From an uncultured Nitrospirota bacterium (GTDB lineage: Bacteria > CG2-30-53-67): a stretch of DNA of 40,103 nucleotides. Of this stretch, positions 1 through 40,103 are shown piece after piece. Made by a program: the position numbers and the translations under genes. The notes under the pieces were generated by a model. The model saw nothing but the letters and a program-made list of their open reading frames with translations. It made no database searches and was not told the DNA's origin. Location: assembly GCA_947259355.1 (NCBI GenBank), contig CAMYMF010000016.1:45663-85765 (forward strand), given 5' to 3'. How positions within the stretch are numbered: the stretch's first letter is position 1; every line of letters starts with the position of its first letter.

Positions 1-450
1 CGCCTTGCGGGGATCGCTCAAGCCTTTGCATTGCGGCAGCAGTTCACAGATCGGCTGGTCGAGGCGCAGATGTCCCTCCTCGATGGCGATCCCGATCAGT
101 GCCGAGAGGATGCTCTTGGACGCGGATTTGAGGTTGTGCGGCTTTTCTCGGTAGCCTTCCCGGAAATAACGCTCGACCACGAGGTATCCGTCCCGAACGA
201 CAAGCACACTGTAAACACCGTCCATCCCACCGATCGCGTCCACTGCGCCCTGCAGCAAGAGGCTCTCAAAGCCCGCCTTGGCGGGGGAGGCCAAGGGCCA
301 GACGTCCGATGGGTCGATGGCCTTGGGTTTGGTATAGACCTCCGTCTGGTCCGGCGACGAATACGCACCGTCCAGGTCAAGCGCGCCGTCGCTGAGACGG
401 CCCCAACCCAACAACAGGAAACAACAGATGACCAGAGAGATGGTTCTCAT
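1..450 (-). CDS. Serine hydrolase (beta-lactamase/penicillin-binding fold), N-terminal part only
   Basis: The reading frame starts with ATG at 450 and runs off the left edge after 150 codons, so only the N-terminal part is present. It opens with a hydrophobic, Cys-containing segment (residues 4-17) that looks like a signal or anchor sequence. S109-A-S-K112 sits in the context LKSASKSILSALIGIAIEEG, which matches the catalytic SxxK Ser/Lys pair of class C beta-lactamase-like serine hydrolases. Later motifs (YxN, HxG) lie outside the window, so the substrate cannot be judged. A GGAGAGGGG ribosome-binding site lies upstream (about 463-471). The likely role is a periplasmic or lipid-anchored hydrolase or esterase of the EstB type. 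The family call is firm and the function is open. Confidence 0.8.
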   Translation of the reverse strand, partial: MRTISLVICCFLLLGWGRLSDGALDLDGAYSSPDQTEVYTKPKAIDPSDVWPLASPAKAGFESLLLQGAVDAIGGMDGVYSVLVVRDGYLVVERYFREGYREKPHNLKSASKSILSALIGIAIEEGHLRLDQPICELLPQCKGLSDPRKA

Positions 451-941
451 ACGACGGTTCCCCTCTCCTCGAAACGGCGTCCGCCGAGGGTGTTTGCGTG
501 CTCACGGGCAACACCGCAGGGCTGACTGGCCGTGTTCTGCCGGGAAGCTGCGGCATCGCATCACGGGGCGGCCGGGGCAAGAACCGCTCCCGCCCTTCCC
601 ACAGACTTCTCGGCGCTGTCGCCACTTCCTCTATGCTAAAGAGTCTCGAGATTAAGGTTTTGCGTGCGTTCGTTCTGAATGGAACTACTCTAATAAGATA
701 TTATATCTGCTCCCGGATGACAACGAATTCCTGTAACTTTTGAAATCCGGCGGCAGGGTCTTGGCACGTGGGCGGAAGTGATTGCGTGTGTCCCCAGAAC
801 GGCCCCGCCACGCAGCGGCCAGCGCAGACCCTCTCCTTTTAACTACAATACTGCGTAACACCTTGTCAACATTTGGAAAAAGCGGCGCTGTGTCGGCAAG
901 CACCGGGTGGGATGGCTGTGCATGGAGAGCGGTCAGGGGGT
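451..941. other. Intergenic spacer without a recognised gene
   Basis: About 490 bases lie between the start of the serine hydrolase and the end of the cyclotransferase-like gene. No frame here has both a ribosome-binding site and a protein-like composition. An AT-rich patch at 680-715 contains TATAAT on the minus strand (about 699-705), which could be the -10 element for the serine hydrolase. I could not find a matching -35 hexamer at normal spacing. Confidence 0.4.
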
Positions 942-1346
942 CTATGGAAAACCGCCATGGGCGATGAGGAATTGCTGCAGTTGCTCCGCTTCGAAACGCA
1001 TGGGGTCCCACGGCTCATGGCTCAAGCGGTTGCGAAACTGCCTCCGGACGACGTAGGCTCCCGCCGATCCGGCGAATCCGTCCGCACGCTGCACCGAGAC
1101 CATTTTGCGCTCATAGAGTTCGCCTTCGAAAGCATCGAGGCGGGCAAGGGAGCGGGGATCCACCCGGTAGAGAAGCACCCCCGACGTGACGACACCATCC
1201 TGTGCAACGATGCCCGGATAGGACGCCTCCCGAACCCGGTATCGGGCATACGCCACCAATCGGGCTTCTGTCCGAGAAAAAACGCGGCCCGTCACTGCGC
1301 GCATAACCGCTGGGATCATCAAAGACCCGTACACGAAGAGATGCAC
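942..1346 (-). CDS. Gamma-glutamylcyclotransferase/AIG2-like protein
   Basis: A 134-residue protein of the GGCT/AIG2 fold. The N-terminal strand and loop read FVYGSL (residues 4-9), the substrate-binding loop of the family. LDAFEGELY (70-78) carries the invariant acidic residue, Glu74, that acts as general acid/base when gamma-glutamyl peptides cyclise to 5-oxoproline. The length is normal for the single-domain family. The start is GTG, chosen because YGSL must lie close to the N-terminus; the ribosome-binding site is weak. It lies 72 bases downstream of the TerC gene on the same strand and may be co-transcribed. Many members act on gamma-glutamylamines or have no assigned substrate, so no specific reaction is claimed. 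Confidence 0.8.
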   Translation of the reverse strand: MHLFVYGSLMIPAVMRAVTGRVFSRTEARLVAYARYRVREASYPGIVAQDGVVTSGVLLYRVDPRSLARLDAFEGELYERKMVSVQRADGFAGSAGAYVVRRQFRNRLSHEPWDPMRFEAEQLQQFLIAHGGFP

Positions 1347-1418
1347 GGCTTCACCACTCTCTTTCCGGCGACGACGGGGCCGCCCCTTCGGACGGACGTA
1401 CCGGACACGGCGCTCGCT

Positions 1419-2195
1419 CTACACGACCCCTTTCATCCGCAGCAGTTTCTTCTGGTACCGGGTCTGGACGATGTCGGTGAGCACCAGCGTACCGATGACA
1501 AAGTAAAAGGTCGCTTTGCTCATGGGGGTAATGTCATGGCCCAAAAGCTTCAGGTGGGCCAGATGACCGCCCTCGGAGAGCAACATGATACCGACCACGA
1601 AAAGAATAAACAGACCGAGCACTTCATACATACGATTTTTCTGGAGGAATAGCGACACCCGGTCGGCCAGGAAGATCATCAGAGCCCCTCCGATCACGAT
1701 GGCCCCCGCCATGACCCAGAAAACGTCGCTCAAGGCCATCGCGCTCAGAATCGAGTCGAAGGAGAAGACGAGGTTCATAGCGACAATCCAGGAGATGACG
1801 GCTCCCACCGACCGGGCCTTGCGCGTCTCCTGATGGAGCTCCTCCAGGCTCATCATGTGAAGAATCTCCTTGGTGGCCGTGTACATGATTAAGACACCCC
1901 CGGCGAGTTCAATGAGGCTGTGCAGGTTAAAGGCACTCTCCATGAGACCGGGCAGCTGGATGTGAAACAGGGGCTCCCGGAAAGACTGCACCATCTTAAT
2001 CAGCACGAAGAGCAGGATGATGCGGAAGGCAACGGCAATCCCGATGCTGATCCGCCGGACCATCGCTTGTTTGGCCGCGGGAGCACGCTTGGACTCCAGG
2101 GAGATATAGAGCAGGTTGTCAAAACCAAGGACCGCCTGAAGTAGCGTGAGCAGGCCCAGTGTTACCAGATTATCCAACGTCAACGCGTTTTCCAT
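1419..2195 (-). CDS. TerC family integral membrane protein
   Basis: A 258-residue polytopic membrane protein. The N-terminus ENALTLDNLVTLGLLTLLQ is followed by VLGFDNLLYISL, a TerC signature in which the intramembrane acidic residue of the FDN motif is retained. A second acidic helix, NLVFSFDSILSAMAL, matches the other half of the internal repeat. About seven hydrophobic helices are visible. TerC/Alx proteins are linked to manganese export and metal loading of exported enzymes, or to tellurite resistance; which applies here is unknown. The ATG at 2195 is chosen because a GGAGGAGG ribosome-binding site sits just upstream. A longer frame upstream is rich in Arg and Trp and unlike the family. 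A second TerC gene lies at 23306-24067. No yybP-ykoY-like leader is visible. Confidence 0.88.
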   Translation of the reverse strand: MENALTLDNLVTLGLLTLLQAVLGFDNLLYISLESKRAPAAKQAMVRRISIGIAVAFRIILLFVLIKMVQSFREPLFHIQLPGLMESAFNLHSLIELAGGVLIMYTATKEILHMMSLEELHQETRKARSVGAVISWIVAMNLVFSFDSILSAMALSDVFWVMAGAIVIGGALMIFLADRVSLFLQKNRMYEVLGLFILFVVGIMLLSEGGHLAHLKLLGHDITPMSKATFYFVIGTLVLTDIVQTRYQKKLLRMKGVV

Positions 2196-2379
2196 TGTCC
2201 TCCTCCAAGTTGGTTTGTTCCTCCCAGCCTTCAGGGCGAACCAGCCGCTGCCCCAATATTTGGAACGTACCCGTCGGCACTGCACGCCGCACCAAGGCGT
2301 TCTCGCCTCTCTGAACACCGGCTGAAAGGGCCGCAACCTCGCCCGGTCTTGCGCAGGCCCGGCCTCATAGGCTAGTTGG

Positions 2380-2405
2380 TGTCCATCTGGAAATTAAGAC
2401 GGACA
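2380..2405 (-). terminator. Hairpin just downstream of the zntB-like gene
   Basis: TGTCCATCT (2380-2388) pairs with AGACGGACA (2397-2405), giving a 9-bp stem with one G-U pair in the minus-strand transcript and an 8-base loop. It begins 15 bases past the stop codon of the zntB-like gene. It has no U-tract, so intrinsic termination is uncertain. Confidence 0.3.
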
Positions 2406-2420
2406 CGAATTAGTACAGAT

Positions 2421-3395
2421 CTAAACCCAGCGCATCCGACGAAATGCCCAGAACTGGACAGCAGCCAGGGCCACCAGGAAAATGCAGACCGCGATGAATG
2501 CTGAGGGGTTTTCGGCCCCGGGAATCCCGCCGACGTTGATCCCGAGCAACCCCGTCAGCAGGCCGAGAGGGAGGAAGATGGCGGCCACGATGGAGAGAAC
2601 ATACATGGTCTTGTTCATCTGCTCGGCCAGACGGCTGTTCAGCTCTTCCTGGGTGATGGCCGCCCGGTCCCGGGCCGCGTCGAGGTCTTCAACGAAGCGG
2701 GCTGTACGCTCTGCGGTTTCCCGCAGCTGGAGCCGATGCATTTCACCGATCCAGCGGATGCGCTCATGCTGCATACGTGCTATGACATCGCGTTGGGGTG
2801 AGATATAGCGCCGCAGGCTGATGACCTGCCGGCGCATGGCTGCTAACTTGGGGCGCAGTTCATGGCTCTGCTCGGTAAGCACCGCGTCCTCCAGGTCGTC
2901 CACCCGGTCGTCGATGTCGGAAATCACATCTGCCATCCGGTCGATGATGCTGTTGGAGACCATGGCCAGAAACTCGGCTGCACTGTCAGGCCCCTTCCCG
3001 GCCCGGATTTTCCGGTCCATATCCTGCATGGCCAGAATCCGCCGCCGGCGCAGGCTGATGACCCGATGCTCTTCAACCCACATGCGAAGCGCCACCATGT
3101 CGTCGGGATCTGAGCCGGGATTGCAGTTGACCCCCCGGAGGATCAGCAGCAGTGCCTCTTTCGCAGCGACGACCCGAGGCCGCGTCTCCTCCTCGAGCAG
3201 TGCCGCCACCGAAATGGCGTCCAGACCGCTCTCCTCGCTCAACCACTGAACCGCTTCCGGATCGGTGGCATCGAGATGCACCCAGAGGATCTGCTCCTGT
3301 GGTGACTCCATGGAAAACTCTTCCCAGGTGAGCTCCCGGCCGCTCCCCTTCCCATCCAGAAGCCAGGCGTAAACCAGGCCGTCATGATTGCTCAT
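2421..3395 (-). CDS. zntB: CorA-family metal ion transporter, ZntB-like
   Basis: A 324-residue CorA-superfamily protein with a large soluble N-terminal funnel domain and two C-terminal transmembrane helices (about 260-320). The loop after the first helix reads GINVGGIPG, the ZntB form of the GxN selectivity motif (CorA itself has GMN followed by a different loop). The family forms pentameric inner-membrane channels or transporters; ZntB carries zinc, and recent work supports proton-coupled uptake. The cytoplasmic half has the expected long charged helices rich in Arg and Glu. An AAAGGAG ribosome-binding site precedes the ATG. The gene stands between the MscS gene and the TerC gene on the same strand, so this stretch is a group of ion-handling membrane proteins. 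The symbol is given by family and the metal is not proven. Confidence 0.85.
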   Translation of the reverse strand: MSNHDGLVYAWLLDGKGSGRELTWEEFSMESPQEQILWVHLDATDPEAVQWLSEESGLDAISVAALLEEETRPRVVAAKEALLLILRGVNCNPGSDPDDMVALRMWVEEHRVISLRRRRILAMQDMDRKIRAGKGPDSAAEFLAMVSNSIIDRMADVISDIDDRVDDLEDAVLTEQSHELRPKLAAMRRQVISLRRYISPQRDVIARMQHERIRWIGEMHRLQLRETAERTARFVEDLDAARDRAAITQEELNSRLAEQMNKTMYVLSIVAAIFLPLGLLTGLLGINVGGIPGAENPSAFIAVCIFLVALAAVQFWAFRRMRWV

Positions 3396-3545
3396 CTTGC
3401 GCGCTCCTTTCCAGTTTTCCAGTGAAACCGGCTTCCTTTTCTCAAGCCCCGTATAAAGACCCCGACCGCAGGGCGACCCTACCGGTCAGGGTGAAGCGCA
3501 GGTCACCGCATCCATGGAAACTGCGCACGCCACAACGAGCCACTG

Positions 3546-4400
3546 TCATCCCGGCACAGAGCCCTGTTGCTCAATTCGAACCGGAAAGGGATCGGTCCGG
3601 CTCCCCGCGTAGAGCGTCCGATGGGGAAAGGGAATCTCAATGCCCTTTGCGTCGAAGGCCGATTTGATCTCTCCGTAGATGCTGTTCTTCAGATCGAGAA
3701 AGTTCTCCCGCTTTGTCCAGGCGGAAAACTGCAGATCCATGGATGATTCACCGAAACCTTGCATGATGAACAGTGGCTTGGGCTCTTCCAGACACAAGGG
3801 GTTCTTATCGGCCACCGCCATCAGAACTTCACGCACCTGCGAGATGTCCTCTTTGTAGGCCACGCCGATGGGCATATCGAGCCGGCGGATGGGAAATCGG
3901 GTCAGTGTCGTCACCTCCGACTTCAGGAGGGTTTCGTTGGGCAGCCGGACGAAGAGATTGTCGAAGGTGCGCAGTTTGACGGACAGCAAATCGATGGAGA
4001 GCACTTCTCCCACGGTCTGACCCACCTTGATGATATCCCCGATGCCAAAGGGCTGCTCGCCGAGCAGGAAGAGGCCGCTGATCAGGTTCGACGCCGACGT
4101 TTGGGAGGCAAATCCTACCGCCACCGAGAGAATACCGGCCGCGCCAAGCACCACCGAGAGTTGGAAGCCGAGTTCCCGCAGGGACGATACGACAAAGATG
4201 CCGAGCACCAGGTAGTAAATGACGCGTTTCAGCAAGACCGATTGGTGTACGGTGAGATGCCGGGTAATCAGGCGCAGAATGGAGCCACTCAGCACCTTCG
4301 CGAGAACCAGGCCCACGGCCAGCAGGACAAGGGCCCGTACGACCGACAGCACGTGTTGCGCGCCGGCCAGCGCCGTGATTTGTGACCACAACTCACCCAT
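3546..4400 (-). CDS. Small-conductance mechanosensitive channel, MscS family
   Basis: A 284-residue MscS-type channel. Three N-terminal transmembrane segments (about 15-40, 58-80 and 85-110) are followed by the pore-helix region with its small-residue pattern (LGAAGILSVAVGFASQTSASNLISGLFLL) and the beta domain beginning QPFGIGDIIKVG, a strongly conserved MscS signature. The mixed alpha/beta C-terminal domain ends near PFPHRTLY, the usual family end. It should act as an inner-membrane emergency valve that releases solutes on hypoosmotic shock. A GGAGG ribosome-binding site lies 4 bases before the ATG. The DUF432 gene ends only 20 bases upstream on the same strand, so the two are almost certainly co-transcribed. 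Confidence 0.93.
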   Translation of the reverse strand: MGELWSQITALAGAQHVLSVVRALVLLAVGLVLAKVLSGSILRLITRHLTVHQSVLLKRVIYYLVLGIFVVSSLRELGFQLSVVLGAAGILSVAVGFASQTSASNLISGLFLLGEQPFGIGDIIKVGQTVGEVLSIDLLSVKLRTFDNLFVRLPNETLLKSEVTTLTRFPIRRLDMPIGVAYKEDISQVREVLMAVADKNPLCLEEPKPLFIMQGFGESSMDLQFSAWTKRENFLDLKNSIYGEIKSAFDAKGIEIPFPHRTLYAGSRTDPFPVRIEQQGSVPG

Positions 4401-4420
4401 GGGGACCTCCTCTTGCTATC

Positions 4421-5221
4421 TCAGCCAAAGAACGCACTGAAAGCGCGAACCAGCATCCCTTTCTCAGCCGCCTCGCGAGGCTCGGCGATCTTGGAGGGTC
4501 TTCGAATCTGTCCGGGGGGGGCCTCCTCAATCTCCATTTTAGCCATCTCTGAATCACTTTCACGATCAAGTACGACGGACTCCGTCCACAGGGCATCGTC
4601 CGCACCGGCATAGAGCGAGAGAAAGGGGACGGGCAGACTGAGCCGCTCCACGAGCAAGGCCGCCTCGGCCCGGTTCCGCACCAGAACCGGCGTGACCGCC
4701 CGACTGATACGCAGCGGCAGATCGTCCTGGTTGACCCGCGCGCTCGTACGGGTGGCATAGGCCAGCTCCCCTTCCCGCGTGTTCGGCCCGAACCAGGTGT
4801 CGGACAAACGTTGGATGGGAACGTCCCGTAGCGTAACCGCCGGCTCGTGCACGTTGATGCGTACACAGACAGGAGAGCTGACAAAAACGGTGACCTCCTC
4901 CCTTGGAAGAATATGAAGGGGCACCGCAGGCCGGCTCACAACCGGGCGATCCAGCAGCACCGGCTGGATGTCGACGCGGGGGGCGGTGCGGCGAAAGACA
5001 AACCGCTCGACGTTTTTCCGCTCCGCCGGGGGTGCTGCCCCCAGGGTCACATCCCAACGATCGGCCTGTTCCTGCTCCAGCGGGTCTTGCAAATAGTCGA
5101 TTTGCCACTCAGACGCCAAGCGTTGGATGTAGAGCACAAGCGGACCGACCGTCCAGCGGGCGGTGTGTCCCTCGGAAACTCGAAAATGTCCCCACCACCG
5201 GGGGGGACGCTCACGTACCAT
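4421..5221 (-). CDS. DUF432-like protein encoded with an MscS channel
   Basis: A 266-residue soluble protein without signal peptide or membrane segments. It is rich in beta-strand patterns with many Arg and Val residues: DRPVVSRPAVPLHILPREEV, then VFVSSPVCVRINV. These, and the tight linkage to an mscS gene, fit the DUF432 family, whose function is unknown. The C-terminal 40 residues are acidic then basic and probably flexible. The ATG at 5221 is chosen because GAGGACAG precedes it at good spacing; the longer in-frame extension has no ribosome-binding site. It probably serves as a partner or regulator of the MscS channel, which is inference from gene order. The family assignment is from memory of its sequence pattern and should be confirmed by profile search. 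Confidence 0.6.
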   Translation of the reverse strand: MVRERPPRWWGHFRVSEGHTARWTVGPLVLYIQRLASEWQIDYLQDPLEQEQADRWDVTLGAAPPAERKNVERFVFRRTAPRVDIQPVLLDRPVVSRPAVPLHILPREEVTVFVSSPVCVRINVHEPAVTLRDVPIQRLSDTWFGPNTREGELAYATRTSARVNQDDLPLRISRAVTPVLVRNRAEAALLVERLSLPVPFLSLYAGADDALWTESVVLDRESDSEMAKMEIEEAPPGQIRRPSKIAEPREAAEKGMLVRAFSAFFG

Positions 5222-5881
5222 CGCTTCTGTCCTCGATGTCTGTTTTCTTGTTGGAGTTAGTGGCAAGACCAGTTGGTCAGCATAATAGAGACCGCGCCGC
5301 AAATCAAGAAGGGTTTGCGTTCACCCCCTAGGGATTTTGCCGCAGCCAATTCTGATCCTGTCGCCTGCCCCCCCTTTCCTAACGGCAGAGACACGCAACC
5401 ATGGCGATGGGCCGCGCCCGGGGCTACCATGGTTATGGCTGCGCGCAAGCCCCGCCCGAGAACCTCCTCGCCAAGAAGAAGTTTCGGAGAACTTTCGGTG
5501 CCAGGTACGCGTCGACCGTAGGCATCGGCCTGAGCAAATAAGAGTCGAGCCGCGTACGACTGCATTGATAAAATAAACATATTAATCAATCTATTATAGA
5601 ATACACCTCACAAAATGGTTTAGATATGTTCTCGGCGAGCCTCCGGTGGCCGCGGGACGTCTGCGGTGCCAGGTACTCACCCCTGAGGTGTCTACGGTGC
5701 CAGGTACCAAAGTCTCCTCGTGGCGCTTCTGCGTGAAGCGGGGAGTTGTTTCTCTCTTTCAGGGGCACGCGGTAAATGCTCTTGAATCGTCTCACGGCAT
5801 GATGTATGGTCGTCCGATTGCTATTGAAAGTCTGCCGTCCATCCCGTGAGTCCCTGGGCTCGATCGACAGGAGGATCCAAA
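5222..5881. other. Repeat-bearing, partly AT-rich spacer upstream of arsM
   Basis: About 660 bases lie between the divergent DUF432 and arsM genes. The spacer holds three direct copies of a 12-mer (separate entry). It also holds an inverted pair AACCATGG/CCATGGTT near 5398-5435 and an AT-rich block at 5560-5620. In that block ATTGAT (5564-5569) and ATCAAT (5585-5590) form a dyad next to CTATTATAG (5591-5599), which could be a promoter/operator for arsM. No credible protein gene was found. Confidence 0.4.
5497..5707. repeat. Three direct copies of a GGTGCCAGGTAC unit
   Basis: The 12-mer GGTGCCAGGTAC occurs exactly at 5497-5508, 5665-5676 and 5696-5707, all in the same orientation and the last two only 31 bases apart. 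The same unit forms an inverted pair at 8982-9022. Interspersed short palindromic units of this kind resemble REP sequences moved by RAYT transposases, and a RAYT gene is present at the right end of this window. The link to that particular gene is not shown. Confidence 0.7.
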
Positions 5882-6946
5882 TTGAATATTCCCACTGCCA
5901 AGCGCGACAGCCTCAAGGAGTATTACGGGACGATTCTGAACGGAACCAAGGATCTCAAAACCAACGCCTGCTGCGCCGCCGAGGGGTCGCCATCCCCCGG
6001 GATCCGTCAGGCCCTCCGTCTGATCGATGACGAGATCCTCAACCGTTTCTATGGTTGCGGCTCTCCCCTGCCTCCGGTGCTCGAGGGCTCGGTGGTGCTC
6101 GATCTGGGATGCGGCACCGGCCGCGATGCATACATTGCCGCCCAGCTCACGGGGCCCGAGGGACTTGTGATCGGCGTCGATATGACGGACGAACAGCTGG
6201 CCGTGGCACGACGCCATCTCGACGCCCAGATGCGTCGTTTCGGCTACACGCGACCCAATGTGGAATTTAGGGAGGGGTATATCGAGGAGCTGAAAGCCAT
6301 CGGCATCGAGGACAACTCGGTCGACGTGGTCATATCCAACTGCGTCATCAATCTCTCACCGGACAAGGAGGCCGTCTTCTCGGAGATTTTCCGGGTGCTG
6401 AAACCGGGCGGGGAACTCTACTTCTCCGACGTCTTTGCCGGCCGGCGGGTTCCTGAGAGGCTGAAGAATGACCCGGTTCTGCATGGCGAGTGTCTGGCCG
6501 GTGCGCTTTATACGGAGGATTTCCGAAGGCTGCTCAGAAAGGTGGGCTGTCTTGAGGCCCGGGTGGTAAGCCGCCAGCCCATCGCCCTTCAGGAGGGTGA
6601 AATCGAACAGAAGATCGGCATGGTTGACTTCTACTCGGTCACGGTGCGGGCCTTTAAGCTGGACTCCCTGGAAGACATCTGCGAGGACTACGGCCAGTCG
6701 GCCGTCTACCTCGGCACGATTCCCGAGCACCCCCACGCGTTCGATCTCGACGATCACCACCGGTTTTTAAAAGGAAAACCGATGCTGGTCTGCGGAAACA
6801 CGGCTTCCATGCTCTCCGAAACCCGATACGCTGCGCACTTCAAGGTTCTGGGAGACCGGTCAACCCACTACGGACCCTTTGTGTGTGCGCCGGCCGTGGA
6901 AAGACCGGATGGCGAGAACGTGGGCAGCGGCGGCTCCTGCTGTTGA
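5882..6946 (+). CDS. arsM: Arsenite methyltransferase ArsM
   Basis: A 354-residue SAM-dependent methyltransferase. Motif I reads [10 protein letters not shown] (73-82) and is followed by the acidic end of strand 2 (GVD, 98-100). The arsenic-binding cysteines are present: Cys30/Cys31 in TNACC, Cys154 in SNCVINLSP and Cys204 in [10 protein letters not shown]. The 50-residue gap between the last two is typical of ArsM. The protein methylates As(III) stepwise, using SAM and thiols, to methylated and volatile arsenicals. The C-terminal domain (about 250-354) ends in a Gly-Ser-Cys-Cys tail. The start is taken as TTG at 5882 because AGGAGG (5869-5874) lies 7 bases before it; an in-frame GTG at 5846 has no such site. 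No arsR or other ars gene adjoins it. Confidence 0.92.
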
Positions 6947-6987
6947 AAATTTACTGCGAGAACCCCTTTTCTCGTCAGTATAAAAAG

Positions 6988-7006
6988 CCTCATATTTTTA
7001 ATGAGG
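6988..7006 (+). terminator. Probable intrinsic terminator after arsM
   Basis: CCTCAT (6988-6993) pairs with ATGAGG (7001-7006) across an A/T-rich loop. AAAAA precedes the stem and TATTTT follows it. It lies about 40 bases past the arsM stop and could act on the plus strand, and more weakly on the minus strand. Confidence 0.5.
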
Positions 7007-7087
7007 TATTTTCGCTATCCACCCGTTTCATAATTGGATATTTCAACAGAAAATCTTTGTGTCTCACCACCGGTGACGGGCCTGGCT

Positions 7088-7127
7088 AGCCCGAATATTG
7101 CATGATCACTCATGCGATATTCGGGCT
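7088..7127. repeat. Near-perfect 18-bp palindrome made of two element termini
   Basis: The sequence AGCCCGAATATTGCATGA (7088-7105), a TCAC loop, then TCATGCGATATTCGGGCT (7110-7127) forms an 18-bp stem with one mismatch that is a G-U pair in RNA. Both arms match the terminal inverted repeat of the element at 10128-10572. This is therefore two termini head to head, with no interior. It sits between convergent arsM and the carboxypeptidase gene and can act as a bidirectional terminator. The TAG stop of the carboxypeptidase gene lies at the edge of the right arm. Confidence 0.8.
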
Positions 7128-8673
7128 AGTAGATCAGCACGCCGACAATGTCGTGATAGAGCGTTTCCGGATCGACCAAGCCGTTGGCCTTCAGGTCAAT
7201 CCCGTAGAAGAAGATGTAGAAACCCCGCGCCATGTTGGCCGAATTGAGCAGACTCACCGGTGCCATCGACACCAGCGGGTACTGGAATCCGTTGATGCTG
7301 ATCGGTCTCCACTGGTTCTGCACCAGGTCGTTGTATAGAATGATGAACCACCAGTCCGCGCTCTGCCCCACGTGAGTTCCAGGATTCAGTTGGACCGTAA
7401 CGTTGACCTGGCTCCCGGCGGGTCCCGAGTAGATAGGCTCAGTGGCGTTGGCTTTGATGTCTGGTATGGGCGGAACGTCCACATTCAAGGTCGATGCGAT
7501 CAGGTAAAGGGCCGCCGGTTTGTTCTCTTCCCACGTCGGGACGATCTCGGCTTCGGGCAGATTGAAGTAAGGGTAGGCATCGGGCCGCAGTTCCGTGTTA
7601 AAGGCCGGGATGCCGAACGTCCCGTAGAACCAATCCACCGTCAGACCGCTGGCGGGGTAAAGGCTCGACCCCTGCATCGGCGTATAAACCTTCCCGTGCA
7701 CCTGCTGCATGCGAACGGCCATCTCCGATGCCATTTCTCCCAGACGGGCCGCATCGGCAGCGGGGTCCGCAGTGTAGGACCAGGGGTAAAGCACGAGCTG
7801 TCCGTAGCTGTGATAGGTCATGATCGCCTGAAAATTGTGGACCAGTGCCAGATCCCGGATGGCCTGGACTTCCGGTTCTGAGAAAGGCTCCGTGCCACGG
7901 TAGATGTCCGACGCGGTATCGGCGCTCGATCCGTCTCCGCCCCACATGTGACTGTAGTTTCTGTTCAGATCGACACCAAAGGTCCCATCGCCGTTGTTCC
8001 TGCGGTTCTTCCGCCACCAACGATCCACATCGATGCTGTACTGATGGCCATCGGGGTTGACCATCGGAACGATCCAGATCTCTCCGTGATCGACATAGGA
8101 TTTCACCTGGGGGTCGGTTGCATAGTTCTCGAGAAGGTATTTTGCCAGATACAGGGGCACCTCGACGGAGATCCATTCCCGGGCGTGGTGATTCCCCATG
8201 AAGAGCACCTCGGGCTCCCCCTCGTCTAGCTGCACATTGTCGCTGATGACGAGCGCCCAGATGTCTCGGTCAGCCAGTCCCTGGGTCTTCTCCCAGCTGT
8301 CGCCGATAAACGACTGATATTCCAACCACTGCCCCTCTGGCCCGTTTACAGGAGCGGAGAGCGCCCGCACCGTACCTTCCGACGCCGCGCCGGATGGAGG
8401 TAGATTCTCTGCAATGACTTCCACCACAAAACCAAGCGCTTCAATTTGGGCAAGGAGCTGCTCCGTCACATTGGTGAGAATATGGTCCTCATGCGCTTCC
8501 CATGGCGCCACGAGGTTGGCCAGCGTTCGGACATCTTCCTGGCCCGTGACGTAAATCTTGACCAGCTTGTTTGCCGGTCCGCTAGCGTGAGTGGTAGGCA
8601 CGAATCCCGCCATCAGAAAAAGCACGAAAGCGACGACACTGAGGCGTCTTAAATTTAAAATATTAGATTTCAT
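7126..8673 (-). CDS. Secreted zinc carboxypeptidase, M14 family
   Basis: A 515-residue protein with a clear signal peptide (basic start, hydrophobic 11-25, cleavage near THA-S at 30/31). The M14 zinc site is intact: His163 and Glu166 in the HxxE motif (HHARE), and His288 in TYHSYGQ. Substrate-binding signatures NPDG and DLNRNY (235-240) are present, and the catalytic glutamate is Glu361 in NTELRP. A propeptide-like segment (about 35-115) precedes the catalytic domain, and a C-terminal domain of about 115 residues follows. It should cleave C-terminal amino acids from peptides outside the cytoplasm. The last codons are built into the element palindrome at 7088-7127, so the natural C-terminus may have been altered by insertion. 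Confidence 0.92.
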   Translation of the reverse strand: MKSNILNLRRLSVVAFVLFLMAGFVPTTHASGPANKLVKIYVTGQEDVRTLANLVAPWEAHEDHILTNVTEQLLAQIEALGFVVEVIAENLPPSGAASEGTVRALSAPVNGPEGQWLEYQSFIGDSWEKTQGLADRDIWALVISDNVQLDEGEPEVLFMGNHHAREWISVEVPLYLAKYLLENYATDPQVKSYVDHGEIWIVPMVNPDGHQYSIDVDRWWRKNRRNNGDGTFGVDLNRNYSHMWGGDGSSADTASDIYRGTEPFSEPEVQAIRDLALVHNFQAIMTYHSYGQLVLYPWSYTADPAADAARLGEMASEMAVRMQQVHGKVYTPMQGSSLYPASGLTVDWFYGTFGIPAFNTELRPDAYPYFNLPEAEIVPTWEENKPAALYLIASTLNVDVPPIPDIKANATEPIYSGPAGSQVNVTVQLNPGTHVGQSADWWFIILYNDLVQNQWRPISINGFQYPLVSMAPVSLLNSANMARGFYIFFYGIDLKANGLVDPETLYHDIVGVLIY

Positions 8674-8733
8674 ATGAATTCTTTCTGAGTAATGGGATGT
8701 TTTTCAGGCCTGTTAACAGTTATATTTCTCTAT

Positions 8734-8751
8734 TAGCCTAATCTTAGGCTA
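8734..8751. promoter_or_regulatory. Perfect 8-2-8 dyad, candidate operator
   Basis: TAGCCTAA-TC-TTAGGCTA is a perfect inverted repeat about 60 bases upstream of the carboxypeptidase start. A compact symmetric site in an AT-rich promoter region is typical of a dimeric repressor operator. The cognate regulator is not recognisable here. Confidence 0.4.
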
Positions 8752-8981
8752 TTTCTGCATGATTCATACCAAACAAACCCCGTGACTTAGTCCATTAGAC
8801 ACTGCCAAACTACTTGAACAATAAACACCATTCTTACATGAGGTTATAGAGATAAATTCAGTATTAGGATTAAAGGTGGCCGCTTACGTTCCAGTCCGGC
8901 TTCTGGCCCTGGAGAGAACGATTTTTCATATAAAGGGAAAAATATTTCCCAATTTGGGAATATTGAGGCCTCCGGTCCGTG

Positions 8982-9022
8982 CGGTGCCAGGTACCCTACG
9001 AATCCACAAGTACCTGGCACCG
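8982..9022. repeat. Hairpin of inverted GGTGCCAGGTAC units
   Basis: CGGTGCCAGGTAC (8982-8994) and GTACCTGGCACCG (9010-9022) are perfect 13-bp inverted copies separated by 15 bases. The unit is the same as in the three direct copies at 5497-5707. It lies 62 bases upstream of the diguanylate cyclase start and may affect that gene's leader RNA. Confidence 0.75.
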
Positions 9023-9083
9023 ATAGGTATCTATCAAGGTTCCCGGCTGTTAAGCCGATAAGGCTGATGAGGATCATGCAACC

Positions 9084-10121
9084 ATGGAAGACGCGAAGAT
9101 GACGATAACGAGAATCCGCTGCGACTTCACCGCGAGCGGCAGGATCTGCCAAACCCTCGATGAGGCCGGGGTTCCCACCGACTCCAAATGGCGGTCGCTC
9201 ATTCTCTTCATGCGGGAGCTGAAGGACCACGACTATCTGAGCTCAGAGCAGAAGAGCCGAATCCAGGATCTGGTGGTCAAGCTTATCCGCGAACGAACCT
9301 ATACGGACGAGACTTATCAGGCGCTGGTGCACCGGGTGGAAAGGATCTACTGCGAGCCCTACATGCAGAAACTCCAGGCGACCATTCAGGAGTCGGAGAG
9401 GCTCATCGAGGATTTCCAGCGGCTGCTGTCCAAACGGAGCGGAGACATCCGAAATCTGGAGAGCACCACCATCTCCGATGTGCAGAGCGGTCGCGAACCG
9501 CAGGAGATCATCCGGAACCTGCGGCAGACATTTCGCGATGTGGTGACGGTCATGGAGGAGGATGCCTCCAGACTAAGTCAACTCAGCCGTGTCGATGGGT
9601 TGACTGGGCTGCACAACCGCCGCGCCCTGGACGAGTATCTGCAGGAAACCGTTGCAGGGGCCATCGCCGAGGGTCGTACGTTCTCACTGATCATGATGGA
9701 TATTGATTATTTCAAGACGCTCAACGACAGCTTCGGGCATCGCATCGGAGACCAAGCCATCATCGTCATCGCCAAACTGATCCGGGAGACGCTGGAGGCG
9801 TTCCAGAGCGAGGAGCAGATCGACTTCTTTGCAGCCCGTTACGGGGGTGATGAGTTCACCGTGGTGCTGCCCGATATGGGCTATGAGGACGCCGCCGCTA
9901 AAGCAGCCGCCATTCGGGAAAATATCAGCACCTACAACTTCATCGTTCGGGACAGCCAAGGGCGCGTGACGCATAAGGATGTCCGAATCGCCGTGAGCAC
10001 CGGGGTGGCCACCTCGAGCGCTGATTGCGCGGAATCGGGGTTCGAACACCTCGTCGAAAAGGCCGATAAGGCACTCTATGAAGCCAAAGCCGCCCGCAAA
10101 AGTCCCGCCAATTCCCCCTGA
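9084..10121 (+). CDS. Diguanylate cyclase (GGDEF domain) with N-terminal helical region
   Basis: A 345-residue cytoplasmic protein. Residues 1-165 are helical and charged, without membrane segments or a named sensor domain. Residues 170-340 form a GGDEF domain: DGLTGLHNRRAL, then MDIDYFK (205-211) with the metal-binding Asp, then RYGGDEF with an intact GGDEF motif at 254-258. It should make cyclic di-GMP from two GTP. The RxxD product-inhibition site expected just before the motif is absent (the stretch reads QIDFFAAR), so feedback inhibition is probably lost. The ATG at 9084 has GAGGA about 10 bases upstream. It converges on a GspE-like ATPase with MshEN-type c-di-GMP-binding repeats at 10594-12909, a likely local effector. 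Confidence 0.92.
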   Translation: MEDAKMTITRIRCDFTASGRICQTLDEAGVPTDSKWRSLILFMRELKDHDYLSSEQKSRIQDLVVKLIRERTYTDETYQALVHRVERIYCEPYMQKLQATIQESERLIEDFQRLLSKRSGDIRNLESTTISDVQSGREPQEIIRNLRQTFRDVVTVMEEDASRLSQLSRVDGLTGLHNRRALDEYLQETVAGAIAEGRTFSLIMMDIDYFKTLNDSFGHRIGDQAIIVIAKLIRETLEAFQSEEQIDFFAARYGGDEFTVVLPDMGYEDAAAKAAAIRENISTYNFIVRDSQGRVTHKDVRIAVSTGVATSSADCAESGFEHLVEKADKALYEAKAARKSPANSP

Positions 10122-10127
10122 ATGTCC

Positions 10128-10572
10128 AGCCCGAATATTGCATGAGTGATCGTGATGCGGGCCTGAAGAAGCCGCCGTAGGCAAGGCGCAGAAGATTTTC
10201 TGGCTGAAGACATATTGCAATATTTAAGTGGTCCTGTTCGCAAATACGGTGAAGTATCGAGAGGGTTGTACCGTGGTCTCCTCAAGGCGCGCGACTGAGG
10301 CGTACCCCCTGCGGTACGTCGCAGGGAGCGCATCCCAAGATACCTTAATGTGTACGCCGCCGCTGGCGGCATGAATCACAGTGAAGCGGGAGACTGGCCC
10401 GGCGAAGGAAGGCCTTCGCCGGGGAAAAGTCAACGGAGAGGAGGGTGCGCTACGGCACTCGAATACCATCGTATTTGCGTATAGGGCCACCAGATCAGGA
10501 AATTCTTCTGCAACGCCGCATACGGCGGCTGCTACGGCCTCGCAATAGACTTACTCATGCAATATTCGGGCT
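10128..10572. mobile_element. 445-bp non-coding element with perfect 20-bp terminal inverted repeats
   Basis: AGCCCGAATATTGCATGAGT at 10128-10147 is repeated exactly in inverse orientation at 10553-10572. The interior shows no credible gene but holds several GC-rich hairpins: CCCTGCG/CGCAGGG near 10308-10328, GCCGCC/GGCGGC near 10350-10370, and CCGGCGAAGG/CCTTCGCCGG near 10400-10425. The element fills nearly the whole space between the convergent cyclase and ATPase genes. The palindrome at 7088-7127 consists of two of its ends, and 15850-15946 matches about 98 bases of its left end. It behaves like a MITE or a RAYT-type composite repeat moved in trans. No transposase with matching ends is in the window. 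Confidence 0.75.
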
Positions 10573-10593
10573 AGCCTTTGATCGGTTTTTGCG

Positions 10594-12909
10594 TTAGAGA
10601 CAGACCCGCAGTACCTGGCTCACATCCGTAATCCCATCCAGGACTTTGCGGATACCGTCCATTTTCAATGTCCGCATTCCCTCTTCCAAGCCCAGTTTTC
10701 GGAGGCGCTCCGCCGGTGCCTGTTTCTTGATGGCGGCCTTCACCTTCTCTGTCCCGACGAGAAGCTCATGCACCGCAATCCGTCCATGGTAGCCGGTCCC
10801 CCCGCACTTCTCGCAGCCGACTTTTCGCATGAGGGTGATCTTCTCCGGCTCGACTTCCAGCCCGTGTTTTTTGAACCACTGGGCACCGTAGAGGTTCACC
10901 AGCCGTTCGACTTCGACGGCGTCGGGCTGGTAGGCTGCTTTGCAGTGTTCACAGAGTTTGCGCGCCAGACGCTGGGCGAGGATGCCCAGGAGTGCGTCGG
11001 AGAAAGTAAATGGGTCCATCCCCATCTCAATCAGACGGACCGCCGTTTCGGGCGCACTGTTGGTGTGCAGGGTGCTGAAAACCAGGTGACCTGTGAGGGA
11101 GGCCTCGATGGCGGTTTTCGCGGTTTCCCGATCGCGCATTTCTCCGACCATGATGACGTCCGGGTCGGAGCGCAGGAAGGAGCGCAGTGCCTCCTGAAAG
11201 GTCAATCCGATTTTCTGGTAGACCTGTACCTGGCGCAACCCCGGCTGGGTGATTTCCACGGGATCCTCAGCCGTCCAGATCTTCAGCGCCGGCGTGTTGA
11301 TGTGGGCCAGCGCGGAGTGCAGGGTGGTAGTCTTGCCGGAACCCGTCGGCCCGACGCAGAGCACGATACCGTAGGGCTTGGTAATGAGCTCCTGAAAGGC
11401 CTCCAGGTAGTCCGGCGCGAACCCCCCCTCTTCGAGGCGCAGCGGCCGGGCGTTCGACAGTACTCGCAGCACGGCGTCCTCATGTCCGCCGATCGTCGGG
11501 GTTATTTCGACGCGGTACTCGATTTTGCGGCCTTCATAGCGCATGAGGATCTTGCCGCTCTGGGGCCTGCGGCGCTCTGCAATGTCAAGCTTGGAAATGA
11601 TTTTGATCCGGGAGATGACAGCATGTTTGTAGGCCGCCGGGATCTGATGCTCGATGTGGCATTCACCGTCCATCCGGTAACGGACCTGCAGCGGTTTGCT
11701 CCCCATGGACGGCTCAAAATGGATATCCGAAACACTTTTGAGATAGCCGTCGATGAGAATCCTGTTGACCAGTGTGATCACCTGCGAATCGGCCTCATCG
11801 AGCTGGGAATCGTCCACCTCCTCGTTCATCACCACATCGGCATCGGACATCTCCCCGATCAGCGCCTGGACCGCATCGGCTGACTTGCCGTAGTATTTCT
11901 CGACGGCCGCAGCGATCTGATCGGCCGTCGCCACGACCAGCTCGACCCCGCAGCTCGTGTAAAAACGGAGCGTGTCGCCCACCATTGGATTGGTGGGCTC
12001 CGAGGTCGCCACCACAATGTGGTGCGGGTGTACCTCGATGGGAAGCACCTGCATCCGGTGGATGAGATCCACCGGCAGCGACATGAGGGCATCGGGGCTC
12101 GGCACAATCGTCTCCAGGTCGACGCAACGCATCCTGAATTTCGTCGCCAGAGCCGCCAGGAGCTGCCGTTGCGTGATCAATCCTCTGTCAATAAGGAGTT
12201 CCCCGACTTTTTTCTTCTTGCCGTCTTCCTGGGTGGCCAGTGCCTTCTCTACCTGTTCTCGGGTCACAAGGCCGGCCGCAATGAGAATGTCCCCCACCCG
12301 GGCCCGGGCCGGCACATATCCCTTTTCCATCGCTTCTTGAAGGGTGTGTTCGATGGTCTCCTGGGGCAAATTGTTGTGATGGGCGATGATTTCTCCCACC
12401 CGTCGCGTGCGCAGCTGCTCCTGCGTTCGGAGGGCTTCTTCCACTGCCCCGTGCCCCACGAGGCCTTCCTCCTCGAGAATCTTCCCGAGAAAACGGGCCT
12501 GACGCCTCTCTCGTGCGCCAAAGAGGGTGAAGAAGAGCAACCGATGAGGATTTTCGCTGTTGGTGTCGAAGCCGAAGAAACCGGTCTGGTATTTGTGAGG
12601 CTCTAGGATGCGGACACAGTAGCGCTTCCCGGTCACGGTCTCCACTTCGTCCACTTCACACTCCGAGAAGAGCGCAAACTGGCTCGGCGTACCTGGCATG
12701 GAGATGGAGCAGATTTCGGAAAGAGAATAGGTATGGGTCTTGTCGTTTCTCGCGAGAATGACCTCCAGGCTGTCTTCCTCGGGATTGAGCGGATGGGCCA
12801 GAGTCGCCTCTTCCCGCCGTCCGTCGAGTAGCTCAATGGTGACACCCCGATCGCTGAGCAACGCCGATCTGAGGCCACTGGAACTGCGAACCTTCTGTTT
12901 GGCTGGCAT
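10594..12909 (-). CDS. GspE/PilB-type secretion or pilus ATPase with MshEN-like repeats
   Basis: A 771-residue hexameric-ATPase-type protein. The C-terminal half is a full type II secretion/type IV pilus motor: Walker A GPTGSGKT (520-527), Asp box AEDPVE (547-552), Walker B DPDVIMVGEMRD (582-593), His box, and a CxxC...CxxC zinc module (Cys653, 656, 699, 702). Residues 137-260 contain four tandem repeats of the MshEN type (R/K-V/L-G-x-x-L-x3-G-x5-V/L-x2-A-L), known in MshE to bind c-di-GMP. The first about 130 residues are an extra domain I do not recognise. A GGAGAGGGG ribosome-binding site precedes the ATG. No pilin, platform or secretin gene adjoins it. The convergent diguanylate cyclase makes c-di-GMP control plausible. 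Confidence 0.88.
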   Translation of the reverse strand: MPAKQKVRSSSGLRSALLSDRGVTIELLDGRREEATLAHPLNPEEDSLEVILARNDKTHTYSLSEICSISMPGTPSQFALFSECEVDEVETVTGKRYCVRILEPHKYQTGFFGFDTNSENPHRLLFFTLFGARERRQARFLGKILEEEGLVGHGAVEEALRTQEQLRTRRVGEIIAHHNNLPQETIEHTLQEAMEKGYVPARARVGDILIAAGLVTREQVEKALATQEDGKKKKVGELLIDRGLITQRQLLAALATKFRMRCVDLETIVPSPDALMSLPVDLIHRMQVLPIEVHPHHIVVATSEPTNPMVGDTLRFYTSCGVELVVATADQIAAAVEKYYGKSADAVQALIGEMSDADVVMNEEVDDSQLDEADSQVITLVNRILIDGYLKSVSDIHFEPSMGSKPLQVRYRMDGECHIEHQIPAAYKHAVISRIKIISKLDIAERRRPQSGKILMRYEGRKIEYRVEITPTIGGHEDAVLRVLSNARPLRLEEGGFAPDYLEAFQELITKPYGIVLCVGPTGSGKTTTLHSALAHINTPALKIWTAEDPVEITQPGLRQVQVYQKIGLTFQEALRSFLRSDPDVIMVGEMRDRETAKTAIEASLTGHLVFSTLHTNSAPETAVRLIEMGMDPFTFSDALLGILAQRLARKLCEHCKAAYQPDAVEVERLVNLYGAQWFKKHGLEVEPEKITLMRKVGCEKCGGTGYHGRIAVHELLVGTEKVKAAIKKQAPAERLRKLGLEEGMRTLKMDGIRKVLDGITDVSQVLRVCL

Positions 12910-13229
12910 GCCCCCTCTCCTTTTCTCGGCGTTCTACGTCACCCCTCGGCTTCTTGCGAGTCCATCCATTCCTGAATTTGCAGCGTGACAGTCACCGGCG
13001 AGATGAGAGTAATATCACTCCGTAAAGCTCTTTTCGGCTCGGGGAGCCGAAACTTGAGCCGCACCTTCACCCGTTACGGGAGACAGATCAAAAAGGATTT
13101 CTTTGTCGGATGTGATCGATGTCACAACCCCTGTCCGGCCGGGGTGATAGGTTCGAACCGAAGGCGTCTGGTCTCGCGGGAGGGCCGTGAGATCATTCCG
13201 TCTTCAGCAGATCCGAAGGAGGGATTCCC
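12910..13229. other. Spacer between divergent genes with CRP-type site and hairpin
   Basis: About 320 bases lie between the ATPase gene and the ferritin-like gene. The stretch 13032-13052 forms an 8-bp hairpin (TTTCGGCT/AGCCGAAA with a CGGGG loop). The perfect CRP-type palindrome at 13111-13126 is listed separately. GGTTCGAACC at 13148-13157 is palindromic but not part of a tRNA. No further gene was found. Confidence 0.45.
13111..13126. promoter_or_regulatory. Perfect CRP/FNR-family consensus site
   Basis: TGTGATCGATGTCACA matches TGTGA-N6-TCACA exactly. It lies about 100 bases upstream of the start of the 13230 gene. CRP/FNR-superfamily regulators (in sulfate reducers also HcpR-type, as I recall) recognise such sites. 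Which regulator binds here is unknown. Confidence 0.5.
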
Positions 13230-13664
13230 ATGGCAGAGGCGGCGCAAAAAAGTAGAAGAGACAAACTCGTGCGGGGGGTTGAAGACTGGAAGAAAACCAA
13301 TCAGGAGAAGAAGCGGCTTGCCCTGGCGCTTCACGATCGCACGAAGAGCTACTTCGTCCAGATCATCGCCCGGGCCGTCCAACGGGACGCCGAAAAGCAT
13401 GCGGAGATTCTGCAGGCCCTTCTCGACTGTATGGACTGCACAGTCACCATGACCCCCGAAGAACTCGGGGAGCTGACCGAACTCATTGAGTCTCAAATCC
13501 AAGCGGGGAAAAAGGGGCGGAAACTTGCGACAGCCGCCCTCAAGGAGCAGCAGAACTTTATCACCACCCATCTCTTTCAGTACATCCTGGACGACGAAGA
13601 CAAGAATGGCGCACTCATGGAACGGCTGAACAAATTCAAGGGTCAGCTTTACCCCTACGCCTGA
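13230..13664 (+). CDS. Small helical protein, possibly ferritin-like
   Basis: A 144-residue all-helical, highly charged protein without membrane segments. Its pattern is that of a four-helix bundle: a first helix pair with RDAEKHAEIL (about 56-65, an ExxH), a middle helix TPEELGELTELIESQI, and a last helix with YILDDEDKNGALMERL, which resembles the DE-x-KH helix of rubrerythrin/ferritin-like proteins. The usual second histidine is replaced by Asn, so a normal di-iron site is doubtful. The start is well supported by AGGAGGG upstream. A perfect CRP-type palindrome lies upstream, suggesting control by oxygen, NO or carbon state. The family call is tentative; I do not recognise a named homologue. 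Confidence 0.5.
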   Translation: MAEAAQKSRRDKLVRGVEDWKKTNQEKKRLALALHDRTKSYFVQIIARAVQRDAEKHAEILQALLDCMDCTVTMTPEELGELTELIESQIQAGKKGRKLATAALKEQQNFITTHLFQYILDDEDKNGALMERLNKFKGQLYPYA

Positions 13665-13954
13665 GAACAGCGCTTCCCGAAGGGCCTCCTGGAGCATACT
13701 GTGCCACAGCACGTCCAGCAGACGCGACGTGTGCCGCGCCGCCTGTTGCGCGATTTCAGGCATACCACCTCGGTGCGTCCAAGCACGCCGAATGGCAGCC
13801 ATCCCGCCTGCACCCCCTTTCATTGACAACACAGAGGAGGAATGCTACATATCATCAGATCTTGGCTTCTTTGGTCCGCCCATGGGTGTACAAAGGGGAC
13901 CGCCAGAACCGGCCCCATATGGCCTTCCTGTGATTCGATGATGCGAGAGATTTC

Positions 13955-15784
13955 ATGACGCTGCCACCGCCTCCAGGTCCCCACGCCATGGCCGTCCTGG
14001 CCCTCGTCGTGGTGGCCCTCCTTCTTTTCAGCAGCGAACGAATCCTCCTGAAAACCTCGAGCCTTCTCGTGCTCACCGTATTGGCCTTGGGCTTCGAATT
14101 CTTTCCGTACCAAGCAGACGGTCAGAGCCTGCGGGCAGTCGATTTCTTTACCGGCTTCGGCCACGAGGCCCTTGTGGCTGTCTGTGCTCTGATGATCGCT
14201 GGACAGGCACTCGTCCGCACGGGGGCCCTGGAACCGGTGGGTCGGGTGTTATCGCGCCTGTGGCGGGTCAATCCGAACCTCTCACTGCTGGTGACGCTGC
14301 TGGCCGGCGCCATCCTCAGCGCGTTCATCAACAACACGCCCATCGTGGTGCTGTTGCTGCCGATTCTCATCAGCGTTTCGCTGCGGACCAATACCGAGGC
14401 CTCCAAGATCCTCATGCCCATGGGGCTGGCAACGCTGGCCGGCGGCATGAGCACCACCATCGGTACCTCCACCAATCTACTGGTGGTCTCCGTCGCCGCC
14501 GATATGGGGCTGAGGCGGATCGGGCTCTTTGATTTTGTGCTGCCGGCCGTTCTCGCCGGCGGGCTCGGCATCCTCTATCTATGGCTCCTGGCTCCTCGTC
14601 TGCTTCCCGTGCGTCAGCCGTTCCTGACCGACACATCGCCCCGGGTCTTCACCGCGCATCTCCATATCCCCGAGGGGAGTTTCTGCGACGGCAAGACGCT
14701 GTCCCAGGCCATCAGCAAAACCGACGGGGCCATGAAGGTCAACCGGATCCGGCGGGGATACGACTCGGTGATCCTGCCCCTGCCGGACATGAAACTCAGA
14801 GCCGGCGATCGCCTGCGGATCGATGACACCCCGGAGCGTCTCAAAGCCTACGAGAAGGACCTGGGCGCTGCGCTCTACTCGGGGGAGACGCCGGTGGACG
14901 AAGAGCACCCGTTGACGGCCGAGGAGCAGCAGATCGCGGAGGTGGCAGTGGTTCAGGGATCCCCCCTGGTGGGTGAAACCCTGAGATCCATCGGTTTTCT
15001 GGACCGGTATCAATTGGTGGCTTTGGCCCTGCATCGGGTCGGATTGACCCTGGTCACTTTGAACAGCCGCGTCGAGGATGTGGTGCTACGCATCGGGGAT
15101 GTGCTGCTCGTTCAGGGAAGCCGTGAGCAGATCGCATCCCTCAAACGCCGGGGCGACCTGCTGGTGCTCGATGCCACCGCCGATCTGCCGACCACGGACA
15201 AGGCCCCGCTGGCACTGGGCATTATGGCCGGCATCGTCGTGATGGCGGCCCTGGGAATTCTTCCCATCGCCATCAGTGCGGTTTCCGGTGTCCTCTTGAT
15301 GCTTGTGACGCGTTGCCTGCGGTGGCCCGATGCCACCCGGGGGCTGAGCACATCGGTCATCATGGTGGTGGTGGCGAGCCTCGCCCTGGGATCGGCCATG
15401 AGCAAGACGGGGGGCGCCCAGTATCTCGCCGAGCTCTATGTCGCGCTGACACACGGCGCCTCTCCTGCGGTGGTGCTCAGTGGACTGATCCTCCTGATGT
15501 CCCTGCTCACCAACGTGGTCTCCAATAACGCCGCGGCCGTCATCGGCACCCCCATAGCCGTCAACATTGCGGGCCAGCTGGGGGTTTCTCCCGAACCGTT
15601 CGTCCTGGGAGTACTCTTCGGCGTCAACATGAGCTATGCCACCCCCATGGCCTACCAGACCAACCTGTTGGTCATGAATGCCGGCGGGTACACATTCGGT
15701 GATTTCGTCCGTGTCGGAACCCCTTTGACCCTCCTGATGTGGCTGGCCTTCTCCTGGCTCCTGCCCGTGCTCTATGCCCTCTGA
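13955..15784 (+). CDS. SLC13-family permease with central TrkA-C (RCK_C) domains
   Basis: A 609-residue membrane protein with two bundles of transmembrane helices (about 10-210 and 415-608) around a soluble insert of about 200 residues. The insert carries two RCK_C/TrkA-C-like modules (around 225-305 and 325-405, the second ending GDVLLVQGSREQI). Both re-entrant signature motifs of the SLC13/ArsB superfamily are visible: AFINNTPIVVLLLPI and NVVSNNAAAVIGTPI. This architecture is found in sulfate/anion permeases of the SAC1/CysZ-unrelated type. The substrate is unknown, with sulfate or another oxyanion likely. A GAGAGA-type ribosome-binding site lies before the ATG at 13955; Met12 is an alternative start. 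Confidence 0.85.
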   Translation: MTLPPPPGPHAMAVLALVVVALLLFSSERILLKTSSLLVLTVLALGFEFFPYQADGQSLRAVDFFTGFGHEALVAVCALMIAGQALVRTGALEPVGRVLSRLWRVNPNLSLLVTLLAGAILSAFINNTPIVVLLLPILISVSLRTNTEASKILMPMGLATLAGGMSTTIGTSTNLLVVSVAADMGLRRIGLFDFVLPAVLAGGLGILYLWLLAPRLLPVRQPFLTDTSPRVFTAHLHIPEGSFCDGKTLSQAISKTDGAMKVNRIRRGYDSVILPLPDMKLRAGDRLRIDDTPERLKAYEKDLGAALYSGETPVDEEHPLTAEEQQIAEVAVVQGSPLVGETLRSIGFLDRYQLVALALHRVGLTLVTLNSRVEDVVLRIGDVLLVQGSREQIASLKRRGDLLVLDATADLPTTDKAPLALGIMAGIVVMAALGILPIAISAVSGVLLMLVTRCLRWPDATRGLSTSVIMVVVASLALGSAMSKTGGAQYLAELYVALTHGASPAVVLSGLILLMSLLTNVVSNNAAAVIGTPIAVNIAGQLGVSPEPFVLGVLFGVNMSYATPMAYQTNLLVMNAGGYTFGDFVRVGTPLTLLMWLAFSWLLPVLYAL

Positions 15785-16090
15785 ATTGCTCATCGTTCGT
15801 CGCCGTGAAGAAACGAGCTGTTTTCAGCGTCTAAGAATGATAGGCGGGTAGCCCGGATATTGCATGAGTGATCGTCATGAGGGGTCGAAGAGGCAAGCCA
15901 GGCAAGGCGCGGCAGATTTTCTGGCTGCAGGCATATTGAAATATTCCTCAGCCCAAGGATGCGCGTGCAATTCCGCCATCGCTTGCATTTCACAGAAGAT
16001 ACGATATCTTTGGAGCACAAATGGGGAAAATGATCTATGCCCAGCTCTTAGAGGAATTTTTTAGCCGTGACAGGCAATGGAGGAGCAATT
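15785..16090. other. Spacer with a partial repeat element
   Basis: About 305 bases separate the permease and the DUF4230 gene. The middle third is a degenerate copy of the left end of the 10128 element. The rest shows no gene. A promoter for the 16091 gene is expected between 15950 and 16070 but was not pinned down. Confidence 0.4.
15850..15946 (+). repeat. Partial copy of the 10128-10572 element (left end)
   Basis: The stretch starts AGCCCGGATATTGCATGAGT, one base different from the terminal repeat, and follows the left end of the full element for about 98 bases (shared blocks GTGATCGT, AGGCAAGGCGC, AGATTTTCTGGCTG, CATATTG, AATATT). No right terminus is found, so it is a truncated or decayed copy. 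Confidence 0.7.
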
Positions 16091-16795
16091 ATGGGTGATC
16101 TCTTGCTAGTCGGGCTGGTCGCCTTTCTGGGTGCGGCCCTCATCGCAGCCATTATTCTGCAGGTCATCATACTCGCTCGCCGGAAGCGCCAGCCGACGAC
16201 CACCATCTCGTCGAGTATCGAGCATATGCGTTCCATCGGTCAGTTGTCCGTGTTCCGGGTGATCATGAAAGAGATCGTGACGGAGATGGATCACTCCTGG
16301 GGTGAGTTCGGGAAGAAGTATCTCTCCTGGGTCCTCTCTTCCAAGAAGATGGCCATGATCTTCGAATTTGAAATCGACTTCCAGTATGACCTGCGCCGGT
16401 CGGATTTTCAGATCACCGAAACAGGAGAGAAGAGTTACCTTCTTCAGTTGCCCGAATGTCTGCACCGCGTGAACATCCGGGACATCCGCTTCTACGATGA
16501 ACAGCATGCCCGTTTCCTGCCCTGGCTCCTCCCGGATCTCTTGAATGCGTTTTCAAACGTCGGCTTTCGCGAGGAAGAGAAGAACCGCCTCGTCGAGGCC
16601 GCCAAAAGCCACGCGGAGGAACAGGCCCGGGAGATGATCGGCAACCTGAAGAATGAGGTTGAAAACTCGGCGCGCCAGACGCTGGAGTTGATCTGCAAGG
16701 CCTTGGGTGCGCGGACGGTCACCTTCCGGTTCAGCGAAGAAGAACCGAAGAGGCTCCAGGTCGACTATCAGGAGCCGCAGAAGCAGGTCGCTTGA
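16091..16795 (+). CDS. DUF4230 domain-containing membrane-anchored protein
   Basis: A 234-residue protein with one N-terminal transmembrane helix (about 5-27), a basic stretch (ARRKRQ) and a soluble domain of about 200 residues. The order IGQLSVFRVIMKEIV, a beta-rich FEFEIDFQYDL segment, LPECLHRVNI, and a long C-terminal helix with AEEQAREMIGNL fits DUF4230. The function of that family is unknown. The ATG at 16091 is preferred over an upstream GTG because GGAGGAG lies directly before it. The lipoprotein gene follows after 58 bases, and both probably act at the cell envelope. No signal for secretion beyond the anchor is visible. Confidence 0.72.
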   Translation: MGDLLLVGLVAFLGAALIAAIILQVIILARRKRQPTTTISSSIEHMRSIGQLSVFRVIMKEIVTEMDHSWGEFGKKYLSWVLSSKKMAMIFEFEIDFQYDLRRSDFQITETGEKSYLLQLPECLHRVNIRDIRFYDEQHARFLPWLLPDLLNAFSNVGFREEEKNRLVEAAKSHAEEQAREMIGNLKNEVENSARQTLELICKALGARTVTFRFSEEEPKRLQVDYQEPQKQVA

Positions 16796-16853
16796 GCTGC
16801 CGGCCCGGGCAGTCAAGGGCGGCAGGACTGTTTAAGAGGAGTGTTGCGATCCC

Positions 16854-17273
16854 ATGAAAGTCTTGCTGAGAAACTGTGTGGTGCTCACCGTTGTGCTCAT
16901 GACGCTCGCTGGCTGCGCCCGACGGCCGGTGCTCTACCCCAATGAGCATCTGACCCGCGTCGGCGTGGAAACCGCTGAGCAGGACATCCGGGCCTGCATG
17001 GACCTTGCGTCCCAGTATGGTCTGAGCGCCTCGGGGGCCGGCCGGGTCGCCGGGGAAACAGCGTCGGACGCCACCGTCGGTGCCGCCAGCGGAGCCGCGG
17101 TAGGGTCCATTTACGGCAACGCGGGGGACGGGGCCGCAGCCGGAGCGCTGGGCAGCACCGTCTCGGGTCTGGTTCGAAAGATCCTGCACCCCCGGCCTCC
17201 GGATCCGGCCTTTCGGAGATATGTCGATCAGTGCCTGCGGGAACGGGGATACGAGCCGATCAACTGGCAATAG
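16854..17273 (+). CDS. Glycine-zipper lipoprotein
   Basis: A 139-residue predicted lipoprotein. The signal peptide ends in the lipobox LAGC, with lipidated Cys21. Residues about 79-108 form a glycine-zipper hairpin (repeated GAASGAAVG and GAAAGALGS patterns), a motif that packs helices in membranes and occurs in many outer-membrane lipoproteins. The tail RRYVDQCLRERGYEPINW is like that of small envelope lipoproteins in Proteobacteria. An AGAGGAG-type ribosome-binding site lies upstream. The role is unknown, with envelope structure or stress likely. It sits between the DUF4230 gene and an epimerase-like gene on the same strand. Confidence 0.75.
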   Translation: MKVLLRNCVVLTVVLMTLAGCARRPVLYPNEHLTRVGVETAEQDIRACMDLASQYGLSASGAGRVAGETASDATVGAASGAAVGSIYGNAGDGAAAGALGSTVSGLVRKILHPRPPDPAFRRYVDQCLRERGYEPINWQ

Positions 17274-17333
17274 CTGGCGGCCCAGTCCCTGATTCGCCTC
17301 GATTGAACACCTTCGTCCTCTTTCACACACGCC

Positions 17334-18233
17334 ATGAAGACCTCGGAAGATAGCAAGAACGTGGGCCCTGTTCTCATCTTCGGATGCGGTGATATCGGCC
17401 GGCGGGTGGCCGCGTTGGAGCAGCTTGCCGGAGCCCATGTGTCGGCGCTGGCCCGCTCCACCGAGCGCGAGCGCGCGTTGCAGGCGGCGGACATGGTCAT
17501 CCTTCGGGGCGATCTCGACGACCCGGCCACCCTCCAGGGGCTTTCCGCCGCGGGGTCGCTGCTCTACTATTTTGCACCGCCGCCCGCTTCGGGGCGCACC
17601 GATCCGAGAATCAAGAACGTCCTTGCACGGCTGCACGGCGCCAACCTGCCGCAGCGGGTGGTGCTGATCAGCACGACGGGAGTTTACGGTGATTGCGCGG
17701 GTGCGTGGGTCGATGAGGACCGCCCGCCTCATCCGCAGACGGATCGTTCGACACGGCGCCTGGCGGCCGAGAATGCTCTTCGCGGCTGGAGCAAATCGAC
17801 CGGGGTTCCCGTGGTCATCCTGCGTGTCTCCGGTATCTATGGACCGGGCCGGCTGCCGGTGGCGCGTCTTGCCCGAGGCGAACCGGTGGTACGGGAAGAG
17901 CATGCTCCCTATACCAATCGGATCCATGCGGATGATCTGGCCCAGGCCTGTTACCTGGCGGGCCGGCGAGGCATGCCGGGTGCGCTCTACAATATCAGTG
18001 ACGGACATCCCACGACGATGACGGATTACTTCAATCGGGTGGCCGATCTCTTCAACCTGCCCCGCCCCCCCACCATCTCCCTGGAGGAGGCCCGCCACCG
18101 GTTGAGCGCCGGGATGCTCTCCTACCTCGCCGAATCGCGCCGGCTCGACAATCGGCGCATGCGAGAGCAACTGGGCGTTGTACTTCAATATCCAGATCTC
18201 GCAACCGGTTTGCCGGCGTGCCTCGAGAAGTAG
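17334..18233 (+). CDS. NAD(P)-dependent epimerase/dehydratase-like protein (extended SDR)
   Basis: A 299-residue Rossmann-fold protein. The nucleotide-binding motif is FGCGDIGRRVA near the N-terminus, a form seen in the YeeZ-like subgroup of atypical extended SDRs. ISTTGVYGD provides the usual strand-5 region. IYGPGRLP and NRIHADDLAQA are typical of NAD-dependent epimerase/dehydratases. The usual catalytic YxxxK is not evident, as in other YeeZ-type members. The substrate is unknown, with nucleotide sugars possible. The start at 17334 is accepted because the glycine-rich strand must be near the N-terminus; the ribosome-binding site is weak. It ends 203 bases before the cyclophilin gene, which probably has its own promoter. 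Confidence 0.8.
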   Translation: MKTSEDSKNVGPVLIFGCGDIGRRVAALEQLAGAHVSALARSTERERALQAADMVILRGDLDDPATLQGLSAAGSLLYYFAPPPASGRTDPRIKNVLARLHGANLPQRVVLISTTGVYGDCAGAWVDEDRPPHPQTDRSTRRLAAENALRGWSKSTGVPVVILRVSGIYGPGRLPVARLARGEPVVREEHAPYTNRIHADDLAQACYLAGRRGMPGALYNISDGHPTTMTDYFNRVADLFNLPRPPTISLEEARHRLSAGMLSYLAESRRLDNRRMREQLGVVLQYPDLATGLPACLEK

Positions 18234-18288
18234 GCGCTCTTTGCTGGCTCGAACCGGTTGCGTCCGCTCCGTCTCGTGGTCCGGTTCC

Positions 18289-18315
18289 TTGCTTTTCGGA
18301 TCGATTTGTTATACT
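18289..18315 (+). promoter_or_regulatory. Candidate sigma-70 promoter for the cyclophilin gene
   Basis: TTGCTT (18289-18294) and TATACT (18310-18315) resemble -35 and -10 elements, with a short 15-base spacer. They would give a leader of about 115 bases before the cyclophilin start. Confidence 0.3.
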
Positions 18316-18339
18316 CTCGAGGCGAAAATAAGCGTCACC

Positions 18340-18367
18340 ATCCTGGATGTCTAATGATTTCCAGGAT
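18340..18367 (+). other. Leader hairpin upstream of the cyclophilin gene
   Basis: ATCCTGGA (18340-18347) pairs perfectly with TCCAGGAT (18360-18367) over a 12-base loop, and flanking AGCGTC/GACGTT can extend the stem with mismatches. No U-tract follows. It could be an RNA-stability or regulatory structure in the leader of the operon. Confidence 0.4.
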
Positions 18368-18436
18368 AGCCGCTGACGTTGAAGCGACGCATGCCTGCGG
18401 TTTCAGCAACCCAAACCGCACGCCAGGGAGGAAATA

Positions 18437-18955
18437 ATGTCAAAAGCCGAGAATCTAGTAGCCGTTATCGACACGAGCAAGGGGACCATTCGCGTCACCC
18501 TGCACGCCGACCAGACGCCGATCACCGTGGCCAACTTCGTCAATCTTGCCGGGCGGGGCTTCTACCGGGGTCTCACCTTCCATCGGGTCATTCCCGATTT
18601 CATGATCCAGGGTGGCTGCCCCGACGGCGACGGCCGGGGTGGTCCAGGGTATCGCTTTGAGGACGAGTGCGTCCCATCCCTGCGCCACGACAAGCCGGGC
18701 ATACTTTCCATGGCCAATGCCGGCCCCGACACAAACGGAAGCCAGTTTTTCATTACCCACATTTCCACGCCGTGGCTCGACGGCAAACATACCGTCTTCG
18801 GGGAAGTATGCGGACCGGACGATCAAGCCGTGGTCAATCGTATTGCGCAGAACGACAAGATCAACGACATCACCATCGAGGGCGATCTCTCCCCACTCAT
18901 GGCTGCCACCTTGGCGAAGGTGGATGCCTGGAATGAAGTGCTCGATCGCAGATAG
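18437..18955 (+). CDS. ppiB: Peptidyl-prolyl cis-trans isomerase, cyclophilin type
   Basis: A 172-residue single-domain cytoplasmic cyclophilin without signal peptide. The active-site elements are all there: [13 protein letters not shown] with the catalytic Arg, GSQFFIT, and the Trp of [13 protein letters not shown]. It should speed X-Pro isomerisation during folding. The ATG follows GGGAGGAAATA at good spacing. It begins a close run with the NYN gene (33-base gap), the DUF1847 gene and the OsmC-like selenoprotein gene. The protein is close to bacterial PpiB in size. Confidence 0.93.
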
Positions 18956-18988
18956 GGACAAGAGCCCTATTCAACGGGATGGGACTCC

Positions 18989-19810
18989 ATGACACCGCTG
19001 AGCCAGATCGGCGTCGGCATTTATGTGGACGCCGCCAACATACAGTCCAACGGCGGTTACGGCATGCAGTACGATGTGCTGCGGGAATACGCGTGCCATG
19101 ACTTCGGGGAGCCGGTGCGTCTCAATGCTTACGTGACCTTCGACGCCGAGCGCGCCAAGACCGACAAGATCTATTCCGTGAAAACCAACAAATTCTTCTC
19201 CGCCCTGAGGGACTTCGGCTATAAGGTGATCGTCAAGAACTACAAATGGTTCACCGATGACGAAGGCAAACCTTACGCCAAGGCCAATTCGGACCTGGAC
19301 ATGGCCGTCGATGCGCTCCTGCAGTCGGAGAACTTGGGCCGAGTCATTCTCGCCACGGGGGACGGTGACTTTGTGCAGGTGGTCCGGGCGTTGCAGAACA
19401 AGGGGTGCCGGGTGGAGATCATCGCGTTTGAGAACATCTCCTTCGAGCTTCGGCGGGAAGCGGACGTCTTTGTTTCGGGCTATCTCATCCCCAACCTCCT
19501 GCCGCCCAAGTCCCAGGCCAAAAACGCCCTGTGGGGCAAGGAAGGATCCCGAGTGCGCGGCACCTGCTATCACCACAACCGTGAGGGTTTCGGTTTTCTC
19601 CGCTTCCTGAAGCATGTTTCCGCCAATCTCTGGATCACCGACACGCGCCGCAAAGACTCTCCCTACGAATCGGTCCATTTCAAGGACGGGGACCTGCCCC
19701 GGAACTTCGATCCATCCATGCTGCCGAGCCATGACGTCATCTTCGAGTTCGATATCGAGAAATCCTCGTCGGGGAACAAGCTCCAGGCGAAAAACATCGA
19801 GATTATTTAG
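18989..19810 (+). CDS. NYN-domain (LabA/DUF88-like) putative ribonuclease
   Basis: A 273-residue protein. Residues 8-165 form an NYN domain of the PIN-like nuclease fold: GIYVDAANIQ with Asp14 and Asn17, then SDLDMAVDAL with acidic residues 102, 104 and 108, then TGDGDFVQ with Asp125 and Asp127. The acidic metal-binding set is complete, so RNase activity is plausible. Residues about 185-270 look like a small beta-barrel (RGTCYHHNREGFGFLRFL), similar to a cold-shock/OB-type RNA-binding domain, which fits an RNA-processing role. It lies between the cyclophilin and DUF1847 genes with short gaps. LabA-type proteins are known in cyanobacterial regulation; the role here is unknown. Confidence 0.85.
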   Translation: MTPLSQIGVGIYVDAANIQSNGGYGMQYDVLREYACHDFGEPVRLNAYVTFDAERAKTDKIYSVKTNKFFSALRDFGYKVIVKNYKWFTDDEGKPYAKANSDLDMAVDALLQSENLGRVILATGDGDFVQVVRALQNKGCRVEIIAFENISFELRREADVFVSGYLIPNLLPPKSQAKNALWGKEGSRVRGTCYHHNREGFGFLRFLKHVSANLWITDTRRKDSPYESVHFKDGDLPRNFDPSMLPSHDVIFEFDIEKSSSGNKLQAKNIEII

Positions 19811-19851
19811 TCATTTCAATGGGCTCATGAGAGCCGCTGCAGGAGGAATCC

Positions 19852-20583
19852 ATGGGGGAGAAAACCGATTTTGTGTGCAGCCAGTGCAGTGCTGTCTGGC
19901 AGAAAAAGGGGGAAACCAACTGCTGGAGTCGAAGCCCCGATGCGCCGGCCTCGCGGCCGGCCGCCTGTCCCAGCAACGCCCACACCGATCTCATCGAGGC
20001 ATCCTATAGGGTCTACACGGGCGATAGCGAAGACGCCGCCATGGCCCGGATCGCGGCCCGGGTAGAGGGGATGTGCTATCAGCCCGTTCCGGGGAGCGAT
20101 GCCGTCAATGCCCGCTGGACCCGGGTGGAGGACACCATCGCCTTCGCCAAACTGATGGGATACGAGAAGATCGGCATTGCCACCTGTATCGGACTGCTCG
20201 ATGAATCGAACAAGCTGAGTGCCATCCTGGGGGCCCAGGGGTTTACCTCGGTCAGTGTCTGCTGCAAGACCGGCAGCATTGACAAGATCAAGCTGGGCCT
20301 GAAGGAGAGTGAAAAAGTCCGACCGTCCACCTTTGAACCCGCGTGCAATCCCATCGCCCAGGCTCACCTCATGAACCGGGCAGGGACGGACATGAATATC
20401 ATTGTCGGGCTCTGCATCGGCCACGACATGATCTTTGCCAAACACGCGGAGGCCCCCGTCACTACGCTGGTCGTCAAGGATCGCGTGACCGGACACAATC
20501 CAGCCAGTGTGCTCTATGGGCTCAATTTTTACTACAAGCGTCTTCTGTCTCAGCCCGTACAAACGGAGTCTGAAGCCGAATAG
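19852..20583 (+). CDS. DUF1847 cysteine-rich putative metal-binding protein
   Basis: A 243-residue cytoplasmic protein of the DUF1847 family. It opens with a zinc-ribbon-like start, CSQCSAVWQ, and another Cys at NCWS. Many cysteines recur: GMCYQP, ATCIGLLDE, VSVCCKTG and EPACNPIAQA. The C-terminal half (LMNRAGTDMNIIVGLCIGHD, VTTLVVKDRVTGHNP) has the conserved family pattern. Members are predicted metal- or cofactor-binding proteins of anaerobes, with no proven function. AGGAGGAATCC precedes the ATG. It sits 38 bases upstream of the OsmC-like selenoprotein gene, so a shared redox role is plausible but not shown. Confidence 0.82.
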   Translation: MGEKTDFVCSQCSAVWQKKGETNCWSRSPDAPASRPAACPSNAHTDLIEASYRVYTGDSEDAAMARIAARVEGMCYQPVPGSDAVNARWTRVEDTIAFAKLMGYEKIGIATCIGLLDESNKLSAILGAQGFTSVSVCCKTGSIDKIKLGLKESEKVRPSTFEPACNPIAQAHLMNRAGTDMNIIVGLCIGHDMIFAKHAEAPVTTLVVKDRVTGHNPASVLYGLNFYYKRLLSQPVQTESEAE

Positions 20584-20621
20584 GCGTACCGAGTCGAAAG
20601 AACCGCAACAAGGAGAGAGCC

Positions 20622-21089
20622 ATGGGAGAAGTCGTTCATACGTCCCGTATCGCCATCACGCGGGAAAAGGGGCCTGTCCGCAAGGCCATGATTGAAGGGT
20701 TTTCAGACCCGGTTTACTATGGGATTCACGGGGGGATTCAGAAATTCTACGGTGTCGACCCGGTGGAGGAACACGCCGCTACCCTCGACCATATCGTCGG
20801 AGCGGTCTCCGCTTGAATGATGGGCACCCTGGCCAGCGTGCTGGCCGCGAAGAAAATCCGCACCCACACCGACCGTTTCAGGGCGGACGTGGAAGGAGAC
20901 ATCCGCGAAGTGGGCGGCATCCTGAAGATCACCGACATCCGAGTTCGCTATCAGCTCAAGGTTGCCCCGGAGCAGGAGGCTGACGCCCGTTGGTGCTTCG
21001 GGAACTATGTCGACAAGTGCCCGGCGGCCCAAAGCGTTATCGATTGTATCCGGATCCAAGATGAACTGGAGGTGCTGCCCGAGAATTGA
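20622..21089 (+). CDS. OsmC-like selenoprotein (in-frame UGA at 20814-20816 read as Sec)
   Basis: A 155-residue OsmC/Ohr-family protein if the TGA at 20814-20816 is read as selenocysteine (residue 65). The frame before it (64 residues ending TLDHIVGAVSA) and after it (MMGTLASVLAAKKIRTH) are two halves of one OsmC fold. TGA falls where the family has its first catalytic Cys, and the second is Cys133 in DKCPAAQSV. Neither half is a complete domain, and no base is missing. A SECIS-like hairpin follows (separate entry). OsmC proteins reduce organic hydroperoxides with a Cys pair; Sec would raise reactivity. GGAGAGAG precedes the ATG. OsmC-like proteins are an established bacterial selenoprotein family. 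Readthrough needs SelA-D genes, which are outside this window. Confidence 0.85.
20831..20846 (+). promoter_or_regulatory. SECIS-like hairpin for the OsmC-like selenoprotein
   Basis: GGCCAG (20831-20836), loop CGTG (20837-20840), CTGGCC (20841-20846) form a perfect 6-bp stem. The loop starts 20 bases after the UGA, inside the usual 16-37 base range for bacterial SECIS elements, and has G in the first two loop positions. Confidence 0.75.
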
Positions 21090-21161
21090 AAGGGCTGCGC
21101 CACTTTGGGCCGTAGAAACAGCCTTGCCCCTTCTGGATCGGACGCGTCCCGTGCTCCCTGT

Positions 21162-21380
21162 TCACGCAGCTCTTCTTGCGGGCGCGCCCGCCGCCGGGGA
21201 AGATTTGAGCAGAGACTCAGCCCCGGCCTCCCAGCCTTTTAGGTGACGTTCAATCTCCTCGGTCGTATACATCCACCCCACGTACTCGGCCAGCAAGAAC
21301 TCGTCCCAACTCAGGCCCGGCCCTTCCTGCTCAAACTGTTTGGCCAGTTCTTCTTCGTTTGCCATTAGCCAGTATTCCAT
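21162..21380 (-). CDS. Small protein of unknown function
   Basis: A 72-residue acidic protein beginning MEYWLMANEEELAKQ. The middle (SWDEFLLAEYVGWMYTTEEIERHLKGW) is likely helical and amphipathic, and the tail is Ala/Pro-rich and basic. There are no membrane segments or metal motifs. The ATG at 21380 is chosen because GGGAGGACCC lies directly upstream; a Met five codons earlier has none. It lies 300 bases downstream of the MduS-like gene on the same strand. I do not recognise a family. It converges on the OsmC-like selenoprotein gene, which ends 72 bases away. Confidence 0.5.
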   Translation of the reverse strand: MEYWLMANEEELAKQFEQEGPGLSWDEFLLAEYVGWMYTTEEIERHLKGWEAGAESLLKSSPAAGAPARRAA

Positions 21381-21680
21381 CTGGGTCCTCCCCATCGCAT
21401 AAGTGCGCGAGCCGTTAAAGCCAATGCCGCTCTTCCCGTTGTTTTCTCACCGGTGCCTCGCAGCAACTGACAACGAGTTAACCAGCAGCCCCGGGCTGTG
21501 TCAAACGCAAAGCCAATACCCTCTTCTAAACATGATTCTGATTTATTCTCATTTCTTGTGAATAAGCCAGCTCCTAGTCCAAAATAGCAAAAAATATCTT
21601 AAAAGCTCGTCGTAGATAGTCAGAACCTTGCTAAGCTCGCTTAGAAAATAAAGATGGTGGGAAACGTGCCCGACATTGCC
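21381..21680. other. AT-rich spacer without a recognised gene
   Basis: About 300 bases lie between the small-protein gene and the end of the MduS-like gene. The part from 21530 to 21660 is AT-rich and could hold the promoter of the small gene. CTAAGC/GCTTAG (21631-21644) is a short palindrome. No gene, clear terminator or riboswitch was found. Confidence 0.4.
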
Positions 21681-22418
21681 CTATTTTCTCCGAGCACGGA
21701 AGGTGGCGCCGATGGTTTTGTCCGATGTCTTGATGCCGGTGGACCCGACGAATTCGACATCGCTGAAGCCGATCTTCTCCATCAGAGCAACCAGATCCCG
21801 GACCGGGATCGCCCCACCGATTCAATCGGACCAGGCGTCAATGCTGCACGCGTTGGCCTGTTCGGCGCCCTCCTCCAGCACGATGTCCGCAAACTGCATC
21901 CGCCCGCCCCGCTTGAGCACCCGCAGTATTTCCCGAAAGGAGAGTTCTTTTTGGGGGGAGAGATTCAACACCCCGTTGGAGATGACTACATCGAAGGAGG
22001 CGTCGTTGAAGGGAATCGCTTCTGAAGAACCCTCCCGAATTTCTCCGTTCGCCACGCCGGCCAGGGCCAGGTTCTTTCGCGCCTGCGCCGCCATCTCCGG
22101 CGTCAGATCGACCCCGCAAACCTGACCCCCCTCCCCGACATATCGGCTTGCCACGATCATATCGAACCCGGCACCGCTGCCCACATCGAGGACAGACTCA
22201 CCCGTTTCAATGGGACCGAGGGCGAAGGGGTTGCCGACGCCGCAGAAGGACGCCAGAATCTCACGGGGCAGCTCCTCGACCAGGGCTCGGTCATATCCAA
22301 GAAAGAGCGCCCCTTCCCGCCCCGTGGGATAAGCGAATTTGCCCTCAGCCGACGTTGAAACTTCGGCATATTTCCGTCGGATCCCGTCCTGAATCGATTC
22401 AAAGGCCTGCTGGTCCAT
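21681..22418 (-). CDS. mduS: ArsM-like methyltransferase selenoprotein, MduS-like (UGA at 21822-21824 read as Sec)
   Basis: Read through the TGA at 21824-21822, the frame gives 245 residues with Sec199 and ends at TAG 21683-21681. The SAM-binding core is clear: VLDVGSGAGFD motif I, then GVDLTPEM. VVISNGVLNLSPQKE lines up with [12 protein letters not shown] of ArsM, so the arsenic Cys of that motif is Gly here. The UGA falls within DAWSD-U-IGGAIPVRDLV, at the position of the last conserved Cys of ArsM (ECLAGALY). The 46 residues after it (MEKIGFSDVEFV...) complete the methyltransferase domain, which would be cut short if UGA were a stop. AGGAGACACC precedes the ATG. I recall a selenoprotein methyltransferase family named MduS that fits. 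The substrate is unknown. Confidence 0.83.
21794..21810 (-). promoter_or_regulatory. SECIS-like hairpin for the MduS-like selenoprotein
   Basis: On the minus strand GATCCCG (21810-21804), loop GTC (21803-21801), CGGGATC (21800-21794) form a perfect 7-bp stem. The stem starts 11 bases after the UGA and the loop 18 bases after it, with G as first loop base. This fits bacterial SECIS rules. Confidence 0.78.
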
Positions 22419-22534
22419 GGTGTCTCCTGTGCTCCCGCATGGTCAAATACCGCAAACCAAGCTCTACGGAAAAGATCTAAGTATACAGCCGTTGCATGGC
22501 AATGTCGAGGGCCAACAGTGAGGAAACCTTCTTA

Positions 22535-23275
22535 TTAAACTTCAAATTTCTCGGCCTGGTCCCTCAGTGCGGCCTTCAGCGCCTCGAAGGCCTGCGCAGC
22601 GGCTTTCTCCTCCCCCCGGACTGCCAACTCAATCTCAAATCTCCCTTTGGACAGATACGTCGGAAGACTGGAGAGTCTGATCCTCGGGTGCGCAGACTGC
22701 ACACGCTCCAGAAGCTCCACCAGCTCACTCTCCGGTGTTCCCCGAATGGTCAGCATGAACTGCGCGGGCTGCACGGCCACGAGGGCGGGATAGTGCGTGT
22801 CGAGCACCCATGCCATCATGGGCCACGCCATTTCGGGAAATCCGGGCAGGCAGTGAATCTCGCCCAGGGAGAATCCGGGAATCCGGCTCACGGGATTGGG
22901 AATGATGGACGCGCCCTCGGGCATCTCGGCCATCCGAATCCGGTTCGGATAGGCGGCCTCCCCGAAACGGCTCTCAATCTCGGCAACGGCATCGGGGTGG
23001 CGCACGAGCGGTACTCCCAGGGCTTCCGCCACAGCCTGGCGCGTTCGGTCATCGGGTGTCGCGCCGATGCCGCCGAAAGAAAAACAGAGCTCCCCCGTCG
23101 CCTTGATCTCTCGAAATGACCGAACGAGAAGCGCAGCGTCGTCGCCCGCATAGCGCGCCCAGGCAAGCTCGAGTCCCCGCCGGCCGAGCAACTCCACCGC
23201 ATGGGCAAAGTGCCTGTCGTTCCGGCGCCCCGAAAGAATCTCATCTCCGATGATGAGAACACCAACCCGCAACAT
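22535..23275 (-). CDS. MoCF-domain (CinA N-terminal/MoaB-like) molybdopterin-binding protein
   Basis: A 246-residue protein whose first about 165 residues form a MoCF/MoaB-Mog fold: VGVLIIGDEILSGRRND at the N-terminus, then FSFGGIGATPDDRTRQAVA, the GGxG...D signature of molybdopterin-binding proteins, then HCLPGFPEMAW as in CinA. About 80 C-terminal residues form a small alpha/beta domain. It lacks the C-terminal amidohydrolase domain of full CinA, so nicotinamide-nucleotide deamidase activity is not expected. Possible roles are molybdopterin handling or pyrophosphatase activity of the COG1058 type. It starts 30 bases after the TerC gene and 116 bases before the MduS-like gene, in one apparent operon. 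Confidence 0.82.
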   Translation of the reverse strand: MLRVGVLIIGDEILSGRRNDRHFAHAVELLGRRGLELAWARYAGDDAALLVRSFREIKATGELCFSFGGIGATPDDRTRQAVAEALGVPLVRHPDAVAEIESRFGEAAYPNRIRMAEMPEGASIIPNPVSRIPGFSLGEIHCLPGFPEMAWPMMAWVLDTHYPALVAVQPAQFMLTIRGTPESELVELLERVQSAHPRIRLSSLPTYLSKGRFEIELAVRGEEKAAAQAFEALKAALRDQAEKFEV

Positions 23276-23305
23276 CTGTGATGTGTCCCTTCACCCGGGA
23301 ATGGC

Positions 23306-24067
23306 TCACTCCCCGGACATCCCTTCGTCTGCAGTCAGATCGTCGACACGAGGGCTGGGTCCGCTCATCCCCCGTCGCACGCGAATGTTGAGCATCTCGA
23401 CGAAGACCGAAAAGGCCATGGCAAAATAAATATACCCTTTCGGAATGTGGAAATCGAGTCCCTCGCCGATCAGCGCCACGCCGATGAGAAGCAGAAAACT
23501 CAATGCCAGCATCTTCACCGTGGGATGGTGTTCAACGAAAGCGCTCACCGGCCCGGCGGCCAGCATCATGACCCCCACGGCAATGATGATGGCCAGAACC
23601 ATCACGGGGACATGTTTGGCCATCCCGATGGCGGTGATCACCGAATCGAGCGAGAAGACGATATCCAAAAGCACTATCTGGAGCATGACGCCCGCGAAGG
23701 TCGCTCGGCCCGGACCGGCCGGCCGTTCCCCCGCTCCCTCCAGCTTGTCATGGATCTCAAAGGTGGCTTTGGCCAGCAGAAAGAGCCCCCCCAAGATTAG
23801 GATGATGTCCCGTCCCGAGAATGCGTTGCCAAGCAGCTCGAAGATTGGGACGGTGAACCGCATGATCCACGCGAGAGAGAGAAGCAGCGCGATGCGCATG
23901 AGCATGGCCAGTGCCAATCCGATCGAACGTGCCCGGGCCTGACGCGCCGCCGGCAGCTTCCCCACAAGAATCGAGATGAAGACGATATTGTCTATGCCGA
24001 GGACGATCTCGATGGCCGTCAGCGAAACGAGCGCCATCCATGCCTGCGAATCAACAAGCAATTCCAT
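23306..24067 (-). CDS. TerC family integral membrane protein (second copy)
   Basis: A 253-residue polytopic membrane protein. The signature IEIVLGIDNIVFISI with its intramembrane Asp and the second-half IVLLDIVFSLDSVITAIGM are those of the TerC/YoaE group. GEGLDFHIPKGYIYFAMAFSVFVEMLN near the end is also typical. It is more like the YoaE/YgdQ branch than the copy at 1419-2195, so the two are not recent duplicates. Probable roles are metal (manganese) export or metallation of exported proteins. The ATG at 24067 is preferred over a TTG three codons earlier. No strong ribosome-binding site is visible. It heads the run with the MoCF protein and the MduS-like selenoprotein. Confidence 0.87.
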   Translation of the reverse strand: MELLVDSQAWMALVSLTAIEIVLGIDNIVFISILVGKLPAARQARARSIGLALAMLMRIALLLSLAWIMRFTVPIFELLGNAFSGRDIILILGGLFLLAKATFEIHDKLEGAGERPAGPGRATFAGVMLQIVLLDIVFSLDSVITAIGMAKHVPVMVLAIIIAVGVMMLAAGPVSAFVEHHPTVKMLALSFLLLIGVALIGEGLDFHIPKGYIYFAMAFSVFVEMLNIRVRRGMSGPSPRVDDLTADEGMSGE

Positions 24068-24079
24068 GAAGGGCAAGAT

Positions 24080-24508
24080 ACACCACTGGGGCCTTTTAAG
24101 GCAAATTGTACGGCATACAGAGCCGGCTGCTGGGACAACGATAGCGCCTCATTGACGGGAAGTGGCGGCGGAGACACCGGGGGAACGGCACCGGCCGGAA
24201 TCGAATTAAGCGGCGGCAGCGCCCGCATCGCCGGGAGCATGGATGTCTCCGGCGGTGACATTGAAATGTATGCCGACTATTATGGGTACGGGGGTGATGA
24301 AAACACCGTCATCACCAACAGTGCGGCCTACAGCGCGGCGGGAGGCAATGGAACCGCCACCGGCGGCGAGGGTGGGTACATCTACTTCCAGTCTTCGGGC
24401 GGCCCCACTGTGGACACGGCGACGGACGAACACGATGTCTCAGGAGGTACCGGCGATGAACCGGGACCCGACGGCTCCGTCGAATACAATGACGGACCCT
24501 GGACATAA
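24080..24508 (+). pseudogene. C-terminal remnant of a glycine-rich repeat surface protein
   Basis: An open frame with Gly/Ser/Thr/Asp-rich repeats: SLTGSGGGDTGGTAP, then ELSGGSARIAGSMDVSGGDIEMYAD, then AAYSAAGGNGTATGGEGGYIYF. It ends EYNDGPWT at TAA 24506-24508. The pattern is that of a beta-helix adhesin or a similar secreted protein. The frame continues upstream past 24080 into the start of the terC gene on the other strand, with no ribosome-binding site, signal peptide or ATG near the repeats. The natural front part is therefore absent, and this is best read as a decayed or truncated fragment. The composition differs strongly from its neighbours. Confidence 0.55.
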
Positions 24509-24517
24509 TGACAAAAG

Positions 24518-24539
24518 GACTCCTGTGAATACAGGAGTC
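24518..24539 (+). terminator. Hairpin after the glycine-rich remnant
   Basis: GACTCCTGT (24518-24526), loop GAAT, ACAGGAGTC (24531-24539) form a perfect 9-bp stem with AAAA before it, 10 bases after the stop codon. The following bases TCGCGTTT are a poor U-tract, so it is a plausible but imperfect terminator. Confidence 0.5.
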
Positions 24540-24560
24540 TCGCGTTTATAAAATGAGATT

Positions 24561-24601
24561 CCTGCTTGAGCAGGGAGAGATTCCGGCATTCCAGCCGGAA
24601 T
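24561..24601. repeat. Pair of short palindromes, REP-like
   Basis: CCTGC-TTGA-GCAGG (24561-24574) is followed by ATTCCGGC-ATTCCA-GCCGGAAT (24580-24601). The arrangement resembles interspersed REP-type repeats. No second copy was found in this window. Confidence 0.45.
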
Positions 24602-24694
24602 GACAATTGCGCCAACATCTCGCAGGAACGAGGCCGTGTCTCATGCAGAGTCCAATTCCGAGGACGTAGCGGAAACCGGTAAGAACTCTTCGTG

Positions 24695-25258
24695 TCAGAA
24701 GGTGTAGTCCTTCGGCTCGGTGAGGCGCTTCATCATGAGGGCCACGTCGTGGGTGACGCCGTCTTTTCGCATGAAGTAATCGTCCAGTGTGCACTTGAGC
24801 TCGAAGCCGAGGCGCCGAAAGGCCTTGAGCACCTTCACGTGATCGAGAATAACCTCTGCCTTGAGGAACTCCACCCCCACCTTCCGGGCCACTTCGCACA
24901 TTTCGAGAATCATCTGGCTGCCGAGCCCGACACCCCGGAAATCCCCGGCCAGAAAGATCCGGATCTCCCCAACGTGCCGCACAGTCTTGAGGCCCCGGTA
25001 GAGGGCCACATCCCCCACCAGACGATCGTCACAGTAGGCGACCAGCGGCATCACCCGTTCATAGTTGAGGTTTTCGATCCAGCGGTGGACAGTGGCGGGA
25101 TCTTTGACCTCGTCCTTGAGAAATCGGGTATCTTCGGTTGAGGCCTGCTCGAACAGGGCCACAAGCCGTTTTTCGTCCTCCGCCAGCAGCGGACGGAGCA
25201 GCACACGGCGACCGTTGTTGAGATTGACGAATTTCCGATGGACGGCGAAGTTGAACAT
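24695..25258 (-). CDS. GNAT-family N-acetyltransferase
   Basis: A 187-residue single-domain acetyltransferase. The N-terminal RRVLLRPLLAEDEKRLVALF is the first strand and helix of the fold. The central EIRIFLAGDFRGVGLGSQMI carries strand 4 and the acetyl-CoA pyrophosphate loop (RGVGLG). KAFRRLGFELKCTLDDYF is the typical end (the LGF motif after helix 4). The acceptor is unknown; small molecules, peptides or proteins are possible. The ATG at 25258 follows GGAGGAG at 5 bases; a longer in-frame start has no such site. It is divergent from the glutaryl-CoA dehydrogenase operon, and no functional link is evident. Confidence 0.88.
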   Translation of the reverse strand: MFNFAVHRKFVNLNNGRRVLLRPLLAEDEKRLVALFEQASTEDTRFLKDEVKDPATVHRWIENLNYERVMPLVAYCDDRLVGDVALYRGLKTVRHVGEIRIFLAGDFRGVGLGSQMILEMCEVARKVGVEFLKAEVILDHVKVLKAFRRLGFELKCTLDDYFMRKDGVTHDVALMMKRLTEPKDYTF

Positions 25259-25735
25259 CTTCTCCTCCGGGCGGACCAAAACCGGCAAGGGCCGGAAACC
25301 CTCCCCGCCCGCACCGGTCGTCGGACTCAAAGGCATGACAAACGTAGAGGGGCTCAAATATACCAGCCGCCCTTCCCCGCGTCAATAGGTATTCACCGGA
25401 AGGGCAGTCGCAGGCGAGGCCGGAGACAGTGTTTCCGACGGCGCAGCCTCCAGAAAGAGGAAATGCCGGTCACCATTCAGTGACATGTCAACCCCTTGTG
25501 GCCGACTTCCTGCGGGGAATATCGAGACACCGCGGCGATCGAGCCAACACAATGCAGGGCTTGCCGTCATTCTAAGGGCTTCTGCCATCCAGCTGACCTC
25601 ACCGGGAGCCGTCTTAGGGCTTCGAGATTTAATTGATGCGTCCTATGGACGGATTGTTGTAGACAAGGCATTATAGAGGGGCGAGCAGTAGCGACTGAAC
25701 GAGCAGAGATCAGATGATTCCTGCGGGGAGGGTTT
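25259..25735. other. Spacer between divergent genes
   Basis: About 477 bases. CGTCC-TAT-GGACG (25639-25651) is a perfect palindrome about 85 bases upstream of the glutaryl-CoA dehydrogenase start and could be an operator for that operon. ATTATAGAGG around 25670 may hold a -10 element. An open frame at 25382-25588 on the minus strand has no ribosome-binding site and is not called. Confidence 0.4.
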
Positions 25736-26902
25736 ATGTATAGAGGACTGGATTACTTGCACTTCTCGACCCTGCTGTCGGAAGAAGAGAAGATGGTCAT
25801 GCAGAGCACCCGCAAGTGGGTGGAACAGCGGGTCGTGCCTGAGATCGCGGATTACTTCCAGCGCGCAGAGTTCCCGGTCCATCTGGTGAAGGAGATGGGG
25901 GCACTGGGCCTCTTGGGGATGACCATCCCGGAGGCACACGGCGGCACCGGCGCGACCTACACGGCATACGGCATCGCCATGCAGGAGCTGGAACGAGGCG
26001 ACAGCGCCGTTCGCTCCTTCGCTTCCGTGCAATCCTCATTGGTGATGTATCCCATCTATCTGTGGGGCAATGACCGGCAGAAGAAATATTGGCTGCCGTT
26101 GCTGGCCCGGGGCGACAAGATCGGGGCCTTCGGCCTCACCGAAGCGGGTGCCGGCAGCGACCCGGCCCGGATGATCACGCGAGCGACGCAGCAGGGCGAC
26201 ACCTATATTCTCAACGGGGGTAAGATGTGGATCACCAACGGCACCCTTGCCGACGTCTCCCTCGTCTGGGCCAAGGATGACCAGGGCGAGATCCGGGCCT
26301 TTCTGGTCGAAAAGGGCACTCCCGGTTTCAGCGCACCGCCCATCGAGAACAAGCTTTCCTTGCGGGCCGGCAACACGGCGGAGCTTGTCTTCAATGACTG
26401 CGAGATCCCCCGGGAGAACATGCTGCCCGACGCCGCCGGATTGAAGCATGCACTCATGTGTCTGACCAGCGCCCGATTCGGCATTGCCTGGGGCGCCATT
26501 GGCGCCGCCATGGCCTGTTACGATGAAGCCCTGAACTATGGGAAAGAGCGGATTCAGTTTGACAAACCGATTGCGGGCTTTCAGATCTCCCAGGAGAAGC
26601 TGGTCTACATGCTCACGGAGATCACCAAGATGCAATTTGTGACCCTGCAGGTGTCCCGGTTGATGGACCGGGGCGAAGGACGTTACACCCATGTTTCCCT
26701 GGTCAAGCGGAACAATGTCTATCACGCGCTCGAAATTGCACGGCTCGCCCGGGATCTCCTCGGCGCCAACGGAATCACCACCGACTACGGCGCCATCCGC
26801 CATATGACCAATCTGGAATCGGTCAAGACCTATGAGGGCACCCATGACATCCATACCCTGATCCTGGGCAAGGACATCACAGGTCTTGCCGCCTTCAACT
26901 GA
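25736..26902 (+). CDS. gcdH: Glutaryl-CoA dehydrogenase (acyl-CoA dehydrogenase family)
   Basis: A 388-residue FAD-dependent acyl-CoA dehydrogenase closest in motifs to glutaryl-CoA dehydrogenase: SVQSSLVMYPIYLWG and, at the C-terminus, TYEGTHDIHTLILGKDITG. The catalytic base is Glu367. The glutaryl-carboxylate pocket is conserved: ELERGDSAVRS keeps Glu86, Arg93 and Ser94, which in studied enzymes go with the decarboxylating type (glutaryl-CoA to crotonyl-CoA plus CO2). AFGLTEAGAGSD is the FAD-binding motif. Electrons should pass to ETF, whose genes are not here. GGGGAGGG precedes the ATG. It is the first gene of an operon with 2-oxoacid:ferredoxin oxidoreductase and a CoA-transferase. Confidence 0.9.
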   Translation: MYRGLDYLHFSTLLSEEEKMVMQSTRKWVEQRVVPEIADYFQRAEFPVHLVKEMGALGLLGMTIPEAHGGTGATYTAYGIAMQELERGDSAVRSFASVQSSLVMYPIYLWGNDRQKKYWLPLLARGDKIGAFGLTEAGAGSDPARMITRATQQGDTYILNGGKMWITNGTLADVSLVWAKDDQGEIRAFLVEKGTPGFSAPPIENKLSLRAGNTAELVFNDCEIPRENMLPDAAGLKHALMCLTSARFGIAWGAIGAAMACYDEALNYGKERIQFDKPIAGFQISQEKLVYMLTEITKMQFVTLQVSRLMDRGEGRYTHVSLVKRNNVYHALEIARLARDLLGANGITTDYGAIRHMTNLESVKTYEGTHDIHTLILGKDITGLAAFN

Positions 26903-26917
26903 CGGGGGGGTCGGCAG

Positions 26918-28042
26918 ATGGCCTACGCATTCATGGATGGGGCGGAAGCCCTGGCCCGTGCAGCACTCCTGGCAGGCTGTGACTTTTATGCAGGCTACCC
27001 CATCTCCCCGGCCACGAAGATCCATCTTCTGTTGATGGACGCGCTGCCGTCGTCGGGGGGCATTGCCATCCAGGGTGAGGATGAGATCGCCTCCATTTCG
27101 ATCTGCATCGGCGCCGCCATGACGGGCCGGAAGGCCCTCACCGCCACCAGCGGTCCCGGCATCAGCCTCTATTCGGAAAGCATCGGGCTCGCCATCATGG
27201 GAGAAGTGCCCCTGGTGATCGTCGATGTGCAGCGGATGGGACCGGCCACCGGCGGCGCGACCACCGGCGCCGAGGGCGATGTGCAGTTCGTCCGGTGGCC
27301 CACATCGGGAGGCCTCCCCATGATCGTTCTGGCACCGGCGGGCCTGGCTTCGATGCTGTCCCTCACCGTGCATGCCTTCAATTTGTCCGAAACGCTCCGG
27401 ACACCCGTGATTCTGCTGACCTCCAAACAGATGGTGCTCTCCAAGCAAACCGTGGCTACTGACGAGGTGGCACTTCCCAAGATTCGCAACCGCCACTATT
27501 TCTCCGATCCCGGGGAGTACGTTCCTTACGGGGTCGACAAGCCGTCCGACATTCCGCCCTTCCTTCCCATGGGAGCCTCGCAACCCGTCCGTTTCACCGG
27601 TTCCATGCACGATGCCCGAGGCTACCTGACCAAGGACCCCGAGAAGGCGGAGCAAAAACTGCGGCATCTCCAGCAGAAGATCACCGCCCACGCCGAGCAG
27701 ATCGAATCGGTCACCCTCGATCTGCAAAAGGGCGCGAAGACCCTGCTCTTGGCATACGGCGTGAATGCGCCGCTGTGCGAAGCGGCGGTTCAGAGGGTGC
27801 GGCAGAAGGGCAAGCGCTGTTCCCTGATGATCATTGAATCTCTCTTCCCGGTACCTGAGAAGAGGCTGCAGTCCGCCCTCCAGGGGATTCGCACGGTCAT
27901 CGTACCGGAGCTGAACATCGGGCTCTATGCGGAATCGCTGAAACCCCTCCTGGCACCGGGACAAAAGCTCATCCCCATCACCCGGGTCGACGGCGAGCCA
28001 CTCTCCGTCAATGCCATTCTCCGGGAGGGCCATCTCCTGTGA
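26918..28042 (+). CDS. korA: 2-oxoacid:ferredoxin oxidoreductase, alpha subunit
   Basis: A 374-residue alpha subunit of the pyruvate/2-oxoglutarate ferredoxin oxidoreductase superfamily. Motifs include FYAGYPISPATKI, QGEDEIASI, TATSGPGISLYSE and VQRMGPATGG, which resemble the KorA (2-oxoglutarate) type more than pyruvate enzymes. With the beta subunit it performs CoA-dependent oxidative decarboxylation of a 2-oxoacid to acyl-CoA, reducing ferredoxin. The ATG follows a G-rich site and lies 15 bases after gcdH. The stop TGA overlaps the GTG start of the next gene (GTGA), indicating translational coupling. 2-oxoglutarate and 2-oxoadipate are both reasonable substrates given the glutaryl-CoA context. 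The substrate is not proven. Confidence 0.88.
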   Translation: MAYAFMDGAEALARAALLAGCDFYAGYPISPATKIHLLLMDALPSSGGIAIQGEDEIASISICIGAAMTGRKALTATSGPGISLYSESIGLAIMGEVPLVIVDVQRMGPATGGATTGAEGDVQFVRWPTSGGLPMIVLAPAGLASMLSLTVHAFNLSETLRTPVILLTSKQMVLSKQTVATDEVALPKIRNRHYFSDPGEYVPYGVDKPSDIPPFLPMGASQPVRFTGSMHDARGYLTKDPEKAEQKLRHLQQKITAHAEQIESVTLDLQKGAKTLLLAYGVNAPLCEAAVQRVRQKGKRCSLMIIESLFPVPEKRLQSALQGIRTVIVPELNIGLYAESLKPLLAPGQKLIPITRVDGEPLSVNAILREGHLL

Positions 28043-29370
28043 CGGCTATCACTTACATCGATCCCGCCCGGCTCCCCTACCCTTTCTGCCCTGGCTGCTC
28101 ACACGGAACGGTGCTCGATCGGCTCAATGAAGCCATGCTCCGGCTTTCCCTCGACCCACAGAGAGTGGTTATGGTGACGGATATCGGCTGCGTCGGACTT
28201 TCGGACCAGTGGTTCGTGACCCATGCCTTTCACGGCCTGCACGGCAGAAGCGTCCTCTATGCGGAAGGGATCAAGCTGGCGGCTCCTGATCTGGAGGTCA
28301 TTGTCCTCATGGGCGACGGGGCGGCCGGGATCGGGGGGCACCATCTCATCAGTGCGGCGCGCCGAAACATCGGGGTCCACGTCGTTCTGTTCAACAATTT
28401 CAATTTCGGTATGACCGGCGGCGAGCATTCCGTCACGACCCCGCAGGAGGCCCGGACCTCCACGACCCGGAGTGGTCAGATGGAGCAGCCCTTTCGCATC
28501 GCGGAGACACTGTCGATCAACGGCGCGCCCTTTGCGGCGCGGCGCGCAGCCTACGACGGTGACTTGGTCGATGTCATGCAAGAAGCACTGGCCTTCGACG
28601 GCTTTTCCATCATCGAAGTCCTCGAGTTCTGTCCGTCCTACTATGTGCCCTGCAATCAATTCCGAAAATCAGACATGGAGGCGCTCCTCGCGGGCGATGT
28701 CTTTCCGAGAATGCTCGAAGTCCGTGACGAGCGGACCGAGTATGCCACGTACCTGGCAGCCGTTGGCACAGACAAACCGCGCAGGGAGCTCCTACACGGT
28801 GACAGAATTGAAAAGCGCTTCGAACACACCCTCTCCGATAAACTCGACATTATTGTTGCGGGCGCGGCAGGCGGCAAGGTCCTGTCGAGCGCGTCGCTGT
28901 TTGCCAGGGCGGGCATCGCATCGGGACTCTTTGCGCTGCAGCATGATGACTATCCCGTGACAGTTCGTACGGGGCATTCCATCTCCTTTCTGAAGCTGTC
29001 CCCATCGCCCATCGCCCAGATGGGCATCGAGGCGCCGGGCATTCTCCTGCTCCTCTCTGAGGAGGGACTGGTCAGAGCCGGCACCTTCCTGAAAAAGATG
29101 CAGCAGAATCAACGGGTGATTCTTGCGGGAGATCTTCCCCGACCCGAAACGGCGGCGGCCGTTGAACGGCTCAAGCTGGATCAGCTCAAAGGTCGGATGC
29201 CCCGGCAACAGACGGCACTGGGCGTGCTCTTTCTCTTTCTCAAGAAGCATCCGCTCTTTCCGCTCGAAGCGTTGCGGGAATCGGTCGCGCGCGCACAAGG
29301 AACGGAGAGGGCAGAGAAGCTCTTCGCGATCGCCCGGGAGGCCTCCGATGACATCTGGGAGTCTGCCTGA
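28039..29370 (+). CDS. korB: 2-oxoacid:ferredoxin oxidoreductase, fused beta and gamma subunits
   Basis: A 443-residue protein. Residues 1-260 are the TPP-binding beta subunit: FCPGCSHG with Cys17 and Cys20, Cys51 in DIGC, the TPP motif GDG (92-94) to NN (119-120), and Cys198/Cys205 in EFCPSYYVPC. A single [4Fe-4S] cluster bound by such Cys is known in two-subunit enzymes. Residues about 265-443 look like the gamma subunit (KLDIIVAGAAGGKVLSSASLFARAG, the nucleotide/CoA-loop type GxGGxG region), so beta and gamma are joined in one chain. The GTG start overlaps the korA stop. It works with KorA in ferredoxin-linked acyl-CoA formation. The fusion is evident from length and motif order. Confidence 0.87.
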   Translation: MTAITYIDPARLPYPFCPGCSHGTVLDRLNEAMLRLSLDPQRVVMVTDIGCVGLSDQWFVTHAFHGLHGRSVLYAEGIKLAAPDLEVIVLMGDGAAGIGGHHLISAARRNIGVHVVLFNNFNFGMTGGEHSVTTPQEARTSTTRSGQMEQPFRIAETLSINGAPFAARRAAYDGDLVDVMQEALAFDGFSIIEVLEFCPSYYVPCNQFRKSDMEALLAGDVFPRMLEVRDERTEYATYLAAVGTDKPRRELLHGDRIEKRFEHTLSDKLDIIVAGAAGGKVLSSASLFARAGIASGLFALQHDDYPVTVRTGHSISFLKLSPSPIAQMGIEAPGILLLLSEEGLVRAGTFLKKMQQNQRVILAGDLPRPETAAAVERLKLDQLKGRMPRQQTALGVLFLFLKKHPLFPLEALRESVARAQGTERAEKLFAIAREASDDIWESA

Positions 29371-29432
29371 TGGCGGGACACAACGGGCGTTCGCACCACC
29401 GCCTTCGCGCGTCATAACCAGGGAGTGACAAG

Positions 29433-30626
29433 ATGACCAACTTGTTGGATGGCGTCCGGGTGATCGACCTGAGTCGGGTGCTGGCCGGGCCCTACTGTAC
29501 GATGATGCTGGGCGATCTGGGCGCGGATGTCATCAAGGTGGAAATGCCCGGGCGGGGCGACGACACCCGCCACTGGGGCCCGCCCTTCGCCGAAGGGAGC
29601 GAGTCGGCCTATTTCCTCTGCACCAACCGTAACAAGCGAAGCCTGACCCTCAATCTCAAGTCCGAGCGGGGGTTGACGATTCTTCGCGACCTCGTCGGCA
29701 AGGGGGACGTGCTCGTCGAGAACTTCAAGGTGGGCACACTGGAGCGCTGGGGACTGACTTATGAAGCACTGCAGCGGCTCCGGCCGGGCCTGATCTACTG
29801 CACCATTACCGGCTACGGCTACACCGGACCCTACCGCCACCGGGCGGGCTACGATTTCATCATTCAGGCCGAAGGGGGCATCATGAGCATCACCGGCCCC
29901 ACCGAGGGGGAGCCCCACAAGGTCGGGGTGGCCATCGCCGACATCACCGCGGGTCTCTTCGCGGCCAATGCGATTCTCGCCGCGCTCTTCGCTCGCGAAC
30001 GGACCGGCCGCGGCCAGCGGATCGACATTTCCCTGCTTGACTGCCAGGTGGCCTGGCTGGCGAATGTGGCCAGCAATTACCTCGTCTCGGGCAAGGTGCC
30101 GGCTCGCTACGGAAACGCCCATCCCAATATCGTCCCCTATCAGGTCTTTCGCGCCCGGGACCGGCACTTCGCCTTCGCCGTGGGCAACGACAGCCAGTGG
30201 GAGACGTTCTGCCGCGCCGTGGGCAAACCAGAATGGCACGAGGACGCGCGCTTTGCCACCAATGCGGCCCGGGTCGAAAACCGCGACACGCTGATTTCGC
30301 TCCTGGACGAACTCTTCGCCCGGCGGGATCTGGACGACTGGCTTGGGGAGCTGGAGGCCCTCGGCATTCCGGCAGCGCCCATCAACACCATCGACCAGGT
30401 CTTTGCCGACCCCCAGGTGCGGAGTCGCGGGATGCAGGTCGCGATGCCTCACCCCACGGCCGGCACGCTCTCCATGACGGCCTCGCCCCTGGCCATTCCC
30501 ACCGCGCCGACTCAACTGCGCCACCCCCCCCCGCTGCTCGGCCAGCACACCGACGAAATCCTGCGGGAGATTCTCGGCTGTGATGACGGGACGATCCACG
30601 CCCTGCGGCAGGCGGCTGTGGTCTAA
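29433..30626 (+). CDS. Class III CoA-transferase (CaiB/BaiF family), likely acting on glutarate
   Basis: A 397-residue family III CoA-transferase. The N-terminus LLDGVRVIDLSRVLAGPYCTMMLGDLGADVIKVE is the family hallmark, and the catalytic Asp170 (VAIADITAG) forms the acyl-aspartyl intermediate. The related human enzyme SUGCT moves CoA from succinyl-CoA to glutarate. Placed after gcdH and korAB, the simplest reading is that Kor makes succinyl-CoA from 2-oxoglutarate, the transferase makes glutaryl-CoA, and GcdH turns it into crotonyl-CoA. The substrate is inferred from this context alone. GGGAG precedes the ATG, 62 bases after korB. It is the last gene of the operon. Confidence 0.85.
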   Translation: MTNLLDGVRVIDLSRVLAGPYCTMMLGDLGADVIKVEMPGRGDDTRHWGPPFAEGSESAYFLCTNRNKRSLTLNLKSERGLTILRDLVGKGDVLVENFKVGTLERWGLTYEALQRLRPGLIYCTITGYGYTGPYRHRAGYDFIIQAEGGIMSITGPTEGEPHKVGVAIADITAGLFAANAILAALFARERTGRGQRIDISLLDCQVAWLANVASNYLVSGKVPARYGNAHPNIVPYQVFRARDRHFAFAVGNDSQWETFCRAVGKPEWHEDARFATNAARVENRDTLISLLDELFARRDLDDWLGELEALGIPAAPINTIDQVFADPQVRSRGMQVAMPHPTAGTLSMTASPLAIPTAPTQLRHPPPLLGQHTDEILREILGCDDGTIHALRQAAVV

Positions 30627-30714
30627 AGCCGCCCTGGGGAGCCCCACAGGTAGTGAAGGGCGCGGAGAGAAGATTCGGGGTAAAGCCAGAAAAGGGACGC
30701 TCGTCCGCTTTGGC

Positions 30715-30744
30715 TTGACTTCCCTGTTCAATAGCCATTAATAT
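30715..30744 (+). promoter_or_regulatory. Sigma-70-like promoter of the CBS-DASS-LCIB operon
   Basis: TTGACT (30715-30720) and TAATAT (30739-30744) are good -35 and -10 matches with an 18-base spacer. They lie 74 bases before the start of the CBS gene. This is the best promoter-like pair seen in the window. Confidence 0.55.
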
Positions 30745-30817
30745 TTTATTTCGTCTTCAAAGGGGAAACCAGCAATTCAGGAGACATCGAACCAAAGCAT
30801 GTGTAAAGGGGGGAATT

Positions 30818-31348
30818 ATGCTGACCAAAGACTTTGTCCGGACCATATACACGCCGATTGATGAATATCCACACATTCCTGTGGATGCCCCGGTGACGGA
30901 GGCTTATACCATCCTCAAGAAATACTACACCGAGGGGTGCGGATTCCGGACGATCCTCGTGATGGATGACGAGAATCATCTCAAAGGTGTCCTGACGCTG
31001 AGAGACCTGATGCGGGCCGTGGTACCGGGTTTCTTGAAGAAAAAGCAGACCTCCCGTTCCGGGCTTCAACCCTATCTACCGGTGGAGCAGGATTTTCCCG
31101 CACTGCTCCTGATCTGGCAGGAGGATTTTGCGGGAAAGTGCCGGAAGGAAGCGGAAAAGAAGGTGGGAGAGGTGATGACCCAGATAGACGAAACCGTGCA
31201 ACTCGACGACTCGGCGGCCAAGTGCGCCTACCTCATGGTTAAGAAGGATCTTATCGTTATTCCGGTCATCGATGACGGCATGGCCGTCGGTGTGGTCCGC
31301 ATGGTGGATGTCTTCATGGAGATCACCGATATGGTTGTGCCCGACTAA
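30818..31348 (+). CDS. Protein with a pair of CBS domains
   Basis: A 176-residue cytoplasmic protein made of two CBS modules: residues about 8-75 (ending VLTLRDLMRAVV) and 115-172 (MTQIDETVQLDD through GVVRMVDVFME), with a charged helix between. CBS pairs bind adenosine nucleotides and often control transporters or channels. It is the first gene of an operon with an anion transporter and an LCIB-like protein, so it may sense energy state (AMP/ATP) for that transporter; this is inference. GGGGGG-type spacing before the ATG gives a modest ribosome-binding site. The promoter at 30715-30744 lies upstream. Confidence 0.83.
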   Translation: MLTKDFVRTIYTPIDEYPHIPVDAPVTEAYTILKKYYTEGCGFRTILVMDDENHLKGVLTLRDLMRAVVPGFLKKKQTSRSGLQPYLPVEQDFPALLLIWQEDFAGKCRKEAEKKVGEVMTQIDETVQLDDSAAKCAYLMVKKDLIVIPVIDDGMAVGVVRMVDVFMEITDMVVPD

Positions 31349-31400
31349 TTCACCGATCCATCCAACAAATAACTAACGCAGCGCAAGAGGAGGCGAGAGA

Positions 31401-32897
31401 ATGACAGATGGTGCACCACGGAAAGAGGTACATATCCGCCCTGCGAAGCCAAAACTCGATGTCAGGCGGATTTTTTTTATACTGCTCGGGATCTTCCTTT
31501 TTGTCGTGCTCTACTCCATGGATCCCCTTCCTGATGCCATCGATCCCATGGGAGAGCGTTTCCCCCTGACCAAGGAAGGCAAGGCGGCCATTGCCCTCTT
31601 TCTCCTGGCCGGCACGTGGTGGGTCTTTGAGGTGATTCCCATTGGGGTGACCAGCCTGACCATCGGGGTCGTCCAGGCCCTCTTTCTGATCCGCCCCGCC
31701 AAGGTGGCCTTCAAAGATTTCATGGATCCCTCGGTTCTGTTCATCTTCGGGTCTATCGTGGTGGGCATGGTGTTCACCAAGGTGGGTCTGACCAAGCGGC
31801 TGGCGTACAAGATGCTGAGCATCGTCGGGGAAAAGACGAGCATGATCTATCTCGGATGTTTCTTGGTCACCGCTGCGTTGACGCACATCATGGCCCATAC
31901 GGCCGTGGCGGCGACCATGTTTCCCATTCTCATGGCGATCTACACCCTCTACGGTGAAGGAGACAAGCAGACCCGATTCGGCAAGGGGCTCTTTATCGGG
32001 ATGGCCTTTGTGGCCGGCGCGGGAAGTATGATCACCCTCCTCGGGGCGGCCCGGGGCGCCGTGGCCCTCGGCTTCTACAACGACATTGCCGGGAAGAATG
32101 TCACCTTTTTCGAGCTGACCAAGTTCATGTTTCCCATCGGCTGGATACTGGTCTTTCTCTGCTGGGGCATGATGATGATCATGTTCAAGCCGGAAAAGAA
32201 GGTGATCCCCGGACTCAAGGAGAAAGCGCAGAAACTCTACAAGGAACAGGGCCCCATCACCACCCGGGAGATTTTCGTTGCGGCGATCGTCCTGGCGGTG
32301 ATTTTGACCCTGTCGCTCAAGTCTTTCATCCCGGCCATGAAATTTCTGGATAAATCGGCCGTGGTCCTGGTCTCAACGATCGTCTTCTTCCTGTTCAAGA
32401 TCCTGACCATCAACGAACTGGAAGAGATCCCTTGGAACATCATCCTCCTTTTCGCGGGCGCCATGAGTATTGGCTTCTGCCTCTGGGATACGGGGGCGGC
32501 CAAGTGGCTCGCCATCAACTGGCTGGTCATGTTCAAGGAGTCGACCCCCTTTGTCTTTATTCTGGGCATCTCCTTCTTCGTGATGGTCATGACCAACTTC
32601 ATCATGAACGTCGCGGCCATCGCCATTTCCCTGCCCGTCGCCCTGGTCATTGCCCCCTATCTTGGGGTAGCGCCGGAGGCGATCCTCTATTCCTCACTGA
32701 TCGTCTCGGCCTGTCCATTTCTCCTTCTGGTCGGCGCGGCGCCCAACGCCATTGCCTATGACTCCAACCAGTTTTCCACCGGTCAGTTCTTCATGGCAGG
32801 CATACCAGGCAGCATCGTCTTGATGGCCGTGGTGGCGTTCGCCATTGGCATCGTCTGGCCGGTTATGGGAATGCCGATCACCGTAGCCGTTCAATAG
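31401..32897 (+). CDS. SLC13/DASS-type anion transporter with altered SNT motifs
   Basis: A 498-residue membrane protein with about 11-12 helices and the two-repeat layout of the divalent-anion:Na+ symporter family (TWWVFEVIPIGVTSL is the typical entry motif). The two substrate/sodium motifs, normally Ser-Asn-Thr, are changed: the first is Ala165-His166-Thr167 (LTHIMAHTAVAATMFPI), the second Met402-Asn403-Val404 (NFIMNVAAIAISLPV). Carboxylate binding as in known dicarboxylate carriers is therefore doubtful, and another anion is likely. The LCIB-like neighbour points to bicarbonate as a candidate. GAGGAGG precedes the ATG. Only 21 bases separate it from the LCIB-like start. Confidence 0.87.
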   Translation: MTDGAPRKEVHIRPAKPKLDVRRIFFILLGIFLFVVLYSMDPLPDAIDPMGERFPLTKEGKAAIALFLLAGTWWVFEVIPIGVTSLTIGVVQALFLIRPAKVAFKDFMDPSVLFIFGSIVVGMVFTKVGLTKRLAYKMLSIVGEKTSMIYLGCFLVTAALTHIMAHTAVAATMFPILMAIYTLYGEGDKQTRFGKGLFIGMAFVAGAGSMITLLGAARGAVALGFYNDIAGKNVTFFELTKFMFPIGWILVFLCWGMMMIMFKPEKKVIPGLKEKAQKLYKEQGPITTREIFVAAIVLAVILTLSLKSFIPAMKFLDKSAVVLVSTIVFFLFKILTINELEEIPWNIILLFAGAMSIGFCLWDTGAAKWLAINWLVMFKESTPFVFILGISFFVMVMTNFIMNVAAIAISLPVALVIAPYLGVAPEAILYSSLIVSACPFLLLVGAAPNAIAYDSNQFSTGQFFMAGIPGSIVLMAVVAFAIGIVWPVMGMPITVAVQ

Positions 32898-32918
32898 TAG
32901 AGCTTAAGGATGGATTAT

Positions 32919-33632
32919 ATGGAATTTCAAACAGCACTGCATAAACATTTTGAGGGCGCTTGGATGGAAGGAGACTATGTTGCCCAAAGCGTTCGCGTTC
33001 TCTCCGGTCACGGCTTCACGCCCGACAATGCCATCGCGTGCGTGGGGGTGTGCCGGGATGAGATCACCCAGCCCCTCGTTGAACGGGTGAAAAAGGCATG
33101 GGGAGAAGCCTTCAACTTCTCCAGTCTCGCGGGAATGCTCTTTCTCGGAAAGACCGGTTTCTCAGCGGCGGAACATCACGCACCCGATGAAGAGGGACGG
33201 GAACGCTACGTCTTCTTCGCACTGCCCCATATCGCGGTGCATGAGGATGGTCAGATCGGCGTCTGCCGGCGGGCCGGCAGACAGGAACTCTCCTCGGCCT
33301 GCGGGGCACTGCTGGCCCTGCAACGAGAGTTGGCCGGCGGTCGCGTCAAGTTCGGGCTGGACATGGATGATCTGGAACAGAGCCTGATTCGGATGCGCCT
33401 TCTGGCGGAGATACGCTACGGCGAGGTACCGGAGCTGCTGACACTCACGAAGACCACCCTCAAGGTCATTCAGGCCGATCTCAAACGGATGATTGAATTA
33501 ACCGTCCAGAGTGATCGCAGCGATGTTGCTGTCTTCACGGGCATTCAGATTCACGGTCCAGGCGCAAACTACATCTGGCCGCACCTAAGTTACTGTACAG
33601 TCCGTGGACAGCGCTACTCCCTCCAATTCTGA
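32919..33632 (+). CDS. LCIB-family (theta-type) carbonic anhydrase-like protein
   Basis: A 237-residue cytoplasmic protein matching the Limiting-CO2-Inducible B/C family of algal carbon-concentrating mechanisms. Motifs in order: GFTPDNAIACVGVCRDEI, FNFSSLAGMLFLGKTGF, HHAPDEEGRERYVFFALPHIAV, and GRQELSSACGALLAL. The zinc ligands are intact as Cys45 (CRDE), His104 (PHIA) and Cys128 (ACGAL), with spacing like that of active LCIB homologues, so CO2/bicarbonate interconversion is plausible. The start at 32919 is preferred over ATG 32910 because AAGGA (32906-32910) lies 8 bases before it. It is the last gene of the operon with the CBS protein and the altered DASS transporter. Confidence 0.87.
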   Translation: MEFQTALHKHFEGAWMEGDYVAQSVRVLSGHGFTPDNAIACVGVCRDEITQPLVERVKKAWGEAFNFSSLAGMLFLGKTGFSAAEHHAPDEEGRERYVFFALPHIAVHEDGQIGVCRRAGRQELSSACGALLALQRELAGGRVKFGLDMDDLEQSLIRMRLLAEIRYGEVPELLTLTKTTLKVIQADLKRMIELTVQSDRSDVAVFTGIQIHGPGANYIWPHLSYCTVRGQRYSLQF

Positions 33633-33721
33633 TGTCGAACTCCGGGACAACTGGGAGGCAATCGTTTGTTCTCGAGGGGGGGTGGAACGCAGAGAGATGG
33701 AGGCTCACGGCACCGGGCCCA

Positions 33722-34162
33722 TTACCACCCTTTGCTTTTCAATATCTCCTTGATCTTCTCTTCGTGCTGTTTTTCGACGATGAGGACTCTCTTGTTCTTG
33801 GCTTCCTCGATCTTCTTTAGCAGTCGGTTGAGGTCCACCGGTTTCTCCATGAAATCCACGGCCCCTGCCTTGATGGCCTCCACACCTTTATCGACCGTGG
33901 CGTGACCGGTGAGCATGATGATCTGAAGGTCGGGGTTCTCACGCTTGATCCGTTTCAGTGTCTCCATCCCGTCTACGCCGGGCATGGCAAGGTCCAGGAC
34001 AATGGCGTCGAATCCCTTGGCCTTGGCTTTCTCTACAGCCGATTCACCGGTGGATGATGTGTCCACCTTCATGCCTCGGCCCTCCAGTCTCTGGGACAGG
34101 ACCTTGAGAAACTCTTCTTCATCATCGACGAGCAGGATGTTTGCCTCTAGTTCTTCTGCCAT
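33722..34162 (-). CDS. Single-domain response regulator with C-terminal helical tail
   Basis: A 146-residue receiver-domain protein. Asp57 is the phosphoacceptor (IVLDLAMPG), with acidic pair VDDEEE at the N-terminus, Thr in IMLTGHA and Lys in FMEKP. After the receiver (to about 125) comes a short Lys/Glu-rich tail without a DNA-binding or output domain. It probably acts as a phosphorelay shuttle or by protein contact. GGAGGAAGG precedes the ATG, and the gene begins 21 bases after the preceding receiver gene. It is the last gene of a five-gene signalling operon that converges on the LCIB operon. Confidence 0.92.
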   Translation of the reverse strand: MAEELEANILLVDDEEEFLKVLSQRLEGRGMKVDTSSTGESAVEKAKAKGFDAIVLDLAMPGVDGMETLKRIKRENPDLQIIMLTGHATVDKGVEAIKAGAVDFMEKPVDLNRLLKKIEEAKNKRVLIVEKQHEEKIKEILKSKGW

Positions 34163-34183
34163 GCAGCCTTCCTCCGAGCCTGA

Positions 34184-34645
34184 TTACTTGTCGTTCTCCT
34201 CTTCCATGATCTCCCGGGCGGTATCGAACTCACCTGCCTCGGCAAACGCGATGGCCGAGAACGCCTTTTCCAGCTTCTCCTTATAGGCGATTTTTATTTT
34301 GCCCAGCAGCGTTTCGATGTCCGTCGGCTTCTTGAGAAAATCGAAACCGCCCAGCCTCCTGGCCTCTTCTTCATGCTTCTCGGTGCCATGGCCCGTAAGG
34401 ATGATGACCTGAATCTTCGGATAGGTCTTCCGGATCTCTCGCAACACCTCCATGCCATGGAGCCCCGGCATCTTTAGGTCGAGGATCATGACATCGGGCT
34501 CCTTCTCTTTCACTGCGGCGAGGGCCTGCTCCCCGTCGTAGACCGTTTCAACTTTCAGGTCCCGCAGCTTCAATCGGTTGGCCAGGGTATCGACGAAAGC
34601 TTCTTCGTCGTCCACCAGCAAAACTTTGATATTCTTATCTTTCAT
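34184..34645 (-). CDS. Single-domain response regulator
   Basis: A 153-residue receiver protein with Asp56 (MILDLKMPG), VDDEE near the N-terminus, Thr in IILTGHG and Lys in FLKKP. About 30 extra C-terminal residues (EKLEKAFSAIAFAEAGEFDTAREIMEE) form a probable helix and may be a docking tail. No DNA-binding domain is present. It has GGAG before the ATG and stands between the degenerate kinase gene and the last receiver gene. It differs enough from the other two receivers to suggest a separate partner. Confidence 0.92.
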   Translation of the reverse strand: MKDKNIKVLLVDDEEAFVDTLANRLKLRDLKVETVYDGEQALAAVKEKEPDVMILDLKMPGLHGMEVLREIRKTYPKIQVIILTGHGTEKHEEEARRLGGFDFLKKPTDIETLLGKIKIAYKEKLEKAFSAIAFAEAGEFDTAREIMEEENDK

Positions 34646-34697
34646 AAAATAATCTCCAAAAAGTCTATCTCACAGCTGTAACCTACCGGACGATTCG

Positions 34698-35369
34698 TTA
34701 TTCTGTCAAGGGGATACTGACAAGAACAGCATGCTCGTCCGTCTGGTACGTAATTTCCCCTTTCAATTCGCTCATGGCGTACTGGAATAGATCCCGGGGA
34801 GTCACATCCTGCCCTTGATCCTCCGGGCGTCGCGCCCCCTGTTCGTACACCCTGATCGTCGCGGAGCCGTCACGCAAGGCGGTACTCAAAACGATGCTGC
34901 CATCAACATCCAGCGCCCCCAGTTTCTCCTGGATGAGCGTGTACAGAATCAGCTGGACCCTATAGGGACTGCTGTGTACAGGAGGCATCTCCCTTTGAAA
35001 CTCACCCTTCAACCCGATCCTTTTCTGTTTCGCCAGACGGTTCATCAGTACAATGAGTTCCTCGATCACCTCATTAATGTCAAACGTCGAGGCCGGGTTG
35101 TCCATCCTGTGACCGAAGCGGTTGAGTATACTGATGACGGCCGTACTGCGCGCTACTTGGTCGTCGATGGCCGTGAGCGTTGAGACGAAGGGGCCGGCAT
35201 CTTTCTTCTTCCGGGGCAGCTTGCCCATATTGATCAGGTCCTGGATCAACCCCGAGGATTCCTTGATGATGGCGAGATGGTTTTTCATCTCATGGGTGTA
35301 GGTGGATAAAATCTTCCCGATGAAACGCATCTGCAGCGTTTGCAACGTTTTCTCTTTCTCGATATCCAT
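34698..35369 (-). CDS. Histidine kinase-like protein with degenerate ATP-binding region
   Basis: A 223-residue soluble protein with a dimerisation-helix start carrying His26 in THEMKNHLAII, an H-box typical of HisKA. It has no membrane segment. The C-terminal part follows a HATPase layout (QLILYTLIQEKLGAL in the N-box position, then STALRDGSATIRVYEQG in the G1 position), but the Asn and Asp-x-Gly of these boxes are missing. It probably cannot bind ATP in the usual way. A histidine phosphotransfer or scaffold role in the relay is likely (inference). ATG 35369 has GGAAGG upstream; a TTG six codons earlier does not fit as well. It lies between two receiver genes. Confidence 0.72.
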   Translation of the reverse strand: MDIEKEKTLQTLQMRFIGKILSTYTHEMKNHLAIIKESSGLIQDLINMGKLPRKKKDAGPFVSTLTAIDDQVARSTAVISILNRFGHRMDNPASTFDINEVIEELIVLMNRLAKQKRIGLKGEFQREMPPVHSSPYRVQLILYTLIQEKLGALDVDGSIVLSTALRDGSATIRVYEQGARRPEDQGQDVTPRDLFQYAMSELKGEITYQTDEHAVLVSIPLTE

Positions 35370-35387
35370 GGGCCCTTCCAGCAACAA

Positions 35388-35765
35388 TTATTTCCGGTCC
35401 TTCTTCTCCTTGGCCTGGTCGATTTTGATCACCAGGTCTTCTATCTCAACAGGTTTGACCACGTAGTCGAAGGCCCCATTCCTGAGCCCTTCCGTAGCAG
35501 TTTCCTCCGAACCGAGGCCCGACAGAATGATCACCTCTATTGCGGGGTGCACCAGCTTGACCGTCTTCAACGCCTCGATTCCCTTGATGCCGGGCATGTT
35601 CAGATCCATCAGGATCACGTCGGGGGCATCACGGCTGATCGATTCGAAACCCTCATCGGCACTATAGACCGCCTTGGCATCATAGCCTCGCATCTGCAGC
35701 CGTTCAGCCAGCGCCGATGCAAATTCCGCTTCATCATCAACAAGCAGCACTTTCGTAGCGGACAT
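35388..35765 (-). CDS. Single-domain response regulator
   Basis: A 125-residue pure receiver domain (CheY-like) with Asp54 (ILMDLNMPG), VDDEAEF, Ser in IILSGLG and Lys in VVKPVEIEDL. It follows the membrane kinase gene by 52 bases and precedes the kinase-like gene by 18, so it is the most likely direct partner of the kinase. GGAGG precedes the ATG at 35765; the longer frame upstream overlaps the kinase gene and has no such site. It has no output domain. Confidence 0.93.
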   Translation of the reverse strand: MSATKVLLVDDEAEFASALAERLQMRGYDAKAVYSADEGFESISRDAPDVILMDLNMPGIKGIEALKTVKLVHPAIEVIILSGLGSEETATEGLRNGAFDYVVKPVEIEDLVIKIDQAKEKKDRK

Positions 35766-35817
35766 GAACAGCCTCCATCTCCAAGCTGCAACCCATTCTT
35801 CGCTCCAGGAGCCTCTA

Positions 35818-37560
35818 TCAGGCGATCGTCGGAACCGGTTGATCGACGGGCAGTTCCACGGTAAAAGTGGTGCCTTTGTCCACCTCGCTCTGGACGAGAA
35901 TGTTTCCGCCCAGCTTCTTGATGATGCCATAGGAGATGAAAAGCCCCAGTCCTGTGCCCTTGGTCATGCCCTTGGTTGTAAAGAATGGGTCAAAGATATG
36001 TTTTAGTGTCTGGGCATCCATGCCGCGCCCGGAATCCCTGATCCGTGCGCGCACGGTGCTCTTATCCTTCAGATCGGTAATGATCTCTATCCTGCCTCCT
36101 GCCTCCATGGCGTCCATGGCATTGTTGATGATGTTCAGAAAAACCTGTTGCAGCCTGCCCCTGTTGCTCTTGACTCTCGGCAGATCGGCCCCCAGGTTCT
36201 GTTTGACCTGCACGTCCCGGAACAACGTCTCTTTTTGCAGGAAGCCCACCACCTCTGTCAGGACGTCATTGATATCGAGTACTTCGGGCGTCACGTCCAT
36301 GCGCCGGGCGAAACCGAGCAGCTGATGGGTGATGGTCCGGGCCCGCTTCACGCTGTCCAGGATCCCGTTGACCGAGCGTAGGAATTTTTCCCGGTCGACG
36401 TTGTTCTCTGAGAGCATCAGAATATCTTTCATCAAACCGGCCTTTTCGTTGATGATGGCCAGAGGATTGTTGATTTCGTGTGAGACCCCCGCCGCAAGCC
36501 GGCCGATGGACGCCAGCTTGGTGGCATGTTCGACCTCTCTCAGCACTTCCTCCCGTTTCTCCTCCGATTCTCGGATCCAATTGACCATGACATGGACCAT
36601 GCGAAAGGCCGCAAGTAAGATCAAAAAAACAATCACGGCAATCACAGCAAAATACTCGGCTCTGAACACGGCGGCAATCTTGGTACGGGTACCGGACTTC
36701 TCGACCACGCTCAGAATCCAACTCGTATCCTTGATGAAGGCATAGCCGAAAACATAAGGCCGTCCAGCGTCATCCTTAAGATCCAGAATTGTGATCCCCC
36801 GCTGCCGCAGAAGGGCCGGCACGGCATACTGCTCCAACACGTCTCCATGGTGTTGCGAGGAAGTCTGCAGTGTGCCGCTACGACTGATGATGAACGCGTC
36901 ATCAGCATCATCCAACTTGATGGATGACAACAGCCGGTTGAGGGTCTCCATGTCAATGGTGGCCCGCAGAATCCAGAACGTGTCCGTGTCCGGTTCATCC
37001 TGCTTCACCGCAATTGCAAAATGGGGCAGTCTGCGATACCCGAGGAAGACGTCACTCACATAGATGCCCCGGGTCACCGCCTTGTGGAACCATTCCTGGT
37101 TCGCGTAGTCCTTGCCCTGCAGATTGTAAGGGCCAGTATAGGACTGCTGAATTCCATGCTTGTCAATCAGGCCGAGATCGACGACGGCACCGAATTCCCG
37201 TTTAAAGGCCGCAAAAATCCTCGCCAGCAACTGCTGATCCGACAACTGGTCGTATCGATGACCGGAGGCCAGAAAACGGAGCGCGGAAATCTTGACATCC
37301 ACGAAATACTCAATCTGGTTCTTGGCATTCTCGATGTCCCAGGCCAACTCGTGCCGAGATTCTTCGTGAAAGAGGGCCTGCAGCCAGTAGTAACTCGCGG
37401 TGAACAGGACCAAGAGCGGAACGATGGTCAGTACCGACATCCAGAAAACGAGCGTCCTCTTCAGGCCCTTGTACCGCATTTCGGCGAAATCCGCACCGGT
37501 ATCCATGGGGCGGAAGGTGATAACGCTCTTCAGGAAATCGATAAAAGGCCGCAGTTTCAT
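35818..37560 (-). CDS. Membrane sensor histidine kinase with periplasmic Cache-type domain
   Basis: A 580-residue sensor kinase. Helix 1 (about 36-58) and helix 2 (301-323) bracket a periplasmic region of about 240 residues with Cache features (YFVDVKISALRFLASG, DKHGIQQSYTGPY, GRPYVFGYAFIKDTSWILSVV). The cytoplasmic part has the HisKA phosphoacceptor His361 (GVSHEINNPLAII) and a complete HATPase: NIINNAMDAME, DSGRGM, FFTTKGMTKGTGLGL. Cache kinases of this kind often sense small organic acids. No HAMP or PAS domain is evident. It heads the five-gene signalling operon and is divergent from the AEC-family permease. ATG 37560 has only a weak ribosome-binding site. The ligand is unknown. Confidence 0.92.
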   Translation of the reverse strand: MKLRPFIDFLKSVITFRPMDTGADFAEMRYKGLKRTLVFWMSVLTIVPLLVLFTASYYWLQALFHEESRHELAWDIENAKNQIEYFVDVKISALRFLASGHRYDQLSDQQLLARIFAAFKREFGAVVDLGLIDKHGIQQSYTGPYNLQGKDYANQEWFHKAVTRGIYVSDVFLGYRRLPHFAIAVKQDEPDTDTFWILRATIDMETLNRLLSSIKLDDADDAFIISRSGTLQTSSQHHGDVLEQYAVPALLRQRGITILDLKDDAGRPYVFGYAFIKDTSWILSVVEKSGTRTKIAAVFRAEYFAVIAVIVFLILLAAFRMVHVMVNWIRESEEKREEVLREVEHATKLASIGRLAAGVSHEINNPLAIINEKAGLMKDILMLSENNVDREKFLRSVNGILDSVKRARTITHQLLGFARRMDVTPEVLDINDVLTEVVGFLQKETLFRDVQVKQNLGADLPRVKSNRGRLQQVFLNIINNAMDAMEAGGRIEIITDLKDKSTVRARIRDSGRGMDAQTLKHIFDPFFTTKGMTKGTGLGLFISYGIIKKLGGNILVQSEVDKGTTFTVELPVDQPVPTIA

Positions 37561-37732
37561 GGCATGCGGGAGTATATTGAAATTCAACGCCCGATTCAAG
37601 CCACAAATCACCTTCAGGAAATAGCGCCGGATGAGATGTTCCCGTCAGTCTGGGCACCGCAAGGCATCCCTCTTGCGATATTCGACACCCCGGCATTTCC
37701 TCTCTCAGCCCGGTCATGCTATAGTCCAGGCC

Positions 37733-38653
37733 ATGCTGCAAATTCTGGAAAGCATCGCGCCGGTGTTCGTGGTGATCACCCTCGGTTTTTTGTCCCGGAG
37801 GCTCGGTTTCTTGCCGGACAGTTTCATCCAATCGGCCAACCGTCTCGTCTATTTTGTAGCCATACCGATCCTGGTCTTCTCGGCCATTTACGGTGGATCA
37901 TTCACCGAGAACTTCGATCCGGTCCAGATCGGCGGAACCTACCTGGCCGTCACCATCATTGTCGTCATCGCCATACTTCTCTCCGTCGTTGTGGGAACGT
38001 CGCCGGCCGGGACCGCCACCTTTGTGCAGACCTCCTTTCACGGAAACCTGGGCTACGTGGGCCTGGCCGTTGTGTTTTATGCCGTGGGCCCCGGCGGACG
38101 GGGTACGGCCGGTGTCCTTGCGGGGTTCTTGATTCTTTTCCAGAACGTCGTGTCCATCCTCCTCTATACCTTCACCGTCGCCGGAGAGCGAAAACCCGAC
38201 GCCAGAATGCTGTTCAAGTTTCTGGGCAATCCCATCATCCTGGCCACGCTGCTGGGCCTTTTTTTCTCGGCCACCGGCCTCACACTGCCCCGCTTCATCA
38301 ACCGCTCCTTCGACATCGTCGGTCACATGGCGCTGCCGCTCGCGCTTTTGATCATCGGCGGCAGCCTCAAGCCTGCGCCTGCGAGACGGCTGCAGCTGGT
38401 AGCCATATCCGCCACGTTGAAACTGCTGATCCTGCCGCTCGCGGGGTATTTCATATTCAAGGCACTGGGCGTCTCAGCCGTGCGGGCCGAAACGGCGCTC
38501 ATTCTGCTGGCCAGTCCGTCGGCCACAATTTCCTACATCATGGCCATGGAGATGGGCGGCCGGGAGGGGCTGGCGGCAGCAGCCGTCACCATCAGCACCA
38601 TCGTCTCTATCGTGACCTATACCTTCTGGATCGCCATGGCTGCGGGGCTGTGA
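37733..38653 (+). CDS. AEC-family (auxin efflux carrier-like) permease
   Basis: A 306-residue membrane protein with about ten helices in the two-repeat AEC layout. Features include the N-terminal APVFVVITLGFLSRR with PILVFSAIY, and the second-half RPL-like ALPLALLIIGGSL and ILLASPSATISYIMA. Bacterial members export or import small organic acids such as malate or malonate. The ATG at 37733 is chosen because family members start with this first helix; a longer frame upstream is Arg-rich and unlikely. CATGCTATAGT just upstream may be a -10 region. It is divergent from the sensor kinase over 172 bases, so the kinase system could regulate it. Confidence 0.85.
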   Translation: MLQILESIAPVFVVITLGFLSRRLGFLPDSFIQSANRLVYFVAIPILVFSAIYGGSFTENFDPVQIGGTYLAVTIIVVIAILLSVVVGTSPAGTATFVQTSFHGNLGYVGLAVVFYAVGPGGRGTAGVLAGFLILFQNVVSILLYTFTVAGERKPDARMLFKFLGNPIILATLLGLFFSATGLTLPRFINRSFDIVGHMALPLALLIIGGSLKPAPARRLQLVAISATLKLLILPLAGYFIFKALGVSAVRAETALILLASPSATISYIMAMEMGGREGLAAAAVTISTIVSIVTYTFWIAMAAGL

Positions 38654-38752
38654 GGGCAAGCGCAGAAACCAGCATCGAGGCCCTATCCATGGGGGCTTGC
38701 GGGCAGGGTGATACACGGGGGGTATGCTGGGGGGTTCTGCTTTATCCGGAAA

Positions 38753-38856
38753 TCAGACCTCTACCAAGACAAAAGGTTCAACTTTGGCGATGGACTGAAA
38801 ATCTCTGTCCTTTGCGAGCACAGCAACTCTGCTTTCCAAGGCTACATCGGGAAATG
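38753..38856 (-). pseudogene. C-terminal remnant of a PIN-domain (VapC-like) protein
   Basis: On the minus strand the frame LAFPDVALESRVAVLAKDRDF, then QSIAKVEPFVLVEV and a TGA at 38755-38753, resembles the end of PIN-domain toxins (an Ala-rich helix followed by V-LAKDRDF). It is open at its upstream side, where it meets the left end of the RAYT element. The front of the gene is not found on the far side of the element in the sequence available. It is probably a toxin gene cut by insertion or deletion. Confidence 0.42.
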
Positions 38857-39912
38857 CTAAGGGGTCAGCCCTCCTACACATTGTACATTCTTATCTTATT
38901 CTCTATGTATTTCAGTTGGTTATCGAGCTGTTTATCCCGTTGCCGCTGAGACTCCAGGCGCTGCACCGTTTGGCTCACGGCGGAAACACCCATGCCACCA
39001 TAGAACTGACCGATCTCCGCCAGGGTGCGCTCGCTGAATTTGCGGCAAAGATAAATCCCCACCTTCCTCGCCAGCATGGCATCGTTGTTGATGGAGTGCT
39101 CAACCAAGTCGCGAATCTGGCCGAGCTCCAGCCGCTTGAGCTCTTTCAAACCCGGAAGATCCCGGTCTTTGCGACGGCCCTTGAGAAATTTCGCCTGCAC
39201 CCACTGCACGAAAGCTTCATCGCCGAGAATTGCGGCGCCCTTTACCCGTTTGAATGGATCGGGAAGCCTGCCCGTTCGCCCGGCTTGTACGAATTCCCGC
39301 ATCGCCTTGCGTGCGGCGCGCTCCCGGTCATCCAACAGCCCCAGAAGAAAAGAAGTATCCAAGAAATCAGGCAGAGACAACTTCTTAAAACAATAGACAC
39401 GGCTCCTCCAGCCATACGCCTCCGGCTGCTCTACTACCCTGGCCTTCACTGGGCGAGATGGATATAGCGTGAGAGCTCAAGCCCATAGGTGTCTTTGTCG
39501 ACCAGCAGCGCCCTGGGCCGCCCCTGCAGCAGATGCCCCGTGCGTTTGTGCTTTCGTGAAAAGTAAGTCGTATATCCTGAATTGAGCCGGTGAAGAATCC
39601 TGCTGAGGTTCGCGTTCGGCGTCTCCATGAGCAGATGATAATGATTGTCCATCAGGCAATAGGCATGGACTCGGTAGCCGAAGGGCTCCACACCGGATTC
39701 CAGAAAGAGCAAGAACCGCTCCTTGTCGGCATCGGAGAGAAAGATCTTCTGGCAGGCATTGCCGCGGGAGATAACGTGATACAAGGCGCCGGGATACTCA
39801 ATGCGCAAAGGACGGGCCACGGTCGCTTTCCTCCCTTCGTTCGGAGGAAAGCTATCAGCAATCGAGACCCCTGTCAACTGAAATGTGCTATGTGTAGGTC
39901 TGACCCTTTAGA
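38857..39912. mobile_element. RAYT-bearing element with imperfect terminal inverted repeats
   Basis: The left end at 38857-38881 (CTAAGGGGTCAG, then CCTACACATT) and the right end at 39891-39912 (ATGTGTAGG, then CTGACCCTTTAG) are inverted copies of one another with a few gaps. They closely flank the transposase gene at 38874-39820. The left end abuts a PIN-domain remnant, which suggests insertion. No clear target duplication could be seen. Confidence 0.6.
38874..39820 (-). pseudogene. RAYT (REP-associated tyrosine transposase, Y1 family), frameshifted
   Basis: The front part (39820 to 39446) has the Y1 transposase core: RPLRIEYPGALYHVISRGN, the HUH metal motif in MDNHYHLLME, and YGLELSRYIHL with the catalytic Tyr. 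It then hits a stop (YIHLAQ-stop). Shifting the frame by one base at about 39448 restores the expected continuation (PVKARVVEQPEAYGW), which runs on to 38874. This second part has a C-terminal domain (about 85 residues ending SAVSQTVQRLESQ) that resembles the DnaA domain IV helix-turn-helix. A one-base deletion is the simplest cause. The stop overlaps a GTG (GTGA), so coupled translation of two parts is conceivable. The start is GTG 39820, with GGGAGGAAA upstream. Confidence 0.8.
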
Positions 39913-40103
39913 ACTTTCCAGTGCGGACATTTTCCCTTTGCAACGGGCACTCAAATTATTTATTTGACCAAAAGTACCTTTTGCCCTATTATAAGTATTC
40001 CGGCCGGTCTGATTTGAATATCCCCCAGTGGTACGTCACGTCTTTCACGTATGGCCCTCAAACCGGAAAGCCCTGTCGGCGTTCCCTATGGGTTGTGAGA
40101 CGA

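Follow-up and report, generated by a model that had tools for sequence, protein, structure and literature searches.

Two short reading frames joined by an in-frame UGA point to a probable selenocysteine-only branch of the OsmC family with differing placements of the predicted SECIS hairpin

We found that two apparently broken genes in a 40,103-nucleotide stretch of DNA from an uncultured Nitrospirota bacterium (hereafter the window, from whose first letter all coordinates are counted) are most likely a single intact selenoprotein gene of the OsmC family. We predict, with a confidence that falls little short of certainty, that selenocysteine (Sec) is inserted at UGA codon 65 of this gene; a conserved TGA, a SECIS signature, the sel genes and a predicted OsmC fold combine to make Sec insertion close to certain. 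As a kind, OsmC-like selenoproteins are not new, having been described as early as 2005; what differs here is a clade made up entirely of Sec forms, the motif of that clade and a hairpin that lies nearer to the UGA in the window's own clade. A wider proposal, which we advance tentatively and rate at somewhat below even chances, is that these proteins constitute an OsmC subfamily whose dependence on Sec is ancient and obligate, distributed over several phyla and left with no surviving Cys orthologue. Such a subfamily would possess an active site of its own (Sec65, Cys133, Asp56 and His36), perhaps performing chemistry that Cys cannot support, and its SECIS would have slid between clades with the protein undisturbed.

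The reading frame is directly visible in the DNA: it runs from the ATG at 20622 through the TGA to the terminal stop and comprises 64 + 1 + 90 residues (Table 1), in agreement with the coordinates and frame that the first-pass annotation of this DNA had given for a TGA lying between halves of 64 and 90 residues. That the two halves make up one OsmC protein, as the same annotation held, is upheld both by the predicted fold (see below) and by the Pfam OsmC profile (PF02566), which matches the read-through product over residues 56-145 with 34.6 bits (cut-off 27.5) and extends across the TGA of codon 65. A purine-rich stretch, similar in kind to the Shine-Dalgarno-like element of the window, precedes the start in most of the homologues. 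NCBIfam has no family for the read-through protein, a phmmer search of it against PDB sequences returned only a DNA primase (E 0.023), which we take as a chance match, and a plasmid search gave no match.

Table 1. Features of the OsmC-like selenoprotein locus, in window coordinates
Feature	Position	Strand	Details and basis
Upstream neighbour, DUF1847 protein	19852..20583	+	Pfam DUF1847, 204 bits; 38 nt upstream of the OsmC-like gene
Shine-Dalgarno-like AAGGAGAG	20610..20617	+	Upstream of ATG 20622; sequence read directly
OsmC-like selenoprotein gene (predicted)	20622..21089	+	155 residues with Sec65; TGA stop 21087-21089; read-through translation
UGA codon 65, in frame, selenocysteine inferred	20814..20816	+	TGA in 41/41 distinct loci
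Predicted bacterial SECIS hairpin	20830..20847	+	7-bp stem, 6 Watson-Crick pairs + U-G; bSECIS model fit
Cys133 codon, second conserved (resolving-type) Cys	21018..21020	+	Motif CP; alignment

The TGA at codon 65 persists across every distinct locus of the branch, the window included, with Cys at 0 of the 41 (a count that remains after dropping the duplicates L022, L031, L044, L023, L025, L026, L027, L030 and L058); no state other than TGA was encountered in the branch, where TGA does not merely replace Cys now and then. A protein search of 145 genomes gave 10 matches in 9 genomes, each with exactly one TGA, a contig scan of genomes gave 9 loci, and 19 of 19 aligned loci, among which are the window and some duplicates, have the TGA at codon 65. 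A profile of 12 members, in which Sec was written as Cys and against which a Cys form would score equally, returned 22 matches in 21 of 386 genomes, including 18 strong ones (17 genomes; E ~1e-17 or better) that all contain one TGA. Four matches are weak: that of G360 (34 bits), whose TGA occupies this very site, was retained as a divergent member, outside the tree and with a second Cys that is not alignable, and those of G278 (46.3 bits), G068 (32.3 bits) and G339 (31.5 bits) contain no stop. The latter three were considered as candidate Cys forms of the branch and rejected, as the tree places them beyond the Sec clade, on long branches that make their placement unsure.

Within the phylum of G144 the gene is present in 16 of 18 genomes, with the TGA in 16 of 16, and in that of G104 it is present in 2 of 4 genomes, both already counted. 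Members with a named record include ones assigned to Thermodesulfobacteriota, Myxococcota, Chloroflexota and Planctomycetota, and the record of the congener is named Nitrospirae; one metagenome-assembled genome (isolate LH_M62) has two copies of the gene that differ from each other and lie on separate contigs (L036 and L037). In the tree, 34 Sec rows form one group with support of 100/99, whose stem measures 2.08 changes per column; this tree is without five Sec rows that are divergent, truncated or near-identical (L060, L077, L067, L069 and L066), and the partial loci L028 and L063 of G080 were left out of both alignment and tree. Column counts are taken over 36 Sec rows, the partial rows L060, L077 and L029 being set aside. 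The column of codon 65 is occupied by Cys in 37/37 Cys-type OsmC proteins and by TGA throughout the branch, so the earlier placement of the TGA at the first redox Cys of the family is sound, and the check it had proposed, a search of the homologues for Cys or Sec at this residue, came out in its favour. The second Cys (codon 133), which had been described as kept, is Cys in 36/36 Sec rows; Cys-type proteins have Cys here in 35 and Ser in 2 of 37.

Downstream of the TGA is a hairpin with the core GGCCAG-CGTG-CTGGCC at 20831-20846, which begins 14 nt after the TGA, precisely where a perfect 6-bp hairpin with loop CGTG had been reported, and is extended by the U-G pair to 20830-20847. Its loop CGUG (20837-20840) lies 20 nt after the UGA and its energy is -10.6 kcal/mol. 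The bSECIS model, as given in a 2026 review (PMC13188914), specifies a loop of 3-9 nt with a G in its first two positions, a stem of 4-16 bp, a UGA-to-loop distance of 16-37 nt and an energy of at most -7.5 kcal/mol. Hairpins conforming to this published model follow the TGA in the window and in all the other loci (41/41); when the remaining codons of these genes serve as controls, 192 of 3729 conform. A bSECIS search downstream of the TGA had been suggested at the outset, and this outcome is in its favour. On the + strand of the window such hairpins follow only 34 of 659 TGA triplets. Synonymous recodings with matching third-position GC are less stable than the native sequence at p<0.05 for 32 of 39 distinct sequences (window p 0.037), and 7 fall short of that level. 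One result is adverse: taken whole, the 48-nt stretch folds no more stably than its dinucleotide shuffles (z 0.07 for the MFE), which speaks against judging by stability alone. The SECIS signal is one of hairpin placement, covariation and synonymous-codon choice.

Three placements of the hairpin are found: from the UGA to the start of the apical loop there are 20 nt in the window and its 7 close relatives, 17-19 nt in L046, L048 and L057, and 25-26 nt in the remaining 30 of the 41 loci. For the 25-26 nt placement, pairing holds in 98.2% of cells and two pairs have changed in both arms; none of 500 shuffles reaches its covariation score, a significance that is overstated because the sequences are related. 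L057 breaks three of the six pairs of this placement, and a hairpin of its own lies at 19 nt. Pairing is complete (100% of cells) in the window's clade, one pair being C-G in 4 and G-C in 4 of the 8 sequences, and the hairpin there is ~6 nt nearer to the UGA than in other clades, over a coding sequence that is collinear with theirs. That the SECIS lies at different places while the protein stays collinear suggests that recoding signals in bacteria are able to shift. The CUGG of the 3' arm (window's clade; L021, L032-L037) overlaps the apical-loop UGG of L024, L047 and others.

The genome of the window encodes the machinery for Sec insertion: the search for selA, selB, selC and selD that had been recommended recovered all four, in the form of a tRNA-Sec (71.1 bits; ARAGORN call with anticodon tca), SelA (630 bits), SelB (403.6 bits) and SelD. 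The gene of the last has an in-frame TGA of its own in the motif GAGUACK (L041, contig G000:C32, near 6674-6880), and SelD of this genome is probably itself a selenoprotein. Across the 386 genomes, SelB at a threshold of E 1e-60 or better is present in 177, namely in 15/17 strong carriers versus 162/369 others (Fisher p 0.0003, a statistic that ignores relatedness). No intact SelB was found in the two strong carriers G080 and G197 (drafts 97% and 98% complete). Among 14 further carriers from the phylum of G144, SelB exceeds the cut-off in 10 and is represented by a cut fragment only in G397, and no intact SelB was found in G386, G387 and G393 (drafts 91, 67 and 79% complete); the carrier drafts in which none was found thus number 5 of the 31 checked, which counts against the Sec reading. 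G080 has two partial copies of the OsmC-like gene (L028 and L063), one of them at a contig end, and G350 of the same genus has SelB.

If the TGA were a true stop, the locus would be a decayed OsmC pseudogene, a pair of short genes or the result of a sequencing error, a reading that accords with how standard gene calling would break the frame at this codon and with the draft state of the assembly (94 contigs). However, the same TGA recurs in the 41 distinct loci, which come from many assemblies, the OsmC domain match spans it, and the coding sequence beyond it has diverged as a protein-coding sequence would. Codon differences between the window and the congener (L045) number 18 synonymous and 1 nonsynonymous in the part that precedes the TGA, and 26 synonymous and 3 nonsynonymous in the part that follows it, with most changes on both sides at third codon positions. 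The third-position bias in the downstream part is weaker in more distant pairs and its direction is unchanged; between the window and L032, beyond the first 48 nt, the changes number 40 at third, 14 at first and 13 at second positions (19 synonymous and 27 nonsynonymous codons). The codons downstream of the TGA thus remain under purifying selection, and we regard a true stop as exceedingly improbable. The substitutions equally bear on a 118-codon antisense frame (20703-21059, - strand), which is open in the window and several homologues and might be taken for the real gene; yet they track the third positions of the sense frame, the antisense frame is interrupted by 1 to 7 stops in 10 of 22 loci checked, and the OsmC domain belongs to the sense product, for which reasons we give it a similarly negligible chance.

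The conserved frame by itself indicates translation through the UGA without showing which residue is inserted, and another amino acid might in principle be supplied by a suppressor tRNA, by reassignment of UGA to Trp or Gly, or by programmed read-through, as could be argued from the 5 of 31 carrier genomes in which SelB was not found. Several observations weigh against this option: the codon aligns with a Cys that is invariant in the 37 Cys-type relatives, bSECIS-like hairpins accompany it in 41/41 loci, and tRNA-Sec, selA, selB and selD are all encoded in the window's genome. Moreover, the gene itself stops with TGA and its homologues stop nearby with TAA, TAG or TGA, and since all three codons terminate homologues at nearly the same place, UGA is not generally reassigned. 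We consider a different amino acid very unlikely, if slightly less so than a true stop or an antisense gene, and retain Sec as the predicted residue at codon 65. By this prediction, SelB with Sec-tRNA(Sec) would bind the mRNA hairpin at 20830-20847 and decode the UGA at 20814-20816 as Sec.

The resulting product would be a 155-residue protein of the OsmC fold, likely homodimeric by analogy with the family, with Sec65 in the long central helix at the site of the peroxidatic Cys of other members. AlphaFold, supplied with ten sequences, predicts this fold with a mean pLDDT of 88.2 and a pTM of 0.85, pLDDT being low in residues 31-50 (block means 72 and 51). The best Foldseek match in the PDB is E. 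coli OsmC (1nye, E 2.2e-6), and the best by VIA-align is 3cje (Z 12.7, 125 aligned, rmsd 2.8), the first 32 ranks of the latter all being OsmC/Ohr-type structures, two of them (1ml8 and 2egt) with titles that mention only structural genomics or a hypothetical protein. The Pfam domain, the predicted fold and the two redox residues that characterize the OsmC/Ohr superfamily are all present.

The Ohr/OsmC peroxidases (E. coli OsmC and X. fastidiosa Ohr) share the predicted fold and both redox sites with the branch; they differ in having Cys where the branch has Sec, and Ohr in having Glu at -10 where the branch has Leu or Ile. For X. fastidiosa Ohr, PMC5962072 gives Cys61, Arg19 and Glu51 as the residues used, with Cys125 as the resolving residue. 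The Glu that in the catalytic triad Cys-Arg-Glu of Ohr stands ten residues before the Cys is absent from the Sec rows, which at that place (position 55) have Leu or Ile in 36/36, and the following position 56 (-9) is an invariant Asp in the Sec rows and Glu or Asp in 35/37 Cys-type relatives. His36, Tyr43 and Thr54 are invariant in 36/36 Sec rows, an invariance that the Cys rows lack; of these, His36 and Tyr43 sit in a branch-specific loop. As the place of the Glu is taken by Leu or Ile throughout, peroxidase activity may not carry over. By analogy with the family, the likeliest function is that of a peroxidase or thiol redox enzyme based on Sec, in which Cys133 would be the resolving residue, and for peroxidase activity specifically we would put the prospects at even. 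In such a cycle, the Sec65 selenolate would attack a hydroperoxide, or alternatively another oxidant or a thiol substrate, the ensuing selenenic acid would be resolved by Cys133, and a cellular dithiol would then reduce the Se-S bond.

Published OsmC-like selenoproteins (COG1765/PF02566) share with this branch the OsmC family, an in-frame UGA and a bacterial SECIS; three sequences were reported from the Sargasso Sea and five from GOS, both sets with the motif UxxT, and reviews of 2022 and 2026 list such proteins as UxxT. In contrast, the motif of this branch is U[LM]xG[TN] (UMMGT in the window), with Gly at +3 in 36/36 rows and, in one small group, V at x+1. The first-pass annotation had spoken of an established family, a description which stands for OsmC-like proteins at large and may not extend to this branch, given its Gly at +3 versus the published UxxT. 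Furthermore, the Sargasso Sea set was reported with Cys homologues, whereas Sec was the sole form encountered in this branch. By motif alone, the published UxxT proteins would be set apart from this clade and placed outside it.

The genome that harbours the window also encodes Cys-type paralogues (L001-L004), which have the OsmC domain with Cys in the codon-65 column and fall outside the Sec clade. In one of them, L003 (G000:C21), the motif is CLTT and the second Cys is replaced by Ser; L003 has a close relative, L105, in another genome, and its CLTT, being of the form CxxT, could make it a Cys equivalent of the UxxT type already in print. In a PF02566 survey for UxxT-type selenoproteins, the best-scoring matches listed contained no stop. 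A literature search, with most subscription papers outside its coverage, found no description of a Sec-only OsmC clade.

Because standard annotation would split these genes, many draft genomes, mostly of uncultured bacteria, probably conceal a redox enzyme that is widespread. A Sec-only branch in a largely Cys family provides a natural test of the advantage of selenium over sulfur. Pairing of Sec and Cys among homologues is one approach to selenoprotein discovery, as described in PMC1088965, and methods of this type are weak on branches without a close Cys partner.

As to genomic context, the literature search found no paper with the term DUF1847, and of 18 further homologous loci that were compared, those of the congener (L022 and L031) alone have the DUF1847 gene next to the OsmC-like gene; we considered the two as a functional pair and rejected the idea, the neighbour being kept only in the congener. 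Elsewhere on the + strand of the window, at 25736-29370, an acyl-CoA dehydrogenase gene is followed by two consecutive genes of the 2-oxoacid:ferredoxin oxidoreductase type, as assigned with Pfam.

Follow-up and report, generated by a model that had tools for sequence, protein, structure and literature searches.

The window, a 40,103-nucleotide stretch of DNA, carries a three-gene operon on the plus strand, followed by a block of signal-transduction genes on the minus strand:

30818-31348, + strand: CBS-pair protein of 176 amino acids, first gene of the operon (PF00571 in two stretches, 57 bits)
31401-32897, + strand: DASS/SLC13-type transporter of 498 amino acids (PF00939 and TIGR00785)
32910-33632, + strand, start probably at 32919: LCIB-type beta carbonic anhydrase (PF18599, E 2e-53)
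33722-34162, − strand: receiver-only response regulator, convergent with the operon (PF00072, E 3.5e-33)
34184-34645, − strand: receiver-only response regulator (PF00072, E 1.1e-30)
34698-35387, − strand: histidine-kinase-like protein of 229 amino acids that reads as a histidine kinase core; no Pfam family matched
35388-35930, − strand: response-regulator open reading frame with receiver motifs read from the sequence, its true start probably within the frame
35818-37611, − strand: dCache sensor histidine kinase (PF02743, PF00512, PF02518)

The three operon products matched their families above curated cut-offs in Pfam and NCBIfam (Pfam only for LCIB), bearing out the preliminary description of the locus as a trio of a CBS protein, an altered DASS transporter and an LCIB protein. 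The CBS and DASS genes are separated by 52 bases and the DASS and LCIB genes by 12, or by 21 if LCIB starts at its second ATG (32919). Because Shine-Dalgarno spacing is better for this ATG than for the one at 32910, the 21-base gap reported in that description is probably right. Upstream of the operon lie 2-oxoacid:ferredoxin oxidoreductase genes and a CoA-transferase III gene (26918-30626, + strand), possible CO2-releasing steps, and the window encodes a second transporter of the DASS superfamily, a 609-amino-acid CitMHS protein with TrkA_C domains (13955-15784, + strand).

The window DASS protein scored 203.3 bits against TIGR00785 'dass' (cut-off 198.6). Both SNT motifs of VcINDY are replaced in it, by A165-H166-T167 and M402-N403-V404, and A216-A217-R218-G219 stands at the place of the VcINDY SPPN, so that the transporter is indeed altered. 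VcINDY-type Na+/dicarboxylate symporters are recognized by two SNT motifs; the window protein, with AHT and MNV in their place, was not filed among them. Human NaS1 ranked first in a fold search with the window DASS, which supports sulfate as the substrate weakly, since other DASS structures score closely. Matches to the transporter in the 27 genomes searched fell into two groups, one at 376 bits or more (full-length or long pieces), hereafter the clade, and one at 106 bits or less (other DASS proteins); the clade group also took in two shorter pieces of split genes, at 212 and 66 bits (G018 and G028).

Analyses of gene neighbourhoods revealed that the operon is neither unique to this strain nor confined to one phylum. 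Among 395 Nitrospirota genomes, 34 carried the DASS clade, 44 carried LCIB and 27 carried both (Fisher p 6e-24, kinship ignored), and the two genes were adjacent in 25 of these 27, supporting the earlier placement of LCIB in an operon with the transporter. The order CBS-DASS-LCIB, with the genes on the same strand, was kept in most of the 44 loci obtained from a scan of named genomes with the LCIB alignment, and it spans Nitrospirota, Thermodesulfobacteriota and Actinomycetota. DASS-LCIB is also present in two Thermodesulfobacterium type-strain records (L054 and L056), making the arrangement testable in cultured strains. Longer runs were found as well: CBS-DASS-LCIB-NhaD-like in G196 (L063), and CBS-DASS-LCIB-CBS-NhaD-like in G003, from another genus of the window's own phylum, which was sampled by eight genomes. 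In G001, from the window's genus, CBS-DASS is followed by what is left of an LCIB gene, about 49 residues long, and a different contig carries a complete LCIB next to a CPA2 antiporter gene; G003 and G001 are both drafts, and the pattern may reflect misassembly or contamination.

Of the 106 clade DASS genes collected, 86 had a CBS/CBS2 match directly upstream; none was detected there in the other 20, some of which lie at contig edges (interior loci of this kind are L109, L110, L114, L117, L118, L138 and L139). LCIB directly followed DASS in 52 of the 106. Both counts are lower bounds because of contig-edge and low-score cases, and the 106 genes are not independent because some pairs of loci, for example L008/L035 and L017/L080, show the same genome region twice. 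The first count sustains the CBS part of the earlier proposal that a nucleotide-sensing CBS pair precedes the transporter, and the CBS protein is probably a regulator of the transporter. Signal-transduction genes recur at these loci too. Response regulators related to the one at 33722-34162 adjoin other clade-DASS loci, and kinases related to the dCache kinase adjoin clade DASS in L111, L123, L124, L131, L138 and others. G001 (L009) carries a homologue of the histidine-kinase-like protein at the same place, together with a homologue of the 35388-35930 response regulator. A PPDK_N/PEP-utiliser-like protein recurs beside CBS-DASS in L008, L072, L074, L125 and L128 (Pfam: L008). Divergent clade DASS genes (about 46% identical) without LCIB occur in L073, L074 and L075, all three close to a TauE/SafE-like gene (Pfam: L074).

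The DASS clade tracked dissimilatory sulfite reductase closely. dsrA was present in 33 of 34 clade-DASS Nitrospirota genomes versus 177 of 395 (45%) overall (p 1e-11, kinship ignored), and in 59 of the 60 clade-DASS genomes tested, the exception being a draft (G010). The window genome itself (G000) has dsrA (TIGR02064, E 9e-175). Each of seven other genomes of its phylum (G001-G007) gave two dsrA-family matches, which lie on separate contigs in several of the genomes and are both partial in G006. The clade was also common outside Nitrospirota, with matches at E ≤ 1e-50 in 73 of 395 Desulfobacterota genomes, although membership in the clade is doubtful for the weakest of them, at 176 bits and 28% identity; no LCIB was found at 36 of the 40 Desulfobacterota clade-DASS loci fetched. 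An earlier survey counts DASS among the candidate transporters for sulfate in sulfate reducers (PMC5840216). In Desulfobacteraceae, a cluster with a DASS gene, CBS proteins and cache-kinase two-component systems has been named a DASS-type sulfate transporter cluster (PMC11887813), an assignment that section 14 of that paper derives from TCDB, proteomics and regulation, not from uptake assays. Co-occurrence with dsrA, resemblance to this cluster and published inference together suggest that the window DASS is probably a sulfate importer.

The preliminary description had instead proposed that the DASS protein imports bicarbonate, or a carboxylate, with LCIB trapping or releasing CO2 behind it and the CBS protein gating transport by energy state. 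LCIB does adjoin bicarbonate-transporter families elsewhere. In L057, a Polyangiaceae MAG, it is overlapped by 4 bases by an SLC4-type gene (5616-8452; PF00955, E 3e-177) with an EIIA-like N-terminal domain, and in L094 it lies between SulP and SbtA genes (SbtA: PF05982, E 1e-95). The near-universal presence of a CODH/ACS gene in the clade-DASS genomes tested likewise suggests that inorganic carbon matters to these organisms. However, CODH/ACS does not separate genomes with LCIB (37/38) from those without (20/22), and we rejected it as a distinguishing trait. The make-up of AHT, MNV and R218 was near-identical between the DASS proteins linked to LCIB (41) and those not linked to it (49), leading us to reject a bicarbonate specialization of the altered motifs. 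The same transporter is thus widespread without LCIB, notably in Desulfobacterota, tracks dsrA and matches the published sulfate cluster; bicarbonate uptake by the transporter was not supported, and we regard it as quite improbable. We also considered K241, K278, K281 and K291 of DASS as a docking site for LCIB, a candidate that was set aside: their frequencies differ between the groups, but kinship-controlled pairs cannot reach significance. No DASS residue tracked LCIB once kinship was controlled (7 independent pairs).

The window LCIB protein, cytoplasmic by sequence, matched PF18599 with 181.4 bits against a cut-off of 25. The three zinc ligands attributed to it earlier are all there (C48, H107 and C131), as is the R49-D50 pair, and these five residues are conserved across 72 bacterial LCIB rows with two exceptions, D50 in one row and C131 in another, which has a gap there. 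H90 is invariant or nearly so in the same 72 proteins, and R121 likewise in 35; by alignment, both correspond to residues that are disordered in CrLCIB. Its nearest solved structures are CrLCIC (5b5x) and CrLCIB (5k5w), and the best structural matches of its AlphaFold2 model (pLDDT 96) were CrLCIB, CrLCIC and PtLCIB4, led by CrLCIB 5k5w (TM 0.81). No LCIB relative was found in the viral collections scanned. CrLCIB and LCIC have been reported to be inactive in vitro (PMC5876011), which would fit an LCIB that is catalytically silent and serves the transporter as a regulatory or scaffold subunit. We consider this very unlikely: the near-invariance of the zinc ligands, R49-D50, H90 and R121 argues against it, and canonical beta carbonic anhydrases found near the same module (below) point to activity. 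Judged from its residues, the window LCIB is predicted to be an active carbonic anhydrase.

LCIB appears to have joined DASS several times. LCIB linkage requires 9 changes on the DASS tree, and the DASS-linked label requires 9 on the LCIB tree, 8 of them forced by starred branches, with gain and loss indistinguishable. The window LCIB groups with LCIBs from other contexts in a set of 19 rows, and the LCIBs of L017, L058, L059 and L034 fall in another set, of 53 rows; L017, L058 and L059 are three of the nearest relatives of the window DASS on the DASS tree. This split of LCIBs against DASS kinship fits replacement or independent joining. Clade DASS genes also stand with a different type of carbonic anhydrase, as canonical PF00484 beta carbonic anhydrases lie near LCIB-less clade DASS in L138, L136, L137, L144 and L145 (Pfam: L138 and L144). 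In L138 the beta carbonic anhydrase (8497-9189) has a probable signal peptide, and its start shares 4 bases with the stop of the cache kinase gene; in the other four loci it is several kilobases from DASS, adjoining a PEP-synthase-like gene in L137 and L144, where this was examined. LCIB has other neighbours as well: it directly follows a NuoL/Mrp-type antiporter subunit in L048, L099, L100 and L101 (Pfam: L048) and a Na_Ca_ex-family gene in L092, and it adjoins a CPA2 gene in L007.

These distributions bear on the main rival explanation, that LCIB is a housekeeping carbonic anhydrase riding a strongly expressed operon and uncoupled from the transporter. PF00484 beta carbonic anhydrases were rarer in clade-DASS genomes with LCIB (9/38) than in those without (11/22; p 0.05, kinship ignored), and the 29 LCIB-bearing genomes that lack one fit a housekeeping role, as do the LCIB genes that stand beside no transporter (L026 and L047) or beside unrelated genes (L040/L043/L044). 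Set against this are the adjacency of the two genes in 25 of the 27 Nitrospirota genomes that have both, the several joinings with different LCIB lineages, the canonical enzymes found near clade DASS in lineages without LCIB, and the 9 LCIB-bearing genomes that have a beta carbonic anhydrase too, which also led us to reject a missing beta carbonic anhydrase as the full explanation of LCIB. On balance, we hold an uncoupled housekeeping role to be doubtful.

We lean, with moderate confidence, towards reading the operon, with its neighbouring cache-kinase and response-regulator genes, as a version of the CBS-DASS module for sulfate uptake in dissimilatory sulfate reducers that recruited an LCIB protein functionally linked to CO2, HCO3− and proton handling at the transporter. 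The DASS protein would import sulfate, the CBS protein would tune the transporter to the internal state of the cell, and LCIB, placed at the transporter or close to it, would interconvert CO2 and HCO3−, matching uptake of the dianion and its counter-ions with HCO3−/H+ handling. This proposal would entail physical or functional coupling of the two proteins and a defined direction of flux; in its most specific form, HCO3− made by LCIB from CO2 would be exported in return for sulfate, or would buffer co-imported protons. An exchange metabolon, in which a DASS protein without canonical Na+ motifs would swap external sulfate for HCO3− made by LCIB from respiratory CO2, seems to us unlikely; if it were true, sulfate reducers would pay for sulfate uptake with a carbon waste product. 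How sulfate uptake is energized bears on the whole metabolism of sulfate reducers, and the recurrence, in several phyla, of a carbonic anhydrase gene next to the probable importer of sulfate would tie sulfur respiration to carbon respiration at the membrane. The literature we searched contained no transport data for any member of the window DASS clade and no assigned role for bacterial LCIB proteins.

The preliminary description knew of no described bacterial system with this three-gene set. The CBS-DASS-two-component module is already described (PMC11887813); no paper reporting LCIB in a CBS-DASS module was found in a search that covered neither most subscription journals nor preprints. The new part is the carbonic anhydrase after the transporter. 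The window resembles the Desulfobacteraceae cluster in its DASS, CBS and cache-kinase two-component genes and in its dsrA-bearing host. It differs in that LCIB follows DASS, whereas section 14 of that paper mentions no carbonic anhydrase, and in that the response regulators of the published cluster are described as WalR-type, whereas the two window regulators scanned with Pfam consist of a receiver domain only. The published Dvar_38230/38430 and the window DASS were likened by cluster architecture alone, from which they would belong to the same clade.

Three other systems invite comparison. Human NaS1 (SLC13A1), the top structural match, and VcINDY share the DASS fold with the window transporter, which is ~22% identical to them and has its SNT motifs replaced. 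DAB2 (DabA-DabB, vectorial CO2 hydration) similarly joins a beta-carbonic-anhydrase-like protein to a membrane transporter gene, but the window transporter is SLC13-type, not NuoL-type, and LCIB is not DabA; the operon matched CBS, Na_sulph_symp/CitMHS and LCIB_C_CA in Pfam, and neither DabA (PF10070) nor a NuoL-type DabB. The loci with LCIB beside a NuoL/Mrp-type subunit (L048 and L099-L101) are nearer to the DAB2 layout than the window operon is. Finally, LCIB/LCIC of Chlamydomonas and PtLCIB4 of Phaeodactylum (5k5w, 5b5x and 5b5y) have PF18599, the fold (TM 0.77-0.83) and the zinc ligands in common with the window LCIB. The window protein, however, is bacterial and 25-34% identical to them, and its setting is not a pyrenoid but a bacterium with dsrA, where its gene adjoins that of a sulfate-type transporter.
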